Source of the DNA: Candidatus Poribacteria bacterium
GTDB lineage: Bacteria; Poribacteria; WGA-4E; WGA-3G
Assembly: GCA_022821965.1 (NCBI GenBank)
Contig: JAJECN010000041.1
Span: 1 to 64,000, forward strand
Reading direction: 5' to 3'
DNA length: 64,000 nt
Shown: positions 1 to 64,000 of the stretch, one piece after another
Layout: each line of letters begins with the position of its first letter
Position numbering within the stretch: the first letter of the stretch is position 1
Position numbers and translations under genes: made by a program
The notes under the pieces: generated by a model
What the model was told of the DNA's origin: nothing
Database searches by the model: none
Seen by the model: the letters and a program-made list of their open reading frames with translations, nothing else

Positions 1-3000
1 ATATGCTGCGGCTGCTGTTGGGTTAGAAACTGACACTTTTCTTCAAGAGATTCGCGAGAAGTCGAGTTTACAGAACTTGGGTTTGACGGGGCTAATTGAT
101 GGTGGAAACGTGCAGCGCGACACATGGACGGATCGGTTTGATGAAGTGATCGCTGCTTTGAATTCTCCTGACGATCTAAGTGTTGTGCCTCCTGTAATTG
201 TAGACCGGACCCAACCGACCCCAACAGGTGCTGTTTACATCCCGGATGCGAGTCTCCGCGCAGCGATTGAAGAGACACTCGGGAAAGCCCCCGGTGCTTC
301 AATAGCAACGGCGGATATGGCGAGATTGACGCGTCTTGAGGCAGATGAAAGAGGTATCCGCGATCTGACAGGTCTTGAGTATGCGATAAATCTGGAACGG
401 ATAGAGTTTCGTCGCAATGCGATATCCGATCTATCACCACTTGCAGGATTAACGCAACTGAATAACATCAAGTTGCGAGGAAACAGGATAACCGATGTAT
501 CACCATTGGCAGCCTTAACTGACGTGGACTGGCTGGGTCTTGAGGAGAACGCGATTACCGATTTATCCCCGTTGAGGGACCTAATAAAATTGAACGGAAT
601 CGGGATTTCAGGCAACCCGATATCCAATGTGTTGCCGCTTGCAAATCTTCTAAGCCTGGAACGGATAGACGCTTGGCGTACGCCTATTTCAGACTTCTCC
701 CCTTTAGCAAAGTTACCAAGATTGCGCTGGATAGAATTTGGAAACGATAGGTCGATATCGGCTATCCCGTCTCTGAAAGGATTAAAAGCACTGAGGCGAC
801 TGGAGATCAACGACTGCAACATCTCGGATCTCTCCGTGTTGGAGGAGTTAACACAACTGCGGTGGTTAGGCTTGGTTAACAATCTGATATCCGATGTGTC
901 TCCATTGAGTCATCTAAAAGACTTAGAACATCTGAATCTTGATGCTAATATCATATCAGATGTCGCACCCCTTGCGAAGCTAACGAAGTTGAAAGTGCTG
1001 TATCTTGAGAACAACACCATATCGGATGTGTCCCCTCTCAAGGACTTAATCAACTTGGAGCGACTTGATCTTCGTAATAATGCGATATCCGATTTTTCGC
1101 CTTTAGAAGGATTACCTGAAAAAACCTTCATTAGGATGGAGGGCAATCAGGGATTTCTTGTAAGAGGCTCAAGAAAAATAACAGGACCGTGGTTGTGGAT
1201 GATCGCATCGACTGGTGAAAGAGGCGGAGCAAATGCCGCCACTTCTGGGATAGATTTCCTGGCACAAATGAGTGACGGTGCTGTAACGGAGTTGAAGATC
1301 GCTACCAACGGTGCGACAGAGGGGAACCCTGTTGGGAACAAAGTATGGACAATTGGGGAACTATCTCCGATAGGCGGAAATAACATTAATGATATGGCGA
1401 ATGATACAGGCTTGGGATCAGGTGATATAAATAATCACGTTGCTTACGGTTCCGTTGCTTTGGATTCACCGCGAGAACAAAAAACAACAATGCTTGTCGG
1501 TAGTGATGATGCTGTCAAAGTCTGGCTCAACGGGGTTTTGGTTCACAACAATCCTATAGACCGCGGTGCTGATAATTACCAAGATCAGTTCCCTGTCACC
1601 TTGAAAAAGGGAACAAACACTTTGTTAATTGCTGTCTATGAGAGAGGCGGTGGTTGGAGCGGTTTTTTCGGGTTTGAAACTGGGACTGACTATACAATTA
1701 TACCCGCCGATGCCAGATTTTCGTTTTCCACAGAAACCACGCGTTTTGCCATTGGAGATACATTTACTCTCTATCTAAATACAAAAGGTGTTGACGATTT
1801 AGCAGGGTGGAAATCCGATATTATATTTGATCCAGCCGTGTTAAAAGCAAACAGCGTGAAGGACGGCAATTTTTTGACGCAGGAAGGGGGACGAACACAC
1901 TTTTTGAAAGGCGCGATTGATAACACAGAAGGGAGAATCACCGGTGTGGGTTCAGCGCGAATCTCCGAAGGCGGAGCGAGCGGCGAGGGCACACTGCTGT
2001 CCGTCACATTCACGGCGAAAGCTGCTGGAGAAACACGATTGGCATTGCGTGAGTTTGAAGCCGGTTCCAGTACTGGCAAAGCAATTCCATCTGCTTCGCC
2101 TGATATAATCATCACTGTTGCAGAACCATCCGCCTCGGATATGAGTGGTGTCAGATTTCCCCTTTCCACGGATACAACGTCTGTATACCTCGGCGATACC
2201 TTCACGCTTCGCCTCAGTGCAAGAGATGTTACCGATTTAGCGGGTTGGCAAGCTGATATTGCATTTGACCCTGCTGTGCTTGAAGCAGTTGAGGTAAGCG
2301 AAGGCGACTTTCTGAAGGCGGAGGGTGTAAGTGCCTTTTTCGCCCCTGGCACGATTGATAACACCACCGGTAAAATCACCAACGTAAGCACAGCACGGTT
2401 CAAGGGTGGGGTCAGCGGTACTGGTACGCTGCTATCGGTCATGTTTACGGCGAAGGCTGTCGGAGAAACACGAATAACGTTTAGCAGCTTTTATGCTGGC
2501 TCCAGCAGCACTGAGGTAATTCCTTCAGAGTCCCCCGAAATTGCCATTACTGTTGAAGACAGTGCGTTCCTCACTTCCGACGTAAACCGAGACGGTCAAG
2601 TGAACGTTCTCGATCTAATTCTGGTGGCACAGCTCTTGGGCTCCACTCCGTCTGGGGACAGCCGAGCTGATGTTAACGGTGACGGAACTATCAACGTTTT
2701 AGATCTAATCGTTGTGGCACAGCATTTGGGTGAGTCAACCGAGGGAGCTGCACCTTCCAACGTTATAGCAATAGAAAATTTAGAAATAGACCCGGCGATG
2801 GTCCAAGCATGGATAGCGCAGGCAGCGGCTAAAAATGACGGTTCGCTTGCTTTCCAACAAGGTATCGCGAACCTTCAACAACTTTTAGCTTCATTGCTTC
2901 CAGAAGATACGGCTTTACTTCCGAACTATCCCAACCCGTTCAATCCGGAGACGTGGATACCTTATGACCTTGCGGAATCCGCGGATGTCACGGTGCATAT

Positions 3001-3196
3001 CTATGCTATAAATGGTGTCTTAGTCCGGACGTTGGCGTTGGGTTACCAACCCGCGGGTGTCTACCAGTATCGGAGTCGCGCAGCGTATTGGGACGGCAAA
3101 AACGAGATGGGTGAGTCAGTCGCCAGCGGTGTCTATTTTTACACCCTCACCACAGGCGATTTTACTGCGACAAGGAAAATGTTGATAAGGAAGTGA
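1..3196 (+). CDS. Secreted LRR / cohesin x2 / dockerin protein with C-terminal sorting domain (5'-truncated by window)
   Basis: The reading frame is open to the left edge: codons can be read from base 2, so the true start lies outside and the TTG at 77 is not needed. Counting from the first visible codon, about twelve 22-residue internalin-type repeats (pattern ISDLSPL..L..L..L.L..N) cover roughly 100-373. A PA14/carbohydrate-binding-like region follows (385-570), then two cohesin-type beta domains (572-707 and 716-855), each with a LAGW.(S/A)DI.FDPAVL motif. A dockerin-type pair of Ca-binding loops (DVNRDGQVN and DVNGDGTIN) lies at 859-911. The last 90 residues contain YPNPFNPETWIPY and end in TRKMLIRK, typical of FlgD-Ig/type IX-like sorting domains of large secreted Poribacteria proteins. 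Probable role is extracellular adhesion or surface assembly (inference). Having cohesins and a dockerin on one chain would allow self-association. Confidence 0.85.
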   Translation, partial: YAAAAVGLETDTFLQEIREKSSLQNLGLTGLIDGGNVQRDTWTDRFDEVIAALNSPDDLSVVPPVIVDRTQPTPTGAVYIPDASLRAAIEETLGKAPGASIATADMARLTRLEADERGIRDLTGLEYAINLERIEFRRNAISDLSPLAGLTQLNNIKLRGNRITDVSPLAALTDVDWLGLEENAITDLSPLRDLIKLNGIGISGNPISNVLPLANLLSLERIDAWRTPISDFSPLAKLPRLRWIEFGNDRSISAIPSLKGLKALRRLEINDCNISDLSVLEELTQLRWLGLVNNLISDVSPLSHLKDLEHLNLDANIISDVAPLAKLTKLKVLYLENNTISDVSPLKDLINLERLDLRNNAISDFSPLEGLPEKTFIRMEGNQGFLVRGSRKITGPWLWMIASTGERGGANAATSGIDFLAQMSDGAVTELKIATNGATEGNPVGNKVWTIGELSPIGGNNINDMANDTGLGSGDINNHVAYGSVALDSPREQKTTMLVGSDDAVKVWLNGVLVHNNPIDRGADNYQDQFPVTLKKGTNTLLIAVYERGGGWSGFFGFETGTDYTIIPADARFSFSTETTRFAIGDTFTLYLNTKGVDDLAGWKSDIIFDPAVLKANSVKDGNFLTQEGGRTHFLKGAIDNTEGRITGVGSARISEGGASGEGTLLSVTFTAKAAGETRLALREFEAGSSTGKAIPSASPDIIITVAEPSASDMSGVRFPLSTDTTSVYLGDTFTLRLSARDVTDLAGWQADIAFDPAVLEAVEVSEGDFLKAEGVSAFFAPGTIDNTTGKITNVSTARFKGGVSGTGTLLSVMFTAKAVGETRITFSSFYAGSSSTEVIPSESPEIAITVEDSAFLTSDVNRDGQVNVLDLILVAQLLGSTPSGDSRADVNGDGTINVLDLIVVAQHLGESTEGAAPSNVIAIENLEIDPAMVQAWIAQAAAKNDGSLAFQQGIANLQQLLASLLPEDTALLPNYPNPFNPETWIPYDLAESADVTVHIYAINGVLVRTLALGYQPAGVYQYRSRAAYWDGKNEMGESVASGVYFYTLTTGDFTATRKMLIRK

Positions 3197-3198
3197 AG

Positions 3199-3240
3199 AG
3201 TGGTTATCAGTTGTCGGTTGTCAGTTGTCAGTTAAGAGTT
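3199..3240. repeat. Heptamer-built repeat (half element)
   Basis: Directly after the stop of the LRR gene there are five consecutive 7-bp units of the GTTATCA/GTTGTCG/GTTGTCA type ending in GTTAAGAG. The following bases resemble the interior of the complete element at 59019-59160, but the right inverted end is missing here. Confidence 0.7.
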
Positions 3241-3351
3241 TCTGTTGTAACAATCTATCCCAGTTTGGAGTATTTTAAGGAACTGTGGGTTGGGTTGATG
3301 GCGAGTTAAGGAAACCTCGCCAGCGGTTGGTAGATGATAGTTTCACTATCG

Positions 3352-3729
3352 TTAAGTGGAACTATAGTAACCGAGAAAGGCGATGTCTCGTAAGCCACGG
3401 AAAAGTCGTCGCCGTATCCGAAAACGGCTCTTTGCCCATCCCTCTATATATCTCACTGCATCGGGTGATGGGAGTTGTGTAAAACGACACAACTTCCAAT
3501 TGAAAAGCAGCGGTCCCCATTGGAATAGATGCAATCCGAAACGGAGTTGCCGCTGCCACGTTTTGGGCAGTTGCTGGACGAACGCGTCAATCGCGATGAT
3601 CGGGGTATCCAGTGTGGTATCGTGTGAAATCCCTACCATATACGCACACACGGATTTAAGAATATCGTGTTCGGTTTCGGTGAAAAAGTAGGTCGCTTTT
3701 GGCGGTGCCCTAAACATCGGGTTGCTCAC
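3352..3729 (-). CDS. GMC-oxidoreductase small-subunit-like protein (gluconate 2-dehydrogenase subunit 3 type), orphan
   Basis: The 125-residue product starts with an FTETEHDIL segment and ends RRRLFRGLRDIAFLGYYSST. The GWAxSR...RxxFRxL...GYYS pattern is what precedes the FAD domain in long-chain alcohol oxidases, and also forms the separate small subunit of some GMC dehydrogenases. The GTG start at 3729 overlaps the end of the isomerase gene by 20 nt. An ATG at 3717 is an alternative start that also overlaps. A coupled isomerase/GMC sugar-oxidation operon is therefore likely, but no FAD-binding GMC subunit follows: the next gene downstream is the convergent LRR gene. The protein stops right after GYYS, so it may be a stand-alone subunit or the stump of a fused enzyme. 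Confidence 0.6.
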   Translation of the reverse strand: MSNPMFRAPPKATYFFTETEHDILKSVCAYMVGISHDTTLDTPIIAIDAFVQQLPKTWQRQLRFGLHLFQWGPLLFNWKLCRFTQLPSPDAVRYIEGWAKSRFRIRRRLFRGLRDIAFLGYYSST

Positions 3730-4633
3730 TTGATTCTGATAAAGATTCGCACAATTCTCGTGCTTCTATCACGGGTTCTGCTTCGCAGGGACGAATCTCT
3801 AATACTTTCAAAACATCTGACAGCAGCTGCTCAAAAATTTCATCCCATTCAAGATCACCGGTCCCTGGTGGGTGATACGCCTCAAGTCCTTTCAGATCGT
3901 GCAGGTTCACGCCGACGAGGTGTTCAGCATACTGCTCAAGCCATGTATCCGCCCAGCACATGCCGAGTTTCTCCTGTAGCGCAGCATGTCCTATGTCGTG
4001 CCAATAACGCATCGGGCTGCCATAAAACTGCTCAAAGAACAACCCAACTTCATCAAAATTCGGGATTTGGTAATAATTCGGACGATTCTCAATAGCGATA
4101 CAGAGTTCCATTCTCAAGGCGTATTCGTTTAATTCGTCAAGACTCCGTAACACAGCGTCTTGGTGTTTCGCCTCCTTACGCTTCCGCCACTCAGTGGCTT
4201 CCGCCACTTTTTGATCGAAGGCTTCAAACTCGCGCTCGCCATAATTGTATAGGTCTCTCATTAGATAGGACCTATCGTAGGTGTCAACTTCGCCAAGGTG
4301 AAGGACCACAATCGGTACCTCCAACTCAACAGCGAGTTCCATCGTTTGGAGGGTGCGGCGGATAGCCTCCTTCCGTTCGTCTGTATTGAGACTCGAAAGT
4401 AAAATTTTGTCTTTCTCTGCTTCTGCTTGTGACGTTCCGGGAAGGATGGGACAGAAGTTGTGGATCGAGCAGGGCGGGTTTTCCCGAAGGTACGGCTTGA
4501 GCTGCTCTATCTGATCCGGTGTAAGATGCCTACTGAGTTCAATTGATTCAAAGCCGAGTTCTTTGAGTTCATCAAACAGAACAGCACCGTCTTGCTGTTT
4601 GAAGGCATTCCACATTGTTGAAATCGCTAACAT
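3710..4633 (-). CDS. Sugar phosphate isomerase/epimerase family TIM barrel
   Basis: This is a 307-residue protein of the xylose-isomerase-like/AP-endonuclease-2 TIM-barrel superfamily, the group that usually isomerises or epimerises free or phosphorylated sugars or inositols. Visible signatures are the N-terminal strand MLAISTMWNAF, FDELKELGFESIELS, VVLHLGEVD, a metal-ligand-type CIAIENRPNYYQIPN, RYWHDIGHA and GVNLHDLKG. The start at 4633 is chosen because the longer frame would translate the repeat element as MQRHPERTARNVKK. The chosen ATG has AAGGAA upstream, followed by a TTAAAAAA spacer, inside the leader element. The stop overlaps the start of the GMC-subunit gene. The exact substrate cannot be told from sequence. 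Confidence 0.8.
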   Translation of the reverse strand: MLAISTMWNAFKQQDGAVLFDELKELGFESIELSRHLTPDQIEQLKPYLRENPPCSIHNFCPILPGTSQAEAEKDKILLSSLNTDERKEAIRRTLQTMELAVELEVPIVVLHLGEVDTYDRSYLMRDLYNYGEREFEAFDQKVAEATEWRKRKEAKHQDAVLRSLDELNEYALRMELCIAIENRPNYYQIPNFDEVGLFFEQFYGSPMRYWHDIGHAALQEKLGMCWADTWLEQYAEHLVGVNLHDLKGLEAYHPPGTGDLEWDEIFEQLLSDVLKVLEIRPCEAEPVIEARELCESLSESSEQPDV

Positions 4634-4723
4634 TTTTTTAACGTTCCTTGCGGTTCGTTCAGGGTGGCGTTGCAAGGACGCTCCGTTCCGTATATCCAGC
4701 CCGGCCCGTTGGTTGGGCTTACG
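4634..4723 (-). promoter_or_regulatory. Leader element with built-in Shine-Dalgarno and conserved stem-loop (copy A)
   Basis: Read on the minus strand, the element has a stem-loop at 4723-4689 (CGTA-AGCCC pairing with GGGCT...TACG), then a GC-rich stretch, then CGAACCGCAAGGAACG, then TTAAAAAA and the ATG of the isomerase. The same layout precedes ygfZ (48153-48245). The SD, the A/T spacer and the start codon are contiguous. Confidence 0.65.
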
Positions 4724-4778
4724 CTCTCGGGCTTATGCTACTTTAACGCTATGACCTTCCTTACAGTTCGTTTTTCTA

Positions 4779-4830
4779 ACGTTCCTTGCGGTTCGTTCAG
4801 GGTGGCGTTGCAAGGACGCTCCGTTCCGTC
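4779..4830 (-). repeat. Leader element, truncated copy B
   Basis: A second copy of the element in the same orientation as copy A. It runs from the AACGTTCCTTGCGG block through GGCGTTGCAAGGACGCTCCGTTCCGT and then stops before the stem-loop. It lies just downstream of the purN stop and is not next to a start codon. Confidence 0.6.
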
Positions 4831-4832
4831 AA

Positions 4833-5435
4833 CTATCGCACGATTACTTTTCGTCCTTTAATTTTTAGCTTACCCTGCGCGTACCATTTAATAACCTCAG
4901 GATAGAGTTTATGTTCTTCAACCTGAATTCGGTTATGTAAACTCTCCTCGTCGTCCGTATCCAAAATAGGGACAGCCGATTGCGCGATGATGGGACCCGA
5001 ATCCACATCTTCATCAACAAAATGAACGGTAACACCGGTGATTTTCACGCCATAAGCCAATGTATCAGCAACAGGATGCGCGCCCGGAAATGCTGGTAAG
5101 AGTGTGGGATGGACATTGATAATTCGGTTTTGATACTTGTGCACGAAGGGAGGTTGAAACAACTTCATAAAGCCCGCAAGGACAATTAACTCAACTCCGT
5201 AGTGTTCGACGAGCTTTGAAATTTCTGCGTCAAAGTCTTGGCGATTCTCAAAATCTTGGGTTCTCACAACGTGGGTCGATATACCTGCCCGTTTTGCACG
5301 TGTGAGCGCGTAAGCTTTCCGGCGGTCGCTGATTACAACGGCGATATCAATACCGCTTGTTTCGTCTTGATGTAGCTGCTCAATCAGGGTTTGCAGGTTG
5401 GTTCCACTCCCTGAAACGAGGACTGCGATCTTCAA
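4833..5435 (-). CDS. purN: Phosphoribosylglycinamide formyltransferase
   Basis: The enzyme transfers a formyl group from 10-formyl-THF to GAR, the third step of purine synthesis, in the cytosol. The 200-residue product has the usual length. It shows the phosphate-binding VLVSGSGTNLQ near the N-terminus, VISDRRKAYAL, the LAGFMKL strand, the catalytic block NVHPTLLPAFPGAHPV (the catalytic His and Asn environment) and GVTVHFVDEDVDSGPII. The start is a TTG at 5435, giving MKIAVLVSG, with AAGGA seven bases upstream. Upstream in-frame codons would run into the vWA gene, which ends 10 nt before this start, so the two are probably cotranscribed. It stands alone: no other pur gene is in the window. 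Confidence 0.93.
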   Translation of the reverse strand: MKIAVLVSGSGTNLQTLIEQLHQDETSGIDIAVVISDRRKAYALTRAKRAGISTHVVRTQDFENRQDFDAEISKLVEHYGVELIVLAGFMKLFQPPFVHKYQNRIINVHPTLLPAFPGAHPVADTLAYGVKITGVTVHFVDEDVDSGPIIAQSAVPILDTDDEESLHNRIQVEEHKLYPEVIKWYAQGKLKIKGRKVIVR

Positions 5436-5445
5436 TCTTGATTCC

Positions 5446-7254
5446 TTACCAATATGAATTGTTTGTTGTATGTCCCTCTGGGATAGGCACCCAGACCCCA
5501 CCAGTTTTGTTCGCTACTTGCTGTTGGAAATCGTCGTAAGTACCAACGACGCTAACGAGGACCTGCTTTTGTTCTAACATTTGGATAATCGCGAGGGGTG
5601 AGTATTCACCTTTTGCAGGTTCATCTGTAACCAGAATAAAATAGGGTTGGGCATTTGAACGGAGTTTCAACCGTCGCATCCCCTCCGCTACAGCGTCCAA
5701 TAACATCTCATTTTCTCGGCACGGCAGTTCAACGATCTTCCGAATTTGCTCAAGCGTTTGCGGCGGATTAAAAACATTGACCATGTTCACAGATGCGCGC
5801 GATCGGAAGCGCACCACACCTATCTGATAGTCCACAAAGGCGTTATCCCAATTACGAACAACGATCTCAAGTTGCTTCAAAAAATGCGGAAGTTTCTCGT
5901 CCATACTCTTGCTACCGTCAACGAAGAGGACAATATCTACGGGGGTACTACCGCTCAGTTTCAACGCGGCATCCCCAACTTTTGCAACGTCTGACCACTG
6001 TGCTTGGCGTAATGACACTGCTCTGTTTCTTGGATGCCTCGACAAGCGAGTTTGCTGCGGCATTTTGGGTTTTGGGTCTTCGGGAATGAGATGCCACTTA
6101 CCATCTGTTTCAAAGGCAAGTCTCTGGTGTTCAGCCAAAGGGAGGCCAAGAACGTTCACGTAGACACCAAACTCTCGACAGTACGCAATGACATCTTTCA
6201 GCTTAAATCCCTCTCGGCTTGTGAAAGGTTCGTCGGTAACGAGAATGAAGTGTCTTTTGGATGTCGGGCGGAATCGTAGTTCTTTGACCGTTTGCACGAC
6301 AGCATCCAAGGCGTTTTCGTCCTGATGGGTACTGATTGCCCGGAGGGTGCGTTTGTATGTTGAGAAACTCTTCGTCAGCTGGACGACTGTGATAACATTT
6401 TGTTTGGCACGTGCCCAAAATTCTGTCACACCGAGCGCGTAATCTATTTTGGAGGCTTTGTATACATCCACCATTTCGTGCAAATGTTCTATAACCGATT
6501 TAATATTATCCCCCATACTACCGCTGGCATCAATGACAAAGACCACGTCAATTGGACCGCCCTCGCTGGTTTCTACAATCTCTTGCGCGAGTTTCCTCAT
6601 AAGTCTTGGAAAGGGAACATGCGGGAGTACCTCCCGTTTTTCCTGAACTTCTGCCAATTGTGCTGGAGATAGCCCCTCCTCCTCTTCCACTATTTTAAGT
6701 GTCGTAACTTGTGGGGCACGTTGCATTCTCGGTGGGCCGGAACGTTTAGCCCCGAAGGTTGTATCGCCAGCTGGACTCGCAGCTTCCGTTTTCGACAAAT
6801 CTCCCTCAACATCCTGAAGTGTACGGACAGCAGTGCTGACCTCTGCCCAGTTTTCTCTCGACAGATCCAAAGATGTCGATGGATTTTTCGTCTCAACTTC
6901 GGCTTGCAAACTACGTCCTAAGGCAGGACGCGGTGTTTCGGTATCCACCGTAATGGGTGTTGCAAGAGAGGGTGGCAATTCCCCAGTACTGACATCCGGT
7001 TTTATAAATTCATGCTCAAGCGCGCGAAGACGCGGCGAAACCTTTTTCAACGGGGTCTTCGGTCGAGCAGCGTTTTCGACTGAAACGAACTCTGCCGTTA
7101 GATTCGCCTTCTCTGACACTATTGGCTGATTCTGTGCCACGAAGTAGAACGTCGTGATGAAAAAAAAGAGATGGAATATCAGCGAAATGAATAACGCTTT
7201 GTGGGTTGCTGACTTCGTTTTCCAATTCCTATATAAACGGGGTTCTAATTTCAT
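5446..7254 (-). CDS. Membrane-anchored protein with two von Willebrand factor A domains
   Basis: The product is about 602 residues. A single hydrophobic segment near residues 22-40 (ALFISLIFHLFFFITTFYFV) follows a basic N-terminus, so the protein is probably anchored in the inner membrane and faces the periplasm. A Pro/Thr-rich linker leads to vWA domain 1 (about 231-390, MIDAS DASGSM) and vWA domain 2 (about 438-595, DGSKSM). Both carry the DxSxS metal site and a downstream VTDEP motif, so both look competent to bind metal and ligand. The ATG at 7254 has GTAGGA nine bases upstream; a GTG six codons earlier is possible. It follows the sigma/anti-sigma pair and precedes purN by 10 nt. The role is unknown; ligand sensing or adhesion is inference. 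Confidence 0.85.
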   Translation of the reverse strand: MKLEPRLYRNWKTKSATHKALFISLIFHLFFFITTFYFVAQNQPIVSEKANLTAEFVSVENAARPKTPLKKVSPRLRALEHEFIKPDVSTGELPPSLATPITVDTETPRPALGRSLQAEVETKNPSTSLDLSRENWAEVSTAVRTLQDVEGDLSKTEAASPAGDTTFGAKRSGPPRMQRAPQVTTLKIVEEEEGLSPAQLAEVQEKREVLPHVPFPRLMRKLAQEIVETSEGGPIDVVFVIDASGSMGDNIKSVIEHLHEMVDVYKASKIDYALGVTEFWARAKQNVITVVQLTKSFSTYKRTLRAISTHQDENALDAVVQTVKELRFRPTSKRHFILVTDEPFTSREGFKLKDVIAYCREFGVYVNVLGLPLAEHQRLAFETDGKWHLIPEDPKPKMPQQTRLSRHPRNRAVSLRQAQWSDVAKVGDAALKLSGSTPVDIVLFVDGSKSMDEKLPHFLKQLEIVVRNWDNAFVDYQIGVVRFRSRASVNMVNVFNPPQTLEQIRKIVELPCRENEMLLDAVAEGMRRLKLRSNAQPYFILVTDEPAKGEYSPLAIIQMLEQKQVLVSVVGTYDDFQQQVANKTGGVWVPIPEGHTTNNSYW

Positions 7255-7342
7255 TTTTATAAGTCCTACCACAAAGTGTTATGGAAGAGCTAAGGCACAG
7301 GAACCACGGCAAACAGAGAGGAACGCTTCGAAAAAACGTAGC

Positions 7343-7948
7343 TTACTTCCGCCGAAGGTAAGTTGTCAGTAAACGTTTAGGTGGTTCGTGCTGAATAACC
7401 TCAAAAGAGATTAACTTTTCACCATCCAATTCGTATGATTTTTTCAGCGCGTGCACCGACTGTCCAAACCTATCATTAGACGGTTGATAGAGTGTTGCTC
7501 CCACCATCGTAAAAACAGCGAAGGTCAATACAAATATGTAAATTGGGCTGCGTGTCCGAATATTGTAGCGAAGTTTGTAAGCCAGTGTTGAGGCGTGTTG
7601 CACCCATCCAAACGATGCTTCAATGAATTGCGTGGCACGGGACCAAAGCGACGCATGCTTCTTCTCATATTCTTTTGCGTCCGACACGCGCGTCATGACA
7701 CTACTTAAGAAACCATCAGAGACTTCGATTTCGCCACCGTGACGTAGGAAGTTGTCGGTCCGCTGCAATGACCGGACTTGATTGGAACAGAAAACACACT
7801 GTTTGAGATGGTGTCGGATGAGATGGCGTTTCCATACTGGTAATTCCTTATCAATGTAAGCGGAGAGCTCATCTGGACTTACGATTTGCGCTTCACATTC
7901 CGAACCGCGCGTATATGGGAATTCGGTCGCTTTATATTTTTTCATCAA
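7343..7948 (-). CDS. Anti-sigma factor with zf-HC2 domain, membrane-anchored
   Basis: The N-terminal 75 residues carry the anti-sigma zinc-finger pattern LSAYIDKELP...HHLKQCVFCSNQV (His-x3-Cys-x2-Cys), which in this family clamps an ECF sigma factor at the membrane. A coiled linker follows, then one transmembrane helix at about 140-158 (IYIFVLTFAVFTMVGATLY) and a short periplasmic tail of about 40 residues. The gene overlaps the end of the upstream ECF sigma gene by 17 nt, the usual arrangement for a cotranscribed sigma/anti-sigma pair. The periplasmic part is too short to show a known sensor domain, so the signal is unknown. Confidence 0.88.
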   Translation of the reverse strand: MMKKYKATEFPYTRGSECEAQIVSPDELSAYIDKELPVWKRHLIRHHLKQCVFCSNQVRSLQRTDNFLRHGGEIEVSDGFLSSVMTRVSDAKEYEKKHASLWSRATQFIEASFGWVQHASTLAYKLRYNIRTRSPIYIFVLTFAVFTMVGATLYQPSNDRFGQSVHALKKSYELDGEKLISFEVIQHEPPKRLLTTYLRRK

Positions 7949-8534
7949 TACTTTCCTTCCCTATTCCGGCTTTGATGAGCAGCTTTCTCATTTTCTGTCG
8001 CGCTCGATGAATCAATGCTTTTACAGCACCTATGGAGCAGCCAAGAATTTCTGCAACCTCTTCATACCGCAAATCTTGATATGTGACGAGCGTTAGTGCC
8101 ACGCGTTGATTTTCTGGTAACTGTGCCAATGCTTTGCGGATAATTTGTCTCTGTTCTTTTTTCTCTAAAAGTACGTCCGGCAGATAACGGGTATCCCGCA
8201 TGATGTCGGCATGGTAAATATCTTCACCTTCTTCAACCAAGTCTTCCAAAAAACAGGTATTTCGGCGTGTGCGGTTCCGAATCTCGTTTCGGCACAAATT
8301 AGTGGCGATCGTATAGAGCCAACTTTTGAAAGATGCCGTTGGTTCATAACGGTTCGCACTTTTGAAGACCCGTAGGAATGTTTCTTGGGAGAGGTCCTCT
8401 GCTCGTTGATAATCGTCGATAGAACGGTGAATGTAGTTAATCAAAGGGTTCTGATAGCGCCGCACCAACAACTCGAAGGCACTCATATCCCCTTTACCAC
8501 ATTTCACCATCAAATCTTCATCTGAAACAAACAT
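7932..8534 (-). CDS. ECF-family RNA polymerase sigma factor
   Basis: The 200-residue product has sigma region 2 at about 12-80 (FELLVRRYQNPLINYIHRS, AEDLSQETFLRVF, SFKSWLYTIATNLCRNEIR) and region 4 at about 135-190 (LPENQRVALTLVTYQDLRYEEVAEILG...GAVKALIHRARQKMR). This is the two-domain layout of sigma-E-like ECF factors. The ATG at 8534 is preceded by the leader element (CCGCAAGGAACATTAAAAAAA). The gene overlaps its zinc-finger anti-sigma partner. Likely targets are not visible. The nearby minus-strand vWA and TPR genes could be part of the same regulon, which is inference. Confidence 0.92.
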   Translation of the reverse strand: MFVSDEDLMVKCGKGDMSAFELLVRRYQNPLINYIHRSIDDYQRAEDLSQETFLRVFKSANRYEPTASFKSWLYTIATNLCRNEIRNRTRRNTCFLEDLVEEGEDIYHADIMRDTRYLPDVLLEKKEQRQIIRKALAQLPENQRVALTLVTYQDLRYEEVAEILGCSIGAVKALIHRARQKMRKLLIKAGIGKESIDEKI

Positions 8535-8639
8535 TTTTTTAATGTTCCTTGCGGTTCGTTGAGGCGTGATTTACGACGATGTACCTCTCCGTAGACTCAG
8601 CCCATTCGTTTATAGTAACGGGTGGAACCGCTGTTTGGT
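8535..8639 (-). promoter_or_regulatory. Leader element with built-in Shine-Dalgarno (copy F)
   Basis: This fills the gap between the TPR gene stop and the sigma gene start. On the minus strand it ends CGAACCGCAAGGAACATTAAAAAAA directly at the ATG. Its distal part contains a CCACCCGTTACT block, shared with copy D at 48280-48389 (GTAACGGGTGG on the other strand). Confidence 0.6.
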
Positions 8640-9197
8640 TTACGCATTCCCGTCAAGGTCTAATTGAAGTTTCAACTTAAGCTTCAGCGCTGTTTTGTAT
8701 GCGCTAACTGCTTCACGTCGCTTGCCTTGAAATGTATAGACTGCCCCAAGTTCAGAGTGCAACTCAGGGTGCTCCGGTATAAAACGGATGGCACGCGTAT
8801 AAACTTCAATAGCCTCGTCGTAGCGTTTGAGCAAGCGATAGGTCGCTGCGAGGTTGATGTGTGCTGTTGCCTCGGTTGGTTCGCATGCGACAGCCATCTT
8901 GTAAGCATCTATCGCTTTCTCATAGTTCCCGAGCATAAAATAAGCCAAACCGAGATGGAAATGTGCTTCAGCCGATTCACGGTTATGTTGAATTACTTGT
9001 TGAAATTCTTCAATCGCTTTCGCGTAATTTCGGGCATTTAAAGCATCCGCACCGCTCTTCAGGTATTTAGCAGCGGTTTGATGCGTGTGGATATCAAGGT
9101 GTCCACGCTGGATGAGTTTCCTCTGTGTCTCATTTGAAGACACGGCAGAATCTTCAGGTGTTAAGGCACGTTCTGTATCGGTTTTGGGGTTTTTCAT
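8640..9197 (-). CDS. TPR-repeat protein
   Basis: The 185-residue protein has no signal peptide. After a polar N-terminus of about 50 residues come four tetratricopeptide repeats: YLKSGADALNARNYAKAIEEF, AHFHLGLAYFMLGNYEKAIDAY, AHINLAATYRLLKRYDEAIEVY and LHSELGAVYTFQGKRREAVSAY. It is a cytosolic scaffold whose partner is not visible. The start at 9197 is preferred over the longer frame because AGGA lies eight bases upstream. It begins 29 nt after the SUMF1 gene stop and is probably cotranscribed with it. Confidence 0.85.
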   Translation of the reverse strand: MKNPKTDTERALTPEDSAVSSNETQRKLIQRGHLDIHTHQTAAKYLKSGADALNARNYAKAIEEFQQVIQHNRESAEAHFHLGLAYFMLGNYEKAIDAYKMAVACEPTEATAHINLAATYRLLKRYDEAIEVYTRAIRFIPEHPELHSELGAVYTFQGKRREAVSAYKTALKLKLKLQLDLDGNA

Positions 9198-9226
9198 CTG
9201 TATTTTCCTATAAAAACTGTGTAACA

Positions 9227-10126
9227 CTAACACGCAATGCGGAATCCTATCACAAACTCTGCATATCCGTTGCTAAAAAAATCGTAACTGGTGCAGGTAC
9301 TATAGTCATGATTGTAATACCATGCGCCCCCACACGCCACTCGGAAATTGCCTGTATCGTCATAAGTTGTGTCTGTCCACTCCCAAACATTACCCACCAT
9401 GTCGTAACAACCGAACGGACTTATGCCATCCTTGAAACTAATGACTGGGGTAGTCGTCCCTGCACCGAGTTCTGCGGTATTGCACCGTGGTTTGTCAATT
9501 TCATAGCCCCACGGGAAAAGTCTATCATCAGGACCACGTGCGGCGTATTGCCATTCTGAAAATGTCGGCAGCTTGCCACCGATATAACGCGCGTAAGCCT
9601 CTGCATCTTCACACGTGACCCAGACAACAGGATGATCACCTCTGTTTGCTGGGTAGATGCCATCTGTCCAATCCTGCGGCGGTGTATGTCCAGTCTCCTG
9701 AATGAATCGTTGATACTGCGCGTTCGTTACAGGATAAACACCGAGTTCAAATCCGTCCATTTCCAAGGGTGCGCCTTCTTCGCCGATGCACGCTGTCCCT
9801 GCCGGAATACGAACGATCGTGTCTAACACTTGTAGTGCGGCATCTCGAACATCCGCATCTTCGTGTGAAAGCGCGTAACCGAGTGGAGAGATGACTTCAC
9901 CGACGGGTGGTGTTGTGAGCTGCGGCATCGTCTCCCAGCCAAGTTCTGTGCTTAGCAGCAACCGTGCGGCATCGGATAGCGACTCCTCAAAATGCCACGT
10001 CCAATAATCTCGGCATAACTTTTGGAAGGCATCCGGTGTATTGCTTTCTACGAGTGCAAGGCGAGATTCCTTTGACTTCGTGATATTTAGGATATTTTTT
10101 GTTGTAACGCGGTTCATGCGCTCCAT
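9227..10126 (-). CDS. SUMF1 / formylglycine-generating-enzyme-fold protein, probably not an active FGE
   Basis: The 299-residue protein has an N-terminal helical part (about 1-115, with a HEDADVRDAALQ armadillo-like stretch). The SUMF1 fold follows: IPAGTACIGEEGAP, ELGVYPVTNAQYQRFI, HPVVWVTCEDAEAYARYIGGKLPTFSEWQYAARG, MVGNVWEWTDT, RVACGGAWYY and a C-terminal GFRIAC. True formylglycine-generating enzymes have two catalytic cysteines just after the GGS motif. Here the first position is Tyr, and only a later Cys (YSTC) is present, so sulfatase activation is unlikely. Many SUMF1-fold proteins act as scaffolds or other oxidoreductases. The ATG at 10126 sits at the predicted +1 of a promoter with no SD. 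Confidence 0.8.
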   Translation of the reverse strand: MERMNRVTTKNILNITKSKESRLALVESNTPDAFQKLCRDYWTWHFEESLSDAARLLLSTELGWETMPQLTTPPVGEVISPLGYALSHEDADVRDAALQVLDTIVRIPAGTACIGEEGAPLEMDGFELGVYPVTNAQYQRFIQETGHTPPQDWTDGIYPANRGDHPVVWVTCEDAEAYARYIGGKLPTFSEWQYAARGPDDRLFPWGYEIDKPRCNTAELGAGTTTPVISFKDGISPFGCYDMVGNVWEWTDTTYDDTGNFRVACGGAWYYNHDYSTCTSYDFFSNGYAEFVIGFRIAC

Positions 10127-10132
10127 GTTTAC

Positions 10133-10162
10133 ATGATAGCATAAAGAAGCGGTTTTATGCAA
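10133..10162 (-). promoter_or_regulatory. Promoter predicted to make a leaderless SUMF1 mRNA
   Basis: On the minus strand TTGCAT, an 18-bp spacer ending TGC (extended -10) and TATCAT are followed by six bases (GTAAAC) and the ATG at 10126. The predicted +1 is the A of the ATG. Confidence 0.55.
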
Positions 10163-10268
10163 TATACTTTTCAGGCTTTTTAGACGCTTGAAATGTTCTA
10201 CAAACCGATCACCCTTACAAGACTACAGAGAGAACATTATACAATATCACCAAACGTGAATCTCCTTA

Positions 10269-10997
10269 TTATCCATCCAAACTTAAAATTACGGGAATTT
10301 CAGTTAACGAAGCCACTTCGTAGTCAGGTTGGGTTTCTGTATCATTCAATACACTTTCTCGGTTAAGCCAAACGGAACTCACGCCTGCGTTCCGTGCTCC
10401 TGCAATATCGGTTTCAAGGGAGTCTCCTACATGGAGTAGCTGCGCAAGTTCACAACCTGCTCGCTGGGCAGTTATTTCAAAGATTCTTGGGTCCGGCTTC
10501 TCAACCTGTACATCTTGCGAAAAAACAACAAATGTGAAATATCCTTCAAGTCCACAACGTTCAGGGTAGGTATTCCCATTTGAGAGCAATCCCAACTTGA
10601 AATGCGGTGCCAAAGCGTCAAAGGTTGGAATGACATCAGAATACAACTCTATATCTTCAAAACGGTGTTTCCGATATATTGCATTCAGATGGGCTGCGAG
10701 TTCTTTATCTGGGCAACCGAGATGTTCAAGTGTTCTCTCAAATGCACGCAATCTGATTTCTTCAAGACTCCAAATTTTACCCTTTACCTCTTCAGCAAAC
10801 TGTTCCCGAATTACAATCATTTTGTCAACTGTGAGTTCCAAAGCCCGCGGGGTTGAAACCTGTTTTTGCAGCTCCACCAACGTATGCTTGAGCGAATGGC
10901 GCATCACCTTCTGAAAATCCCACAGGGTCATGTCGCCATCAAAAGAGATCGTTGAAATTTGCAAGGGTTTCTCTATGTCACCGCGTTGAACTCTCAT
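10269..10997 (-). CDS. HAD-superfamily hydrolase
   Basis: The 242-residue protein is a typical cap-type HAD phosphatase. Motif I is ISFDGDMTLWD (nucleophile Asp and acid/base Asp), motif II is LLSNGN, the motif III Lys is in VEKPDPRIFE, and motif IV is VGDSLETDIAGARNAG. The helical cap lies between motifs I and II. It hydrolyses small phosphorylated metabolites in the cytosol; the specific substrate is unknown. The ATGs at 10997 and 11000 both follow GGAGG closely and overlap the end of the upstream antitoxin-like gene. This is the last gene of the overlapping 12228-10269 operon. Confidence 0.88.
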   Translation of the reverse strand: MRVQRGDIEKPLQISTISFDGDMTLWDFQKVMRHSLKHTLVELQKQVSTPRALELTVDKMIVIREQFAEEVKGKIWSLEEIRLRAFERTLEHLGCPDKELAAHLNAIYRKHRFEDIELYSDVIPTFDALAPHFKLGLLSNGNTYPERCGLEGYFTFVVFSQDVQVEKPDPRIFEITAQRAGCELAQLLHVGDSLETDIAGARNAGVSSVWLNRESVLNDTETQPDYEVASLTEIPVILSLDG

Positions 10998-11259
10998 CAT
11001 CCCTCCGTGGAACCATGTCGTTATAAACGTCCATCTCTGGATCATCCCAACCAATACTGAGTCCCATCTCAACGAGTAAGGCTGTTCGTTCCTCCTCTGT
11101 TATTGGCCCGTCGTCGTAGTATACGCCTTTTCGCATCAGTTCAAAGGTTTCGACGGGGACCATAACATATTCCGCTTTTGTTTCTGGATCCACTAACCGG
11201 ACAGGTTCTTCCTTAGCTGCTCGGACTGCTTGTTGAATTTCTTTAGAAAGGGCAATCAT
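10978..11259 (-). CDS. Small antitoxin-like protein, orphan
   Basis: The 93-residue acidic protein begins MIALSKEIQQAVRAA and continues RLVDPETKAEYVMVPVETFELM. This resembles the N-terminal DNA-binding fold of Phd/YefM-type antitoxins and a family often annotated only as hypothetical. The acidic C-terminus (YYDDGPITEEER...GWDDPEMD) would suit a partner-binding tail. A strong GGAGG lies seven bases before the ATG at 11259, and ATGA overlaps the stop of the SnoaL gene. No toxin follows; the downstream gene is a HAD hydrolase. The antitoxin reading is tentative. Confidence 0.75.
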   Translation of the reverse strand: MIALSKEIQQAVRAAKEEPVRLVDPETKAEYVMVPVETFELMRKGVYYDDGPITEEERTALLVEMGLSIGWDDPEMDVYNDMVPRRDDESSTR

Positions 11260-11657
11260 AGTTTGTCCTCCATTATTGATACACCTATTGAGGCGTGGAT
11301 CTGTGCGAACTTCCATGACCCATCTGTTTTTTCCAAGACTCCCGTCATCCGCATCACGAATTCCTCTGGTGTGCCTTGCCACTTGAGTCGCCAGACCTGA
11401 CGTGTGTAGAACCACGCGACAGCGTCCCGTTCCTGTACGTCAAGGTTGATAAACTTAATGCTGAAATCCTCTGTGCTCGCGACGTGGTTTCGGTAATACG
11501 CCGCGATATCCGCGCTCCCCTCAACGATTTCGTCAGCATCGGTGCCGATCTTGACGTAGTAGGCAGCAGGGAGCATCATTGCAACGAGGGTTTCAGCATC
11601 TCCAGCAATAAGTGCGTCGAAATACGCTTTCACCGTATCATGCGCATTCGGCATCAT
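11256..11657 (-). CDS. SnoaL / NTF2-like protein
   Basis: The product of about 133 residues has the NTF2-like cone fold pattern: an N-terminal helix pair (AHDTVKAYFDALIAGDAETLVAMM), a strand with VEGSADIAAYYRNHV, and long C-terminal strands (AVAWFYTRQVWRLKW, VMRMTGVLEKTDGSWKFAQIHAS). The family includes ketosteroid isomerases, polyketide cyclases and ligand-binding proteins without activity. The start is at 11657 or 11654, with AGGA upstream. It overlaps the CADD/TenA-like gene upstream and shares ATGA with the antitoxin-like gene downstream, so it is part of one operon. Confidence 0.85.
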   Translation of the reverse strand: MMPNAHDTVKAYFDALIAGDAETLVAMMLPAAYYVKIGTDADEIVEGSADIAAYYRNHVASTEDFSIKFINLDVQERDAVAWFYTRQVWRLKWQGTPEEFVMRMTGVLEKTDGSWKFAQIHASIGVSIMEDKL

Positions 11658-12228
11658 GAATTCCTGTGAGAGCATCCCACAAGGCAGCACTCATCTTCTC
11701 ACACGCCTGTACGACAGTGGGATATGAATCCGACGGCAACGCGCCGATGTACTCAAGCAGCTTCTCCGCTTCATGCTCATTGTGTGAATGTGTTTCAAAG
11801 TAAGGCTCTACCGATTTCGGGAGTTGGTAGAACGCCTTTAAACCCGCGAGTTTTGATTGTGCCGTTGCCGGTTGCTGTACCTCAAAGGCATAGAGTGCAC
11901 CAAGAGCAGTCGCAGGTTCCGAAAAGAGTTCATCTGCCGTTTCCATGAGTGTTTTCACCTGCGGAATTTGTGCTTCGGTAACGGTGGTGTCAAGTCCAGC
12001 GGCGAAGTCAGCCCACAAGTCAATGTGCTCGGTCTCTTCCTCTGCGATTTCGGCATCATTGAGGGTTTCCCAACCCTCTGGCATCATGGAAATAAAAGCC
12101 CCATACTCACGCGCATAGGATCGTAGGGCTTCGACCGGTAGCTCGCCAGCACTCCATGCTTGGTAAAACGGATGATTGAGTAAGTTGTAATCTGCGATTT
12201 TGCTGTCTAACGTTTGTTTGAAATCCAT
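11638..12228 (-). CDS. CADD/TenA/PqqC-like heme-oxygenase-fold protein (putative diiron oxidase)
   Basis: The 196-residue all-helical protein carries the family opening NLLNHPFYQAW, YAREYGAF, EEETEHIDLWADFAAGL, ALYAFEVQQP and YFETHSHNEHEAE. This pattern is that of CADD-type proteins, which self-sacrifice a Tyr/Lys to make p-aminobenzoate, and of related heme-oxygenase-like diiron oxidases. The Glu/His of EEETEH and the Glu of AFEVQ match iron ligands. The last helix has H-x3-E rather than H-x3-D-x2-H, so the third ligand set looks altered. The start MDFKQ at 12228 avoids translating the upstream leader. It is the first gene of the four-gene operon and is driven by the promoter at 12382-12411. 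Confidence 0.75.
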   Translation of the reverse strand: MDFKQTLDSKIADYNLLNHPFYQAWSAGELPVEALRSYAREYGAFISMMPEGWETLNDAEIAEEETEHIDLWADFAAGLDTTVTEAQIPQVKTLMETADELFSEPATALGALYAFEVQQPATAQSKLAGLKAFYQLPKSVEPYFETHSHNEHEAEKLLEYIGALPSDSYPTVVQACEKMSAALWDALTGIHDAECA

Positions 12229-12381
12229 TAAATTGGTTACTCCATTTCTTTTGTGTGGATAAAGTTCAACAGGACGTTGATGCTTTACACAGCGATTTCC
12301 GGTCTGTAAGCTGCATCGACATTTGTATAGCAAGTTTTCGGTTTGCAATCTACACCGAAAAGCTGTTCATAGCATGCTTTT

Positions 12382-12411
12382 AATATAGCACATAGAATCG
12401 TTCAGTGTCAA
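12382..12411 (-). promoter_or_regulatory. Sigma70-type promoter of the CADD/TenA-like operon
   Basis: On the minus strand there is TTGACA, an 18-bp spacer ending TGC, and TATATT. The predicted start is near 12375, giving a 5' leader of roughly 147 nt before the ATG at 12228. Confidence 0.6.
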
Positions 12412-12606
12412 ACAAAGGTTATTTATTTTTCAGAAGCATTCAGTTTTCCATGTTTTAGCCTTATCGTTAACTTCACTGATGGGGTTGACGAAACCTAAGA
12501 GAATTGTTCGTTAGTGCGATAAACAAGCGTCTATAATCCTGAAAATCCTTGAATCCTGAGAATCCTGGTTCGGACAATTAAGGCTGCAACTTCACGACCG
12601 CTTACC

Positions 12607-12635
12607 TACTGACAACTGACAACCGATAACTGAGT
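12607..12635. repeat. Heptamer-built repeat (half element)
   Basis: Units CTGACAACTGACAACCGATAA lie just upstream of the PhyH promoter. They match the right-hand ends of the complete elements at 29203-29303 and 59019-59160. Confidence 0.6.
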
Positions 12636-12654
12636 ACTTCTGAAAAAATCGTTT

Positions 12655-12682
12655 TGAATTAAACCTGAAATTTGATATAATC
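12655..12682 (+). promoter_or_regulatory. Sigma70-type promoter of PhyH gene
   Basis: TTGAAT, a 16-bp spacer and TATAAT. The predicted start is near 12689, leaving a 35-nt leader with AGGAG before the ATG at 12724. Confidence 0.6.
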
Positions 12683-12723
12683 GTTAACATGATTGGAAGC
12701 GTTATTTGTCAGAGAGGAGTGCT

Positions 12724-13467
12724 ATGACAGAAGAACAGAAATTCATCTTCGACCTCAAAGGCTACCTGTTAATTCCCGAAGTTTTAAAGCCTTCAGAAAT
12801 TGCGGCACTGAAAACGCAAATTGAGACGATCCGAACGGATCCGGAATCTTTACCACCGCATGAACGACAGTTTCCGGGTGGGATGGCTTCGTTTTTAATC
12901 GATCATCCTGTGGTCCTTGACGTTCTCCATGAGATTTTAGGAGAAGTTCGGATGGAATCCAGTTGGTTCACCTATCGCACCGTCGGAAACGGTGGTCCTC
13001 CACCACACGGTGGTGTGCGAAATGTGAACCCCAATTTCAATTATCAGTGTCACGGCGGGAGGATATACTCCGCCCTGACGCGCGTTGTTTTTGAACTGAA
13101 CGAAGTTAAAGCAGGTGAAGGTGGCACGTTATTCCTGCCGGGAAGCCATAAAGCAAACTTCCAAATTCCTGAAGTCCATCGGCAGACAGATTCACCGCTT
13201 TTTGAAACGTACAGTTGTCCGCCAGGCTCGGTCGTCATCTTTACGGAAAATCTTTGTCATTCCGGGGTTGCGTGGCAAAATCCGGATCGACCGCGGATAG
13301 CTATCTTCAATTGTTATAATTTCGTTGGGTGTCAGTTTCATAAGCCGTCAGTACCGAAGCATGTGATCGAAGGGTTACCCCCTGAGAAACAGGCATACTT
13401 TCGTAATGTCTGGGTTTGGCATCAAGGTGGTCCCGACAACGGGAAAAATTTGCGTTACGAGGGCTAA
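12724..13467 (+). CDS. Phytanoyl-CoA dioxygenase (PhyH) family protein
   Basis: The 247-residue protein has the Fe(II)/2-oxoglutarate dioxygenase double-stranded beta-helix: FIFDLKGYLLIPEVL, YQCHGGRIYSALTRVVFELNEV, EGGTLFLPGSHKANF, GSVVIFTENLCHSGVAW and RPRIAIFNCYNFVG. The distal His (LCHSG) and the 2-oxoglutarate Arg (NPDRPRIAI) are present. At the expected HxD iron motif the sequence is CHGG, so the Asp ligand is replaced by Gly. As in 2OG halogenases and some inactive relatives, this would change or abolish hydroxylation. The start at 12724 has AGGAG four bases upstream. Confidence 0.85.
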   Translation: MTEEQKFIFDLKGYLLIPEVLKPSEIAALKTQIETIRTDPESLPPHERQFPGGMASFLIDHPVVLDVLHEILGEVRMESSWFTYRTVGNGGPPPHGGVRNVNPNFNYQCHGGRIYSALTRVVFELNEVKAGEGGTLFLPGSHKANFQIPEVHRQTDSPLFETYSCPPGSVVIFTENLCHSGVAWQNPDRPRIAIFNCYNFVGCQFHKPSVPKHVIEGLPPEKQAYFRNVWVWHQGGPDNGKNLRYEG

Positions 13468-13550
13468 TGCGTGTTGCGCGCAGAAGGCGTTCTATAATGT
13501 TGTAAAGGACCGGAACAAGAGAGCCTCGCGTTCCAATCCGGATATCACGC

Positions 13551-13880
13551 ATGGCTCCAGAAACAAGGACACCATCTGTATCACTGATCCATGTGGCACG
13601 GACTGACGCAGCCCGCAGTGTTTCTAAATGGCGTTGGATAGCATTTGGCGCGGTTCTCAGTGTTCTGCCCGTAATCAATATTGTGCTTCTCGGTATAAGT
13701 ACCCTTGTTATGGGCACCTTAGCACCCAAAATTGATCTGTCCACGCCGAAACGCTTGACGTTCTATTTCCAAAATCCCGCGTGTTACACAGCGGAATATC
13801 GGCGGACAGCAAAGCGGTTACGGTGTATTCGGACATTTTATGGATGGCTCGCCGGTGTCATTATTTTCAGTCTCTTTTAA
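13551..13880 (+). CDS. Possible small membrane protein, unrecognised
   Basis: A 109-codon frame with codon choice like its neighbours. It encodes one long hydrophobic segment (WIAFGAVLSVLPVINIVLLGISTLVMG), a polar basic middle (RRTAKRLRCIRTFY), and a short hydrophobic C-terminus ending VIIFSLF. A two-helix inner-membrane protein is plausible. No good SD precedes the ATG at 13551; a GTG near 13587 is another option. No family was recognised, and it may be spurious. Confidence 0.4.
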   Translation: MAPETRTPSVSLIHVARTDAARSVSKWRWIAFGAVLSVLPVINIVLLGISTLVMGTLAPKIDLSTPKRLTFYFQNPACYTAEYRRTAKRLRCIRTFYGWLAGVIIFSLF

Positions 13881-13904
13881 GATTTTTTAACTATGGGTCC
13901 TCGT

Positions 13905-13960
13905 TTCGGCAAAACGGGTCTTATCGAACCGCAAGGAAAATTAAAAAAAGGAACGAGCAA
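13905..13960 (+). promoter_or_regulatory. Leader element (copy G) before DUF202 gene
   Basis: The sequence CGAACCGCAAGGAAAATTAAAAAAA is followed by a second SD-like AGGAACG and the ATG at 13961. It has the same AAGGAA plus TTAAAAA layout as the other copies, without the CGTAAGCCC stem-loop. Confidence 0.55.
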
Positions 13961-14287
13961 ATGTCAGATAAACCAACGCCTTACATAGGACTGGAAGACC
14001 AACTTATCCTGCGAGACCATCTCGCTGCGGATCGGACTATCCTCGCGAATGAGCGGACCTTCCTCGCTTATATCCGTACGGCACTGACGCTATTCGTCGC
14101 AGGTTTATCTTTCGTCCATCTCAAAATCTTTGAATCACACATTTTTGAGGCGATCGGTATTATCTTCATCTTGCTCGGCATTGCGACTTTCTTCGTTGGA
14201 CTCTTCAGATATAAACGGATGCAAGCACTGATCCACAAGATTAAGCAGGAAGAATTAAAAGAATTGGGAGAAAAAAACGCATCATGA
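13961..14287 (+). CDS. DUF202 (YidH-type) inner-membrane protein
   Basis: The 108-residue protein has the DUF202 signature LRDHLAADRTILANERTFLAYIRTALTLF, where the ANERTFLAY(I/L)RT motif leads into the first helix, then a second helix (FEAIGIIFILLGIATFFVGLF) and a basic tail. The family is widespread but functionally undefined. The start is set by AGGAACG eight bases before the ATG. Its last codons overlap the start of the MDR dehydrogenase in an ATGA overlap, so the two are translationally coupled. Confidence 0.9.
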   Translation: MSDKPTPYIGLEDQLILRDHLAADRTILANERTFLAYIRTALTLFVAGLSFVHLKIFESHIFEAIGIIFILLGIATFFVGLFRYKRMQALIHKIKQEELKELGEKNAS

Positions 14288-15321
14288 AAATAAGAGAGGT
14301 TGTTGTAACAGGTCAGAACCAAGTGGAGCTGCAGACTGCCGACATGGATGCCCCAGCACTCGCTTCTAACGAATTGCTGATAGATACAGAATACACCTTT
14401 ATCAGTAGTGGTACAGAACTCGCAAATTACACAGGGAGAGAACCGAAAGTCTTCCAGAAGGGGGCATGGTGTGAATATCCGTGGCGTTCTGGTTACGCGA
14501 ATGTCGGCATCGTACGTGAAGTCGGTGCAGGGGTCAACCGTGCAGCACCCGGCGATCGGGTTTTTACCTACGGACGGCACGCTTCAACGATTCGGTATTC
14601 ACAAGATCGGCTGGTCGCGCCTGTCAGAGAATCGGTAGATCCGGCTGTCGTTGCGGCATCACGGATGGCAGGTGTTGCAATGACCGCGATTATTGTCGGC
14701 GAGATCGAGACGAACCCGTGGGTCGTTGTCTTTGGATTAGGGCTTGTTGGAAATCTGGCATCACAGATGTTTCAGATTCATGGATGCCGCGTGATCGGGG
14801 TAGACCCGGTAGTAGAGAGACGGAAACTTGCACAGCGGTGTGGGCTTGCACATACCGTCGGTGGCGATCCTGACGAAGCACAAGCACAAGTTGACGAAAT
14901 TACGGGTGGTGGGCTTGGCAATATCACTGTTGATGCGGTCGGACACAGTGGTGTCGTTATGCAGGCACTCCATGCTACTGCTAATCACGGGCAACTTATT
15001 ATCCTCGGCTCACCGCGCGTGGAAGTCCAAGGGAACCTAACCGATCTGCTCTCCGAGACGCATCTACGATGGATTACTATCCGTGGGGCATTGGAATGGT
15101 GTGTGCCGATGTATCCAGACATTGGTAATCGAACCTCTCAATGGAGCAAACAGCAAACCATCTTTGACTGGATGGCACGCGGACAATTGCACGTTGAACC
15201 TTTAATCTCACACCGCCTCAAACCGGAGCAGATTAGGCAGGCTTACGACGGGCTCCTCAATGAACCGAATGTATACACAGGTGTTGTTTTGGATTGGACT
15301 TCCTCAGCCAAGGAGCAATAG
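14284..15321 (+). CDS. Zinc-type MDR alcohol/polyol dehydrogenase-like protein
   Basis: The 345-residue protein has the medium-chain dehydrogenase layout: a GroES-like N-terminal half (TEYTFISSGTELANYTGREP, GYANVGIVREVGAGVN, PGDRVFTYGRHA) and a Rossmann half (VVVFGLGLVGNLASQMFQIHGCRVIGVDP, VDAVGHSGVVMQAL, GQLIILGSPR). The usual catalytic-zinc Cys near residue 40 is replaced by SSGTE, and no structural-zinc Cys cluster is seen. It therefore belongs to the zinc-poor branch common in Poribacteria sugar clusters. NAD(P) binding is expected from GLGLVG. It is coupled to DUF202 by the ATGA overlap and is followed by the WD40 gene. Confidence 0.85.
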   Translation: MKIREVVVTGQNQVELQTADMDAPALASNELLIDTEYTFISSGTELANYTGREPKVFQKGAWCEYPWRSGYANVGIVREVGAGVNRAAPGDRVFTYGRHASTIRYSQDRLVAPVRESVDPAVVAASRMAGVAMTAIIVGEIETNPWVVVFGLGLVGNLASQMFQIHGCRVIGVDPVVERRKLAQRCGLAHTVGGDPDEAQAQVDEITGGGLGNITVDAVGHSGVVMQALHATANHGQLIILGSPRVEVQGNLTDLLSETHLRWITIRGALEWCVPMYPDIGNRTSQWSKQQTIFDWMARGQLHVEPLISHRLKPEQIRQAYDGLLNEPNVYTGVVLDWTSSAKEQ

Positions 15322-15329
15322 TTAAAAAA

Positions 15330-16223
15330 ATGGAAAAGACAGAAATATTTCAGAACTGCATTCAATCTGAGTTACCTCCGGGACTCAAATCAAGGTTCGA
15401 TAAAAAGCAGGTGATGGCTATTACCTTCTCGCCAGACGGTACACGTCTCGCTGCGGGTGGTGATGGACGTATCTGGATATACGACACAGTTAGTGGTGCG
15501 CAATTCGCGATGCTCTCAGGTTATACAGAACACATGCGGGCATTGGCATTTGCTCCAGATAACTCCCTGCTTGCCAGTGGGAGCGAAGATAATACACTCC
15601 GACTCTGGGACACCGCTACTGCTCGTGAGGTGCTAACACTCGCTGGGGATTCTAATCTGATGAACGCGTTGGCATCGTCTTCACCGGATGGTGTTCCACT
15701 CCCCGGATGGGATCAGCGTACAGAACGGTTGCTGGCATCTTCCACTGAAGCTCCGGGGCGAATTAGAAGTTTGGCGTTCTCACCGGATGGTACAATGCTC
15801 GCGAGTGGGAGTGCGGACGGCAAGATTCGCTTGTGGAAAGTTGAGACAGGCGCGCTACTTTCCACCTTCTCTGCACACGACGGACTTGTTTTGGCTTTGG
15901 CGTTTTCACCACAGAACGAAGTATTGGCGAGCGGCGGTTCGGACACGCTTGTTCGGATGTGGAATTTGGAAAATAAACATCTCCTCTCCATTCTAAGAGG
16001 GCATACTGATTCAGTCAATGCGTTGGCTTTCTCTGGCGACGGTGAACTGCTTGTAACCGGCGGGAGAGATAACTACATTCAGTTATGGGATGTGGAGGAC
16101 GGTACCCCTATATCCGTGTTTCCTGTACAGGAAGGTGCCATTCGGGAATTGGCTTTTTCAGCGGACGATGAGAAACTTACATACACGACGCAAGACGGTT
16201 CGCTCCTTGTCCGAGAACGGTGA
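15330..16223 (+). CDS. WD40-repeat protein (cytosolic)
   Basis: The 297-residue protein has no signal peptide and consists of about six WD40 blades: ITFSPDGTRLAAGG...IWIYD, LAFAPDNSLLASGSEDNTLRLWD, LAFSPDGTMLASGSADGKIRLWK, LAFSPQNEVLASGGSDTLVRMWN, LAFSGDGELLVTGGRDNYIQLWD and a weak last blade. A longer insert with the degenerate SSPDGVPLPGWDQRTERL lies between blades 2 and 3. A closed propeller usually needs seven blades, so one may be degenerate. It probably serves as a protein-interaction scaffold. The ATG at 15330, after the dehydrogenase stop, is preferred over an in-frame TTG inside that gene. Confidence 0.88.
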   Translation: MEKTEIFQNCIQSELPPGLKSRFDKKQVMAITFSPDGTRLAAGGDGRIWIYDTVSGAQFAMLSGYTEHMRALAFAPDNSLLASGSEDNTLRLWDTATAREVLTLAGDSNLMNALASSSPDGVPLPGWDQRTERLLASSTEAPGRIRSLAFSPDGTMLASGSADGKIRLWKVETGALLSTFSAHDGLVLALAFSPQNEVLASGGSDTLVRMWNLENKHLLSILRGHTDSVNALAFSGDGELLVTGGRDNYIQLWDVEDGTPISVFPVQEGAIRELAFSADDEKLTYTTQDGSLLVRER

Positions 16224-16433
16224 ATTCACAAGAAAAGAATTCAGATTGGAAGGAACCTAACACTCAAAATTTGTTTGAGGGGAGTTGATGACATATAATT
16301 GCTGAACCTATAGGAGGATTCGGCTTTTTTGTTTTAGCATCGCAAAAGCTGCTTTTCCTATCGTTCTAATTGTGAGGAGTCTCTATAAGGGTAAATAGCA
16401 AAGTGTACACGCTGTCCTCGAAAGGAGAAAGCG

Positions 16434-16622
16434 ATGAGACTGAGACGATCCTTCCGCGAACGTATTCGATGGGGCAAGAGCGACAGGCTGCCTGGGCAAA
16501 CCTTGAAAAGGAAGAAATGGATTTTCGTGTTAATCGTGTTGATCTGCGCGGCATTTGATGTGCTCCTACTCTACATTGGGGATAAAGCCATATTCATATT
16601 GCTAAGGGATGCCCCGTATTAA
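16434..16622 (+). CDS. Small single-pass membrane protein, unrecognised
   Basis: The 62-residue protein has a strongly basic N-terminus (RLRRSFRERIRWGK) followed by one long hydrophobic segment (WIFVLIVLICAAFDVLLLYIG). AGGAG lies seven bases before the ATG at 16434, which makes translation likely. The positive-inside rule predicts the N-terminus in the cytoplasm. No family was recognised. It stands in a 500-bp gap between the WD40 and isomerase genes. Confidence 0.65.
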   Translation: MRLRRSFRERIRWGKSDRLPGQTLKRKKWIFVLIVLICAAFDVLLLYIGDKAIFILLRDAPY

Positions 16623-16734
16623 CCTAAGGAATATGCTCAAGAATACACACATCTTGCTACTTTCAGAAAGGATTCCCACCAGAAATGGCAGGATGTCATA
16701 AGAACAAAAGTGACCAAGTAAAGGAGGAATCACA

Positions 16735-17556
16735 GTGATTGGTATCTCTTATCATGCAGGTGGGATGAAAGACATCCCCCTACAAGAAGTTATCACGATC
16801 CTCGCCGATGCAGGCTACGATGCAATCGAGATGATGTGCGGACCAGAAGCACATATCCCCTCCGGCGAAGTCACCGACAGTTTGCTCAAAGAAGTCAAAG
16901 CGATGGTTGCTGACAGCGGCTTAAAGGTCTCTGTTATCAATCCGTTTACTGGAGGCGGTCTATACCAACTCGCGGTGGAGGATCAGCAAGGTGCAGTTGA
17001 CCATTACGCGCTGCTGCAAGATGTGGCGGTTGCACTTGGAGCAGGTGGCGTTAACTTCCTCACTGGATATGGCGGTGAGAACGGCGACGCGTTCGCGTGG
17101 CGACTCCTCGTTGATGTACTGAAACCGATCTGTCGCCGTGCCGAAGAACTCGGTATCACAATGAATATCCACAATCACGAGGCAACGACGATTGATGCGT
17201 CTTCAAAAGTGACGCTTCTGATTGAACATGTCGGATCTGACGCGCTAAGGTCCCTCAACGACATCACTAATTTCTATCATATTGGTGAAGACATCGCCGA
17301 AGTTACCGAAAAACTGGGACCGCTCACCACGCACTGCCATGTAAAAGGTGTGACAGGCATGTACCCCTACAGCACTTTTCTGATTCCGGGTGAAGAGGGG
17401 GATGAGTTGGATTTTCGGACCTTTGCGGAGAGTTTAGGAAAAACGGGTTATGATAAGTATATCTCGGTAGAAACGTTTCCGCACATGCGGATGGAGAAGG
17501 CACAGATTGCGCACGATATGATGGCGGGGACGTTGAAGGAATTGGGTTTGAGATGA
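16735..17556 (+). CDS. Sugar phosphate isomerase/epimerase family TIM barrel
   Basis: The 273-residue TIM barrel is of the xylose-isomerase-like superfamily. Signatures are IGISYHAGGM at the N-terminus, LADAGYDAIEMMCGPEAH, the metal-site-like INIHNHEATTID (MNIHNHEATTID), HCHVKGVTG and YISVETFPHMRM with the late Glu. Such proteins bind a divalent metal and isomerise sugars, ketoacids or inositol derivatives in the cytosol. The GTG start is fixed by AAGGAGG seven bases upstream. The transposase relic lies 10 bp after its stop. Confidence 0.85.
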   Translation: MIGISYHAGGMKDIPLQEVITILADAGYDAIEMMCGPEAHIPSGEVTDSLLKEVKAMVADSGLKVSVINPFTGGGLYQLAVEDQQGAVDHYALLQDVAVALGAGGVNFLTGYGGENGDAFAWRLLVDVLKPICRRAEELGITMNIHNHEATTIDASSKVTLLIEHVGSDALRSLNDITNFYHIGEDIAEVTEKLGPLTTHCHVKGVTGMYPYSTFLIPGEEGDELDFRTFAESLGKTGYDKYISVETFPHMRMEKAQIAHDMMAGTLKELGLR

Positions 17557-17565
17557 AGCTGCATT

Positions 17566-17757
17566 CTACACCGACCTACATGAGACAAACGCAGATGTCA
17601 CATTTTCAACGACTTGCTGCTTTCACTTAGAGAGTTGTTCATCGCTGAGGTTATGTCAATGACACAGCTCTGCTTGCGAACTTTCACCGCGGAGAGCCTC
17701 CAGAACAACCTACGCTTTAAACTCGGAAGTGAAGTTTCTTCGTTTGCGTTTCGCCAT
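17566..17757 (-). pseudogene. Relic of an IS3-type OrfA transposase (three in-frame stops)
   Basis: Read through, the frame from the ATG at 17757 gives MAKRKRRNFTSEFKA, stop, VVLEALRGESSQAELCH, stop, HNLSDEQLSK, stop, KQQVVENV. This is the HTH_Tnp_1 N-terminus of OrfA. The stops fall where GAG or AAG, CGA and TGG would be expected (TAG, TGA, TGA). The frame is otherwise intact and the SD GAAAGGAG is kept. Only about 60 codons remain, and no OrfB or terminal inverted repeats were found, so the element is dead and truncated. Confidence 0.8.
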
Positions 17758-17839
17758 CGGATGCTCCTTTCAAGTAGATTGTATTGTATCACAATTTTGG
17801 TTTAGACATTGGTCTAAAAAACCGTAGGCAGTACACATA

Positions 17840-18724
17840 CTATTCAAATTGATCTAAGTAAAACATTATATCTTCCTTCACTTTTGGGTCTTTTATTAAA
17901 TCATTCAATTCTTCGTGTATTTCCAGTGCTTCTATGAATTTTTGTTTGGCTTTTTTGATTTCACCAGCGTACATGTAAAGGATTCCTTCATATATACAAA
18001 TACGATCATTACAGAAACTAACACAACCAGGAGTAAACTGAACTAGATATCTGGCGTAGGAGAGATCATCAAGTGCTTGTTCTATTTCATCAGTGTTTGG
18101 CTGTCCTATTTCACTGCCCCTGTTTCTATTCTGAAATATGCATAGTCTTGTAAATGTCCTATGGAAATACAAAAAGAATGGAGAAGGAAAATATATACTT
18201 GTTATAGTGTCCTCATCTATACTTAATGAGGACGGATTACCCATCTCATCTATATTTACAAAATTATAATTCGGCTTTGTCATATCAATTACAATTGGAA
18301 CTAAATTGAGGATATTGTTAATGTTTACTATTATTTTTTCCAAAGTTTCTAATGACTCATTTGCCGTTGAATTCAAAAGTTCCATATGTAAGCGCGTATA
18401 TTTTTCATAATATACTTCCAATGCCTTTTGATTTTCTATCAAACCTAAAGTATCGTTATAGATTGTTCTACTAGAGATATCTTTGTTTTTATTGAGCCAT
18501 AAAAGAATCGGTATTTTTAAGTGCTTAGGTATAATCAATATATTTTCGCTCTGCGGCTTTATATAACCATTATTGGGTAGAAAGAGAACACTGTCCTGAT
18601 TCTTGAATCTGCTATTATCAATAGGTTTAGGATATTCTAATTGCCCGTAAGACTCTAATTCTACATCATTAACTTGGCGGATAGGAGTTTCACCTCGGCA
18701 CCCCTTGTGTCGAGTCCTATCCAA
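17840..18724 (-). CDS. AT-rich orphan gene of unknown function
   Basis: The product is about 294 residues if started at the TTG at 18724. No in-frame ATG or GTG with an SD was found, and the open frame continues to an ATG at 18850 inside the divergent methyltransferase gene, so the 5' end is uncertain or lost. Codon use is markedly richer in A/T than in the neighbours. The middle contains helical segments (LEVYYEKYTRLHMELL, LETLEKIIVNINNILNLV). The C-terminus resembles one TPR-like hairpin (ICIYEGILYMYAGEIKKAKQKFIEALEIHEEL). No catalytic motif was recognised. It sits between a dead transposase and a methyltransferase-HNH gene, which suggests horizontal acquisition, perhaps with a defence role (inference). 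Confidence 0.5.
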   Translation of the reverse strand: MDRTRHKGCRGETPIRQVNDVELESYGQLEYPKPIDNSRFKNQDSVLFLPNNGYIKPQSENILIIPKHLKIPILLWLNKNKDISSRTIYNDTLGLIENQKALEVYYEKYTRLHMELLNSTANESLETLEKIIVNINNILNLVPIVIDMTKPNYNFVNIDEMGNPSSLSIDEDTITSIYFPSPFFLYFHRTFTRLCIFQNRNRGSEIGQPNTDEIEQALDDLSYARYLVQFTPGCVSFCNDRICIYEGILYMYAGEIKKAKQKFIEALEIHEELNDLIKDPKVKEDIMFYLDQFE

Positions 18725-18828
18725 TCTCGTGAAACAGGTTGTATGCCGAGTTGCTAAGGAACCTTTTTGAAATAGGAACTTTTTAATCAGACAGATGGGG
18801 CGATGCCTTCTGCTAAAGGAAAAAAAGT

Positions 18829-20151
18829 ATGAATGTTTCCAACAGAACATTGTTTATCTCAGATAACTTACCGATTTTACGGGGTATAGATTCTGAAACG
18901 ATAGACCTGATTTATCTCGATCCGCCCTTTAATACGAAAAGGCAGTACAAAGCCCCTATTGGCTCCCCCGCAGAGGGTGCTTCTTTCAAGGATATTTGGA
19001 CGGATTCAGACATCAAACACCAATGGCATGGTGAAATCGCTGAGACCCACGCGGAGCTTTATCAGGTGATCCAAGCCTCTGAAGCCATCTACGATAAGTC
19101 CATGCGTATCTATTTGACGGCTATGGCTGTGAGACTCTTTGAAATGCAGCGGATACTCAAGCCTACAGGTTCTATCTATTTGCATTGTGATCCGACTGCA
19201 AGTCACTACTTGAAATTGGTAATGGATTCACTGTTTGGGAAGAACGGTTTTCGCAACGAAATCGCGTGGAATAAATACATTGGTAGAAAGAATAATGCCC
19301 GCAAGAAATTTGGCACACAACAAGATATTCTCTTATATTACGCTAAAAAATCCGCTTTATTCAACCCTCAATATGAGCCGTTGTCCGAGTCAGCTGTAAA
19401 AGAATACCGGCACAAAGACGAAAATGGTAGACGTTATAGATACGCAAGGCGCGGTAAAGGCTACGAATCTATAGGTGGAAAACGGAAAATTTATCTTGAC
19501 GAAAATCTTGGTATTGCTATTGGAACATTATGGGTTTCTAAAGACCTACAATTAGGGCAATCCTCCGGCGAACGCACAGGTTACCCGACCCAAAAGCCGT
19601 TAGCACTCCTTGAACGAATTATCAAAGCATCCAGTAACGAGGGCGATATAGTATTAGACCCCTTCTGTGGGTGTGCCACAGCTTGTGTCGCAGCGGAACG
19701 CCTCAATCGGCAATGGGTCGGTATTGACATATCACCCTCCGCAGAAACGATTACCAAGATTCGACTCGAGGAGGCAAGCGAACAAGGTCAGCTCTTCTCA
19801 CCTATTCAGATGTCAGATGTTACCGTCACGAAGCAGGCACCCATTCGCACTGATGCGTCTGATACCGCAAAACAAAGAACTTTATCCTCTTACCGAACGC
19901 ACAAAAATGAACTCTATGGTAGACAGGAAGGGCATTGCAACGGATGTGGTCTCCATTTTCGTATTAGAAATCTGACAATTGATCATATCAAGCCACAAAT
20001 AAAAGAGGGAACCGACCACATAGGAAACCTGCAATTACTTTGTGGTTCTTGTAATTCCATTAAAGGCGATCGTCCACAAGAATATCTCTATCAACGCCTC
20101 GAAGAACAAGAAAGAGCACTTAAGGAGAAACTTCGGGGGTATGAGACATAA
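18829..20151 (+). CDS. DNA methyltransferase (beta-class, type III-like) fused to HNH endonuclease domain
   Basis: The protein has 440 residues. Residues 1-310 form an N4-cytosine/N6-adenine methyltransferase of the class with motif IV first: LIYLDPPFNTKRQY (catalytic DPPF), LKPTGSIYLHCD, and late motif I/X DIVLDPFCGCATACVAAERLNRQWVGIDIS with TGYPTQKPLALLERII. Residues about 355-440 form an HNH nuclease: CNGCG, LTIDHIKPQ, GTDHIGNLQLLCGSCNSIKGD (zinc Cys pairs plus the DH pair). Modification and cleavage on one chain would be a compact restriction-modification enzyme (inference). The usual SAM-binding PxGxG is DPFCGCAT. AAAGGA lies eight bases before the ATG. Confidence 0.9.
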   Translation: MNVSNRTLFISDNLPILRGIDSETIDLIYLDPPFNTKRQYKAPIGSPAEGASFKDIWTDSDIKHQWHGEIAETHAELYQVIQASEAIYDKSMRIYLTAMAVRLFEMQRILKPTGSIYLHCDPTASHYLKLVMDSLFGKNGFRNEIAWNKYIGRKNNARKKFGTQQDILLYYAKKSALFNPQYEPLSESAVKEYRHKDENGRRYRYARRGKGYESIGGKRKIYLDENLGIAIGTLWVSKDLQLGQSSGERTGYPTQKPLALLERIIKASSNEGDIVLDPFCGCATACVAAERLNRQWVGIDISPSAETITKIRLEEASEQGQLFSPIQMSDVTVTKQAPIRTDASDTAKQRTLSSYRTHKNELYGRQEGHCNGCGLHFRIRNLTIDHIKPQIKEGTDHIGNLQLLCGSCNSIKGDRPQEYLYQRLEEQERALKEKLRGYET

Positions 20152-20297
20152 TAGGTTACCCAACCATCATTTGAAAAACGCCTCCCAATAATCAGTTCAC
20201 GGATAGGTTAAAATGAGTTTCACGGCATACGTGCCTCTGATACATTATAATAATTCGTCTTTCATAATCTTACGGAATTGGAACATAAAATATTCTG

Positions 20298-21089
20298 TTA
20301 AAAATTTTCTAACGCCTTGATGCCGGGCCAGTCTCGCCACATGTCTTCATTCGGTGGCTCTTCCTGCGTTTGTTCCAATTCTGTCTTGCGGAAGTCGTAC
20401 AGGACTGCCTGCCGAATTTGCTGTGAATAGTTATGTCCGGCAGCGTGCCCGATGCGATGATGCCAGAAAACGACATCCCCTGCGTTGCCGTAGCACTCAA
20501 CGCCTGGACCTCTGCTGATGCGCTCGCGGTCAACATCATACTCCGGTGTTGGCTCGTTTTTGTATTGGGAATAGTAATCGTAATAGAAGACTTGGTGGCT
20601 TCCGGGCCAGACTGTAAACCCACCGCCTTCTGGAGGTACATCGTCAATATAACCGACAGCACCGAGATGAAACGGATGCGCGTCTACATGACACCCAATT
20701 GACTTTTTGGGAACATCACCGTAAGGAAGCGTGCAATAGATACCGCGTACACGGTCGGGTTGCACCAAATTCCCTTCGCCCAAAAGTTGTTCTGCCATCC
20801 CCCAGACGTTTGGGTCCGTCGCGAGCAGTTGGACCATCCACTCTTCACCACCCGGCTCACGGAAGTTCCAACGGAAACCCCGTCGGTTATTGTCTTTGTC
20901 AACGTTCTCTTCTTCAGGGGTGAAGGGACCGATCCAAGTGTCAGGGTCATCACGTCTACGTCCTTCGGGCGCGCCGTCCCAAAGCCTTGTCCGTGCCCGT
21001 TCCATCAATTCTGGGTTAAGGACGTTCCGTTTCACTAAGTACCCCTCTGTTTTGAAAAATTCGATGTCCTTCTGTGTAAGTTCAACCAT
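20298..21089 (-). CDS. Phytanoyl-CoA dioxygenase (PhyH) family protein
   Basis: The 263-residue Fe(II)/2-oxoglutarate dioxygenase has IEFFKTEGYLVKRNVL at the N-terminus, the iron motif HVD (GCHVDAHPFHLG), PEGGGFTVWPGSHQ, the distal His region FWHHRIGHAAGHN and the 2OG Arg in QIRQAVLYDFRK. All ligands are present, in contrast to the paralogue at 12724. Substrates in Poribacteria are unknown; the family hydroxylates small molecules or lipids. The ATG at 21089 has ATAGGA just upstream. A gap of about 145 bp without features separates it from the methyltransferase gene. Confidence 0.92.
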   Translation of the reverse strand: MVELTQKDIEFFKTEGYLVKRNVLNPELMERARTRLWDGAPEGRRRDDPDTWIGPFTPEEENVDKDNNRRGFRWNFREPGGEEWMVQLLATDPNVWGMAEQLLGEGNLVQPDRVRGIYCTLPYGDVPKKSIGCHVDAHPFHLGAVGYIDDVPPEGGGFTVWPGSHQVFYYDYYSQYKNEPTPEYDVDRERISRGPGVECYGNAGDVVFWHHRIGHAAGHNYSQQIRQAVLYDFRKTELEQTQEEPPNEDMWRDWPGIKALENF

Positions 21090-21337
21090 TGTCCTATATC
21101 CTTCTTCGTTGAAGTCGCACGAGGTGTGCTGATGGGAATGTTTAAGATATACAAGTATATCAAAAAGGGTTGAAAACCAACTCTCTAACTGCTGTTAAAG
21201 AATTTTAAAGTGATTTAACGATTTTTTCAAGGAAAAGTAACAAATTTTTCGCATTTGACCTTACTTTTAAAATTGGAGGAGGTGAAATTGGGAACTTTAC
21301 CAGTAAAGATGGGAAAATTCGCTGGAAACGATGACAT

Positions 21338-21366
21338 TTGACAACACGGCGCATTTCTACTATAAT
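21338..21366 (+). promoter_or_regulatory. Consensus sigma70 promoter, predicted leaderless transcript
   Basis: A perfect TTGACA (21338-21343), a 17-bp spacer and a perfect TATAAT (21361-21366). The ATG of the DUF5916 gene is at 21374, so +1 falls on the base before it or on the A itself, and there is no room for an SD. Confidence 0.75.
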
Positions 21367-21373
21367 TAAACGC

Positions 21374-23632
21374 ATGCCAAGACTCATAATTGTCCTACTG
21401 CTAACGATCTCATATCCAACACTTCTCCTCGCACATCCAGAAGGGACAGGTGATCACGTCGTTGCAGCCTACCGAATTGTAGGTGAGCCACCGCAAATTG
21501 ATGGAATATTAGACGATCAGGCGTGGCAGCAAGCAGAACCGCGCAGCGGTTTTATTCAACTCGAACCGGCACGCGGTAATCCCGCAACCGATGATACGGA
21601 GTTCCGTATCGCTTACGATGTGCATAACCTCTACGTCTCATTCCGATGTTACGATGCTGAACCCAACAAGATCATCAATCGAATGACGCGACGCGGCGAC
21701 ATCTACGCCTCGGATGTCATCTCTTTCTTTATTGACCCGCATCACGATCATCGTACCGGCTATAAATTCGCTACCAATCCAGCGGGTGTCCAAAGCGATA
21801 ATTACCGGTATGAAGACACACAACGCGACAGCAACTGGAAAGGGATATGGTGGGTTGAGAGCAATATTGATGAATCGGGTTGGACTGCCGAGTTCAAAAT
21901 CCCTTTCTCAAATTTCCGATTCACTGACAAACCGACACAGATCTGGGGTTTTGATGTGGAACGGGTAAACCGCCGGAAAAGCGAAGTCACGGTGTGGAAA
22001 CAGTTGACACAGGCGGGTGTCGTCACGCGGATGTCCGATTTAGGACACATCGTAGACATCCAAGGTATTGAGACCGGAAAGAACTTTGAAATCTCGCCCT
22101 ATCTTTTAGGCGGTGGTATGGATGCTGCTGATGCCAATTTAACGCGACAACTCGGAACAGGTTTAGATGTGCAATACAGCCTTACGAGTGCTTTGAAGGC
22201 GAATGTTACTGTCAACCCCGATTTTGCACAGGTCGAAGCAGATCAATTGGAGATCAATCTGACGCGCTTTCCGACGCGCTTTCCAGAAAAACGCCCATTT
22301 TTTGTTGAGGGAAACAGTTTTTTTGAAACGCCGTATGATCTGATGTTCAGTCGTCGGATCGGGAGTCGTGGCAATATTCTCTGGGGCAGTAAACTCACCG
22401 GTAAAGTTGGGAACTATTCCATCGGTGTCTTGGGAAATCAAACCGGCGAATTTAGGTTTTCTGGGGATGCTTCGGAGGGGCACAACCTAACAGGTTATGC
22501 TACAAAGGAGGAAGCATGGTTCTCAGCAATCCGTGTTAAACGCGACATCCTCAAACGTTCAAACGTTGGAATTCTCTTCGTGAATAAGGAACAACCCGGC
22601 GGCGATGGTTGGGAACACAGTCGAGTGGGCGGTATTGATATGAACCTCGCCTTGGGCAAAACCTATCATCTCACGGGACAATATGCGGGTAGTTTTCATC
22701 CGGGGGAGGACAGTGATAACTTCGCTTATACTGTTGACTTCGCACAACGCAACTATCTCTGGAGCAGCGGTATCGGATTTGAACGGGTCGCGCCACATTT
22801 TGAGATCAACCAGACAGGCTTTCTACGGAAAGAACGGAATCGCGGCTGGCAGCGCGTCTATATGCGAAGCTCTTATTCCCCACACTGGGGCAATCATCAA
22901 TTTTTCTCTGGCGTAACCGCCCGCCTTTCGCAAAGCCTTTATACACCGGAATACTTTTCCGAGTGGCAAGAACGCAACTCAGAGTTGTCTCTTTCGGCTG
23001 AATTCGACGAGGATCTTTTCAGATGGAGCGCAGGTGCGGACATCGGGATGGACTTCAGGGAAATCCTCTTAGATGATATTAATGTCTACTATACTCGAAG
23101 TCGAGAAGTTGAACTCACTGAGGTATTTACAGCAAATAGATATGGGTTTGAGATGGACACCAACTCCACATATCCAATTGCTTTCGGGATCGCTATAGAT
23201 TTCGCAGACTATTTTAATTTTGGACGGCAGCAAGCAGGCAAACAGCGGGGTCTCTCCTTTGAATCCACCTTACGACCACAGAGCAATTTTTCTATAGAAT
23301 TAGACAGCAGCTACGCGCAGAGTCTTGATTTGGAGGGTGCTATTGACGGTAGATTTTTCGTTAGTTCGCTGCGGGCGACATATCTATTCACACGTGAATC
23401 GTTTCTCCGAATGTTTGCACAAGCAAGTAGAGCACGCCCACTATCTACCGAGGTTCATGAGAGCTACCTACTCAGTCTCCTCTTCGGATGGGAATATAGC
23501 CCGAAAAGCCATTTTTTTATTGCATATAACGAGACTTGGGGTGATGCTCTCATTGGTACGACCACTCGTCGTGAGTTACAGTTGGAAAACCGTGTTATTG
23601 TCGTTAAAGTAACGTATCTCTATAACCTATAG
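21374..23632 (+). CDS. Outer-membrane beta-barrel protein with CBM9-like domain (DUF5916)
   Basis: The product has about 752 residues. A signal peptide (PRLIIVLLLTISYPTLLLAHP) is followed by a CBM9/DOMON-like beta sandwich at about 30-235: PPQIDGILDDQAWQQAEP, AYDVHNLYVSFRCYD, VISFFIDPHHDHRTGYKF and WTAEFKIPFSNFRF. A DUF5916 part of about 500 residues follows, with NPDFAQVEADQLEINLTRFPTRFPEKRPFFVEG (read as two adjoining segments) and alternating amphipathic strands ending in a terminal aromatic-rich strand (VTYLYNL). This fits an outer-membrane barrel displaying a carbohydrate-binding domain. The start at 21374 follows from the promoter: the earlier TTG at 21338 is its -35 box. Confidence 0.88.
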   Translation: MPRLIIVLLLTISYPTLLLAHPEGTGDHVVAAYRIVGEPPQIDGILDDQAWQQAEPRSGFIQLEPARGNPATDDTEFRIAYDVHNLYVSFRCYDAEPNKIINRMTRRGDIYASDVISFFIDPHHDHRTGYKFATNPAGVQSDNYRYEDTQRDSNWKGIWWVESNIDESGWTAEFKIPFSNFRFTDKPTQIWGFDVERVNRRKSEVTVWKQLTQAGVVTRMSDLGHIVDIQGIETGKNFEISPYLLGGGMDAADANLTRQLGTGLDVQYSLTSALKANVTVNPDFAQVEADQLEINLTRFPTRFPEKRPFFVEGNSFFETPYDLMFSRRIGSRGNILWGSKLTGKVGNYSIGVLGNQTGEFRFSGDASEGHNLTGYATKEEAWFSAIRVKRDILKRSNVGILFVNKEQPGGDGWEHSRVGGIDMNLALGKTYHLTGQYAGSFHPGEDSDNFAYTVDFAQRNYLWSSGIGFERVAPHFEINQTGFLRKERNRGWQRVYMRSSYSPHWGNHQFFSGVTARLSQSLYTPEYFSEWQERNSELSLSAEFDEDLFRWSAGADIGMDFREILLDDINVYYTRSREVELTEVFTANRYGFEMDTNSTYPIAFGIAIDFADYFNFGRQQAGKQRGLSFESTLRPQSNFSIELDSSYAQSLDLEGAIDGRFFVSSLRATYLFTRESFLRMFAQASRARPLSTEVHESYLLSLLFGWEYSPKSHFFIAYNETWGDALIGTTTRRELQLENRVIVVKVTYLYNL

Positions 23633-23671
23633 TGGAAATGCACGAGTCGGGATTCGGACAGCCTTTAAAAA

Positions 23672-23700
23672 TTGTAAAAAGAATCAAGGTGTGATATAAT
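23672..23700 (+). promoter_or_regulatory. Sigma70 promoter, predicted leaderless transcript
   Basis: TTGTAA, a 17-bp spacer and TATAAT at 23695-23700, followed by AGAGCC and then the ATG at 23707. The predicted +1 is the A of the ATG. Confidence 0.65.
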
Positions 23701-23706
23701 AGAGCC

Positions 23707-24075
23707 ATGAAAGATTTTACACTGCTATTCTTCAACGTTCTATTAACAGTAATAGGACAAATCCTGTTCAAACACGGCATGAATATGGTAGGTCGTGTCA
23801 ACAGCGTTCGGGACGCGTTGGGGAAACTGACACAGGCGTTTCTCAACCCTTATGTCCTCAGTGGGATTGCAATATACGGTTTCACAACGCTCGTGTGGTT
23901 GGTTATTTTGTCCCGTGTTAAACTGAGTATCGCGTATCCGATGTTAAGCTTCGGGTATGTACTGTCAATTCTGTTTTCTTGGATGCTGTTCAAGGAATCC
24001 ATCCCCAAGACCCGCATAATAGGTGCTGTGATTATCTGTATCGGTGTCTACCTCGTCGCACAAGGAGAGTCTTAA
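23707..24075 (+). CDS. EamA/SMR-type four-helix membrane transporter
   Basis: The 122-residue protein has four transmembrane helices: LLFFNVLLTVIGQILFKHGM, VLSGIAIYGFTTLVWLVIL, IAYPMLSFGYVLSILFSWMLF and IIGAVIICIGVYLVAQ. The SYPxLSxGY-like stretch and the FKES loop are as in small drug/metabolite transporters that work as dimers, such as the lipid-linked aminoarabinose flippases and SMR family. The substrate is unknown. It appears leaderless and begins a run of co-oriented genes, with the next start 3 nt after its stop. Confidence 0.85.
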   Translation: MKDFTLLFFNVLLTVIGQILFKHGMNMVGRVNSVRDALGKLTQAFLNPYVLSGIAIYGFTTLVWLVILSRVKLSIAYPMLSFGYVLSILFSWMLFKESIPKTRIIGAVIICIGVYLVAQGES

Positions 24076-24078
24076 TCG

Positions 24079-24528
24079 ATGGCAGAACCGGTAAATGTTC
24101 ATACTGGACCCAACACCCAAGGTGAACCTACTCCTACTCCTTCCTTTGTTGCGATGGTGTTATCCGCGATTGTTCCAGGGCTTGGTCAGCTATACCTGGG
24201 GCAATCCGCGAAAGGAATTATCATCCTTATCGTTTTTGCTTCCGCACTCGGTATTTTTTACGTCAATTCACTACCGGTAACGGAATGGGGCGATTTAATG
24301 CGGTTTAAACCACCTGCGAAAGAGAACCCTACATCGAACAACGCAGTGGATTCTGAGGGACAGGCGTCTTATGCAATTCACATTTGGACGTTTGACGATG
24401 GAGAAAAGTTGATGTATCGTCCTTCTTGGAAATTGAAAATCAGCGCGTCCATTCAAGGGATTTTATGTTGGTTCTATGCAGTTGGAGACGGATGGCGAGG
24501 CAGGCGCAGGATTAGAAAATACGCATAA
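24079..24528 (+). CDS. Small membrane protein with TM2/DUF5683-like helix pair
   Basis: The 149-residue protein opens with a Pro/Thr-rich segment, followed by the TM2-like pattern VLSAIVPGLGQLYLGQSAKGIIILIVFASALGIFYV (read as a first amphipathic turn PGLGQLYLGQ and one strong helix). A soluble loop (FKPPAKENPTSNN...TFDDGEKLMYRPSWKLK) leads to a second weak helix (ISASIQGILCWFYAVGDGW) and a basic end. The function of this widespread family is unknown. It follows the transporter gene by 3 nt and is probably cotranscribed. Confidence 0.8.
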   Translation: MAEPVNVHTGPNTQGEPTPTPSFVAMVLSAIVPGLGQLYLGQSAKGIIILIVFASALGIFYVNSLPVTEWGDLMRFKPPAKENPTSNNAVDSEGQASYAIHIWTFDDGEKLMYRPSWKLKISASIQGILCWFYAVGDGWRGRRRIRKYA

Positions 24529-24567
24529 CAAGTTTAAGAAACCCAGACACTGCGTTAAGCAGAAAAA

Positions 24568-25947
24568 ATGATAGATTGGCGCGATATGTTTACGGCAGCG
24601 TTTAACACAAAACTAAATTGTGCCTTAATAATTCAATGCGGCATTCTCCTCGTTGCTTTCGTAATTGGGTGCCAAGATGATACAGCAGTCCTGAAAAAGA
24701 GCGAGGAACTCTTGAACGCCGGAACCCCACAAGATGCCGTGGTGGAACTGGAGGCTTTTATCGAAACAGCACCCGAGGAACCGAAGGCACGGATGTTGCT
24801 TGGGAAAGCCTACAATGACTTGGGACGTTACAATGATGCCGTTGTCGAGTTACGAAAAGCCTCACAACTCTACGCTGCACAACCGGAAGAACGGATTACA
24901 GCGCGGCTTGAATTGGCGCGCACCTATCTAAGGTTTGGGGACAGAGACTCTGCCTTTCGTGTGCTGCGGCTTGTTCAACGGAGTACACCAGATCCCAATG
25001 TCCTGCGCAAAATTATCGAACTTGTTGGCGACAGTTATCACGCAAAGAGGCTGACCCGTGGCGATTCAGATAACTATTCCCCTACCTTCTCACCAGACGG
25101 CACACAAATTGCCTTTGCATCGTTCCGACTCGACAACGGCGAAATCTATTTAATGGACCTAAACGGACGCATCCAACGCCGTGTAACATTCACAACAGAT
25201 TTCAACGATAGTTCGCCAGCATTCCTCACGGTTCCAAATTATCTGTTTTACAGCAGCGAACCGAAGTCATCTCGTGAAGTTCAAGTTGTCATTCAAAGTA
25301 GTGGTTCCACGCCGATCTATGCTGGATTCTATGTGACGCATATTCATAGTAAAATAACGCGATGTGTTTTTCCAGTAAGTTTTGGTGCTCGCGTGCCTCG
25401 TACAGCACCTGCCAGAGATTTGGTCGTTTATGAATCCAATGCAGACGGAAATTTGGAATTATACCTTCTCGATTTGGAGGGGACTGATCTCACACAACTT
25501 ACCCCGGAGAAGATCCAACACAAACGCATCACCTTTAACGAAACTGATGACGGAAGCCCAACATTCTTTCCCGACGGAAAACGCATTATGTTTGTCTCAT
25601 CGCGAAATGAAGTGAATCAGCTTTACACTATAGGCATTGATGGGCAAAACGAGAAGCACTTCAATCCAAATCGCTACGATTGTTACAACCCCAGTGTGTC
25701 CCCTGACGGAAAAACAATCGCTTATGTCTCCGCGAGAGATGGCGATTGGGAAATTTATCTAATTGACGCAGATGGCAAAAATGAGCGGCGGATAACCAAC
25801 GACATCGGTAGATCTATTCAACCGACCTTTTCGCCTGACGGACGGCACCTTGCGTTTGTTTCCGATAGAAGCGATACTTTTCATATCTACCTAATGTCTC
25901 TGAACGAACCTGTTACACGTGAAGATTTAGTTAAACGTTTACAGTAG
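24568..25947 (+). CDS. TPR plus TolB-like beta-propeller lipoprotein
   Basis: The 459-residue protein has a lipoprotein-type signal (CGILLVAFVIGC, Cys about residue 36). Three TPR-like repeats (KSEELLNAGTPQDAVVEL, ARMLLGKAYNDLGRYNDAVVEL, ARLELARTYLRFGDRDSAFRVL) are followed by a WD40-like/PD40 propeller with TolB-type blades: YSPTFSPDGTQIAFASFR, GSPTFFPDGKRIMFVSSR, YNPSVSPDGKTIAYVSAR and IQPTFSPDGRHLAFVSDR. It is probably periplasmic and attached to a membrane, where such proteins scaffold envelope complexes. No SD is evident before the ATG at 24568. Confidence 0.85.
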   Translation: MIDWRDMFTAAFNTKLNCALIIQCGILLVAFVIGCQDDTAVLKKSEELLNAGTPQDAVVELEAFIETAPEEPKARMLLGKAYNDLGRYNDAVVELRKASQLYAAQPEERITARLELARTYLRFGDRDSAFRVLRLVQRSTPDPNVLRKIIELVGDSYHAKRLTRGDSDNYSPTFSPDGTQIAFASFRLDNGEIYLMDLNGRIQRRVTFTTDFNDSSPAFLTVPNYLFYSSEPKSSREVQVVIQSSGSTPIYAGFYVTHIHSKITRCVFPVSFGARVPRTAPARDLVVYESNADGNLELYLLDLEGTDLTQLTPEKIQHKRITFNETDDGSPTFFPDGKRIMFVSSRNEVNQLYTIGIDGQNEKHFNPNRYDCYNPSVSPDGKTIAYVSARDGDWEIYLIDADGKNERRITNDIGRSIQPTFSPDGRHLAFVSDRSDTFHIYLMSLNEPVTREDLVKRLQ

Positions 25948-25974
25948 GGGCGAGGTAACCTCGTCCCTACGCTC
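25943..25974. repeat. REP-like palindrome after TolB-like gene
   Basis: GTAGGGGCGAGGTAACCTCG continuing TCCCTACG forms an almost perfect palindrome that includes the stop codon. A near-identical copy lies at 42594-42620. It could act as a 3' hairpin but lacks a U-tract. Confidence 0.6.
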
Positions 25975-25989
25975 GGAGGTAAAATCGAT

Positions 25990-26952
25990 ATGCTTCAGGT
26001 AACCAAACCGGAAGGTTTCGGCAACATCCAACTGGAAGAAGTGCCGATACCGGAAATAAATGAGCACCAAGTTCGAGTGGAGACGGATACAACATTGATT
26101 AGCCGTGGTTCCGAACTGTTTCGACGATACATCCGAGAAGAAGCAGTCCCGCCCTCAATTATGGGATACTCACTCACAGGGACTGTGGACACTGTTGGGG
26201 CTGAGGTAACGGACTACCGGGTTGGAGAACGCGTTATGGTCGTCGCGCCGCATGCGCAATATGCCGTCGCTGAACCTAACCCAACCGAGGGACGTATTGT
26301 CCCGCTCCTTGACGGTGTCAGTTTTGAAGAGGGAACTTTTCTCCCGCTCGCCACGAGTGCTGTCGCTTGGGCGGACTCGTCCGGGGTGAAAGCAGGAGAT
26401 ACTGTCGTTGTCTTGGGACAAGGCTTGGTAGGAAGCCTGATGATGCAGGTGTTACGCGGCTATAATCCTGCGCGGATTATTACCGTGGACGCATTGCCGC
26501 TCCGATGCGAACTCTCAACGCAGCTCGGTGCTGATGTCGTCATAAACGCTGACGAGGTAGATCCGGTTGAAGAAGTCCGTCGCCTTACCGATGGCAAAGG
26601 CGCAGATTTGGTCATAGATTGTGTCGGTGGGTACGCCGGTGTCAAATCCTTTGAGCAGGCACAAGACATGACACGTCAGTTTGGTATCATCCAACTCATT
26701 GCGCTCTATCAGCAGGGACCGCTCCCTTTACATTCCTCGAAAATAATGAGTAAACGCCTCGTCGCTGGTATCTTAACGGACGAACCTCGTTCACAGATCG
26801 CTGCACGCGCCTTGCAAAAGATACAGGATGGCGAGATCCGTGCGTCTGAAATGATTACCCACCGTTTCCACTACACTGAGGCGAAAGATGCGTTTGACCT
26901 CCTCTGGAATACGCCTGGTGATGCGCTCGGAGTCCTAATAAAATGGCAGTAG
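25990..26952 (+). CDS. Zinc-poor MDR dehydrogenase-like protein
   Basis: The 320-residue medium-chain dehydrogenase has a GroES-like half (ETDTTLISRGSELFRRYIREE, GYSLTGTVDTVGAEVTDYRVGERVMV) and a Rossmann half (VVVLGQGLVGSLMMQVLRGYNPARIITVDAL, GADLVIDCVGGYAGVKSFEQA). As in the dehydrogenase at 14284, the catalytic-zinc Cys is replaced by SRGSE, and the structural-zinc lobe is missing. The two are paralogues of one subfamily. GGAGG lies 12 bases before the ATG. The stop overlaps the methyltransferase start by 10 nt, suggesting coupling. Confidence 0.87.
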   Translation: MLQVTKPEGFGNIQLEEVPIPEINEHQVRVETDTTLISRGSELFRRYIREEAVPPSIMGYSLTGTVDTVGAEVTDYRVGERVMVVAPHAQYAVAEPNPTEGRIVPLLDGVSFEEGTFLPLATSAVAWADSSGVKAGDTVVVLGQGLVGSLMMQVLRGYNPARIITVDALPLRCELSTQLGADVVINADEVDPVEEVRRLTDGKGADLVIDCVGGYAGVKSFEQAQDMTRQFGIIQLIALYQQGPLPLHSSKIMSKRLVAGILTDEPRSQIAARALQKIQDGEIRASEMITHRFHYTEAKDAFDLLWNTPGDALGVLIKWQ

Positions 26953-27518
26953 ATGTTCCCTCACGAGAAGTTGAGTTCCGTACCGAATTGCGCGGTATAC
27001 CGTTGACCTTTTCCGCAACGTGGGGTCTCTTCTCACCGAAAGCAATTGATGCTGGAACACAACTATTGATTGAACATCTCGACATCCAAGAGAACGATAC
27101 CTGCCTTGACCTCGGATGCGGCTACGGTGCTATCGGCATTACACTCGCTAAATGCGAACAAACGGCAACCGTCTATCTGGTGGACAAGGACTTTGTTGCA
27201 GTCGATTACGCGCGCAAAAACGTGCAGCAGAATCGACTCCAGAACTGTCATGTCCTCTTGAGCAACGGATTCAGCCACCTTCCCGACATTCAATTCGATC
27301 TGATCGCCTCCAACCTTCCTGCTAATGTCGGCAAGGAACTTCTACAGATTTTTCTCACCGACGCGAAACAGCATCTCAAACCCGACGGACGACTCTATGT
27401 TGTTACCATCTCAGGACTCCGAGCGTTCATCAAACGTAACTTCTTGGGCATATTCGGGAACTACCGGAAAATTAAACAGCGTCACACCCATACGGTCGCG
27501 ATGGCAATCTGTGAGTAG
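26943..27518 (+). CDS. RsmC-like SAM-dependent methyltransferase
   Basis: The 191-residue protein belongs to the small methyltransferase (MTS) domain group: GIPLTFSATWGLFSPKAIDAGTQLLIEHL, motif I CLDLGCGYGAIGITLAK, the acidic VYLVDKDFVAVDYARKN, and IASNLPANVGKELLQ in place of the usual NPP[FYW]H motif. RsmC methylates guanine in 16S rRNA, and related single-domain proteins modify rRNA, tRNA or small molecules. The NPP to NLP change makes the target uncertain. It overlaps the dehydrogenase upstream by 10 nt. Confidence 0.82.
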   Translation: MAVDVPSREVEFRTELRGIPLTFSATWGLFSPKAIDAGTQLLIEHLDIQENDTCLDLGCGYGAIGITLAKCEQTATVYLVDKDFVAVDYARKNVQQNRLQNCHVLLSNGFSHLPDIQFDLIASNLPANVGKELLQIFLTDAKQHLKPDGRLYVVTISGLRAFIKRNFLGIFGNYRKIKQRHTHTVAMAICE

Positions 27519-27554
27519 AACAATTAAATGCCACCGAACGGTCTGACAAAAGAT

Positions 27555-27584
27555 TTGACAGAGGCGTTCTTAATTAGGTATAAT
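27555..27584 (+). promoter_or_regulatory. Sigma70-type promoter of the transglutaminase gene
   Basis: TTGACA, an 18-bp spacer and TATAAT at 27579-27584. The predicted start is near 27591, giving a leader of about 35 nt before the GTG/ATG at 27626/27629. Confidence 0.65.
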
Positions 27585-27625
27585 TAGTATCATAGATAGA
27601 ATATCATACAGCAACTATCTGGCAG

Positions 27626-29203
27626 GTGATGACCGTGTCGTTTCACATACGTTACTATAAGGAGTCAGAATCTATCGTGATATTATTGACCCCTTTGAAA
27701 TCTCATCTCCTACGCTGCCTCGCGTTTGTCTGCGTGGTAGCGACACTTTTTAATATTGGTTTGCAAGTCCCACCAGCAGATGCTGCGGACGAAGAGCAAG
27801 GCGCATTCGAGAACATGCCACACAACCCGCAAGAGCATTGGTACAATTTCACGTTGATGAATACTAAAATCGGCTATATGTACGCGTTTGCTGAAAAAAC
27901 CGAGTATCAAGGTGAACAGATGACTCGGATCAAAAGCAACATTGTTATGAATCTTAATGCACTTGGGACCAATTTAGAACTTGAAACTACGAATATTGAA
28001 TATATCGATGCTGATTTAAGACTGAGGCACTTCCTTTATACCTCTAACATGTCCGGTTTAAAACAGGTGGAGGGACAGATTGTAGACGGAATTGCCTACA
28101 TTAAAACAACTCTTGATGGTGAAACCACCGAATCAGAAGTTCCTGTCCCCGCAGATACAACTTCTCAGTCCACAGTTGTGGAGTCTCTGTTGTCCCAGAA
28201 TGCCCTTAAAATAGGTGATAAACAGACCTTTCACATATTTCATTACGATCTAATGAAGCCAGTGAAGACAGAAATTGAGGTTGTAAAGCAAGAAACCTTA
28301 ACCTATCAGTCAGAGGAAAAGCAGGTTTACGTGGTAGATGGAACACTGGATATGATGGGGGGGACAGCTTTTAAACAGTGGGTCTCTCCTGATGGGGTAA
28401 ACTACCGATCAGAAACACTAATAATGGGAGTTCCTCAGGTAATCACGAAAACGGATAGGGAAACAGCACTTGGTGGTATTGAAGAAGTTGACCTTGTCCT
28501 AAAAACTCGTATCCTACCTATCGGTAAACACCCTACACCGAAAGCTGAAAGTCTCGTGGCAGATGTGAAACTCACCACAGGTAACATCGCCGAAGCTATT
28601 ATGTCCACCCCTCAACAGAAATTGGAGTTAAGTACTGTACATACTGGTAAACTTTCCATTCAGGTTCCGTCAATTGTAGCGGAAGACTGCCCGGATTTAC
28701 CTATTCAGAATGCAGCGGGTGAATTTCTTGCTGCAAGTGCCTATATCCAAGTCGATCACCCGGACATTCAAGCGAAGGCTGAAGAGATTTTGGGGGGTGA
28801 AGTCAATTCATGGCGCGCGGCAGAGAAGTTATGCCAATGGGTTTACGAATCGATTACAGACAAACAAATTAGTGCTGGCTTTGGTTCATCATTACAAACG
28901 TTGGAGTCCCTTACTGGAGATTGCACGGAACACACTGTGCTTTTTATTGCGCTGGCACGTGCTGTTGGCATTCCCTCGCGAATCTGTTCGGGTATTGTAT
29001 TTTTAAAGGATGCCTTCTACTATCACTTTTGGCCCGAAGTCTACGTGGGCAAATGGGTCCAGATGGATCCGACGTTAGATCAGACTATCGCCGATGCGAA
29101 TCATATCCAACTCTGGGGAGGCTTCTTAGAATCAGATACAATGATGGAATTTGCGGAAGGTGTTTACCGAACCCTTAATCAACTTGAAATTACTATCTAT
29201 TAG
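27626..29203 (+). CDS. Exported transglutaminase-like domain protein
   Basis: The product has up to 525 residues. An export signal is visible around residues 20-52 (LKSHLLRCLAFVCVVATLFNIGLQVPPADA). A GTG about 18 codons in would give a cleaner signal peptide, and its AAGGAG lies 12 bases away. The N-terminal 330 residues form a beta-rich domain. The transglutaminase/protease core follows near 400-510: catalytic Cys in SLTGDCTEHTVLFIALARAVGIPSR, His in YYHFWPEVYVGKWVQ and Asp in MDPTLDQ. The triad is complete, so cysteine-peptidase or amidase activity in the periplasm is likely. It is followed by BatA-like and Omp85 genes. Confidence 0.88.
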   Translation: MMTVSFHIRYYKESESIVILLTPLKSHLLRCLAFVCVVATLFNIGLQVPPADAADEEQGAFENMPHNPQEHWYNFTLMNTKIGYMYAFAEKTEYQGEQMTRIKSNIVMNLNALGTNLELETTNIEYIDADLRLRHFLYTSNMSGLKQVEGQIVDGIAYIKTTLDGETTESEVPVPADTTSQSTVVESLLSQNALKIGDKQTFHIFHYDLMKPVKTEIEVVKQETLTYQSEEKQVYVVDGTLDMMGGTAFKQWVSPDGVNYRSETLIMGVPQVITKTDRETALGGIEEVDLVLKTRILPIGKHPTPKAESLVADVKLTTGNIAEAIMSTPQQKLELSTVHTGKLSIQVPSIVAEDCPDLPIQNAAGEFLAASAYIQVDHPDIQAKAEEILGGEVNSWRAAEKLCQWVYESITDKQISAGFGSSLQTLESLTGDCTEHTVLFIALARAVGIPSRICSGIVFLKDAFYYHFWPEVYVGKWVQMDPTLDQTIADANHIQLWGGFLESDTMMEFAEGVYRTLNQLEITIY

Positions 29204-29303
29204 TTATCAGTTGTCGGTGCGGTTTTTCTGCGAAAAACCTTTCGGTTGTCGGAAAGAGGTTTTCGTTTAACAACACCCTCTTGTAACTGATAACTGACAA
29301 CCA
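29203..29303. repeat. Heptamer-built inverted-repeat element
   Basis: It fills the gap between the transglutaminase stop and the BatA-like ATG. The left end is GTTATCAGTTGTCGG and the right end is AACTGATAACTGACAACC. A CACCCTCTTGTAACTGATAA block is shared with the element ending at 42672. A GCGGTTTTTCTGCG/GAAAAACC hairpin lies inside. Confidence 0.65.
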
Positions 29304-29305
29304 TT

Positions 29306-31534
29306 ATGGCATTTCTCAACCCGCTCTTCCTCTTCGGTCTCCTCGCCGCTGGCATCCCACTGATTATCCATCTCTGGAACCGTCGCCGCGTTGTAACAAT
29401 AGATTTCAGCAGTCTGATGTTCCTTACAGCGGCACATCGCGAAAACGCCCGCCGATTCCAACTCCGACAACTTCTCATTTTGTTCTTGCGGATGCTAATT
29501 GTTGCGCTCATTGCGCTTGCCTTAGCACGTCCCTTTCTGACGCTTGGACTGCCGATCGCGTCTGTGCGAGCGAAAACCGATCTCGTTATCGTTTTAGATA
29601 ACTCCTACAGTATGGCGTATCAAGACATCGATGGCATTAGGTTTGAGAAGGCGAAAACTTTGGCAACTGATATCCTCAACACACTACGGCACGGTGACAG
29701 TGCCGCTTTTATATTGATGTCAGACATCCCAAAACCTGTTTTTCGGCAACTCACACCGGATGTTGAGAGTGTCACTGAAACCGTTAAGGATACGGCGGTC
29801 TCTTACCGCACCACAAACGTTCAACCCAGCATTGAACTCGCCCACGAAATCCTCGCTGAGTCAGAGCAACTTAACAAAGAAATCTATTTGATTTCAGACT
29901 TCGCCCAAAACGGGTGGCAGAACTGGAGTCGGCTCCCGAATCGTTCCGGTGCTCGTATTTCCCTGATTCCGGTTGCCAGAGGTGAAGCACATAACACAAG
30001 TATTAAAGAAATTCGTCCTTCTAATCAACTAATAGGTGTAAATTTACCACTCCAATTGAATGTGACGACTGTGAATCATTCAATAGCGCCCTTGGAGGAA
30101 GATATACTAACGTTGTTCATTGGAGGCGAAAAACAAAAATCTATGAGTTTTTCTGTCGGAGCAAACGAATCACTGAATACGACTTTAATACATAACTTTT
30201 CTACACCCGGCACGCATATCGGCTACTTTACATTAACAGAGGATCGGCTCAACATTGATAATCGGCGTTATTTCGCCTTAAATGTTCTCGGTGAAGTGCG
30301 TGTGCTCTGTGTAGGAGAAGAAACGGAATACCTAACATTAGCACTAAACCCACATAATGTTTCTGATCTGCTCTTACCAACTGGAGATCCAGTTTCTAAA
30401 AATCAAAAAAATAACAGCGGTGTACTGATTTTACCAACGCAATGCACACTCATCGAGTTTGAGACCTTCCCCTTGCAAGACTATGATGTCATCATTCTCG
30501 CGGATATGCCAGAAATCTCTCGCCGGACGAACGCGCAACTCCAAGAATTCATCCGTCACGGCAAAAGTATCATTGCCTTCGTAAGCAGCCACAGCGATTC
30601 AAAGAGTTACAACGAACGCAGTAATGTTTGGTTGCCTGCCCAGCTCGGTAACACACTAACATGGACACCGCCACAGCGGGTTCACACGTATCAGGAAGAG
30701 CACCCTGTCTTTGATGTGTTTTCAAGCGACGGATTCTCTACGCAATACGCACCACATTTTTACAACGGCGTGACGTTATACCCTTTGTCGGAATCCAATG
30801 TTATTGCCCGTTTCGGAGACGATACACCCTTTCTCGTTGAACGAAGTCAAGGCACAAGTATTGTGCTACTCTATAATTGCGGGCTCCTTACACAACAGGC
30901 GGCGACATCTACCTCCACCACATCTTATACAAATGACCTACTTGTTAATCCGTATTTCCTTCCAATGCTCCAACAGAGCGTGCTTTATGCAGCGACAGCC
31001 AGTAACAATCTTTTAGCGTGGGAAGGACATATCGGCGACACCTATGCAGCAAGTTATCCGCAAAGTGCCGGTGGGAAAGCATCTATTCGCCTAAAGAGTA
31101 CAGTTGGCGAATGGAACGATGATACCTCAAAACCTGATGCGTCCGAGATAGACGATAGCATAGTGGTGCCAATTGCTGAAGATGGTACACTACGATTCCA
31201 AGGCACAGAACGTCCCGGTATCTATCAGGTTGAGGTGCAAACGCAAAGCAGGATCCAACGAGACTTCTTTGCAGCTAATGTTGACACCACCGAAGGCGAC
31301 TTAACAGAGATTCCATTGGAACACGCTGCAACGCGAGTCGGTGCCGAAACAGCAACAGATCAGGAAACCGAGGGAGTAGCGATAGAAGCCGACGCTTACA
31401 ACATCAATCGACACGGTAGGGAAATTTGGGGTGAATTGCTGATCTTGGTTGTTTGCCTTATGCTTCTTGAAAGTTTTCTCTCGAATCGCGAAGGATACGG
31501 GCGGGGAAACCCTGCCCCTGCGGGTGAAAAATAA
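29306..31534 (+). CDS. BatA-like membrane protein with vWA domain
   Basis: The 742-residue protein begins with the aerotolerance-regulator N-terminal domain: AFLNPLFLFGLLAAGIPLIIHLWNRRR, then QLRQLLILFLRMLIVALIALALARP. These are two helices with the basic loop typical of BatA. A vWA domain follows at about 90-225 (LVIVLDNSYSMAYQD, MIDAS DNSYS). A long extracytoplasmic region with a glutamine-amidotransferase-like/alpha-beta segment (YDVIILADMPEISRRTNAQLQEFIRHGKSIIAFV) follows, and a C-terminal helix (LLILVVCLMLLESFLS) ends the chain. BatA-type proteins are linked to MoxR chaperones, but no MoxR is nearby. The start directly follows the repeat element and has no SD. The stop overlaps the Omp85 ATG (TAATG). 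Confidence 0.85.
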   Translation: MAFLNPLFLFGLLAAGIPLIIHLWNRRRVVTIDFSSLMFLTAAHRENARRFQLRQLLILFLRMLIVALIALALARPFLTLGLPIASVRAKTDLVIVLDNSYSMAYQDIDGIRFEKAKTLATDILNTLRHGDSAAFILMSDIPKPVFRQLTPDVESVTETVKDTAVSYRTTNVQPSIELAHEILAESEQLNKEIYLISDFAQNGWQNWSRLPNRSGARISLIPVARGEAHNTSIKEIRPSNQLIGVNLPLQLNVTTVNHSIAPLEEDILTLFIGGEKQKSMSFSVGANESLNTTLIHNFSTPGTHIGYFTLTEDRLNIDNRRYFALNVLGEVRVLCVGEETEYLTLALNPHNVSDLLLPTGDPVSKNQKNNSGVLILPTQCTLIEFETFPLQDYDVIILADMPEISRRTNAQLQEFIRHGKSIIAFVSSHSDSKSYNERSNVWLPAQLGNTLTWTPPQRVHTYQEEHPVFDVFSSDGFSTQYAPHFYNGVTLYPLSESNVIARFGDDTPFLVERSQGTSIVLLYNCGLLTQQAATSTSTTSYTNDLLVNPYFLPMLQQSVLYAATASNNLLAWEGHIGDTYAASYPQSAGGKASIRLKSTVGEWNDDTSKPDASEIDDSIVVPIAEDGTLRFQGTERPGIYQVEVQTQSRIQRDFFAANVDTTEGDLTEIPLEHAATRVGAETATDQETEGVAIEADAYNINRHGREIWGELLILVVCLMLLESFLSNREGYGRGNPAPAGEK

Positions 31535-33525
31535 TGGCAGATCTCTGGTATGTTGCGAGAGCGTTTCGGATTTTGTGTTTAATCGTCCTGTTTAGCTTAA
31601 GCGGACAGGTTGAAACCTCAGCAGAAACGGTAGACGCTTCACAGCGTAAAAGCGGTGCTTTAGAAGGTGAAGCGAGCGTTGTACGTAGCCTCGTCATCGA
31701 TGGAAACCAATCATTCTCTGAACAGGAACTTCGCGCACTGATGCTGACAGATGTGTGGCGTGTTTACGATGAAGCGGTTCTGAAATCAGATCTTGAAGCG
31801 ATTACAGACTTCTATAGGAAAAACGGGTACCGTTTCGCGCGTGTGGGTGAAGAGCAAATTTCTGCGAAGAAATTCGCGGACGGTGTTTATCTCGCCATTG
31901 AAATTGACGAAGGCACTATCGGGGAAATTACTTTATCGGGTAACGAGAAAACCAAGAAAGACGTAGTCCTCCGTGAACTCCTGTTTGAGGTGGGGGATAC
32001 CTATGTAGAGGCGGATAAGGAAGAAAGTGAGCAAATACTCCGAGACAAGACTTATATCGGAGCCGCAAGGATTGAGTCGATTTGGAATGCCAATGCAAAC
32101 ACGGTTAAGGTTCATGTCAATATCACAGAACTCTGGTCGCCCCCGCTCCCTTCATTCGATCCGGCATTGAACAGTCAAGGTGGAACATTTCTTTTGGGGA
32201 TACGGGAATCCAATGTATTTGGTTCTGGTCATGACACTGAAGTCCGGTATCAGCGAATTAGTGAGATTGGCGAAAAGACGAAGAGTTTACTCACATGGAA
32301 ATATAGGATGCCCCGCGTTTTCAGTTCACATTGGAATTTTGATGGTGCCTATATTCAAAAACGCGAGGGAGATTCATGGGCAGTTGTGCTTGAACGTCCA
32401 CAATATACGCTGAAGAGCCGATGGAGCGCGAAGTTTAGTCTCTCGGAAGCAATAGGTGATTTCGCATGGTATGAAATGACTCCGTTCTCCGATAGGTTAG
32501 AAGCGACAGATAGATTTGAGGTGAATCTTCAAGGCGTAGCTGGGAGAGTCCGCCGATATTTCGGTGACCGGGAACGGCAAAACTATATTGGGGTTTGGGC
32601 GACCTCACGCCGTTCAAAGTACGTGTTGATTGAGAAACTCCATGACTCAACGGCGGCACCATCAAACCGCGATGTTAAACTGGTTGGTGTTACCCTGGGT
32701 CGGAAACGCGTCACCTACTATAAAACCCGGTTCATCAGAAGGATGGGGCGCGAGGAAGATTTCTTTGTCGGATCCGAATACGCTTTCTCACTCGGACAGG
32801 CTTCCCCGCTTTACGGTTCAGACAAGGCAGAAACTTACGCAAATCTTATCGGTCGGTCGGGTTGGACAGCAGGAAACCGTATATTAGGGACAATCCTTAT
32901 AGATATCGGCACATACTTTACAACCCGAATTGAGCGTTCCACGATGCTGGCGCGAACCTCATGGTATTACACGGATGTATTCAATACAGGCGAGATCTAT
33001 ACAGTTGACAAAGGATTTCGTAAGAACGGTTTTTTCGATTTTCATCAAACGTTTGTGGTGGACTTCAAAACGGAGATGCTGTTTGGATGGCGCGGTGAAA
33101 GTCAGGTCGTTCTCGGAGCTTTCAACGGACTGCGAGGGTACAACTATCGACAATTTAACGGCGAAAAAATGATGGTGCTACGCCTTGAAAGCCGAACCGT
33201 TTGTGGAGGGACGCTCTTCAGGAAACTCGATGAAGGGATCGAAGCAGTTGCCACGTTCATTGCGAAGCCGTTTATCAAACGCTCTGTTAACTTAGGTCTT
33301 ATCGTCAGTGCTACTGCCTTTACTGACATCGGTTACATCTGGAATGGACATTACACATTCAATCTGGCAGAGCCGAAACGGAGTGTTGGATTCGGTCTAC
33401 GAGGCGGATTTGCCAAAGTCAGCAATGCCGGTATATTCCGCGTTGAATTTGCATTTCCGCTTGACGCGCCTTCCGAACCGGCGTTCAAACAGATGATCTT
33501 TTGGGGCATTGAGCGCACATTTTAA
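31534..33525 (+). CDS. Omp85/BamA-family outer-membrane protein with two POTRA domains
   Basis: The 663-residue protein has a signal peptide (ILCLIVLFSLSGQVETSA). POTRA 1 is at about 50-115 (VVRSLVIDGNQSFSEQELRALM...YRKNGYRFARV) and POTRA 2 at about 125-190 (IGEITLSGNEKTKKDVVLREL...YIGAARIE). A beta-barrel of about 460 residues follows, with FLLGIRESNVFGSGHDTEVRY at its start and the VLGAFNGLRGYNYRQFNGEKMMVLRLESR region, where a GLRGY motif matches the conserved loop-6 (V/I)RGY. It ends in a C-terminal aromatic strand. With only two POTRAs it is more like TamA-type or substrate-specific secretion barrels than BamA. Translation is coupled to the BatA-like gene. Confidence 0.88.
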   Translation: MADLWYVARAFRILCLIVLFSLSGQVETSAETVDASQRKSGALEGEASVVRSLVIDGNQSFSEQELRALMLTDVWRVYDEAVLKSDLEAITDFYRKNGYRFARVGEEQISAKKFADGVYLAIEIDEGTIGEITLSGNEKTKKDVVLRELLFEVGDTYVEADKEESEQILRDKTYIGAARIESIWNANANTVKVHVNITELWSPPLPSFDPALNSQGGTFLLGIRESNVFGSGHDTEVRYQRISEIGEKTKSLLTWKYRMPRVFSSHWNFDGAYIQKREGDSWAVVLERPQYTLKSRWSAKFSLSEAIGDFAWYEMTPFSDRLEATDRFEVNLQGVAGRVRRYFGDRERQNYIGVWATSRRSKYVLIEKLHDSTAAPSNRDVKLVGVTLGRKRVTYYKTRFIRRMGREEDFFVGSEYAFSLGQASPLYGSDKAETYANLIGRSGWTAGNRILGTILIDIGTYFTTRIERSTMLARTSWYYTDVFNTGEIYTVDKGFRKNGFFDFHQTFVVDFKTEMLFGWRGESQVVLGAFNGLRGYNYRQFNGEKMMVLRLESRTVCGGTLFRKLDEGIEAVATFIAKPFIKRSVNLGLIVSATAFTDIGYIWNGHYTFNLAEPKRSVGFGLRGGFAKVSNAGIFRVEFAFPLDAPSEPAFKQMIFWGIERTF

Positions 33526-33613
33526 ATAGTTATCGGTTTTCAGTTTTCAGTTAAAGAAGTATTGTGCCTGACACAGCATTCTCTTTTAACCGATAACTGA
33601 TAACTAATAGCCA
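33526..33613. repeat. Heptamer-built inverted-repeat element
   Basis: The left end, ATAGTTATCGGTTTTCAG, begins right after the Omp85 stop. The right end, TTTTAACCGATAACTGATAA, stops about 17 nt before the next ATG. Confidence 0.65.
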
Positions 33614-33630
33614 TAAAAAAAACAGAAAGC

Positions 33631-35538
33631 ATGGGCATATCCTCACATACTTCAGTCGAAAACGTTACCTGGCGAGCTATCCTCTTAGGTTTACTAACAC
33701 TCCCACTCAATATCTATCTTGTTGTTCAGACAGAGACAGTGTGGACAACGCAATACCCGACCACGATGGCGATTTTCTTCAACGCCGTCTTTACGCTTTT
33801 CCTCGTTGCACTTTTCAATCTGTTCCTAACGCGCTATCTCCCAAAATGGCAGCTCACACAAGCAGAAATGCTAACGGTGTATCTCATGGTAACATTGGCG
33901 TGCGTCGTTTGCGGACACGATCTGTTGCAGGCGACAATGTGCGTCTTGGGGCACGCGACGTGGTTCGCTACGCCAGAAAATGAATGGCAATCACTCTTCT
34001 TCCGATACATTCCAGACTGGATTGCCGTGATGAATCGACGTGCTTTAGCTGGCTATTACGAAGGCACCTCAAACCTATTTGAAATGGAGCACATCCGCGC
34101 ATGGCTCACACCGGTGTTAGCATGGTTGGTTTTCTTCTCGGCACTTGCGTTTTCTATGATGATGCTTAGTGTTATCCTCCGTAAACAGTGGATTGAACAC
34201 GAAAAGTTGAGTTACCCGATCATCCTGCTCCCTTATGAAATGACGAAAGACGCGGGGTTCTACCGAAACCGACTCCTTTGGATAGGCTTCGCTATCGGAT
34301 GTGGACTTGATTTACTCAATGGTATTAGTTTTCTCTATCCCTTCGTGCCGAGCATTCCGATCCGCCATGACATCGGACGCTTGTTCACAGAGAAACCGCT
34401 CAATGCTATCGGTTCAACACCTATTTATCTGAACCCTTATGCTATCGGTATAGGCTTCTTAATGCCGTTGGATTTGTCGCTTTCTTGCTGGTTGTTCTAC
34501 CTTTTCTGGAAGGCACAACTCGTTTTTGGCGCGATGACAGGGCTGAATCAGACACCGGGTTACCCGCATATTGACATGCAATCGACAGGGGCGTACTTTG
34601 GACTCTGTTTCTTTGCGCTTTGGATAACACACAAGCATCTCTGGCAGGTTGCTCGCAATATTTTAGGTTTGAAAACGAACCTTGATACGACAAATGAACC
34701 GATGGGATATCGGGGCGCGTTTGTCGGGTTTCTACTCGGTCTTGCAGTTGTGTTTGGATTTTGCCTGAAGGCAGGGATGTCATGGTGGGGCGTGCTTGGG
34801 TTTTTCAGTATTCAATTCATCCTTGTTTTAGCGTTCACCCGAATGCGTGCCGAACTTGGAACCCCGACGATGGATTTCTATCGTGCAGGTCCGGGACTCT
34901 TCCTTACTTCGCTTGTTGGTTCCAGAAAGATTGGTCCACCGACGTTGACAGGCTTCGCCTTTCTTTATGGGTTCACCCGCAATTACCGTTCGCAACCGAT
35001 GCCGAACCAATTGGAAGGATTTAAACTCGCCGATAGAGGCGGAATTAACTCGCGTCAAATTCTTTGGGTGATGTGGGGTGCGACAGTTATCGGGTTAGCT
35101 ATTGGGTTTGTGGCATTCCTTCACGCCGGTTATAGACATGGCAATCTGGGAACATGGCGCGGGCAAGAGGCTTTCAGCGATCTACAACGCTGGTTAACCC
35201 TCCCGAACGACACGGACTGGGGTCGCATGGGATTTTTTGGTTTCGGCATCACGCTGACGCTGACGACGCTCTTTATGCGCCTGCGGTTTATTTGGTGGCA
35301 GCTACATCCGTTGGCTTATCCGCTTGCGGGGAATTGGAACTTCGGTAGGCTCTGGTTTCCCGTATTTCTGGCGTGGCTGATAAAGTCTATACTGATTCGG
35401 CACGGTGGGATTGGCGCGTATCGCCGAACACTGCCGCTCTTTTTAGGGACAATGCTCGGCGAATTTGTGATGGGGAGTCTCTGGGCAATTTTGGGGCTAT
35501 TTCTTGAACAACGAATGTATTCGTTTAAACATTGGTGA
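33631..35538 (+). CDS. Large polytopic membrane protein (DUF6785/DUF6784-like)
   Basis: The 635-residue protein has some 13-15 hydrophobic helices, starting AILLGLLTLPLNIYLVVQ and IFFNAVFTLFLVALFNLFLTRYLP. A conserved-looking acidic/aromatic segment lies in the second third (RMRAELGTPTMDFYRAGPGLFLTSLVG), and HPLAYPLAGNWNFGRLWFPVFLAWLIKS is near the C-terminus. The layout matches a family of uncharacterised permease-like proteins, distantly like oligopeptide (OPT) transporters, common in Planctomycetes, Armatimonadetes and Poribacteria (from memory). The substrate is unknown. The helix-rich pattern is certain; the family name is less so. Confidence 0.75.
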   Translation: MGISSHTSVENVTWRAILLGLLTLPLNIYLVVQTETVWTTQYPTTMAIFFNAVFTLFLVALFNLFLTRYLPKWQLTQAEMLTVYLMVTLACVVCGHDLLQATMCVLGHATWFATPENEWQSLFFRYIPDWIAVMNRRALAGYYEGTSNLFEMEHIRAWLTPVLAWLVFFSALAFSMMMLSVILRKQWIEHEKLSYPIILLPYEMTKDAGFYRNRLLWIGFAIGCGLDLLNGISFLYPFVPSIPIRHDIGRLFTEKPLNAIGSTPIYLNPYAIGIGFLMPLDLSLSCWLFYLFWKAQLVFGAMTGLNQTPGYPHIDMQSTGAYFGLCFFALWITHKHLWQVARNILGLKTNLDTTNEPMGYRGAFVGFLLGLAVVFGFCLKAGMSWWGVLGFFSIQFILVLAFTRMRAELGTPTMDFYRAGPGLFLTSLVGSRKIGPPTLTGFAFLYGFTRNYRSQPMPNQLEGFKLADRGGINSRQILWVMWGATVIGLAIGFVAFLHAGYRHGNLGTWRGQEAFSDLQRWLTLPNDTDWGRMGFFGFGITLTLTTLFMRLRFIWWQLHPLAYPLAGNWNFGRLWFPVFLAWLIKSILIRHGGIGAYRRTLPLFLGTMLGEFVMGSLWAILGLFLEQRMYSFKHW

Positions 35539-35541
35539 AAT

Positions 35542-35560
35542 GGTTGTCAGTTAAAGAGGG
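35542..35560. repeat. Heptamer-built repeat (half element)
   Basis: A single GGTTGTCAGTTAAAGAGGG unit set after the polytopic membrane protein gene. It matches the left ends of the longer elements. Confidence 0.45.
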
Positions 35561-35573
35561 TTGCAGTAGTGTA

Positions 35574-35977
35574 CTATAAAATGTTTTCGAGGCTCAGGGG
35601 CTGAGCCATCTTCTGATTTTCGGCTTCTAATTTCTCGCGACTTGCAACGACGCAAATTGAAGCTTTATCCTGATTTCCCTCGAGAACTTGGAGGAGTGCG
35701 CGTTTTACCGCCTTGGGCGTTGCGCGTCGGAGTTGTGCGTACCTATCTTCGAGCATCTCCTGTGTTTGTCCAGTGAGGTAGTGTGTGAGTGCATCGGTTG
35801 AGGATAGAAATGAAGTAGGCGTGCGCCGCTATGTGGATGCAGGAGTTCTATTGCGACTGCCCGCAATTCGTCAATGGGTGTGACGGCTTTTACCTCAAAG
35901 CCGTGAAGATGTTGCCCCGGGTGCAGACTAACAGGCGGATGTGATGGATTCTGCTCACTGCTCTGTTTTAAATCCAT
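35574..35977 (-). pseudogene. Relic of an M16 (insulinase/pitrilysin-type) metallopeptidase with a large internal deletion
   Basis: The 5' part (from the ATG at 35977, with GGAGG five bases upstream) encodes the M16C N-terminus: GQHLHGFEVKAVTPIDELRAVAIELLHPHSGARLLHF. In another frame the 3' part encodes the extreme C-terminus: STDALTHYLTGQTQEMLEDR, then LRRATPKAVKRALLQVLEG and ICVVASREKLEAENQKM, ending at the stop at 35574. The two pieces join near 35808. Full members have about 1000 residues, so roughly 2.5 kb, including the zinc motif HxxEH, has been lost, with a frameshift at the joint. The gene cannot make an active peptidase. Confidence 0.82.
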
Positions 35978-36065
35978 TTTCACCTCCAAAGTTTCGTGTT
36001 TGTGGAAAGTAAATAATGTATATCAATCGGGAACAACCCGGCGATTGTTCCCAATGATACATCAT

Positions 36066-36644
36066 TTAAAGCTCTTTGTTCTGCTCAACCTGTTGTGTCC
36101 GGATCTCTTGGAGTATTTCCACAACAGTCTCCATCTGCCCTTCAAGCTTGCCAATACGCTGTTCAACAGATGGCGCGTCCTCATCCTCGTCGGAGGTGAC
36201 CTCAACGGTCTCGGCGGTATCAACATTATCTTCTTGTGGTTGTCCGCTCCAGACATCTTTGAGGAAGGAAGGCATCGATTGCCGCACAACTTCACCGACA
36301 TCTTTCAACTCATCGCCGATGGTTTTCGTGATTTGCGAGAAGTCGAAATCGTCAGCGCAGTCCTCTTTAACATAGGCAGCGACTTGATGACAAGCAAAGC
36401 AAATATCGCCAAGAGATGCCTCTGTTTCCAAGGGCTCAAACAGACCTTCAGGAACCGCATCGAATTCAGCGAGGAGATCAAGGGCATTGTTAAATTGCCG
36501 GGCACATCGCTCCTGACCGTCCGAAAATTGGTCTGTAACCGCTGAAGTTTCGACGATGCGTGCTGTTGTTTCCAATAGCCGCAGAATCCGACGTATTTCC
36601 TTCATCCGACGTATTTCCTTCTGGGCTTCCCATTCGTTAGACAT
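36066..36644 (-). CDS. Acidic coiled-coil protein, unrecognised
   Basis: The 192-residue soluble protein has AGGAG six bases before its ATG. The N-terminal 60 residues are helical and basic (MKEIRRILRLLETTARIVE). A middle segment has ASLGDICFACHQVAAYVKEDC. The last third is acidic (DTAETVEVTSDEDEDAPS) and ends in a coiled coil (SVEQRIGKLEGQMETVVEILQEIRTQQ). The CxxCH could bind heme or metal, but with no export signal a cytochrome is unlikely. No family was recognised. A long open frame on the opposite strand is its shadow. Confidence 0.7.
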   Translation of the reverse strand: MSNEWEAQKEIRRMKEIRRILRLLETTARIVETSAVTDQFSDGQERCARQFNNALDLLAEFDAVPEGLFEPLETEASLGDICFACHQVAAYVKEDCADDFDFSQITKTIGDELKDVGEVVRQSMPSFLKDVWSGQPQEDNVDTAETVEVTSDEDEDAPSVEQRIGKLEGQMETVVEILQEIRTQQVEQNKEL

Positions 36645-36660
36645 GATTTTCTCCTATTTA

Positions 36661-36855
36661 TATGGATTTGCCTATATAGAGTCCCTTAAGACTGAAAAGG
36701 ATAGTAAAAACATAAATTACGCTATTTTTTCCTTCAGAGCGATCAAAGGACTAAAGAAGAATGGCTATAGACTGTCAGTTATCAGCCATTCTTTCTCTCT
36801 GTCGGGCTTGTCTATATAGACTCACTCCAAGCCTAAAGGATAGTGGAAAAATTTA
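36661..36855. repeat. Intergenic pair of imperfect direct repeats
   Basis: Between the coiled-coil gene and the aminotransferase, a block CTATATAGA-GTCCCTTAAGACTGAAAAGGATAGT (36672 onward) recurs 140 bp later as CTATATAGA-CTCACTCCAAGCCTAAAGGATAGT (36812 onward). The sequence between them includes a short heptamer fragment CAGTTATCAGCC. Nothing else was seen. Confidence 0.45.
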
Positions 36856-36869
36856 ATAAGATTGGCACG

Positions 36870-38084
36870 CTAAGAAGTTTCCGCCTTTAATTCAGCAACA
36901 TTTCGGCGGATTTTAATTGCTGCCTTAATGATATCCTCTATGTCCTCTTCACTCGCCATCAACACATTTTGACTTAAGGAGAGACCCGTTTGGCATATCT
37001 TCTCGGTTTCAGGACAATGAACATCATCATAATTGAGGTCTTGACCGAAAAGATTAGAGGCGAGAAAAGAGGCTCTATACATCGGGGTGGAATACCAGTA
37101 TCCCATCGGTATTCCCTCCGCGCGCATCGCACGGAGAAATGTCTCACGTGAGATGTCTTCAAACTCCTCAGAATCAAAGATGGCTTTATAGCCGTGACAT
37201 CCGCCGCGTGTGGCGCGTGGATCAAGTGGTGTGACCTTAATGCCCGGAATCTCGCCGAGCCAACCATCCAACCATCGCATGTTCTTATGGCGGTAGTTGG
37301 TCTCAGTTTCAAGTCGGGTTAAACGGGAGAGCAGGAGTCCCGCTTGCCACTCTGTCATACGGAAGTTACCTCCGAAGGGTTCTGCCTCTCCGAATTCGGC
37401 ATCGGGCAGCGTGCGACCGCAGTTATGCAATGCATACGCCCGTTCATAGAGTTCACGATCGTTTATGAGGACGATACCACCTTCACCAGCACAAAGGTTT
37501 TTCGAGGACTGAAAACTGAAGCACCCGAAATGACCCCAACTCCCGACGCCGCGTCCACGCCATTCCGCACCGTGTGCTTGTGCACAATCCTCAACAATCT
37601 TAAGGTTATGTCGGTTCGCGATGTCAACGAGTGCGTCCAGATCCGCTGGATATCCAGCGATATGAACCGGCAAAATGGCTTTCGTTTTTTCCGTTATCGC
37701 AGCCTCTACTTTAGAGGCATCCAGCAGAAAACTGTCGGGAGCAGTGTCTACAAAGACTGGCACGGCGTGTGTCATCAGAATCGCGACGACTGTCGCTTGG
37801 AAGGTATACGGTGTCGTGATAACTTCATCACCCGGACAAACGCCAGCGGCTTTTAGGGCGATATAGAGCGCAGATGTACCACTATTGACACAAACGCCAT
37901 ACTTTGCCCCTTGGAATTCGGCAAACTGTTGCGCAAATTCGGGTACCTTCGGTCCACCAACGCCCCATTGTCCACTTTTATAGATACTTTCAAACGCTTC
38001 GATATCGGCAGGATCCTGCGTGGGCCAGGTCGGGTAGGAATCAGTTCGGACAGGTTCGCCGCCATTTATTGCCAATGTTGCCAT
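36870..38084 (-). CDS. DegT/DnrJ/EryC1/StrS-family PLP aminotransferase
   Basis: The 404-residue fold-type I PLP enzyme has the NGGEPVRT opening, SGQWGVGGPKVPEFAQQFAEF, the PLP-phosphate site SGTSALYIAL, PGDEVITTPYTFQATV, DTAPDSFLLD, AILPVHIAGYPADLD, EDCAQAHGA and the Schiff-base Lys in GCFSFQSSKNLCAGEGG. The family aminates keto-sugars for surface polysaccharides or acts as a 3-amino-5-hydroxybenzoate synthase-like dehydratase. The substrate is not visible. The start at 38084 is taken over an ATG six codons earlier because AGGGGG sits eight bases upstream. The DUF402 gene ends 21 nt upstream of this start. Confidence 0.92.
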   Translation of the reverse strand: MATLAINGGEPVRTDSYPTWPTQDPADIEAFESIYKSGQWGVGGPKVPEFAQQFAEFQGAKYGVCVNSGTSALYIALKAAGVCPGDEVITTPYTFQATVVAILMTHAVPVFVDTAPDSFLLDASKVEAAITEKTKAILPVHIAGYPADLDALVDIANRHNLKIVEDCAQAHGAEWRGRGVGSWGHFGCFSFQSSKNLCAGEGGIVLINDRELYERAYALHNCGRTLPDAEFGEAEPFGGNFRMTEWQAGLLLSRLTRLETETNYRHKNMRWLDGWLGEIPGIKVTPLDPRATRGGCHGYKAIFDSEEFEDISRETFLRAMRAEGIPMGYWYSTPMYRASFLASNLFGQDLNYDDVHCPETEKICQTGLSLSQNVLMASEEDIEDIIKAAIKIRRNVAELKAETS

Positions 38085-38105
38085 ATCTCCATCCCCCTTC
38101 AATTC

Positions 38106-38660
38106 TTAAGGTAATTTTTCTACATAGTCCCGCAAATCTGGAAGCTGCGCCCTATCAAACACTTCTTGTAAAAGAGATTCTAAATGACCCTCTTCAACTT
38201 TAGCAATTAATGTATCCAGAACTTCTCGTGCTTTTCTTTCCAATTCAGCGTCAATTGCGCCATTTTGAATGGCTTCTTCAAACTCGTCCTCATCCTGAAT
38301 TTCATAGGTGCCATCTGGATTTATCCAGAGGTCCAAGAACAGATCTGTTATTTCAAAATAACTCGGCTTACCTGCTACATCTACACCCCGCTCGACAGGT
38401 TTCATAACATCACAGTAATAGCCGGTCCACTCGTTATCCAGATTATACACTTTGCCGACATCATACCACAATCCGGTAAACACGAACCAGATGGCGGCGA
38501 AGTTATCCCCTAAAACTGTTTCACCGTTTTGAACGATAGGCGAGGAGGGTTTTACCCGCTGAGACGTAACGATAACAGCCTCGTCCACATAAAGCAGTTC
38601 CTGTTGAAAGTGATTAACTCGGTCAGGGGGTCTTTTATAGGTCAGTGTTATCGTCTCCAT
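38106..38660 (-). CDS. DUF402 / FomD-type protein
   Basis: The 184-residue protein has the DUF402 core: AIWFVFTGLWYDVGKVYN, WTGYYCDVMKPVERG, then DLFLDLWINPDGTYEIQDEDEFEEAIQNG with the conserved acidic D-x-D-x-W and DEDEFEEA metal-binding residues. Members such as FomD are Mg/Mn-dependent nucleotide phosphohydrolases. The protein is cytosolic. The ATG at 38660 is preceded by AAGGTAAATTAAAAAA, a weak match to the leader-element SD and spacer. It lies upstream of the aminotransferase on the same strand. Confidence 0.85.
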   Translation of the reverse strand: METITLTYKRPPDRVNHFQQELLYVDEAVIVTSQRVKPSSPIVQNGETVLGDNFAAIWFVFTGLWYDVGKVYNLDNEWTGYYCDVMKPVERGVDVAGKPSYFEITDLFLDLWINPDGTYEIQDEDEFEEAIQNGAIDAELERKAREVLDTLIAKVEEGHLESLLQEVFDRAQLPDLRDYVEKLP

Positions 38661-38779
38661 TTTTTTAATTTACCTTAATATAACTAAACTTTGGACAATT
38701 TTAGGATTCTTGCGTGATAGTTTGTATGAATCGGATCACCTCAACTATCTGTCAATATAACATTTTATTGATACACATT

Positions 38780-38847
38780 TCGCCCCGCTGGGGCTAAGAA
38801 GGGTGGGGGTGCCCGTTCTATAAACATTCCGCCCCGCTGGGGCTGCG
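38780..38847. repeat. Two CGCCCCGCTGGGGCT hairpin repeats
   Basis: Direct copies of CATT(T/C)CGCCCCGCTGGGGCT, 49 bp apart, each a GCCCC/GGGGC hairpin with a GCT loop. Confidence 0.7.
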
Positions 38848-39031
38848 TTTATTGACATTTGAGATTTTTTGTCTCCAAGTTGGGATCCCGTGAAGCCCCA
38901 GAGAAAAAGAGAGAAATACCTGAAGGACTTGATAGGAAACATACCTGAATCGTCCAAACCTTAGTCGTTTAAAGAAGATTGCTGAAACTCTGGAATCCCT
39001 TTCTAAGAAGCGGATTTGCCTTGGACGTAAT

Positions 39032-39171
39032 TGTAGCGCGAACTTTTAGTTTGCGCACCCTGGACACAAACTAAAAGTTTGTGCTACAGTTTAAATCTGG
39101 GTAAGACAGAGATTCTGAACTGGTCTATCACGCCCTGGACACAAACTAAAAGTTTGTGCTACAGTTTAAAT
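39032..39171. repeat. 39-bp exact direct repeat with internal palindrome, plus one inverted copy
   Basis: The copies at 39058-39096 and 39133-39171 are identical (CCCTGGACACAAACTAAAAG, then TTTGTGCTACAGTTTAAAT). GTAGCGCGAACTTTTAGTTT at 39033 is a related copy in inverse orientation, so the first two form a large stem. Confidence 0.8.
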
Positions 39172-39195
39172 TTTGATGTATTGCGTAAGTCCTAT

Positions 39196-40221
39196 CTATG
39201 TTAAACGATACGATGAGATTGCTTCACGGAAGGCTTTGATATGCTTCGGTGTCGTCCCGCAACAACCTCCTATCAAGTACGCACCTGATTCAATGAGTTC
39301 GGGAACATGACTTGCCATCTCTGTTGGTGTTTGTGTATAGACAGTTTTGTGGTTTTCATCAAGTTTCGGCATGCCGGCGTTGGGATATGCCATCATCCAT
39401 TTACCATCAATTCCTGTTTCAGTGAGTGCCGTACGCAGTTGCTGGATTCCTGCGATTGCATAAGGCATCCCGGTATGTTCATCACGCCTTGACTCAGCAC
39501 CGCAATTCACACCGATAATGCTAACGGAATCCAATAACGAGTCTCCGCCTGAAAACTCACCTTGTGTGAGAATATCCAGCAAATCCGCTGGCGAATTTCC
39601 CCAATCTGTCCGATAGATGACCTTGCCAGTCCGCCGTTCCTTCGTCCATTTATACGTCAAATTCACTGCAATCGGGACTCCTGTCTCACGCGCAATATCT
39701 ACAGCGATTGCCGCCTCTTTGGCAGAAAACATCGTCTCAAGACAGAGAAAATCCACACCCTCTTCTACCAAGGTATGGATTACCAATTTATGTGCTTCTC
39801 TCGCGTCTTTATTTGGAATGCCGAAAGTTGTATCTCCGCTATCGGCTTCAATTGCACCGGGGGAGGGTCCCACGGAGCCTGCAATATACACCTCTTTTTC
39901 ATTCTGTTCGACAGCGGCTTTCGCATGTTGAACAGCGAGTCGTGTGAGCCGTTGGGCATCCGCTGTGTCTTGTCCCCCCATTTCCAGATGGAGCGGAGAT
40001 GCTACAAACGTGTTTGTTCCGATTGCCTCAGCACCTGCGTTGATATAATCCGAATGAATATCAATAACACTCGTGGGATGTAATTCGTTGGCGAGTGCGC
40101 TGTTCGCGAGTTCTATATCGCGTGCGAATAACTGCGAACCGAACCCACCATCGTATAGAATCGGTTCATTAGATTTTAAGCGTTCTTGAAAGGTTTGTTT
40201 AATTATTAGGTTTTCGCTCAT
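39196..40221 (-). CDS. Homocysteine S-methyltransferase family protein (BHMT/MetH-N type)
   Basis: The 341-residue zinc-dependent TIM barrel transfers a methyl group to homocysteine or a similar thiol. It shows PILYDGGFGSQLFARDIE (the DGG(M/F)G opening), INAGAEAIGTNTF, AGSVGPSPGA, GVDFLCLETM, zinc ligand 1 in IIGVNCGAE, and the paired zinc cysteines in LIGGCCGTTPKHI. All three zinc Cys are present. The methyl donor may be betaine, S-methylmethionine or, given its neighbours, a methyl-corrinoid protein. The start at 40221 follows AAGGA. It is the last gene of the corrinoid group on the minus strand, 240 bp from the RACE gene. Confidence 0.9.
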   Translation of the reverse strand: MSENLIIKQTFQERLKSNEPILYDGGFGSQLFARDIELANSALANELHPTSVIDIHSDYINAGAEAIGTNTFVASPLHLEMGGQDTADAQRLTRLAVQHAKAAVEQNEKEVYIAGSVGPSPGAIEADSGDTTFGIPNKDAREAHKLVIHTLVEEGVDFLCLETMFSAKEAAIAVDIARETGVPIAVNLTYKWTKERRTGKVIYRTDWGNSPADLLDILTQGEFSGGDSLLDSVSIIGVNCGAESRRDEHTGMPYAIAGIQQLRTALTETGIDGKWMMAYPNAGMPKLDENHKTVYTQTPTEMASHVPELIESGAYLIGGCCGTTPKHIKAFREAISSYRLT

Positions 40222-40240
40222 TTTTTTCCTTCGTCTCAAT

Positions 40241-40460
40241 AGTTGTCAGTTTTAATAGTTATCAGTTATCAGTTATAGTAGATTCCGCGATTACTTGTAC
40301 ACCAACACAAGGGCGAGGTTACAAACCTCGCCAGCGGCGGTGAGGGGTTTGTTCCCTGGCGGACTGTAAACTTATTTTCGGATTCTGCTATAATACCTTG
40401 TGGCGGTCCCACGGTTTGTTACTGCCACAACACACCTCTTTAACTGACAACTGACAACTA
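40241..40460. repeat. Heptamer-built inverted-repeat element, about 215 bp
   Basis: It spans the gap between the homocysteine methyltransferase start and the RACE-type gene stop. The left end is AGTTATCAGTTATCAGTTAT and the right end CTTTAACTGACAACTGACAA. Inside lies a GGCGAGGTTACAAACCTCGCC hairpin (7 bp shared with the REP-like palindromes). Confidence 0.65.
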
Positions 40461-42341
40461 CTATGCCATCGGTTTGAATTGACAACCTTCCACGAATATA
40501 TCAAAGAAATCTGGTGTCGTTTCCAATTCAATATGTTCGATGTTGTTAACGAATGCTTCGATATGTGCGCGCTTTTTTTCAGAAAGGAGGACAGCCGTTG
40601 CCCCTGCTACCGCGGCGTTACCGATTTTAACGATATTTGCCTCGGGCACAGGCGCGAGAAACCCGATTTCAACTGCATCTTGCAGGTTAACATAGTTGGC
40701 GAAACCACCTGCCAAAAAGAGGGTCGTGATGTCTTGTGGAACGCAACCGAAGTGTCGGAGAACAATATACTGCCCACAGTAATTTGCCGCCTTTGCCTGT
40801 GCCAGATTGCTCGCATCTGCGCGTGAAAAAGTAATGCCGTGTTCCGGCAAAAGTGACATAATGCGTTGCTTCCTATCTGCAAAAACGCCCTTTGGTGTCA
40901 TCTGATCGTTCCGACGCAGCTCAGCGAGGAGTGAAATCAGTCCGGAACCGCATAGTCCCTGTGGTGTTTCCTCATCAATTGTATCATAGTCGAACTGATT
41001 ACCATTCCATTTCACAGACTCGATAGCACCCGGGTAAGCAGGCATCCCGTATTCAATACCACCGCCTTCAAATGCAGGACCCGCAGGACAAGACGCAGCC
41101 ACCATCCGCTCCGCATTTCCGACGACAACTTCTGTGTTTGTTCCGACATCAACCAACATAACGATCTCATCCTGCGAAGGGATATCTATCGAAACTAAAT
41201 CCGCTGCAACATCTGCACCGACATGACTGGCAATCAACGGTAGGCTATATACCATCGCCTTCGGATTCGCACGGATACCCAAGCGGCGGGTCTTCTCAGT
41301 CAGCGAAGTGGTTGAGCGGACACCCTCCCGATATTCATGCTCAATCAGCGATTTATACGGTTTTTGACCAATGCTTTGGACATCCTGTTTGAAGAAAATG
41401 TCGCGCATTGTCGTGTTACCAGCGACGACAACCTCATAAATCTCCTGACGGACGAAGTTGTGGCGGGTACACATCTCCATAATCTCGCTGTTTAGTGCAG
41501 CGATAAGTGAACGGCGCAGTTCTCCCTGAAATTCACCGTCGTAAGTGATTCGATTCATAATATCGCTACCACCGAAACGCTGCGGGTTTTCAAAGGAACT
41601 GACAGAAACGGTTTCCCCGTTCTCCAAATTCACCAGATTTGCCACCACCGTCGTTGTTCCGATGTCCAATGCCAATCCGTAAAGATGTCCTCGGTATCGG
41701 TCAATAGGTTCGTCGTTATAATAGACAGTCCCATCGCGATGGGTAACCCTCGGATCTAATTCCAGCGTTGCATCGCCTATCGTGACAGCGTGCGTTAGAA
41801 TCTTGGGTGTGCGTCGAAGTGGGGTGAACTCAATGTCCTTATCAACATCAAGAACGACTGCTTGACAGGCGAGGCGATAGTTGTCTCGGAGGAAGGCTTC
41901 TGCTTCGTTGGGAGGTTGGAGACCCTCCATACCACGTTTAATCTCAACGATGCATTCGTGGCACTGTCCGGTTCGGAAACAGGAGGTAGGTACTTGGACG
42001 GTTAAATCGTCAGCATAATCAAAAATAGTTTTTCCAGGGGTGAGTTGTTGGACTTTCCCGTCGCTTATGATTGTGCCTTGGAATTCCGCTGTTCCATCAG
42101 GCGCGTCGGTTTCCCAAGCACTCCGATAATCTAACTTATCGTCCCCGACACAGAGAAGACCTGTCCCTTCATCAATCTTCCGTTGGTTTCGGCAGCCGAA
42201 TTTTGCCGTGCAATGGTCGAATCGATTTTTGTAGGGGCAACGGTAGGTAGATTGTTCATCCGCATGGACAACCAAGCCTTCAAAAATCTGTGTAATTTTA
42301 TCAAGTCGTTTTTCGTATTCCGCTTTATCTATTTTCTTCAT
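40461..42341 (-). CDS. RACE-family reductive activator of corrinoid proteins (2Fe-2S ferredoxin plus ASKHA domain)
   Basis: The 626-residue protein has an N-terminal Cys-rich part (STYRCPYKNRFDHCTAKFGC). A plant-type 2Fe-2S ferredoxin domain follows at about 95-170 (DLTVQVPTSCFRTGQCHECIVEI, LACQAVVL; four Cys as Cx5Cx2C...C). The actin-like ATPase (ASKHA) domain at about 220-600 has YGLALDIGTTTVVANLV, VVVAGNTTM, IVMLVDVGTNTEVVV, PAGPAFEGGGIEYGMPA, GLCGSGLISLLAEL and LFLAGGFANYV. These enzymes use ATP and a low-potential electron to return inactive Co(II) corrinoid to Co(I). This fits the corrinoid protein encoded upstream. There is no clear SD: the start abuts a repeat element. Confidence 0.9.
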   Translation of the reverse strand: MKKIDKAEYEKRLDKITQIFEGLVVHADEQSTYRCPYKNRFDHCTAKFGCRNQRKIDEGTGLLCVGDDKLDYRSAWETDAPDGTAEFQGTIISDGKVQQLTPGKTIFDYADDLTVQVPTSCFRTGQCHECIVEIKRGMEGLQPPNEAEAFLRDNYRLACQAVVLDVDKDIEFTPLRRTPKILTHAVTIGDATLELDPRVTHRDGTVYYNDEPIDRYRGHLYGLALDIGTTTVVANLVNLENGETVSVSSFENPQRFGGSDIMNRITYDGEFQGELRRSLIAALNSEIMEMCTRHNFVRQEIYEVVVAGNTTMRDIFFKQDVQSIGQKPYKSLIEHEYREGVRSTTSLTEKTRRLGIRANPKAMVYSLPLIASHVGADVAADLVSIDIPSQDEIVMLVDVGTNTEVVVGNAERMVAASCPAGPAFEGGGIEYGMPAYPGAIESVKWNGNQFDYDTIDEETPQGLCGSGLISLLAELRRNDQMTPKGVFADRKQRIMSLLPEHGITFSRADASNLAQAKAANYCGQYIVLRHFGCVPQDITTLFLAGGFANYVNLQDAVEIGFLAPVPEANIVKIGNAAVAGATAVLLSEKKRAHIEAFVNNIEHIELETTPDFFDIFVEGCQFKPMA

Positions 42342-42675
42342 GTTTATTGGTTATCGTTTTTCAGTTTTCGGTTATCAGAAGAATGGTTTTCAGTTTTAAA
42401 AGTCGTCAGTTGTCGGGGCAGGTTTTCTCATGAAGATTAAGAATTTAATCGGGTAATGTAGGTGTTCATTGTCTGAAGCAGGATTTACAAGATTCGAGGA
42501 TTTTCAGGATAATAGAACCGTCTTGATTGAGAACTGTTGTTTATAGAATTACCCAAATATTTTCTTAAACTTCATCCGAAAAACCTTCAGTCGTAGGGGC
42601 GAGGTAACCTCGCCCTTACAGAGACTTCGTTTAACGGCACCCTCTTGTAACTGATAACTGACAACCGATAACTAC
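42342..42675. other. Repeat-filled gap between RACE and corrinoid protein genes
   Basis: No gene. Heptamer ends lie at 42345-42420 and 42640-42672, with the REP-like palindrome GTAGGGGCGAGGTAACCTCG at 42594-42620. A CAGGATTTACAAGATTCGAGGATTTTC repeat near 42480-42507 relates inversely to the one near 12540. Confidence 0.65.
42594..42620. repeat. REP-like palindrome
   Basis: GTAGGGGCGAGGTAACCTCG followed by CCCTTAC. It differs from the copy at 25943-25974 at only a couple of positions. Confidence 0.6.
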
Positions 42676-43434
42676 CTACCACTCTTCGTCCGTTTCCACA
42701 AGAAACTCTTTGGCGAGTGCGACGCATGCGAGCGCGTCTTTACCGTATCCATCAGCCCCCATGTCATCGGCGAATGTCTGTGTAACCGGTGCACCCCCTA
42801 CCATAATCTTGACCTCTTCCCGCAAGTCTTCGTCAATGAAGGCATCAATCGTTTTTCCCATGTTCGGCATCGTTGTCGTTAGCAGTGCTGACATACCCAA
42901 AATCGGTGCTTCGTATTCTTCAACAGCCTCAATAAAATCATCTTCCGAGGTATCAACACCCAAATCGTGTACCACGAAACCCGCGCCGCGCAACATCATA
43001 ATACATAGATTTTTGCCGATGTCGTGCAGATCGCCCTTGACGGTTCCCATAATCACTGTGCCAACAGGTTCAATGCCCGAATCCGAGAGAATTGGCTCAA
43101 TATGTGCCATTCCCGCCTTCATTGCGCGTGCACAGGCTAAAACCTCTGGGACAAAAATAAAATTCTCGCGGAACTTGATGCCGACGATACCCATCCCTGC
43201 GATGAGTCCATCATCCATAATCTCTAACGCTTCTGTGCCGTCCTCCAGAGCCGCTTCTGTCAATTCATCAACGGTGTGGTGGTCGCCATCAATCAGCGCA
43301 GCAGAGATGTCTTGCATAGCGGGTGTTGCCTGCGCGAATATCCCAATTGTCCGTTCTATTTCATCAGGTTCTTCTAAGAACTCTTCAATCTCTTCTCTGA
43401 GAAATTCGTTTGCGATGTCATTAATAGATGCCAC
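42676..43434 (-). CDS. Corrinoid (B12)-binding methyl-carrier protein, MtaC/MtbC type
   Basis: The 252-residue protein has the two domains of methyltransferase corrinoid proteins. The helical cap at about 15-110 contains ALIDGDHHTVDELTEAALEDG and IMDDGLIAGMGIVGIKFRENFIFVPEVLACARAMKAGM (read as two adjoining helices). The Rossmann B12 domain has GTVKGDLHDIGKNL (the cobalt-ligating DxHxxG), FVVHDLGVDTSEDDF, GMSALLTTTMPNM and VGGAPVTQTFADDMGADGYGKDA. It carries methyl groups between an MT-I methyltransferase and an acceptor enzyme. The GTG start follows GAGGAGG by 12 nt. The promoter is at 43463-43491. Activator and acceptor genes follow on the same strand. Confidence 0.92.
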   Translation of the reverse strand: MASINDIANEFLREEIEEFLEEPDEIERTIGIFAQATPAMQDISAALIDGDHHTVDELTEAALEDGTEALEIMDDGLIAGMGIVGIKFRENFIFVPEVLACARAMKAGMAHIEPILSDSGIEPVGTVIMGTVKGDLHDIGKNLCIMMLRGAGFVVHDLGVDTSEDDFIEAVEEYEAPILGMSALLTTTMPNMGKTIDAFIDEDLREEVKIMVGGAPVTQTFADDMGADGYGKDALACVALAKEFLVETDEEW

Positions 43435-43462
43435 AAGTCTTGAAGTCCTCCTCAAAAGAAGA

Positions 43463-43491
43463 ATGATACCATATACCCTAAGAAATAGCAA
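43463..43491 (-). promoter_or_regulatory. Probable promoter of corrinoid protein gene
   Basis: On the minus strand TTGCTA, a 17-bp spacer and TATCAT. Predicted start near 43456, with the SD GAGGAGG between it and the GTG at 43434. Confidence 0.5.
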
Positions 43492-43585
43492 ATGAAATTT
43501 TCCACCAACAGGAAAGACACAGAACCCTTGCCAATGTATTCTTTATCTCAAGTGCCATTTTCAGTCAGTATTACACCATGTTTTT

Positions 43586-44224
43586 TTAGAATTTTTGCCA
43601 CATCGGGATAGCTACTACCAGTTCGTTTCGTAGTGCCTGAATCTCTTCAGATAGGAAAGAGAGTAAGCGTTGCATTATCTGAGTGGCATCATCTATCGGG
43701 CGAGCATCAACAGCACGCTCAAGTTCTTCTTGCAATTGGTAGGCTTCGTTGAGTCGAGTCCACTTTTGGCTCCGATCGCGACGGTGTTGCTGTAGCCATG
43801 CCCGGTTCAGACGGAGTGTGGAAATGTGATATTCACCACAAGCTGTAAGAGGCTGAAGCAAACCATCGTCAGATTCAATGAAATGAACTCCAACATCTTG
43901 TTCACGACACGGATCTGCAAAGCGATAGCCTCGGCGAAGTTGTTCGTTCGTCGGCCATTTGTCGTGTTTTATCATATTGCACGGAATGCAAACCCAGTAG
44001 AGATTGGTATAGTCATTGACAGTGCCGCCTCTACTGCGTGGTTTAAAGTGGTCAATACAAAAGGCTTGGGGACCGCCTTTCATTTGCTCGTGAACACCGC
44101 AATAAGCACAACGGAAATCGAAGTCCCTGCGTAGATAAGGCTCAGCGTTCCGATATCCAACTCTGCCTCTCATCACAGGTGGTGATTCTTGTCGACAGAT
44201 ACGAGGGGATGTTTTTTGATTCAC
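43586..44224 (-). CDS. HNH endonuclease, paired with an antitoxin-like gene
   Basis: The 212-residue protein has a compact HNH domain at about 35-95: FRCAYCGVHEQMKGG, AFCIDHFKPRSRGGTVNDYTNLYWVC, IPCNMIKHDKWP. It has the two CxxC zinc pairs, the catalytic DH and the following Asn. A C-terminal half of about 110 residues (STLRLNRAWLQQHRRDRSQKW, then a long helix RLLSFLSEEIQALRNEL) is of unknown role. The GTG start overlaps the TGA of the upstream gene (ATGTGA), so both are translated together. As an antitoxin-like protein is encoded first, a toxin role for the nuclease is suggested. A defence nuclease is the alternative. Confidence 0.88.
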   Translation of the reverse strand: MNQKTSPRICRQESPPVMRGRVGYRNAEPYLRRDFDFRCAYCGVHEQMKGGPQAFCIDHFKPRSRGGTVNDYTNLYWVCIPCNMIKHDKWPTNEQLRRGYRFADPCREQDVGVHFIESDDGLLQPLTACGEYHISTLRLNRAWLQQHRRDRSQKWTRLNEAYQLQEELERAVDARPIDDATQIMQRLLSFLSEEIQALRNELVVAIPMWQKF

Positions 44225-44640
44225 ATCAATTCTCTCAATTCTTGCAATTTGGTAACAACTTCCTCGAGTCTCTGCTTCCAGTTTTCATCTCGTAAGGTAA
44301 CGCGTCTCTGCATCGATTGTATGAGTGGCTGTGCTGCTTCCGCGTCATCAAGTTGTTGGTTCAACTCTGCCAACTTGATCTCTTCCTCGGATGTTAATCC
44401 AGTGGTGAATTTCTTATCCAGCAACTCATGATAAGCCTCAAGCATGTCTGCAGGGAGTGTGTAATCAAAGGCATTTTCACTTTCATCTGGGTGCCATTTG
44501 CGATACTCATCCATCGGGACAATTGCTGCCACAGGCTTTCCATTGTGTTCAAGGACAAGGCTCTCATGTCCTTCCCAACTTGCTCGAAGTAGATTCTCGA
44601 TTTGAGGTGGAAGCTGGTCCAATGAGATTGTTTTATTCAT
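44221..44640 (-). CDS. Phd/YefM-like antitoxin with long helical C-terminus
   Basis: The 139-residue protein has an N-terminal segment MNKTISLDQLPPQIENLL then HESLVLEHNGKPVAAIVPMDEYRKW, which is the beta-alpha fold of Phd/YefM antitoxins (a strand, NGKPVA turn, strand, then a helix). The rest is helical and charged (FTTGLTSEEEIKLAELNQQL, WKQRLEEVVTKLQELRELM) and would bind a partner. An extended -10 promoter lies at 44678-44706. A perfect short inverted repeat covers the SD just before the ATG. It overlaps the HNH gene by 4 nt. Confidence 0.8.
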   Translation of the reverse strand: MNKTISLDQLPPQIENLLRASWEGHESLVLEHNGKPVAAIVPMDEYRKWHPDESENAFDYTLPADMLEAYHELLDKKFTTGLTSEEEIKLAELNQQLDDAEAAQPLIQSMQRRVTLRDENWKQRLEEVVTKLQELRELM

Positions 44641-44652
44641 GGAGACATCTCC
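44641..44652 (-). promoter_or_regulatory. Inverted repeat over the antitoxin-like gene's ribosome binding site
   Basis: On the minus strand GGAGATGTCTCC lies immediately before the ATG. The arms GGAGA and TCTCC are perfectly complementary around TG and include the SD, so an mRNA hairpin or a protein operator could block initiation. Confidence 0.45.
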
Positions 44653-44677
44653 TTTTCAAATAGTATCTTCAGTCCTT

Positions 44678-44706
44678 ATTATACCACGTTTGTTAGGGTA
44701 TTTACC
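44678..44706 (-). promoter_or_regulatory. Extended -10 promoter of the antitoxin/HNH pair
   Basis: The minus strand reads GTGGTATAAT (TGnTATAAT). The -35 region (GGTAAA) is weak with a 17-bp spacer. Predicted start about 44671, leader about 31 nt. Confidence 0.5.
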
Positions 44707-44913
44707 ATGTCTTCTGCAATACGTTTAGGATCATTTGGTTTTCGGTTTTTTATTCGATTTTGGACCACCAGATCCGGGAGGGTTTTTGCTTGGGTATTTC
44801 CTCACGATTTGTAACAGTACCGGGACCGCGAAAAGAAGGAGCAAAACCCAATAAATGCTTAAAACTAAATGACTCTATAGCATTGGATGAAATCAGAACT
44901 ACAGAAAATTGGA

Positions 44914-44937
44914 TAGGCGTGCCTTGGCAGCACGCCT
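44914..44937 (-). terminator. Possible terminator hairpin after the TRAP genes
   Basis: Perfect 8-bp arms AGGCGTGC/GCACGCCT with a 7-nt loop, about 40 bp beyond the TRAP binding-protein stop. On the minus strand it is followed by ATCCAATTTTCTG, a weak U-tract. Confidence 0.4.
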
Positions 44938-44976
44938 ATTCGAGAAAGGTTTATTGAAGAATTACGCCAATCCCAT

Positions 44977-46020
44977 CTATTTGCCTTTTCGGTACGCTTC
45001 CAAAAGGGCATTGATTTTGTCAAGAAACTCCTGTGAGTAAATCTCACCGACGAGCTGCTTATGGGTTTCCGCGGCAATGGCATCCCACGCTTCACGGGCA
45101 TCATCTTCAAACGCAACGATTTCAATACCTGCCTTCTTTTGAAGTGCCTCAAGGGACCGTTCATTGTCTTTCCGAATGCTCTGAATTAATTTGCTCTGAT
45201 ACGCTTTGGCAGTCTCACGCAAAACCTTTTGCTGATCCGGAGAAAGCTGGTCGAACTTCTCCTTCGTCATGACGGTAGCACCAACACCAACACTGACAGG
45301 TAGATCCGTCATATATTTAAAGTTATCGTACCATTGCAGTGCCACAGTGACATACGGTGATACCGCTACGGCGTTAAGTCGACCCGAAAAAAGCGAACCG
45401 AGAACCTGTGTGACCTCACCTGGGACAGTTGCAACCCCCGCCTTTTTGTAGAATTCAAGCCCAATTTTGTCGGTCGTACGGACCCACATCTTGACGCTTG
45501 GCGACTGCAGGTCGGCAATATTTCTGATGGGTTGATTACTGAATATGTAATAGAAGCCGATGTCCCCCATACCGAGCAGGACATATCCGGCATCCATAAA
45601 GGTTTTGTAGAGGTCCTCGTAGAGATAGTCGCGGACATAGTCAAGTTCTTCGTAGGTTTTGAACATCCGAGGCAGTTGAAAAATCAAGACCTCTTTCTGT
45701 ATTTCGCCAAGCCCGGTGGCTGTCATAGCACCTGCGTGGAGCAGTCCGGCACGCATCTTGCGGACGACATCAATTTCATCGCCTTGTACCCCGTTCGGAT
45801 AGAAACGGATTCGGAGGTCACCATCCGTTTTGGACCGAAGTTCTCTCGCCATGGCATCGAAATTGTTCATCCAAGTGGAACCCTTGGGTGCGAGTGTCGC
45901 GAACTTAATAGATTCCGCGGCGAGCGTGGCCACTGGTAAACACAGTATCCCTAAAATCAGTAGAATCACGCCTGTCAAACCAGCGGCGTGTGCTTTAAAA
46001 CTTGTCTTTTTTTCTCTCAT
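44977..46020 (-). CDS. TRAP transporter substrate-binding protein (DctP/TatP type)
   Basis: The 347-residue protein has a signal peptide (LTGVILLILGILCLPVATLAAE). The DctP fold follows: IKFATLAPKGSTWMNNFDAMA, RIRFYPNGVQGDEIDVVRKMRAGLLHAGAM (read as two adjoining segments), GFYYIFSNQPIRNIADLQ, VKMWVRTTDKIGLEFYKKAG, VPGEVTQVLGSLFSGRLNAVAVSP and a long C-terminal helix. The Arg in MWVRTTD lies where the family's carboxylate-binding Arg is expected. Its ATG overlaps the TatT stop by 1 nt (TAATG). No DctQ/DctM permease gene follows: the next gene downstream encodes the antitoxin/HNH pair. Confidence 0.92.
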   Translation of the reverse strand: MREKKTSFKAHAAGLTGVILLILGILCLPVATLAAESIKFATLAPKGSTWMNNFDAMARELRSKTDGDLRIRFYPNGVQGDEIDVVRKMRAGLLHAGAMTATGLGEIQKEVLIFQLPRMFKTYEELDYVRDYLYEDLYKTFMDAGYVLLGMGDIGFYYIFSNQPIRNIADLQSPSVKMWVRTTDKIGLEFYKKAGVATVPGEVTQVLGSLFSGRLNAVAVSPYVTVALQWYDNFKYMTDLPVSVGVGATVMTKEKFDQLSPDQQKVLRETAKAYQSKLIQSIRKDNERSLEALQKKAGIEIVAFEDDAREAWDAIAAETHKQLVGEIYSQEFLDKINALLEAYRKGK

Positions 46021-46928
46021 TATTCAGTCTCCTCTTCTTCCAATTCTGGATCAAAAAGAACATCCGCCTGATCAAGCCAGCGTTTAGCGCGTGATTTTGC
46101 CAACGAGGTTGCAGCTTCCTCCCCGGGATAAATATCCGACGGTGCATCAAGCACTTCCTGCAACGCTTGCTTGTATAACTTCACGTCCTGTTTAGGATAG
46201 GCATAGTAACGTGCGAGATAGAATTTGCTCATCAGGAACTTACCGTCATTGATTCGATCTACATGATCGATGTGTTCCTTTGCCTTCTCTGGATCTCCAC
46301 CAATTGAGACTGACCGGTCGCCGTAATAGACGGTATAGAACAGATGCGCGCTTCCGTAGTAGAAAGTTTCATCCAATTCAAGTACCCGCCCCATCATCAG
46401 TTCCACCCGCGCGAGGTCAATCACCTGCATCGGATCGTCTTTCTGGAGGCTAATGCCGCGTCCCATCGCATAAGCCGCCCAAAATAGCGGTTCAACATCC
46501 TTCTTTTTCAATTTTTGAAGTGCCTTTTCAAACGCTTCCAGATCAACAGTTCTTGCCTCATTGAAGGTTTTGTTGGACTTCCCCAGAGCCTTGAACGCAT
46601 AAGCTTCAGAACGTTTATAATGATCGATTGCGCGTGCGCGCAGCTCCTCCGCGGTCTCTAAATCACCTGCTATTTCAGCTTCTTCCATCTTATCTTCAAT
46701 AAAGCCACTGTAAGACGAGAGCGCGCGTGCAGTTTTAACAATGAGATTTTTATTCCCAATCTTCGATAGGCGTTCAAGGGTGCCGAGGTTCCCCTCAAGG
46801 GTAGATTCTACCACAGTGAGATCGCTCTCCCCCTGAATTCTCGCCAACTTGGCAAGACCACATCCACCTAAGAGTATTGGGAGGAGTAGTAAGAAAGATA
46901 TACGAGAATAAAGCTTGTTGTATATCAT
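46020..46928 (-). CDS. TatT-type TRAP-associated TPR lipoprotein
   Basis: The 302-residue protein has a lipobox (FLLLLPILLGGCG, Cys at about 23). Helical repeats follow, including VKTARALSSYSGFIEDK, YKRSEAYAFKALGKSNKTF, PLFWAAYAMGRGISLQKDDP, LARVELMMGRVLELDETFYYGSAHLFYTVYY and FLMSKFYLARYYAYPKQD, with an acidic end. This pattern matches the TatT family, first described in Treponema, whose trimer binds the TatP substrate-binding protein in the periplasm. It is immediately followed, with a 1-nt overlap, by the TatP-like gene, in keeping with a complex. Confidence 0.9.
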   Translation of the reverse strand: MIYNKLYSRISFLLLLPILLGGCGLAKLARIQGESDLTVVESTLEGNLGTLERLSKIGNKNLIVKTARALSSYSGFIEDKMEEAEIAGDLETAEELRARAIDHYKRSEAYAFKALGKSNKTFNEARTVDLEAFEKALQKLKKKDVEPLFWAAYAMGRGISLQKDDPMQVIDLARVELMMGRVLELDETFYYGSAHLFYTVYYGDRSVSIGGDPEKAKEHIDHVDRINDGKFLMSKFYLARYYAYPKQDVKLYKQALQEVLDAPSDIYPGEEAATSLAKSRAKRWLDQADVLFDPELEEEETE

Positions 46929-47051
46929 GGGTATTAAATTACCTCCTATAAGTGTTGTGTACCTGTATTATTAGGTGCAGTTGTAACCAAATATCTTTAG
47001 AATTTGCTATATCTCAAACTCACGTTAGTGTAGCAAGTATCGGTTGATAAG

Positions 47052-48152
47052 TTATGCTGAAAATGGCAGTCGTACGACTGTGGCATCAACGCGTCCGTCT
47101 GAGGTCTCAACTTGGACGCGACTGCCCGCTTCTGTGACTGCAATGCGGACGTATCCCAAGGCGATCTCTTTTGCGAGTGTTGGGGCAAAAGTGGAACTCG
47201 TAACCCAACCAACCTCCTTGTCTCCATCGAAAACCTTTGCGTTTGGCTGAAGTTTGCGTATTGGTTTCCCATCTATCTCAAGACCGCGTAGCAGACGATT
47301 TGGGTGTCCGCGATATTTCATGCGTGCGACAATCTCTTGCCCGATGTAACATCCCTTCTCAAAGTCGATAGTGTGTTCCAATTCAGCCTCAAGCGGGATA
47401 ACAGCATCGGTTAATTCCGTTCCGTATCTCGGCACACCTGCTTCAATACGGAGCGACTCAAGGGCGTTCCAACCAATCGGTTGAACGTTAAAACGCACCC
47501 CTTCAGCCATCAACGTTTCCCAAAGCGATATTAATGCCTCGGCAGCGGTATAAAGCGTCCAACCGATTTCGCCAGTGTTATCTGTTCTCACACAGACAAT
47601 TGTGTGTTTAAAGTCTCCATCTGCTTCACGAACACAATTATGCCGTTCAGGTAAAGCAGCAAGCCCGTTCAGACCCAGTACAGACTGAACAAGGTCCGCT
47701 GACTTTGGACCGTGAACAGCAATTGCCCCAGTTTCAGCGGTTACATCGGAAAGTTCAACGTCATCAGCGATGATGTATTTATCCAATTCGTTGAAAAGGC
47801 TCTCTGTGTTCTCAGAAGCGGTGTCGATACTGATCGTATCTTCAAGAACCGTGATATTCAAATCGGCGATAATTTTGCCACGATGCGTTAAGAGCATCGC
47901 GTAAGTGCCTTGTCCGGTTGTGAGACTTTCAACGTCATTGGAGATGATGCGGTGTAGAAATTTTGCCCTGTCTTCACCCGTTAACTGATGTCTGCCTCGA
48001 TAGGACACGTCAGTAATACCGACGTTGTTCCTGACAGCGAGGTGTTCAGAGACAGCATCGGTGAATTGCGTGGGGATATTCCAATCCAGATGCTTTTCGG
48101 CGAAAGTTGCACCGAGTTGTTCGTGAATGGGATAGAGTGGTGTTGTTTTCAT
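47052..48152 (-). CDS. ygfZ: YgfZ/GcvT-type folate-binding protein
   Basis: The 366-residue protein has the aminomethyltransferase/YgfZ fold: VSYRGRHQLTGEDRAKFLHRIISNDVESL, GQGTYAMLLTHRGKIIADLNI, AIAVHGPKSADLV and the YgfZ signature FEKGCYIGQEIVARMKYRG (KGC[FY]xGQE, with the redox Cys), plus RRLRG-like RLLRGLEIDG and VGWVTSSTFAPTLAKEIALGYV. YgfZ/IBA57 proteins assist folate-dependent repair or assembly of some Fe-S enzymes. The protein is longer than a typical YgfZ, and its overall length is close to GcvT, but no other glycine-cleavage gene is nearby. The start follows CCGCAAGGAAATTTAAAAATAC, a leader element. Confidence 0.85.
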   Translation of the reverse strand: MKTTPLYPIHEQLGATFAEKHLDWNIPTQFTDAVSEHLAVRNNVGITDVSYRGRHQLTGEDRAKFLHRIISNDVESLTTGQGTYAMLLTHRGKIIADLNITVLEDTISIDTASENTESLFNELDKYIIADDVELSDVTAETGAIAVHGPKSADLVQSVLGLNGLAALPERHNCVREADGDFKHTIVCVRTDNTGEIGWTLYTAAEALISLWETLMAEGVRFNVQPIGWNALESLRIEAGVPRYGTELTDAVIPLEAELEHTIDFEKGCYIGQEIVARMKYRGHPNRLLRGLEIDGKPIRKLQPNAKVFDGDKEVGWVTSSTFAPTLAKEIALGYVRIAVTEAGSRVQVETSDGRVDATVVRLPFSA

Positions 48153-48245
48153 GTATTTTTAAATTTCCTTGCGGTTCGTTCAGTTGGGTTGGATGAACGG
48201 CGTTGCTCTGCGTATATCCAGCCCTGCCCGCTGGTTGGGCTTACG
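48153..48245 (-). promoter_or_regulatory. Leader element with built-in Shine-Dalgarno and stem-loop (copy C)
   Basis: On the minus strand CGTAAGCCC...GGGCTGGATATACG (48245-48211) is followed by GCGTTCATCC and AACCCAACTGAACGAACCGC, then AAGGAAATTTAAAAATAC and the ygfZ ATG. It is nearly the same layout as copy A at 4634-4723. Confidence 0.7.
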
Positions 48246-48279
48246 TTTCTAATTTTTCTGTTAGTTTCCTCTGTTTTTA

Positions 48280-48470
48280 ATGTTCCTTGCGGTTCGTTCA
48301 GTTGGGTTGGATGAACGGTGTTGCTCTACGTATATCCAGCCCTGCCCGCCCCTTCCCAGTAACGGGTGGGGACCCCGGTTGGGCTTACGTTTTCTACTTT
48401 TCTGTTAGTCTCCTCTATTTTTGGTTTTCTTTGCGATTTGTTCAGGTGAACCGATTGGTCTCCTCTTTGA
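48280..48470 (-). repeat. Two more tandem copies of the leader element (D and degenerate E)
   Basis: Copy D (48280-48389) repeats the SD block and stem-loop, with an extra CCACCCGTTACTGGGAAGGG insertion inside the loop. Copy E (48420-48470) is degenerate (GGTTTTCTTTGCGATTTGTTCAGG). Together with copy C they form a three-fold tandem in the gap between ygfZ and the Omp85 gene. No gene lies here. Confidence 0.6.
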
Positions 48471-51400
48471 CTAAAAGATGCGACCCAAGCGCAAGATGAT
48501 TATTGGACTTCGTAAAGAGAAGGATGAATCGAGTCCTTCTGCTACTTCAACCCCAAGACTCCACGGCGAGTCGGTAGCGAACGGATCTGCAAAAATGGAA
48601 CCTCCGATGCCGATTGATGTTTTGAGTCGCGTCATAAAACCCTCAAAATCGGAAAAGGGTACCTCATCATACCACCACACGCTGCCCGTATCCAAGAAAC
48701 AACTGAGTGACCATCCAAGCACAACATCTTGGTCGCTGAGAATTGTCTCTTTAATAAGACGATACTCAAGGTTAAGTAGGAGTCGGCTATCTCCAGCAAA
48801 CACGTTAAAATCGTGCCCGCGCAGGGTGTTACCACCTCCAAGGTGAAGGAGTCGTTGTCGGGGCAATGGCGCGTCAGAAAAATCTCCCGCAACACGAATA
48901 TTTAAGTGGTGTGGACCAGATAAAGGCGTGTAGCGTGCCACCTCAAACCGATAGAAATTGAAGGCGTAATCACCTCCGAAACTTTGTCCTGCTATCTCAA
49001 TCGCGAATTGACCACGCCACCCACGCCGAGTTCGCTCATTGGCAGAAAACCGCGTGTGGAAATGCCGTGTGCTTATGGATCTGTGGTCACGGGTATCAAA
49101 CCCAAAAACGAGGGCGAGATTTCTCAGTTGTCCACGATCAATCCGAGCATTGCCTCGCTTGAGTCGATTCCGGTTTAAGTAACTCCAATCTGTTGATTTA
49201 GAGAGGTTATCGTGTTGTTCCCCTGTAAATTCCAACTTGAGATAACTCCATTGCGTAGGCGCGTAGGTGATCCATCCTTGAGCCCCCTGACGTTGGTAAT
49301 AATCTTGAAGTGCGGCACCGTAATAGGTGGCACTCAGGGTGGCATCACCGTGATGTAGATAAACATTAGAACTGACATCGGTAAGTTTATAGAAACTCCC
49401 ACCCAGTTTCAGAAGTTGTCGCTTAGAGAATCCCTGCTCAAAACCAATTTGATAGTTCCATATTTTGCTCGAAAATCCACCGCTTATTGAACCGAAAACC
49501 TGTTCTGTGCCTGTGAGTTGTGTGGCGAGTGTCCCCCCCGCACCGAGCATTAACCCGTGAACACGATTGAATTGAACGATCGGAAAACCGCCGTGTCGCG
49601 CGAAGGGCTGTTCCTCAATGTCAATAATCATGACATTTTTTCCACCTTCACGTTGAACACGCCAATTCCGAACCGATTTGAAATGTTCGCTGTTCTCACT
49701 GAGTTCCTTACGCATGCGGTTTATCTTCGATTGACCCAGGGAGCGGTGATAAACATCCGGGGTTTGGGAACCTTGTTCTCCAGCACCCCCGATTTTCAGA
49801 TCGAGTGCTGATAACAGTTCCGCCTCCGAAGTTCGAGTATTCCCTGTAAAACGAACTTCGTGCAATGTCCCTTCGTCAATGTTAAATTCAAGGACATCTT
49901 CGACAAATTGATGCGTAACCGTGGCGAATTCATACCCACGATTTGAATAGAAGCCAGCAATTAATTGTTCCTTCAGCTTAACGATTGAAACAGCGAGATA
50001 GCCGGATTTTAACTGGAACCAATCCGCAATAAATTGCGATGGAAAACTTCTATTCCCTTCAATCTTAATGTGCTGAGCAAAAAACACAGGGGCTTCCGTA
50101 ACTCGGATATGTAAATTGACGCTTGGCTGGAAGGCTGGAAGGCTGGAAGGCTGAGTCCGCTCTCTTCCACTTTTCTTCTCTTCCATTCCGGTTTCTTGCT
50201 GATGGCTGACGGGTTCTTCACCAACATCGACCTGCTGAGTTTCCAGACGTGCATCCTGACACCAGTCCCGTTCCCGTAATTCTGCGATTAGCCAAGAAAG
50301 TTGTGGAATAGTGATAATATCTTCAGGTTGAACGGGTAAGAATTTTTGGATAACCTCTGTTGGAATTTTGGTGTTACCTTTAATTTCAATAGCAGCAACC
50401 TTGAATTTCGTCTCGGGGGCAAAGTCTTCAGAGACGAGTGGTGTCGTTACGAATTCCAAGACCCCCATCGCTGGACCGTAGCGTCCCGAAAGCGCGCCCA
50501 TATACTCCTGCGGCGAATGTGGCCACCATGGGTGCTCGTCATCATAAATTGGCAGCCAATAACTATATTCTCTGGTCGTATTAGGTATCAGGCTCTTCAT
50601 GTTACGAGTGTGCATCTTACGGTGGATGTTAAAAAGCCACTGGCTTTCAAAAGAGGTGTCAGACTGCGAATCCATTTTAGGAGGAGACTCCAAGGTTTTA
50701 CGTGGGAGAGCGATTTCAAGGCTCCAAAAAGTGGTATGAATTTGGGTGGCAACTTCTATTTCTGAACTCCAGGCGCGATCAGCGTTGAACAATGTTTGCA
50801 TCGCTTTCCGATCTAAAGTAAGTTGGACATCACGAGGCGCGAACCGAAAATTGGGTTCCCCAGGTGTATCAACCCGCTGATCAAAATACGCACCAATTGG
50901 GTTGATGACAAGGTGATAATAGAGATCAGTTTTCGGATTCGGATCAATCAGGATTTCAATACACTCATCCTCCCAAATCGGTGAGTTGTGCTGAGTTTGT
51001 GAAAGATATAGGAGATAGAAGTCAAACACGGATGCCTTTACACCGATATAAAGATTCTCTGCATCCCACATTAAGAAGGTTTCAGTCGGATTTTTGGGAG
51101 CCCCGGTGCCATTTGGATTTTGGAGTGGCGCGAGCGCACCAGCTGTTTGCCACGCGATTTCAGATAAATTACCATCAATAACGGGCGGTTGTGCTATTTG
51201 CGGAACAGGTTGAGCAACATCCGCGAACGGATTCGGTTCGGCATCGGTAAGTGTGTCTTTGTCACTCGGTGGACTCGGCAGCAGTGAAATCAAATCGGTG
51301 GCTTTCAACTGCAACAGGGGGCCACCATCGTTAACAATGGTTAACCCCGTCTCATCGTCAATTTGTGCTGGCAAATTGACAACGATTTGCTGTTTCTCAC

Positions 51401-52247
51401 TCTCAAATTCGATGTCAGCAGCGTAGTTTTCAGGGAGTTGTAAGCGAATGCTACCACCTTCTGCAGTTATATCCATCGGTGCTGCAACGGGGTCAAGGAC
51501 CACCAATCCGATTGAACCGTTTTGTGTCGCCAGTTTATTCTGTCCTCGGGTTAGCAAAATTTTCCCATCAATATCACCCTTCGCCACACTGATGTTATAG
51601 TTCCCCAAGGTTTCATCTAAATGTACATTCCCTGCTCCCATCGTAACTTCTATCTTCCCACGGATACGCTGGAGGCTTATCTTCCCCGCTTTCGCCTGAA
51701 GTTTAACAGATACATCGGCAGGCGTTTTAATCGTACATTTCAGATGAACTTGGTTGTAGAGCGTTGCGTGTAGACCACTTATATTGGAGGATTCATTAGA
51801 TTGTTCCTCAGGAGCGTTACCGGGCAGCTGTACCTTCAACTGAAGCGTGCCATCGTTTTGTCCACCGGTCAATGTGATGCTGTCAAGGTAGGTGCGAATT
51901 AGCGTATCCTGTTCTGTGTTTGTAGCCGGTGCCTGTTTCTCAAGGAGGACGGTGATGTTTTCACTCTCCGTAGCAATCAAGTCAATGTTGCTTGCAACAT
52001 CCATACTTAACTCTATCCGATAAACGTCTTCGGAATTGAAGGTTTCCGTTGATGTTGTCCCGACTATCAAACTCTGCTCTTTATTAGCTGATTCGTTGGC
52101 AGCTGGAAGTGGTGCCTCTCCTGCGACTTCGTGATCTGCTGCATCTACGTGCTGGATAGATAGACTTAGCGCGAACACAAAGAGGCAAAACGGGTATAGA
52201 TAGCGGCGAATCGCGCGAGATGCGGGTATCATTCCAAGAAAATCCAT
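48471..52247 (-). CDS. Giant Omp85-family protein with DUF4097-like and CBM9-like domains before the POTRAs
   Basis: The 1258-residue product has a signal peptide (YPFCLFVFALSLSIQHVDA). A beta-helical DUF4097-like region at about 55-330 has KLQAKAGKISLQRIRGKIEVTMGAG and VAKGDIDGKILLTRGQNKLATQNGS. A CBM9/DOMON-like sandwich lies at about 355-600 (PPVIDGNLSEIAWQTAG, MWDAENLYIGVKA, DECIEILIDPNPKTDLYYH, WSLEIALPRKTL). Three POTRA domains follow (from about 617, 724 and 797: EIKGNTKIPTEVI, KIEGNRSFPSQFI, RFTGNTRTSEAELL), then a C-terminal Omp85 barrel (about 885-1258) with LGGGNTLRGHDFN, the loop-6 (V/L)RG motif. It probably sits in the outer membrane with a large periplasmic or surface part. Two start ATGs are close together; neither has a clear SD. 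Confidence 0.85.
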   Translation of the reverse strand: MDFLGMIPASRAIRRYLYPFCLFVFALSLSIQHVDAADHEVAGEAPLPAANESANKEQSLIVGTTSTETFNSEDVYRIELSMDVASNIDLIATESENITVLLEKQAPATNTEQDTLIRTYLDSITLTGGQNDGTLQLKVQLPGNAPEEQSNESSNISGLHATLYNQVHLKCTIKTPADVSVKLQAKAGKISLQRIRGKIEVTMGAGNVHLDETLGNYNISVAKGDIDGKILLTRGQNKLATQNGSIGLVVLDPVAAPMDITAEGGSIRLQLPENYAADIEFESEKQQIVVNLPAQIDDETGLTIVNDGGPLLQLKATDLISLLPSPPSDKDTLTDAEPNPFADVAQPVPQIAQPPVIDGNLSEIAWQTAGALAPLQNPNGTGAPKNPTETFLMWDAENLYIGVKASVFDFYLLYLSQTQHNSPIWEDECIEILIDPNPKTDLYYHLVINPIGAYFDQRVDTPGEPNFRFAPRDVQLTLDRKAMQTLFNADRAWSSEIEVATQIHTTFWSLEIALPRKTLESPPKMDSQSDTSFESQWLFNIHRKMHTRNMKSLIPNTTREYSYWLPIYDDEHPWWPHSPQEYMGALSGRYGPAMGVLEFVTTPLVSEDFAPETKFKVAAIEIKGNTKIPTEVIQKFLPVQPEDIITIPQLSWLIAELRERDWCQDARLETQQVDVGEEPVSHQQETGMEEKKSGRERTQPSSLPAFQPSVNLHIRVTEAPVFFAQHIKIEGNRSFPSQFIADWFQLKSGYLAVSIVKLKEQLIAGFYSNRGYEFATVTHQFVEDVLEFNIDEGTLHEVRFTGNTRTSEAELLSALDLKIGGAGEQGSQTPDVYHRSLGQSKINRMRKELSENSEHFKSVRNWRVQREGGKNVMIIDIEEQPFARHGGFPIVQFNRVHGLMLGAGGTLATQLTGTEQVFGSISGGFSSKIWNYQIGFEQGFSKRQLLKLGGSFYKLTDVSSNVYLHHGDATLSATYYGAALQDYYQRQGAQGWITYAPTQWSYLKLEFTGEQHDNLSKSTDWSYLNRNRLKRGNARIDRGQLRNLALVFGFDTRDHRSISTRHFHTRFSANERTRRGWRGQFAIEIAGQSFGGDYAFNFYRFEVARYTPLSGPHHLNIRVAGDFSDAPLPRQRLLHLGGGNTLRGHDFNVFAGDSRLLLNLEYRLIKETILSDQDVVLGWSLSCFLDTGSVWWYDEVPFSDFEGFMTRLKTSIGIGGSIFADPFATDSPWSLGVEVAEGLDSSFSLRSPIIILRLGRIF
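50125..50153. repeat. 8-bp tandem repeat inside the giant Omp85 gene
   Basis: Unit GGCTGGAA occurs three full times plus a partial GGCTG. It encodes the SLPAFQPS stretch near residue 700, between POTRA regions. Because 8 is not a multiple of 3, gain or loss of a copy would shift the frame. Confidence 0.75.
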
Positions 52248-52376
52248 TTTTAATCCAGCAGATATGACCTTGCAATATCAACTCGAAAACGATGACTACA
52301 GAATTACTTGACACATTTTAAATAATACTTTATACTTATTTATTGGAAAAGTCAAGTGGTTTTTTCGTACCCTTCA

Positions 52377-52405
52377 TTGCTATTCAAGCGTTTTTAAAGT
52401 AAAAT
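52377..52405 (+). promoter_or_regulatory. Probable promoter of xylA-like gene
   Basis: TTGCTA, a 17-bp spacer and TAAAAT at 52400-52405. Predicted start near 52412, with AGGAGA five bases before the ATG at 52467. Confidence 0.45.
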
Positions 52406-52466
52406 GAGTTAAAGGCAATTAACCTGAAACGAAGTAGAAGAAAAACGTTGCACACAGGAGACAAAG

Positions 52467-53519
52467 ATGAGCGAACCTTCTAAAGGGACAACAGAGTACT
52501 GTTTCTCTTTTGGACCATGGAACATACACGAGGGGTTGGACCCGTTCGGCCCCCCCGTTCGAGAATCGTTCAGTTTTGACGAAAAGGTTGGGTTTTATCG
52601 GGACCTCGGTTTTGTTGGTATTCAATTTCACGACGATGACATTGTACCAGATATTGATGAGAAAACACATGCGCAGCTAATCGCTCGGACAAAAAACGTC
52701 AAAACACAACTCGACAATCACGGTCTGACGGCAGAGGTGGTGGCACCACGGTTGTGGGAATCTCCAAAGACCATTGATGGGGCTTATACCTCCAACTCTC
52801 CAGAAGAACGACAGTATGCGCTGGAACGCTCAAAACGGTGTGTGGATGTTGCCAATGAAATCGGGTGCAAAAACCTCGTGTTATGGCTTGCCCGCGAAGG
52901 CACTTACATTCGGGAAACGAAAGACGCAGCGGGTGCTGTTGGACAGATTCTGGACGCAATTAACGCGATGCTCGAATACGACCCAGAAATCCGAATCCTA
53001 ATTGAACCGAAACCGAATGAACCAATGGACATCGCTTATATTCCAACTATCGGGCATGCTATCGGTTTGGCTTATGCGAGCAATGCACCAGAGCGCGTTG
53101 GTGGATTAATCGAAAGTGCACACGCTATCCTCGCAGGGTTAGAACCCTCCGATGAAATGGGGTACGCGCTCTATCATAAGAAACTTTGGAGTGTACATCT
53201 CAACGACCAGAACGGACTAAAATTTGACCAAGATAAGGCTTTCGGTTCCGTTAATTTACGACGAGCGTTTAATCAGGTGCGCGTACTTGAAGAGAACGGA
53301 TACGGCAGAAACGGTGAATTCGTTGGGTTGGATGTGAAAGTAATGCGAACACAACCGCGCGACATCTCAACAAAACATTTATTGAGTAGTCGCAGAACTT
53401 TTCTCAACCTACTTGAAAAGGTCAGGACGTTTGACAAAGAGGTCGAACAGGAATTTATTGCAGCTCGAGACTATGAAGGCTTGGACTTCTACATTCTTGA
53501 GCATCTCCTTGGAGTATGA
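52467..53519 (+). CDS. xylA: Xylose isomerase
   Basis: The 350-residue TIM barrel has both xylose-isomerase signatures: VGIQFHDDDIVPD (the FHDxD motif with the catalytic His) and ILIEPKPNEPMD (the EPKP metal/ring-opening Lys motif). Also visible are VLWLAREGTY (matching the W..REG strand) and LWSVHLNDQNGLKFDQDKAFG (late Asp/His metal ligands). It interconverts D-xylose and D-xylulose, or a similar aldose and ketose, using two divalent metals. Its length suits the shorter class I enzymes. No xylulokinase is nearby, so the physiological sugar is open. AGGAGA is just upstream of the ATG. It is divergent from the giant Omp85 gene. Confidence 0.87.
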   Translation: MSEPSKGTTEYCFSFGPWNIHEGLDPFGPPVRESFSFDEKVGFYRDLGFVGIQFHDDDIVPDIDEKTHAQLIARTKNVKTQLDNHGLTAEVVAPRLWESPKTIDGAYTSNSPEERQYALERSKRCVDVANEIGCKNLVLWLAREGTYIRETKDAAGAVGQILDAINAMLEYDPEIRILIEPKPNEPMDIAYIPTIGHAIGLAYASNAPERVGGLIESAHAILAGLEPSDEMGYALYHKKLWSVHLNDQNGLKFDQDKAFGSVNLRRAFNQVRVLEENGYGRNGEFVGLDVKVMRTQPRDISTKHLLSSRRTFLNLLEKVRTFDKEVEQEFIAARDYEGLDFYILEHLLGV

Positions 53520-53607
53520 GGTTTATTGTAGGCGCGCTTGAAACTTTTGCGCAAGGTACGCCAACTCAATGAAGAGAAATAAAAGGCGGCAGAGGACAAA
53601 AACAGAC

Positions 53608-54258
53608 ATGACAACGGATATAAGCCCTCTACATGAGGCGGATGGACCCTGTTATCAAGCAGTGATGCTTGTCGGTCCCCCCGGTGTTGGCAAGGGAACA
53701 CAAGGGAAAATGCTGGCACAAATCCCGGGCATTTTCCATGTCTCCAGCGGAGATATGTTCCGCGAACTTGATGTCAATTCCAAATGCGGACAAATTTTCC
53801 AACAATACGCAGGAATCGGTAAATTAGTTCCAGATCACATCACAATCAAAATCTGGCAGGACTACATGGCGGCAAAAGTCCATGAGCAGGTTTACGCGCC
53901 AGAAAACGATCTGCTCATCCTTGATGGTATTCCACGGAATATCATGCAAGCAGGTTTGATAGCACCTTATATAAAACTCTTTAAGGTGATCTACATGGTC
54001 TGTGAGGACAGAGAGGTGATGTTTAAACGCATCCGCGGACGGTCACTGAAAGAAAATCGAATTGACGATTCCGAAGAAATCGTCGTTCGCTATCGGTGGG
54101 ATGTTTACAAACGGGAAACCGAACCATTGATTGATTACTATCCCCAAGATCTGATTCGAATCATCGATGCTGACACAACTGCAGCGGATGTACTTCACAA
54201 AATCCTATCAACGATTGTGCCTATTCAGAAGAATCATTTCAAGCCCCCAATCATGTAA
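53608..54258 (+). CDS. Adenylate-kinase-like nucleoside monophosphate kinase
   Basis: The 216-residue P-loop kinase has VMLVGPPGVGKGTQGKMLAQ (Walker A), FHVSSGDMFRELD, LLILDGIPRNIMQAGLI (the DG(F/I)PR motif), and IYMVCEDREVMFKRIRGR with a short lid (ENRIDDSEEIVVRYRWDVYKRETEPLIDYY), so it is the short type without a zinc lid. It phosphorylates NMPs with ATP in the cytosol. An N-terminal extension of about 20 residues precedes the P-loop, and a frame from 53569 adds 13 more; both starts have weak SDs. It may be a second, accessory adenylate kinase, as it lies outside a ribosomal cluster. Confidence 0.88.
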   Translation: MTTDISPLHEADGPCYQAVMLVGPPGVGKGTQGKMLAQIPGIFHVSSGDMFRELDVNSKCGQIFQQYAGIGKLVPDHITIKIWQDYMAAKVHEQVYAPENDLLILDGIPRNIMQAGLIAPYIKLFKVIYMVCEDREVMFKRIRGRSLKENRIDDSEEIVVRYRWDVYKRETEPLIDYYPQDLIRIIDADTTAADVLHKILSTIVPIQKNHFKPPIM

Positions 54259-54289
54259 GCAATTGCACAAAATCCCACTTCTTGTCCAC

Positions 54290-55993
54290 TCACGGCATTC
54301 TTTCATTGAGACGGCGATAAACTCGGAATTCGGGATGCGCGAGCGCACGCATCGGAAACGGTGCACCACGATCAGATATCTGGATACCAAAAAACTCTGG
54401 TGTACACCGGAACGTCTTGTGCAATTTGTATGGGTTTCCTTCCCCTAAGACATGCGTGTAAAACGCGAGCACTTCCTCCAAGTCAATTTCACTGAGAGGA
54501 TACCAATCCTTTTTTTGATAAGATTGAGGATGCTCTCGATATTTTTGGAACACTTCGAGATCCGGCACAAGGATAAGAACCCACTTCACCTCTTCATCTG
54601 TCACCACGTCCACTTCAGGGAGAAGCCAGTCGAATAGGATTTCTGGAGCGACAGCAATAGATTCTTCCTGAGGAATGTGTGCTGATATCCAGTTCGATAC
54701 CTCAACTCGAGTGGGTTGCGTGAGCAGGGCAGAAGCAAAAGAGATGGTATAAACAAACGAGTAAATCACGACGACACCACCCAAGATTACGCGAAGCCAT
54801 CTCCCCAATGCATTGACTACAGTCGGATGTTGGGAGTTTCCAGTTCTATGTGAACGTACTGTCCCCAAAAGCGTTTCTATAACATTCGGCAAGTGTTCCA
54901 GCGCGGCAGCAGCAAGCACGGTGAGTATTGGATAGAGAATTAGTAGATGACGTACAAACTTAACCTTGTGTATCCCGATAAACAGTAAATAAGGAATAAC
55001 GAAAGCAAGTAGGAGAATTTCTGACGTAGGAAACCTTCTGATCCGCCTTTTAAGCGGCACGAGTGCACATAGCACACCGAAACAAACGAGGAGCGCGAGT
55101 GGCAATCCCATGCCCCATTTCAGGAGCGTCCACAAGTAGATAAACCGACCCAGTCCATCAGATTCTGCTGTGCTTATGAGACCGAAGTGTCCCCAATGAT
55201 AATGAGAGGCTTCGTACCAGAAATCCGCAAAAAAGAGATTCCATTCTGGTGAAATTAAATCTATGAGCCAATAAGGACAGAGAAAGGTAAAGGTTAAGGC
55301 AGAAACACTAACGATTGTTGCCAACCTGCGATAAAAATGCTCGCTACCGATAAAACCCAACAAGGCAAACACGACAAAGATAGTCGTAAATTTGACGGCG
55401 AAGCCAACCCCCACAATGACACCGAGCCATATCGCTGTTTGGAACGTAAGCGTAGTTGAAGCAGAACGCGCACGCGTCAGACCCCAGAAAAACAGTGCCA
55501 CACAGAAAGTTGCGGGGATGTCGACAAGTGCGAAACGCGACTCGTTAGTGGCGTGTAACATCGCGACAGCGAGCAATCCTACTGCAAGTTGACCTACACG
55601 TCTGCTATAGCAGTGAAACCCAATACGATAGGTGAACCAAAGTGTTGCTGTAGACAATAGGACATTGATGCAGCGTGCCAATAAAATTACGCGGGTTTCT
55701 GTCAGATACCAACCGCAGAACGACAACAATTTGCCTACGCCAGCGATGATGTAAAACCACGCTGTTCCGGGCCAGTTGTAGATTTGGGGTGGTGCCGTGA
55801 AGTGGATGAGATTCAGCACATCTTGTGCGATTAGAATTTCGCGTGGGTCGGGAGAATCGGGCAAGCCAACATTTACGCCAATGAGGCGAAGCACAAAACC
55901 GATCGCGAGAACCGTTGACACAATAAGGTTATTAGCAAAGCCAGCACGGTTTGCCAAATTGAAGTGGTTTCTCGCCGCAACAAGCGATTTCAT
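54290..55993 (-). CDS. GT39/ArnT-type membrane glycosyltransferase
   Basis: The 567-residue protein has about 11-13 transmembrane helices and the GT39 (PMT_2) start: LAIGFVLRLIGVNVGLPDSPDPRE, where an Asp after the first helix is the expected catalytic base, then YNWPGTAWFYIIAGVGKLL and LLARCINVLLSTATLWFTYRIG. A soluble C-terminal domain of about 150 residues follows (VDVVTDEEVKWVLILVPDLEVF). Such enzymes transfer sugars from polyprenyl phosphate to lipids, glycans or proteins outside the cytoplasmic membrane. It follows the second GNAT gene after 25 nt. No SD is evident. Confidence 0.85.
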   Translation of the reverse strand: MKSLVAARNHFNLANRAGFANNLIVSTVLAIGFVLRLIGVNVGLPDSPDPREILIAQDVLNLIHFTAPPQIYNWPGTAWFYIIAGVGKLLSFCGWYLTETRVILLARCINVLLSTATLWFTYRIGFHCYSRRVGQLAVGLLAVAMLHATNESRFALVDIPATFCVALFFWGLTRARSASTTLTFQTAIWLGVIVGVGFAVKFTTIFVVFALLGFIGSEHFYRRLATIVSVSALTFTFLCPYWLIDLISPEWNLFFADFWYEASHYHWGHFGLISTAESDGLGRFIYLWTLLKWGMGLPLALLVCFGVLCALVPLKRRIRRFPTSEILLLAFVIPYLLFIGIHKVKFVRHLLILYPILTVLAAAALEHLPNVIETLLGTVRSHRTGNSQHPTVVNALGRWLRVILGGVVVIYSFVYTISFASALLTQPTRVEVSNWISAHIPQEESIAVAPEILFDWLLPEVDVVTDEEVKWVLILVPDLEVFQKYREHPQSYQKKDWYPLSEIDLEEVLAFYTHVLGEGNPYKLHKTFRCTPEFFGIQISDRGAPFPMRALAHPEFRVYRRLNERMP

Positions 55994-56018
55994 TTTTTAT
56001 CGTAAAATCGTAAACATC

Positions 56019-56561
56019 CTATGCGATCACACCACGGAGAATATCCAGTTTTTTAAAGATTGTCCGCCAACGCTCTCCGTGATTTTCACCTATATAAACA
56101 GGAACAAACCCTAAGTTGAGATAATTTTTGATTGCGGGAAGACGAAAATCGTCTGTGTCTAACATTACATACGCCACGCGCCGCGTTTTAAAATAGTGCA
56201 GGAGGAACACCGTCAGCCATTTTCCGAGTTTATGTCCAGTATGTTCTGGGAGCACAGCGAGCATATCAATGTAGCCGATCGGTTTGCCGCGGTGACACCT
56301 ATTCCAAGCACACGCCGTGCCAATAGGGACATCTCTGTGGATGGCGAAGCAGAATCCATCTGGATCGAAATTGGGTTGGTTGATAACGTTAGCATAAGTA
56401 TCTTCAGAGGTTCTGCCTTGGTCTACGAAGGCTCTGTCCATTATTTGTGCCCAATAGACTTCATCCCCGCGCTGATAGGTTCGGATATGATAGCCGTCAG
56501 GAAACCGGAGCCTCGGTAGATTCTCAAAATCATGCCGAGCCATTCTGAGTTGATCTTCCAC
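56019..56561 (-). CDS. GNAT N-acetyltransferase (paralogue 1)
   Basis: The 180-residue GNAT-fold enzyme has YHIRTYQRGDEVYWAQIMDRAF, FCFAIHRDVPIGTACAWN, the strand IGYIDMLAVLPEHTGHKLGKWLTVFLLHYF (V..PE..G.KLG(K/R) acetyl-CoA loop, read as two adjoining segments) and LDTDDFRLPAIKNYLNLGFVPVY. It shares most conserved positions with the gene just upstream, so they arose by tandem duplication. The GTG start has AAGG nine bases upstream, within the last codons of that gene. It acetylates an amine or similar acceptor; the substrate is unknown. Confidence 0.88.
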   Translation of the reverse strand: MEDQLRMARHDFENLPRLRFPDGYHIRTYQRGDEVYWAQIMDRAFVDQGRTSEDTYANVINQPNFDPDGFCFAIHRDVPIGTACAWNRCHRGKPIGYIDMLAVLPEHTGHKLGKWLTVFLLHYFKTRRVAYVMLDTDDFRLPAIKNYLNLGFVPVYIGENHGERWRTIFKKLDILRGVIA

Positions 56562-56567
56562 TGTCTT

Positions 56568-57164
56568 TTACCTTGAAACTTTCGTCCACAGTTCCTCAGG
56601 GAGCGTTTCTTTAACGTTGGCGATTTCTGCAGACATAGAGGGCAGTCCCAATTTCTCAAAAATCTTCCGCCATCGTTCCGATTGTTCGTCTTCAACGTAA
56701 ACAGGGACGAATCCGAGATTCAGATAGGTTTTAACGGCAGGAATACGAAAATCGTCGGTATCCAGCATTGAACATTTGAACCCGTTGTCGCGGAAGTAGT
56801 TGAGAACAGCGAGCGAAACCCATTTTCCGAGTTTATGTCCAGTGTGTTCAGTGACAACGCCTACCATGTGCACATATCCAACATCTTGTTCATCTACAGA
56901 TTCCCGCCACGCACAAGCGGTGCCAACAGGGGTGCCGTGATACGTTGCGAAGTAGAGTCCATCAGGGAGAAATACATCTCTACCCGTAATTTCGTTCCTC
57001 GTATCCTGTGCGGTGCGTTCTCTACCACCGAACGAGTCGCTGATGATATTTGCCCAATGCACCTCATCACCTTCAAGGTAAGAGCGCATACCGTAGCCTG
57101 CTGAGAGTTCCAATGCCGGCAAATCTTCTAAATTGGGACGTACCATTCTAAGCTGTCGCGCCAT
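56568..57164 (-). CDS. GNAT N-acetyltransferase (paralogue 2)
   Basis: The 198-residue GNAT shows YGMRSYLEGDEVHWANIISDSF, YFATYHGTPVGTACAWRE, VGYVHMVGVVTEHTGHKLGKWVSLAVL and LDTDDFRIPAVKTYLNLGFVPVYVEDE. It is close to the downstream paralogue across the whole fold and longer by a C-terminal tail (SAEIANVKETLPEELWTKVSR). In the CoA-binding loop it has TEHTGHKLGK where the paralogue has PEHTGHKLGK. A strong AAAAGGAGAAAGCGG precedes the ATG. It starts the operon running to GT39, with the promoter at 57226-57254. Confidence 0.9.
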   Translation of the reverse strand: MARQLRMVRPNLEDLPALELSAGYGMRSYLEGDEVHWANIISDSFGGRERTAQDTRNEITGRDVFLPDGLYFATYHGTPVGTACAWRESVDEQDVGYVHMVGVVTEHTGHKLGKWVSLAVLNYFRDNGFKCSMLDTDDFRIPAVKTYLNLGFVPVYVEDEQSERWRKIFEKLGLPSMSAEIANVKETLPEELWTKVSR

Positions 57165-57225
57165 CCGCTTTCTCCTTTTCCTGCCTTGCTACTGCATTTA
57201 CAATCAGTTTACCCATTACACCGCA

Positions 57226-57254
57226 ATTATATCACACCTCAAAAATTGGTGCAA
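57226..57254 (-). promoter_or_regulatory. Sigma70-type promoter of the GNAT operon
   Basis: On the minus strand TTGCAC, a 17-bp spacer and TATAAT. Predicted start near 57219 and a leader of about 55 nt. Confidence 0.6.
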
Positions 57255-57258
57255 AATC

Positions 57259-57287
57259 TTTACAATATTTTCCAAAAATGCTATAGT
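57259..57287 (+). promoter_or_regulatory. Sigma70-type promoter of aroK-aroB
   Basis: TTTACA, a 17-bp spacer ending TGC (extended -10) and TATAGT. Its -35 box is only 4 bp from that of the divergent GNAT promoter, so they form a back-to-back pair. Confidence 0.5.
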
Positions 57288-57330
57288 AGTTATCAGTCAT
57301 CAGTTATCGCTTGTCGGTTAAGAGGGCACA
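57288..57330. repeat. Heptamer-built repeat (half element)
   Basis: AGTTATCAGTCATCAGTTAT and CGCTTGTCGGTTAAGAGGG follow the aroK promoter directly. They match the left ends of complete elements and would be transcribed in the aroK leader. Confidence 0.55.
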
Positions 57331-57390
57331 TTTATCTGGTAGGAGGGATCTCCGAATCCCGACAAATAAATATTAAAAGGTAGAAATCGG

Positions 57391-57951
57391 GTGAAACGAT
57401 CTGCTAAAGAAAGCCCCAATATTGTGCTCGTCGGTTTTATGGGAACCGGAAAAACTTCTGTCGGTAGGCGGCTCGCGACACAACTCAGGATGCGTTATGT
57501 GGACACAGACGACATTATTGAGCGAGATAGCGGGCGACGTATCAGCAATATCTTCGAGGAGGATGGGGAAGCCGCTTTTCGAGAACTTGAAAGCGAAGCC
57601 GTTCTTAAAGTTTCCAAACGGCATAACTCCGTTATCTCTACAGGCGGTGGTGTCGTTTTGAAAGAAGCCAACATGATAGCACTGAAGCAGAACGGTGTTG
57701 TTTTTTGTCTAACAGCAACCCCTGAGGAAATCTATCGGCGAGTTGGACACCAGACCCATCGACCGTTACTCCAAATACCCGATCCGCTCGCGGAGATCCA
57801 GTCAATGTTAGCAGAACGACGTCCTTATTATGAAGAAGCCGATTATATGGTGAGAACGACGGGACGTTCATTCAGTGAAATTATTGCGCATATCAAACGG
57901 GTGTTTATAAAAATCACAAGGAATCCAAAATGGCGAGAACCTTACGCGTAG
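57391..57951 (+). CDS. aroK: Shikimate kinase
   Basis: The 186-residue P-loop kinase has NIVLVGFMGTGKTSVGRRLA (Walker A GFMGTGKT), YVDTDDIIERDSGRRISNIF (shikimate-binding Asp), FRELESEAVL, STGGGVVLKE (the shikimate-binding GGG) and the lid/adenine region THRPLL with LAERRPYYEEADY. It phosphorylates shikimate with ATP in the aromatic amino-acid pathway. The GTG start at 57391 has AAAGG about 10 bases upstream. It overlaps aroB by 22 nt, so the two pathway enzymes are coupled. Confidence 0.94.
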   Translation: MKRSAKESPNIVLVGFMGTGKTSVGRRLATQLRMRYVDTDDIIERDSGRRISNIFEEDGEAAFRELESEAVLKVSKRHNSVISTGGGVVLKEANMIALKQNGVVFCLTATPEEIYRRVGHQTHRPLLQIPDPLAEIQSMLAERRPYYEEADYMVRTTGRSFSEIIAHIKRVFIKITRNPKWREPYA

Positions 57952-59018
57952 AACTCGGAGATAACAGTTACCCACTTGTTGTCGGGACAGGACTCCTCAA
58001 CCGAGTTGGTGACCTCCTCACACCGCATACAAAATCAAATAAGGTGCTCATCGTTTCGGATACATTCCTTAAAGCGCGCTATATGCCCGTTGTCCTGAAA
58101 AGTCTTGAAGATGCTGGTCTTGATGTGAGTACAATTGCGGTTCCCGCTGGCGAAGAAAACAAATCATTGACGCAGTTCTCCGATATACAGGACAGCTTGG
58201 TTGAGCATCAACTCGATCGCGGTTCAACGCTGATCGCTCTCGGCGGTGGTGTCATCGGCGACTTGGCTGGATTTGCGGCGGCGGTGTATATGCGTGGTAT
58301 CCCTTACGTCCAGATTCCAACGACGCTACAGGCACAGGTTGATGCAAGCGTCGGCGGCAAGACGGCGATTAATCACCCAAAGGGAAAAAACCTTATCGGC
58401 GCATTTCATCAACCTAAATTGGTGCTCATCGATGTAAGGACGCTTAAAACCTTGGATGAGCGCGACATCCGAGCTGGATTGATTGAAGTTATCAAAATGG
58501 GCGTTATCCGCGATGAACCGCTGTTTGAAATGGTTGAGGAAAACTTAGACGCTATCTTAAATTTAGAGGATGCAACGCTCATTGATATGATTTCAAGTGC
58601 GTGTATCAACAAGGCGGAAATTGTTGCTAAAGACGAAAAAGAGAGTGGATTACGGATGGTGCTCAACTATGGGCACACCTTCGGACACGCGCTTGAAGCA
58701 GTGACACACTATAATAGGTATCGACACGGCGAAGCGGTTTCTATCGGTATGAACTGCGCCGCACAGTTAGCGGTAAATTTGGGAATGTTCTCTGAAACCG
58801 ATTTTCAACGGCAACACACCCTCCTAAAGCGTGCAAAATTGCCAATTGCTTTCCCACCCGACCTTACCCCGGAAGCATTATGTGCCGCGATGTATTTAGA
58901 CAAAAAGACGTTAGGCGGTAAACTCCGCCTCATCTTGCCGACGCGTATCGGAGAAGTCGTTATCCGTGACGATGTAGACGATCGGCATGTTTTAGAAGCT
59001 ATCTTGCAATGTTTTTAA
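57930..59018 (+). CDS. aroB: 3-dehydroquinate synthase
   Basis: The 362-residue NAD- and metal-dependent enzyme converts DAHP to 3-dehydroquinate. It shows VPAGEENKSL, LIALGGGVIGDLAGFAAAVYMRGI, QIPTTLQAQVDASVGGKTAIN, KNLIGAFHQPKLVLID, the metal ligands in RAGLIEVIKMGVI (Glu), LNYGHTFGHALEAV (His) and YRHGEAVSIGM (His). Length and all motifs are standard. It overlaps aroK, an order of the two genes that is common in bacteria. The next gene lies past a repeat element and is not part of the pathway. Confidence 0.95.
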   Translation: MARTLRVELGDNSYPLVVGTGLLNRVGDLLTPHTKSNKVLIVSDTFLKARYMPVVLKSLEDAGLDVSTIAVPAGEENKSLTQFSDIQDSLVEHQLDRGSTLIALGGGVIGDLAGFAAAVYMRGIPYVQIPTTLQAQVDASVGGKTAINHPKGKNLIGAFHQPKLVLIDVRTLKTLDERDIRAGLIEVIKMGVIRDEPLFEMVEENLDAILNLEDATLIDMISSACINKAEIVAKDEKESGLRMVLNYGHTFGHALEAVTHYNRYRHGEAVSIGMNCAAQLAVNLGMFSETDFQRQHTLLKRAKLPIAFPPDLTPEALCAAMYLDKKTLGGKLRLILPTRIGEVVIRDDVDDRHVLEAILQCF

Positions 59019-59160
59019 TAGTTTTCAGTTTTCAGTTATCGGTTTTCAGTTAAGAGTTAGATTTGTAATAATCCATCTCCCACTTGGAATATTCCAAGAT
59101 GGAGCTCCTTGTAACAAAAAACCTCTTAACTGATGACTGAAAACCGATAACCGATAACCA
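59019..59160. repeat. Heptamer-built inverted-repeat element, complete
   Basis: The left end has GTTTTCAGTTTTCAGTTATC and GGTTTTCAGTTAAGAG. The right end has CTCTTAACTGATGACTGAAA and ACCGATAACCGATAACC, in inverse orientation. The interior carries the palindrome CTTGGAATATTCCAAG. It is the best-preserved copy in the window, about 142 bp. Confidence 0.75.
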
Positions 59161-59183
59161 TTAAACGAGGAAATATAACATTT

Positions 59184-60329
59184 ATGATAAAAATAACCCA
59201 ATGGACAGTCGTTTGCTTGGTTTTGTGCTTAAGCATTAGCACTGCGTTTAGCCAAGGGCTTAGCCCACCGGCAAATGTCACGGCAGTGGATACAGCCAAC
59301 GACGATGGCTCCAGTATCACGCTTAAGTGGGACGCAGCGCCCGAAGATAGCGGTATCAGCGGGTATCAAATCCTGCGGCGGATAGCAGATGGCGATCTTG
59401 AAGAAATCGGTGAACTGTTGCCTGCTGGAACAACGACTTATGTCGATTCCTCTATCGAAAAAGGGAGTGCTTACGCCTATGCCGTGCGCGCCGTTAGCGA
59501 AACGGAAGCCACTGTAGATTCCGAACAGACTGCTCCAGTCAAAGGAACAGGGGAATGGTTTCATACCGGCAAAATCTCGCTGTTTACCGCCATGCTTCTT
59601 TTTGGTGCCGTTATTGTTTGGAATATCTATTATGCGCGGAGTGGTAAAGATATCTTCGTTCGGCGCATCCCTGGACTTGAAGCTGTAGACGAAGCTATTG
59701 GTAGAGCCACGGAGATGGGACGCTCTATTCTCTATACCTTAGGGTTAGGACGCGTAGATGATGTCCCTACTATTGCGAGTATGACAATTCTGGGGCAAGT
59801 GGCGCGGCGAACTGCCGATTATGAAACACCACTGCGTGTGCCTTGCCGTGATCCAATTGTTATGAATGTCGTGCGTGAGGTCGTGCGAACAGCATATCTT
59901 GATGAAGGTCGTCCGGATGTCTATAACGAGGAAAACGTTTTCTTTGTCAGCGAAAGCCAATTCGCTTACGCTGCTGGTGTAGATGGTATTATGCTTCGTG
60001 AAAAACCCGCGGCGATATTTTTACAAGGTCAGTTTTTCGCTGAATCGCTTATTCTCGCCGAAACAGGCAATTCTATTGGTGCTATTCAGATTGCCGGAAC
60101 AGACTCTGAGCACCAACTTCCGTTCTTTATCGCTGCATGTGACTATACTTTAATTGGTGAAGAATTGTACGCAGCGAGTGCTTATCTGTCCAGAGAACCG
60201 ATGTTACTTGGGAGTCTCAGAGGACAAGATTGGGGAAAGGTACTCATTTTCATAACTATGATTCTGGGCGTGATTCTTGAGTTGTCCGGTGTCAATTGGA
60301 TAACAACGCTCTTACAAAAGGTGAATTAG
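59184..60329 (+). CDS. FN3-domain membrane protein (DUF6754-like), first gene of a four-gene membrane module
   Basis: The 381-residue protein has a signal peptide (VVCLVLCLSISTAFSQG). A fibronectin type III domain follows at about 25-120 (PANVTAVDTANDDGSSITLKW, YQILRR, YVDSSIEKGSAYAYAVRAVS). A helix (LFTAMLLFGAVIVWNIYYA) leads to a conserved-looking cytosolic domain (FVRRIPGLEAVDEAIGRATEMGR, TIASMTILGQVARRTADYETPLRVPCRDPIVM, SESQFAYAAGVDGIMLREKPAAIF, AESLILAETGNSIGAIQIAGT, FFIAACDYTLIGEELYAASAYLS) and a last helix. I recall similar proteins under DUF6754, function unknown. The GAGGAAA upstream sets the start. The next gene begins 8 nt later. Confidence 0.8.
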   Translation: MIKITQWTVVCLVLCLSISTAFSQGLSPPANVTAVDTANDDGSSITLKWDAAPEDSGISGYQILRRIADGDLEEIGELLPAGTTTYVDSSIEKGSAYAYAVRAVSETEATVDSEQTAPVKGTGEWFHTGKISLFTAMLLFGAVIVWNIYYARSGKDIFVRRIPGLEAVDEAIGRATEMGRSILYTLGLGRVDDVPTIASMTILGQVARRTADYETPLRVPCRDPIVMNVVREVVRTAYLDEGRPDVYNEENVFFVSESQFAYAAGVDGIMLREKPAAIFLQGQFFAESLILAETGNSIGAIQIAGTDSEHQLPFFIAACDYTLIGEELYAASAYLSREPMLLGSLRGQDWGKVLIFITMILGVILELSGVNWITTLLQKVN

Positions 60330-60337
60330 GAGGATTT

Positions 60338-60958
60338 ATGAAAAGACAAGTACCTTTAGTGCTCTGTTTTCTTTTTGGCGTTGGGATAATTCTGACCCGA
60401 TTTAGTCCACACCCCTATTCTCAATTCTTTTACGAAGAGGTGAATAGCTGGGTACTTATTATTACGCCTTTCGCATTGGTTTTGGCGACAGTGACGCTCA
60501 TCCGCGCGCATGTGACACGTATTCGTCGGCGTACAGAGTATTGGCAATACAGTTTTATTGTCTTCGCCGGCATTATCACAATGGTTGTCATAGGAGTGCC
60601 GTATGGACCGCAGCATTTTGTGTTTGAATGGTTATTCAACAACATCCAAGTGCCGATGGATGCCACTATGTTTTCACTCTTAGCCTTCTTTATTGCATCG
60701 GCGGCATATCGAGCATTTCGTGCTCGATCATTTGAGGCGACTCTACTTCTCGTCACCGCGATTATTGTCATGTTAGGGAATGTTCCTGTTGGGGACTTAA
60801 TTTGGAGCGAGACATCAAGCGTGAAGCAGTGGATCTTAAATAACCCAAACCTTTCAGCAAGGAGGGGGATTATACTCGGAGTGAGTTTAGGTGTAATTTC
60901 GCAATCCATCCGAATTATACTCGGAATTGAACGCTCGTACTTAGGGGGAGGAGATTAA
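60338..60958 (+). CDS. Six-helix membrane protein of the four-gene module
   Basis: The 206-residue protein has about six hydrophobic helices: VPLVLCFLFGVGIILTRF, VLIITPFALVLATVTLIRAHV, YSFIVFAGIITMVVIGVPYG, MFSLLAFFIASAAYRAFRARS, TLLLVTAIIVMLGNVPVG and RRGIILGVSLGVISQSIRIILG. Basic loops HVTRIRRRTEYW and FRARSFEA suggest the cytoplasmic side. No known catalytic motif is seen. AGGAGG precedes the ATG at 60338, and the next gene starts 3 nt after the stop. It looks like an integral subunit of a complex with its neighbours. Confidence 0.8.
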   Translation: MKRQVPLVLCFLFGVGIILTRFSPHPYSQFFYEEVNSWVLIITPFALVLATVTLIRAHVTRIRRRTEYWQYSFIVFAGIITMVVIGVPYGPQHFVFEWLFNNIQVPMDATMFSLLAFFIASAAYRAFRARSFEATLLLVTAIIVMLGNVPVGDLIWSETSSVKQWILNNPNLSARRGIILGVSLGVISQSIRIILGIERSYLGGGD

Positions 60959-60961
60959 CAG

Positions 60962-61777
60962 ATGCTTGATAAATTGATGAACATGGACAGGCGAATTGTC
61001 TTTATTCTCGTTGCCCTTGCAGTTATCATCCCTACGAAACTACGGGTGAATTTACCGATTTCGGTCTCTGAACCCACACAGAAACTTTACGATTATATTG
61101 ATAACTTAGAAGCCGATTCAACGATCATGATTGCATTTAATTATGGGCCTGCAGGTCTACCGGAACTCCATCCGATGGGAAGGGCCGTACTGAAACAGTG
61201 CTTTGATAAAGACGTGCGTGTTATCGGTGTCACATTAGCTCCGGATGCGCCAACCTTAGCAAATACACTGATGGAAGAAATTGCCCAAGAGAGCGGAGCT
61301 GTGGCTGGCAAAGATTATGTTTTCCTGGGCTACCGACCCGGGGGTTCACTGGTTATGCTTGGAATGGGAACCAGTATCGCCAGTGTTTTTGAAAATGACT
61401 ACAACGGAACAGCACTTGCTGAAATTCCTATAATGGAAAACATCACAAACTACGACCAAATCTCTCTTCTGGTGGACTTCGCTTCTGGGAACACTACAGA
61501 GGGATGGATCAATTATGCGAACACACAATACAATTTACAAATTGCTTCAGGTGTCACCGGGGTTATTATAGCGCAGATGTATCCGTTTTTGCAAACCGGA
61601 CAATTGGTAGGCTTAATAGCAGGTATTGCGGGAGCTGCTGAGTATGAACGTCTGATAGATGCTCCAGCAAAAGGAATGCAGTGGATTAATATTGAATCGT
61701 TTGTGCATCTATTAATTGTCGGTTTAGTCATTCTTGGTAATATCGCATTCTTCATTCGGAACCGGCAGGAGGAGTAA
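60962..61777 (+). CDS. Membrane-anchored alpha/beta-domain protein of the four-gene module
   Basis: The 271-residue protein has an N-terminal helix (IVFILVALAVIIPTKL), a middle alpha/beta domain and a C-terminal helix (FVHLLIVGLVILGNIAFFI). The middle domain has PTQKLYDYIDNLEADSTIMIAFNYGPAGLPELHP (read as two adjoining segments), then VIGVTLAPDAPTLANTLMEE, YVFLGYRPGGSLVMLGMGT, YDQISLLVDFASGNTTEGWINY and ASGVTGVIIAQMYPFLQTGQLVGLIAGIAGAAEYE. The PAGLPELHP and YRPGG segments look like functional loops but are not recognised. It lies 3 nt after the six-helix gene and 4 nt before the next one. Confidence 0.8.
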   Translation: MLDKLMNMDRRIVFILVALAVIIPTKLRVNLPISVSEPTQKLYDYIDNLEADSTIMIAFNYGPAGLPELHPMGRAVLKQCFDKDVRVIGVTLAPDAPTLANTLMEEIAQESGAVAGKDYVFLGYRPGGSLVMLGMGTSIASVFENDYNGTALAEIPIMENITNYDQISLLVDFASGNTTEGWINYANTQYNLQIASGVTGVIIAQMYPFLQTGQLVGLIAGIAGAAEYERLIDAPAKGMQWINIESFVHLLIVGLVILGNIAFFIRNRQEE

Positions 61778-61781
61778 ATTT

Positions 61782-62477
61782 ATGGAAATTTTTGGCATCT
61801 GGCTCGCGGCGTTTTTGACGTTGTCCATTTACAGTTTCCTTTACCGAGATAATCCATTCTATCGGTTTGCTGAATATCTTTTTATAGGAATATCAGTTGG
61901 GTACTACATCGTCATTTACATTCACCAAGGCTTTATTCCATTCGCTTGGGAACCATTTTGGGCGGCGGTTAAACCTTTCTGGCCAGGAATTCCTCGAGAA
62001 GCAGGTTGGATAGGATTGATAAAATTGATTCCAATAGCACTCGGACTTTTGTTCTTTGGTGGTTTGTCTCCGCGGCACACATGGCTGATTCGCTATCCGA
62101 GTGCTGTTCTTGTCGGCTTTGGATCAGGAATCTCCATTCCACTAATGTTACAGACATTTATTTTCGAGCAGACACGCGGAACGGTTGAACCTTTTGCGGC
62201 TATCAATGCGGGAACTCTCTCTCCTTGGGGAATTATCGAAGCAGTCCTCATGCTCATTGGAGTCGCTTGCACACTCACCTATTTCTTCTTCTCTGTTGAA
62301 CACCGAGGTCCCGTCAAATGGCTTTCAAAAGTAGGTATTGCCTTCCTCATGATCGGGTTCGGTGCGGCATTCGGGAACACCGTTATGGGACGTGTCGCGC
62401 TGCTGATTCAACGCGTCGATTTTCTGCTAAACGATTGGATTGGTATGATAATAGGTTGGCTCGGCACAATTTTTTGA
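61782..62477 (+). CDS. Second polytopic protein of the four-gene module
   Basis: The 231-residue protein has about six helices: IFGIWLAAFLTLSIYSFLYR, AEYLFIGISVGYYIVIYIH, LIKLIPIALGLLFFGGL, SAVLVGFGSGISIPLMLQTFIF, WGIIEAVLMLIGVACTLTYFFF and VGIAFLMIGFGAAFGNTVMGRVALL. A SVEHRGPVKW loop precedes the last helices. GGAGGAG lies seven bases upstream of the ATG at 61782, a start that avoids a long overlap with the preceding gene. No family was recognised. It ends the module; the next gene is served by a leader element. Confidence 0.8.
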   Translation: MEIFGIWLAAFLTLSIYSFLYRDNPFYRFAEYLFIGISVGYYIVIYIHQGFIPFAWEPFWAAVKPFWPGIPREAGWIGLIKLIPIALGLLFFGGLSPRHTWLIRYPSAVLVGFGSGISIPLMLQTFIFEQTRGTVEPFAAINAGTLSPWGIIEAVLMLIGVACTLTYFFFSVEHRGPVKWLSKVGIAFLMIGFGAAFGNTVMGRVALLIQRVDFLLNDWIGMIIGWLGTIF

Positions 62478-62515
62478 CGTTATCACGACGTTTAACCGCA
62501 AGGAAAAATTAAAAG
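62478..62515 (+). promoter_or_regulatory. Leader element (copy H) before isomerase gene
   Basis: The sequence TTTAACCGCAAGGAAAAATT then AAAAG sits directly against the ATG at 62516. It has the SD block and A/T spacer of the family without the distal stem-loop. Confidence 0.55.
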
Positions 62516-63358
62516 ATGAAACTTGGATATAGCACATGGGGAATGCCTACCGTCCCCATAGACACCGCCGTTTCCCATCTCGCGAACCTCGGATACGATG
62601 GCGTTGAACTCACCATCATTCCACGCTTCACGACAGAACTCAGCACGCTTGACGCTGCAGAACGGAAACGGATAGCATCCCTATTGGAACAGCACAACTT
62701 AGCACTGCCAGCAATCGCGGCGCACTCCAGTCTGTTGGAAACGGATCCGGACGCACATGCCAAAAATATGTGGCGACTGAAAGGTGGGGTTGATCTCGCG
62801 GTGGAGCTCGCGCAAGGCGATGAACCGCCTGCTGTCAATACGACCCCCGGTGGAAAACCGGAGGATTGGGAAAGAAACAAAGATTTCCTCGCAGAGCGGG
62901 TAGGAGAACTCGTCGATTATGGCGCATCGCGCGGCGTCACCATCGCTATGGAACCCCACATTGGGGCAATCATTGATACACCTGCAAAGGTCCTTGAACT
63001 CCTTGAGATCGTCAATTCACCGTATCTCAAAGTTAATTTTGACATCAGCCATTTCGATATTGTGGGTATGCCGACAGAAGAGACGGTGGCGGCGTTAGCA
63101 GCGGTATCAGCACATACACACGTCAAGGACCAGCGCGGCACCGCACCTAACCACGAATTCCTCATTCCGGGTGAAGGGCCATTTGATTATGTCGGCTATC
63201 TCAAGGAGATGCAGGCACACGGGTACGATGGATTCATCACTGCCGAAGTGAGTTTTATGGTGCAGGCACGAGAAGACTATGATCCGCTCGCTGCTGCGAC
63301 GCTCTCATATCAGACACTATCAAACGCCTTTACCGAAGCAGGAATTGAACGAGGCTAA
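62516..63358 (+). CDS. Sugar phosphate isomerase/epimerase family TIM barrel
   Basis: The 280-residue TIM barrel has MKLGYSTWGMPTVPIDTAV, LANLGYDGVELTIIP, the metal-site Glu in VTIAMEPHIGAIIDTP, VNFDISHFDIVG, HTHVKDQRG (His and Asp ligands) and GFITAEVSFMVQ (late Glu). It is one of four isomerase-type TIM barrels in the window and is 2 nt from the sulfatase gene, a pairing seen in carbohydrate-use clusters. The sugar is not identifiable. Confidence 0.87.
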   Translation: MKLGYSTWGMPTVPIDTAVSHLANLGYDGVELTIIPRFTTELSTLDAAERKRIASLLEQHNLALPAIAAHSSLLETDPDAHAKNMWRLKGGVDLAVELAQGDEPPAVNTTPGGKPEDWERNKDFLAERVGELVDYGASRGVTIAMEPHIGAIIDTPAKVLELLEIVNSPYLKVNFDISHFDIVGMPTEETVAALAAVSAHTHVKDQRGTAPNHEFLIPGEGPFDYVGYLKEMQAHGYDGFITAEVSFMVQAREDYDPLAAATLSYQTLSNAFTEAGIERG

Positions 63359-63360
63359 CG

Positions 63361-64000
63361 ATGCAAACTCCGAACATCCTTTTTCTGATGACAGATCAGC
63401 AGCGGTGGGACGCGATGGGTTGCAGTGGCGATTGGGTGCAGACACCACATTTGGACCGCATCGCGAGTGAAGGGGTCCGATTCACCAACTGTGTTACTAC
63501 ATCACCGGTTTGTATCCCGACACGGCTCAGTTTGGCGACAGGCTTGTATCCGCATAACACAGGCATTTGGAATAACATGAACCATACGATGCCTCCTGAA
63601 ACGCCGACATGGATGCAAGCAGTACGCGAGGCTGGCTACCGGACGAGCCTTTTCGGTAAGACACATCTCCACCCACACAACGGGGACTTACGAGAACGCG
63701 AAGGATTAATGAACGCCTACGGGTTAGACGATGTGAACGAAATTGGTGGACCGCGGGCAAGCGCGAAGGTCCTGTCACACATGACTGCGGAATGGGAGGC
63801 GAAAGGACTGTGGGATGCCTATCGCGCTGATTATCGCGAACGGTTCAGCACGAAACCGCATCTCGTGCGTCCGTCAACGTTGGGACTCGAAAACTACGCT
63901 GATGTCTACGTAGGACAACAGGCGAAGCAATACCTTCAGAACTATGAACGAGCGGAACCTTGGTGCTGTTGGGTCAGCTTCGGTGGACCGCATGAACCGT
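63361..64000 (+). CDS. Sulfatase (3'-truncated by window)
   Basis: Only the first 213 codons are visible, and the frame is open to the right edge. It shows NILFLMTDQQRWDAMGCSGD (metal-binding DDQ-type site, here TDQQ), TPHLDRIASEGVRFTNCVTT, the active-site motif SPVCIPTRLSLATGLYPH (CxPxR, whose Cys becomes formylglycine) and FGKTHLHPHNGD. It hydrolyses sulfate esters, for example of sulfated polysaccharides. There is no signal peptide at the N-terminus (MQTPNIL), so it may be cytosolic. GAGG lies six bases before the ATG, inside the isomerase gene. The only maturase-like gene here (9227) lacks a catalytic Cys. Confidence 0.93.
   Translation, partial: MQTPNILFLMTDQQRWDAMGCSGDWVQTPHLDRIASEGVRFTNCVTTSPVCIPTRLSLATGLYPHNTGIWNNMNHTMPPETPTWMQAVREAGYRTSLFGKTHLHPHNGDLREREGLMNAYGLDDVNEIGGPRASAKVLSHMTAEWEAKGLWDAYRADYRERFSTKPHLVRPSTLGLENYADVYVGQQAKQYLQNYERAEPWCCWVSFGGPHEP

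Follow-up and report, generated by a model that had tools for sequence, protein, structure and literature searches.

A genus-specific dispersed leader repeat carrying a predicted Shine-Dalgarno sequence at gene starts of sponge Poribacteria

REP elements are short hairpin-bearing repeats that are mobilised by RAYT (TnpA-REP) transposases and are not known to carry a Shine-Dalgarno (SD) sequence, and the Rickettsia palindromic elements become part of coding genes. In Streptococcus pneumoniae, the BOX, RUP and SPRITE repeats are enriched between genes that are transcribed convergently, and terminal inverted repeats as well as target-site duplications are present in BOX and RUP (PMC3049150). The closest published phenomenon to the one described here is that of the TAACTGA direct repeats, which lie at start codons of marine Beggiatoaceae and of some Cyanobacteria and Bacteroidetes (MacGregor 2015, PMC4679880). 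Many dispersed copies of these, mostly in forward orientation, precede the starts of unrelated genes, some of them essential, and the mechanism of their spread is unknown (PMC4679880).

In the 64,000-nucleotide stretch of DNA analysed here (the window, which is contig C38 of a 62-contig, 5.69 Mb Candidatus Poribacteria genome), an initial annotation had described a recurrent leader motif before the starts at 4633, 8534, 13961, 48152 and 62516, and we found the motif at all five places. The element to which it belongs has a hairpin (P1) in common with REP elements, and many P1 copies begin GTAG, but the element has an SD sequence and none lies near the four Y1_Tnp genes of this genome. Its apparent coding use at ruvC resembles that of the Rickettsia palindromic elements, although the element typically lies in the untranslated leader and coding is exceptional. 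Like BOX, RUP and SPRITE, it is a short non-coding dispersed repeat with tens to more than 100 copies per genome and a predicted structure, and their range, largely a single species and one close relative (PMC3049150), is comparably narrow to its own; unlike them, it is fixed in sense orientation at start codons and has no visible terminal inverted repeats. It shares with the TAACTGA repeats a dispersed distribution directly upstream of the start codons of unrelated genes, but those consist of 7 nt repeated in tandem and have little SD character, whereas the element is a single ~100-nt unit that includes both a covarying hairpin and an SD of its own; TAACTGA is absent from the element consensus, and such repeats occur separately at other sites. 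We call it a member of the "small dispersed repeats", set apart by carrying and substituting a ribosome-binding site. A search of the open literature turned up no account of this element or of repeats in Poribacteria.

Eight matches to the motif with at most one mismatch were present in the window, compared with 1.44 expected in shuffled sequence, and none of 100 shuffles reached eight. A full element (85.2 bits) occupies 4631..4724 on the minus strand before a TIM-barrel gene at 3710-4633 (start 4633; PF01261), with P1 at ~4690-4724, the core GAACCGCAAGGAA at 4644-4656 and the ATG 10 nt past the core. Upstream of it on the same strand is a tandem copy without P1 at 4769..4843 (core 4782-4794; 41 bits), to which no start codon is attached. 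Also on the minus strand, an element with P1 degenerate or absent at 8532..8621 (core 8545-8557; 54.4 bits) precedes an ECF sigma gene at 7932-8534 (Sigma70_r2/r4), and a full element at 48152..48246 (core 48165-48177; 88.1 bits), where the model match overruns the start codon by a few bases, precedes a GCV_T (YgfZ/GcvT-like) gene at 47052-48152. The latter is followed upstream, again on the minus strand, by a tandem copy with an enlarged P1 loop at 48270..48378 (core 48283-48295; 57.8 bits) and, beyond these two newer copies, by a decayed oldest copy (CACCTGAACAAATCGCAAAGAAAACC) at 48414..48448 (16.5 bits), which matches the hairpin-less leaders of genomes G008 and G017. On the plus strand, an element without P1 at 13876..13951 (core 13926-13938; 40.6 bits) precedes a DUF202 gene, and between it and the ATG at 13961 lies an apparent native SD, AAAGGAACGAGCAA-ATG. 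A plus-strand remnant consisting of core and TTAAAA with no hairpin, at 62494..62515, stands directly before a TIM-barrel gene at 62516-63358; its covariance-model score is weak (21 bits, E 0.04 to 0.17), and its orthologs in close relatives are full elements. The list first made had lacked the two upstream tandem copies, at 4769-4843 and 48270-48378, and the decayed copy near 48414-48448. A distal stem-loop, CGTAAGCCC...GGGCT...TACG, had been thought common to several of the listed copies, and it was found before 4633 and before 48152, was missing before 13961 and 62516, and was unrecognisable before 8534; the tandem copy at 48270 has it with a longer loop. Other repeats in the window are a 66-nt (22-codon) repeat at 386-1114 within the plus-strand ORF 77-3196, which looks like a leucine-rich-repeat protein, a dispersed palindrome, GTAGGGGCGAGGTAACCTCGTCCCTAC, at 25944-25970, 31495-31521 and 42593-42619, a tandem CCCTGGACACAAACTAAAAGTTTGTGCTACAGTTTAAAT at 39058-39171, and TAACTGA-type repeats at 29262-29302 and similar places.

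Outside the window the element proved far more numerous than first described. The exact GAACCGCAAGGAA occurred 94 times in the 5.69 Mb genome and its reversed control 0 times, the pattern CCGCAAGG-N3-6-TTAAAA occurred 120 times with 0 for the control, and a covariance model built from 59 copies gave at least 149 matches; 166 distinct copies were analysed. The exact motif was present in all 35 congeners tested, at 1 to 183 per genome, and the covariance model gave from 1 to at least 70 matches per congener. Genomes from other genera of the order and class, 24 in number, had 0 or 1 exact motif each, and the model found no match in 23 of 24 genomes outside the genus. When the motif with TTAAAA was sought across 84,980 species, the matches listed were almost only Candidatus Poribacteria records, with one Paludibacteraceae match that looks like chance. 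The covariance-model search of the whole genome and its relatives, which the initial annotation had proposed, returned many copies confined almost wholly to the genus, and the amplification is genus-specific, in uncultured sponge Poribacteria.

The unit is ~100 nt long and its left boundary is sharp, with conservation beginning ~6 nt before CGTA; the ends read approximately AAARNNCGTAG on the left and TTAAAA(A) on the right. From 5' to 3', it consists of the P1 hairpin, a variable spacer that contains a purine-rich GGAGAGGAACGT, CCTNACC, GAACCGCAAGGAA, two bases, TTAAAA(A) and usually the ATG. P1 is built from an outer CGTA/TACG pairing, a GGATA bulge, a stem of 4-5 pairs and a 2-bp tip with a triloop, and there are two main loop types. 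Within the 3' module, CCTNACCGAACCGCAAGGAA-N2-TTAAAA, the AAGGA matches the 16S anti-Shine-Dalgarno, and the 8-mer CCGCAAGG is near-invariant. A second subtype, seen in L296, L315, L325, L335, L344 and others, differs at two sites, which change together: GGATTTAAGAA stands downstream of P1 and CGTTNTTTAACCGCAAGG upstream of the SD, in place of GGATATACGGA and CCTNACCGAACCGCAAGG. The P1 loop holds other nested palindromes, such as GGTTTTTGCTTGGGTGTTTCC and AATTATGCCTTAAATGGCATAATT (L016, L031, L056, L236, L260), and at nuoK of G032 (L250) a palindrome is nested in the GCAA loop of the core; hairpin loops behave as if they were insertion hot spots. In the nuoK leader of G017 (L364:14476-15063), five tandem copies lie ~121 nt apart, three of them with equal score, which suggests a recent amplification.

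Enrichment near start codons, one of the checks that had been proposed, was strong. An ATG opening an ORF of at least 60 aa lay within 16 nt of 62 of the 94 exact copies, compared with 6.1% of random positions, and the mode of the spacing was exactly 10 nt; in other Poribacteria, 91 of 144 copies were start-linked likewise, 70 of them at exactly 10 nt. The 166 analysed copies comprised 131 that were start-linked, 18 upstream members of tandem pairs and 17 orphans, several of which do precede short or non-ATG reading frames. At L064:1987-2108, the frame of an FAD-dependent oxidoreductase (DAO) opens at ATC at the usual element spacing, with no ATG there. TTAAAA had survived in a larger share of start-linked copies, 82% compared with 57% of the rest (p=0.006) and, in the replicate set, 94% compared with 74% (p=0.004). 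The difference in core integrity between these classes was not significant in either of two sets (p=0.17, 0.45). Selection for SD function alone would not obviously demand so exact a spacing as 10 nt.

The 3' end of 16S rRNA was read from five congeners, as none was found in the window's own draft assembly, and is GGATCACCTCCTTT in all five. AAGGA pairs with ACCTCCTTT of this end and is therefore a 5-bp SD, at a suitable distance from the ATG. Background genes rarely had CCGCAAGG (1 of 131) or TTAAAA near the start (3 of 131), native leaders of the same genome also use AAGGA, and at ~8 copies a native-looking SD persists downstream of the element. The sequences support the original suggestion that a recurrent leader brings what would be its own SD to unrelated genes, and the two outcomes named beforehand as refuting it, no preference for start codons and no compensatory changes in the stem, were both contradicted.

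That the served genes are unrelated was borne out on 30 proteins, which belong to many families with no common theme. Besides the types found in the window (sugar-isomerase-like TIM barrels, ECF sigma factors, DUF202 and GCV_T), they include Sua5, thiamine pyrophosphokinase, PheS, CarA, a class-I glutamine amidotransferase (HisH-like), NuoK, MazG, RuvC, ABC-2 permeases, an ABC ATPase, a 2-oxoacid dehydrogenase acyltransferase, a sulfatase, a glycosyltransferase, PhyH dioxygenases, Gfo/Idh oxidoreductases, a DegT aminotransferase, a short-chain dehydrogenase and others. The core genes pheS, carA, nuoK and ruvC are among them, and several are essential in most bacteria. The proposal that the element couples the translation of these scattered genes gained no support, as no common function, csrA or Rfam family was found. 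A search for csrA found none, and a CsrA regulon was rejected on that ground; no Rfam covariance model matched over the window, or over the tandem array at 48140-48480 at E≤1, and a known RNA family was likewise rejected.

The initial annotation had raised the possibility of a structured RNA and had named compensatory changes in the stem as the check. These changes are many: P1 contained 121 double-change cells in the 59-copy alignment, compared with 40 when shuffled and 7-35 in slid controls, and standard pairs made up 89-96% of the top pairs (7-25, 9-23, 8-24, 13-19) across 249 non-redundant copies, compared with 50-67% expected. P1 covaries strongly, but the inner stem had no RNA-strand bias, with G·U (36) and A·C (31) about equally rare, the mean stability of eight folded copies was no better than that of shuffled sequence, and hairpin-less copies still precede genes, so that a structured RNA is supported only in part. 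SD accessibility in the element equalled that in native AAGGA leaders (0.52 vs 0.52), and on this ground exposure or hiding of the SD by the fold was rejected. Given the G·U and A·C counts, the shuffled-like folding and the native-like accessibility, P1 pairing could be kept up in the DNA, by an extruded hairpin or through replaced palindromes, just as it could in RNA. When a repeat is dispersed, a covarying hairpin alone does not prove a regulatory RNA. A long-range helix, P2 (model positions 34-69, 35-68, 36-67), was weak and confounded with subtype, and we make no claim for it. Nor do we claim a GNRA hairpin at the core (CC-GCAA-GG), which is plausible and has a compensated pair in 3 of 249 non-redundant copies, because this stretch scarcely varies and shares bases with the SD.

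Orthologous genes of close relatives differ in whether they have the element. Among ~30 congeners, the nuoK and GCV_T leaders have the element, none, or a TAACTGA-type repeat at the same ATG, and there are at least eight polymorphic sites among G000 (the window's own genome), G001, G008 and G017, though their coding DNA is mostly 85-96% identical. The clearest gain is at a PhyH-like gene, where the native leader, with GAAGGATATAGGACA-ATG at its end, can be aligned across G000, G001 and G017; in G008 an element array supplants ~105 nt of native leader, which is lost, and is joined directly to the ATG. Divergence between orthologous copies, in pairs that are not independent, was lowest in the core (2%), higher in the tail (9%), in the part preceding the core (10%) and in P1 (19%), and highest in the spacer (31%). 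TAACTGA-type repeats without an SD abut starts at L233, L240 and L243 (nuoK), in genes bearing the element elsewhere, and likewise at L280, L283, L285, L287, L289 and L290 (the GCV_T gene).

At ruvC (L376-L404 compared; own copy L019:1433-1526), orthologs without the element (G005, G013, G014) have a TTG start, (TTG)IILGIDPG, and in those with the element the junction lies just past the former TTG codon. An in-frame ATG occurs inside the element in 21 of 27 readable orthologs and gives an extension of ~13 residues, for example MQNPPHPTARNIKK-IILGIDPG. Here, then, the element has taken the place of a start codon and has apparently become coding. The window's own genome has ACG at that codon and no in-frame ATG, GTG or TTG, and ruvC of G009 and G033 is also without a usual start. 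ATA had been suspected from the spacing as the start in the own genome, a candidate weakened by the orthologs' in-frame ATG upstream within the element.

The element had also been described as mobile or selected. Presence and absence at orthologs in close relatives speaks for spread, but neither a transposase nor a terminal inverted repeat was identified for the element, nor a target-site duplication, for which the clear gain in G008 offered no clean insertion, and movement is therefore inferred from distribution. Terminal inverted repeats, a feature of DDE-type MITEs, are absent in that the left and right ends are not inverted repeats of each other. At the four Y1_Tnp (PF01797) genes of the genome (L347-L350), no element was found at E≤0.05, and a RAYT-mobilised REP was rejected for lack of a link to these genes; the foot of P1 reads GTAG in about two thirds of P1-bearing copies, and many read GTAAG. 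That gain removed native sequence up to the ATG, and replacement reaching the start codon is what a swap of leaders by recombination, or an insertion accompanied by a deletion, would produce.

We consider it probable that the element is a genus-specific dispersed ~100-nt leader cassette that multiplies, settles at gene starts and supplies its own SD, a reading built on the discrete boundaries, dispersion, start linkage, P1 pairing, SD match, gain and turnover, and at least one loss of a native leader that were found by computation. Such a cassette would consist of a short covarying hairpin, P1, at its 5' side and a complete translation-initiation module, CCTNACCGAACCGCAAGGAA-N2-TTAAAA, at its 3' side, with the AAGGA SD and A-rich spacer placed to abut the ATG. 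Because the SD lies at its very end, an insertion that destroyed the native SD would be tolerated and the element would take over initiation, so that copies would survive mainly at start codons. Tandem duplication may follow, in which the copy nearest the ATG would keep its function and TTAAAA would decay in the ones upstream. The 17 of 166 copies that are not beside a called start count against the cassette, as do the failure to identify a transposase, target-site duplications or terminal inverted repeats, the lack of a significant difference in core integrity, the native-looking SD left at ~8 copies and the unexpectedly exact spacing.

Some of the same evidence could be read in other ways. 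P1 covariation, the near-invariance of CCGCAAGG beyond SD needs and the tight geometry to the ATG would suit a trans-regulated RNA regulon, in which the hairpin and SD leader act as a cis-regulatory RNA, either in the manner of a riboswitch or through a bound protein or sRNA, to control more than 100 genes jointly, and the copies were acquired for that control. We think this unlikely, since the served genes lack a common function, the leaders turn over fast between close species, hairpin-less copies still serve genes, neither csrA nor an Rfam match was found, stability is like that of shuffled sequence, and G·U is not in excess over A·C. A quite improbable reading is that of an inert REP- or MITE-like repeat in short intergenic gaps, whose position before the ATG reflects the shortness of the gap and whose SD match is incidental. 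It would account for the 17 orphans and for the other repeats (TAACTGA type, nested palindromes) that fill the same gaps in orthologs, but most copies are in sense orientation with exact 10-nt spacing, TTAAAA near the start and CCGCAAGG occur in only 3 and 1, respectively, of the 131 background genes, and the core is strongly conserved between orthologous copies; moreover, clear gains remove the native SD, so something must replace it. Finally, the use of AAGGA by native leaders in the same genome might suggest that there is no element, and that strong ribosome-binding sites are alike by convergence or chance. This is scarcely credible for a common unit that spans ~100 nt with sharp ends; such 100-nt homology contradicts it, as do the reversed-pattern control of 0, the tandem duplications, and the presence and absence at orthologs.

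Beyond the leader cassette itself, we tentatively entertain a stronger proposal, that it may be a selfish mobile translation-initiation cassette, with a hairpin and a complete ribosome-binding site as its only payload, which spreads by taking over gene starts and exchanges native leaders for its own, and that more than 100 unrelated genes, core genes included, might now depend on it and share a 5' UTR. Small dispersed repeats are usually credited with supplying promoters, terminators or signals for mRNA stability, or else regarded as inert. If true, a repeat that carries a ribosome-binding site at more than 100 genes would represent a new route for selfish DNA to rewire expression at the level of translation, and would open to test the question of how a genome copes when its initiation signals are replaced en masse.

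Follow-up and report, generated by a model that had tools for sequence, protein, structure and literature searches.

A conserved consensus promoter abutting the start codon points to leaderless expression of a DUF5916/CBM9 gene in Poribacteria

Where does a transcript begin when a perfect promoter ends seven bases before a start codon, and is any leader left? The question is raised by the DUF5916/CBM9 gene in a 64,000-nucleotide stretch of a Candidatus Poribacteria contig (the whole stretch analysed, referred to as the window). The initial annotation had described TTGACA, 17 bp, TATAAT, seven bases and an ATG, and had placed +1 at or beside the A of the start codon, which would make the mRNA leaderless. 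The arrangement itself is borne out at 21338–21376, with the following elements:

21338–21343, + strand: −35 hexamer TTGACA, 27 of 28 orthologues have it exactly at the same place, as do L151 and L152
21361–21366, + strand: −10 hexamer TATAAT, exact in 27 of 28 orthologues; spacer of 17 nt in 26 and 18 nt in one
21367–21373, + strand: discriminator TAAACGC, 7 nt, with a pyrimidine at −1; 6 nt long in 7 of 27 copies and 7 nt in 20 of 27
21374–23632, + strand: DUF5916/CBM9 coding sequence, 752 aa, ATG 21374–21376 at the predicted +1 (Pfam and orthologue alignment)

The two hexamers at 21338–21366 are separated by 17 nt, within the 16–18 nt that define a sigma-70 promoter with TTGACA and TATAAT, and form the sole exact TTGACA-N17-TATAAT match in the window. 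With up to two mismatches, 12 sites were counted in the window, whereas 100 shuffles averaged 5.7. The gene product matches CBM9_1 (PF06452) over residues 42–200 and part of DUF5916 (PF19313) over residues 240–332. Its N-terminus, judged by eye, resembles a signal peptide, and the protein is probably exported or located in the outer membrane. A sequence search for relatives of solved structure returned a single match, with an E value of 0.94, and a literature search on DUF5916 found no paper.

Perfect consensus promoters are ordinary in this genus. The 5.69-Mb assembly holds 75 exact sites and none of the reversed pattern, so that the exact sites, as a class, are not due to chance. The 35 other genomes of the same genus, from a scan of 60, hold 31 to 138 exact sites each versus 0 to 3 reversed. 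A tRNA gene lies within 250 nt of 7 of the 75 sites. One of these 75 promoters might simply happen to adjoin an ATG. Five of them have an ATG 5–8 nt past the −10 box, only that at 21374 opening a frame of at least 60 codons, and among 30 of the matched loci with a perfect promoter and an ATG in relatives, 25 lead to frames of fewer than 100 codons, some at tRNA genes. Against such chance placement, the arrangement persists in 29 of 30 orthologues, whereas the sequence outside it has diverged. Chance placement was rejected on this comparison and is considered very improbable.

The orthologues were collected by a protein search of the genome itself and 59 relatives, which gave matches in all 60. 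A close copy (approximately 80–100% identity) is present in 29 of the 36 genus genomes. G034 has two, which brings the number to 30, with the G022 copy split over two contigs, and the G027 copy and one of those in G034 cut by contig ends. Twenty-seven other genus copies, with approximately 82–94% identity, align from the same ATG as 21374. In G015 the gene is broken (L167, G015:C68), the same promoter standing immediately 5′ of a remnant that comprises roughly its final third only, and no copy at the close level was found in the six genus genomes G002, G004, G018, G019, G025 and G029. Upstream DNA was compared in 28 copies, and L151 and L152 were looked at separately, giving 30. The 27 promoter-bearing copies were chosen by exact hexamer match, which 27 of 28 passed, so that the identity of the hexamers is not counted as evidence. 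The orthologue counts are not independent of one another.

All 12 promoter bases, followed by an ATG 6 or 7 nt past the −10 box, are found in 29 of the 30 genus copies. The −10 box of a leaderless gene is expected 5–8 nt 5′ of the start codon; the distance is 7 nt at 21374 and 6–7 nt in 27 of 28 copies. Among these 28, a 17-nt spacer is combined with a gap of 7 nt in 19 and of 6 nt in seven, an 18-nt spacer with a gap of 7 nt in one, and the arrangement is absent from L099. L151 and L152 have the exact promoter with gaps of 6 and 7 nt, respectively. SD words (AGGAG, GGAGG, AAGGA, GAGGT, AGGA, GAGG) at −20 to −4 are found in none of the 27 promoter-bearing copies, and in L099 only of the 28. 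In two more distant, named genomes, L258 (79% identity) has the exact promoter with a gap of 7 nt and L260 (75% identity) has TTGACC/TATCAT with the same gap.

Judging from the alignments, the DNA more than 5 nt 5′ of the −35 box is not conserved among the genus copies. Over the 27 copies, the mean ungapped pairwise identity is 0.32 at 80–40 nt and 0.33 at 40–5 nt before the −35 box, a gapless comparison that underestimates upstream similarity. It is 0.67 in the five bases adjoining the box, and the spacer and the third codon positions each give 0.56. These values bear on the idea that the main transcript of the gene comes, with a normal leader, from a more distant upstream promoter, the conserved box being minor or regulatory. 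In the window, an SD-like GGAGGAGGTG at 21275–21284 is followed by a 17-codon frame that runs from a TTG to 21341, its stop overlapping the −35 box, and this counts in favor of the idea; among the printed 110-nt upstream stretches a similar stretch was recognized by eye only in G001 and G008. The absence of conservation upstream argues against this explanation, and the transcript would still be without an SD at the sole shared start. It is regarded as improbable. The sequence at 21214–21236, checked as a genome repeat, has one exact copy and is no repeat.

The in-frame TTG at 21338, just 5′ of which a TGA closes the frame, coincides with the −35 box, and the initial annotation had stated that it cannot be the start. 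Relatives confirm this, as some have in-frame stops between the −10 box and the ATG. The ATG is present in 30 of 30 copies. In nine of the 30 a stop lies two codons 5′ of it (TAA in eight of the 28, TGA in L151), so that neither the TTG nor any start upstream can serve these nine, and TTG 21338 was rejected as the start. In most of the remaining copies the frame is uninterrupted back to the TTG within the −35 box.

Transcription usually starts at a purine preceded by a pyrimidine. The base at −1 relative to the ATG is a pyrimidine in all 27 promoter-bearing copies (C in 15, T in 12), the background being 264 of 547 first-gene starts of the genome. A gene tree built from 26 sequences, with L118 (truncated) and L099 (without the promoter) left out, requires at least five C/T changes at this position and shows no purine. 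The pyrimidine in 27 of 27 makes the A of the ATG the natural +1. A one- to three-base leader, with transcription beginning at C 21373 or G 21372 and a nearly leaderless mRNA, is a close but less likely variant of this reading. A gap of 7 nt puts C 21373 as the seventh base past the −10 box and a G is found at −2 in 25 of 27 copies, as such a start would have it; where the gap is 6 nt (7 of 27), however, the seventh base is the A of the ATG itself, and the usual start pair also favors this A.

That the transcription start of the sigma-70-type promoter falls on the DUF5916/CBM9 start codon, giving a leaderless mRNA, is assigned a probability of about 0.86. Leaderless transcription at 21374, as proposed in the initial annotation, is strongly supported by the comparison of the genus orthologues. 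Alignment of their upstream regions, which had been called for as a check, uncovered no conserved upstream SD and start within the genus; outside it, the five copies examined in genus g5 are SD-led. RNA polymerase would bind the perfect −35 and −10 boxes and start at the A of the ATG, 7 or 8 nt past the −10 box, or within one or two bases of it. The mRNA would begin with AUG, or nearly so, without an SD. Its translation would follow the leaderless route, with 70S ribosomes probably engaging the 5′-terminal AUG. We infer the position of +1, firing in vivo and the leaderless mRNA itself from these comparisons, and the 70S route is presumed from published work in other bacteria. Ordinary leaderless expression is the most likely mechanism.

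The arrangement is not indispensable, as six genus genomes are without the gene at the close level and G033 has lost the arrangement. In the G033 copy (L099), the exact promoter survives with its −10 box ending 245 nt before the ATG. The intervening stretch contains a repeat core of about 127 nt, for which at least 39 other matching places exist in that genome (40 of 248 candidates scored). The ATG is preceded by AAGGA, 14 nt away. An insertion seems to have separated the promoter from the gene.

Outside the genus, other patterns are seen. In g5, a genus of the same order, all five copies examined (G041, G043, G044, G045, G047) carry AAGGAG 8 nt before an ATG, and start at the residue matching the start of the window gene; G046, the sixth g5 genome, gave a partial match only. 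A clear −10 box at 6–7 nt was looked for by eye in G036, G038, G039, G048 and G049 and none was seen; G048 has GGAGG-type SDs. G042 has TATAAA, a possible −10 box, 8 nt before the ATG. The named loci encoding relatives are labelled Poribacteria in 26 of 27 cases and Gemmatimonadetes in one (L265, about 55% identity). A leaderless-type promoter was not found at the aligned start of the latter, nor at that of the g8 copy L263.

The gene that follows in the window seems, from its upstream sequence, to have a leaderless promoter of its own:

23672–23677, + strand: weak −35-like TTGTAA; ATTGTAA in 24 of 30 orthologue loci (our own reading), at varying distance from the −10 box
23692–23700, + strand: extended −10 box TGATATAAT; TGn and a −10 hexamer 6–7 nt from the ATG in 30 of 30 loci
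23707–24075, + strand: next gene, 122 aa, EamA/TMEM234-like membrane protein, ATG 6 nt past the −10 box

The comparison covered 30 of 33 close orthologues, with G028 and G033 seen separately and G026 left out. The TGn-extended −10 box stands 6 nt before the ATG in 26 loci and 7 nt in four, TATAAT is exact in 28 of 30, and the −1 base is a pyrimidine in 30 of 30. G028 and G033 agree with the arrangement, G033 having TAAAAT. A close orthologue is present in 8 of 14 genomes of the same order. In two of them, G036 and G039, a similar extended −10 box, TGATATAGT, precedes an SD-containing leader, and the ATG lies five codons further 5′; neither pattern is clear in the other six. When the short stretch of 27 nt 5′ of the box was compared between the families, aligned on the box, a mean of 12.7 (G039) and 13.1 (G036) bases were shared versus shuffle means of 8.7 and 7.3. 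The G039 value exceeds the 99% point (12.3) without reaching the maximum of the 2000 shuffles (14.4), and the G036 value lies above every shuffle (maximum 12.4). This suggests that the two families have one promoter, with and without a leader.

The prevalence of this organization was assessed on 1.18 Mb, in which a simple script called 887 ORFs, so that their starts are approximate. Promoters with at least 10 of 12 bases were found twice at a gap of 6 nt and twice at 7 nt, whereas the remaining 13 gaps between 0 and 14 nt together gave three; two of the four at 6–7 nt are those of the window genes, the window being part of the sample. Each gap from 28 to 60 nt, as in ordinary leaders, has 0 to 3 promoters. 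SD words at −17 to −4 occur in 297 of the 887 ORFs, with a peak 6–9 nt before the start. The genome-wide excess of good promoters at 6–7 nt is small, and a genome-wide leaderless habit was rejected on this profile. The pattern TGnTATAAT lies 4–9 nt before any ATG at 25 places versus 15 for the reversed pattern, and 7 of the places lead to frames of at least 50 codons. From these scans, leaderless genes seem to be a small class in the genome.

A further member may be a gene that we take from its motifs to be HD-domain-like (L218/L310, G000:C9:375043), with TATAAT 6 nt before the ATG. It occurs in 10 of 35 genus genomes, all 10 with a −10 box at 6–7 nt (TATAAT in nine, TATAAC in one), and the promoter stretch looks alike in all 10 though the other nine proteins share only about 55–69% with that of L218. 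G017 has a second, split copy with ATC in place of ATG.

Several other sites were noticed. At L052 (G000:C39:142434-142462), a perfect promoter is followed 5 nt past the −10 box by a GTG opening a 261-codon frame, and G013 has a similar site with ATG. L133, L135 and L140 are leaderless candidates. Going by sequence reading, the set comprises a 380-codon frame resembling a chromate transporter, found in two g5 genomes, and a peroxiredoxin-like one in G002 that is only 47 codons long. A glycerate-kinase-like gene, C9b 92281 and L222 are also candidates.

The cI mRNA of phage lambda, transcribed from the regulated phage promoter PRM, is a single leaderless gene in an SD-using background. The situation at 21374 is alike in that a single leaderless gene would stand amid SD use, and different in that the promoter at 21338, unlike PRM, is a perfect consensus that a whole genus conserves with few exceptions. 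Leaderless genes are common in Deinococcus-Thermus, where about one third of genes are of this kind, most without a classical −35 box; in the −10-adjacent genes, the −10 box is about 6–7 bp before the ORF, without a 5′-UTR and with no need for an SD (PMC12340547). The gap of 6–7 nt found here equals the spacing reported for Deinococcus radiodurans (PMC12340547), whereas the class described here is apparently a small minority and the promoter at 21338 has a perfect −35 box. The name Poribacteria is absent from the searched text of that paper. TA-led leaderless genes, with TANNNT about 12 bp 5′ of the start codon, have been predicted genome-wide across bacteria (PMC3160421). They resemble the present case in the spacing of the TANNNT-type signal and in the exchange of initiation signals between orthologues, but the phyla named in the part consulted do not include Poribacteria (PMC3160421). 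A literature search for leaderless transcription in Poribacteria found none, as judged by titles and the beginnings of abstracts.

Leaderless genes are thus of an already known kind, and what is added here is a small conserved class in an SD-using phylum. The comparisons also fix start codons that gene finders relying on SDs or on the longest frame could misplace. Tentatively, Poribacteria may keep a small and old set of dedicated leaderless genes, in which selection would hold promoter and start codon as one unit. The maximal strength of the promoter at 21338 would, hypothetically, offset weak leaderless translation. The set may arise from leadered promoters by loss of the SD leader, an origin suggested because relatives of both window genes are SD-led, and may be favored when the state of the ribosomes favors mRNAs with a 5′-AUG. 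One gene is found in three states, apparently leaderless in 29 genus copies, SD-led in g5 and separated from its promoter by a probable insertion in G033, so that a change of initiation mode can be tested directly at one and the same gene.
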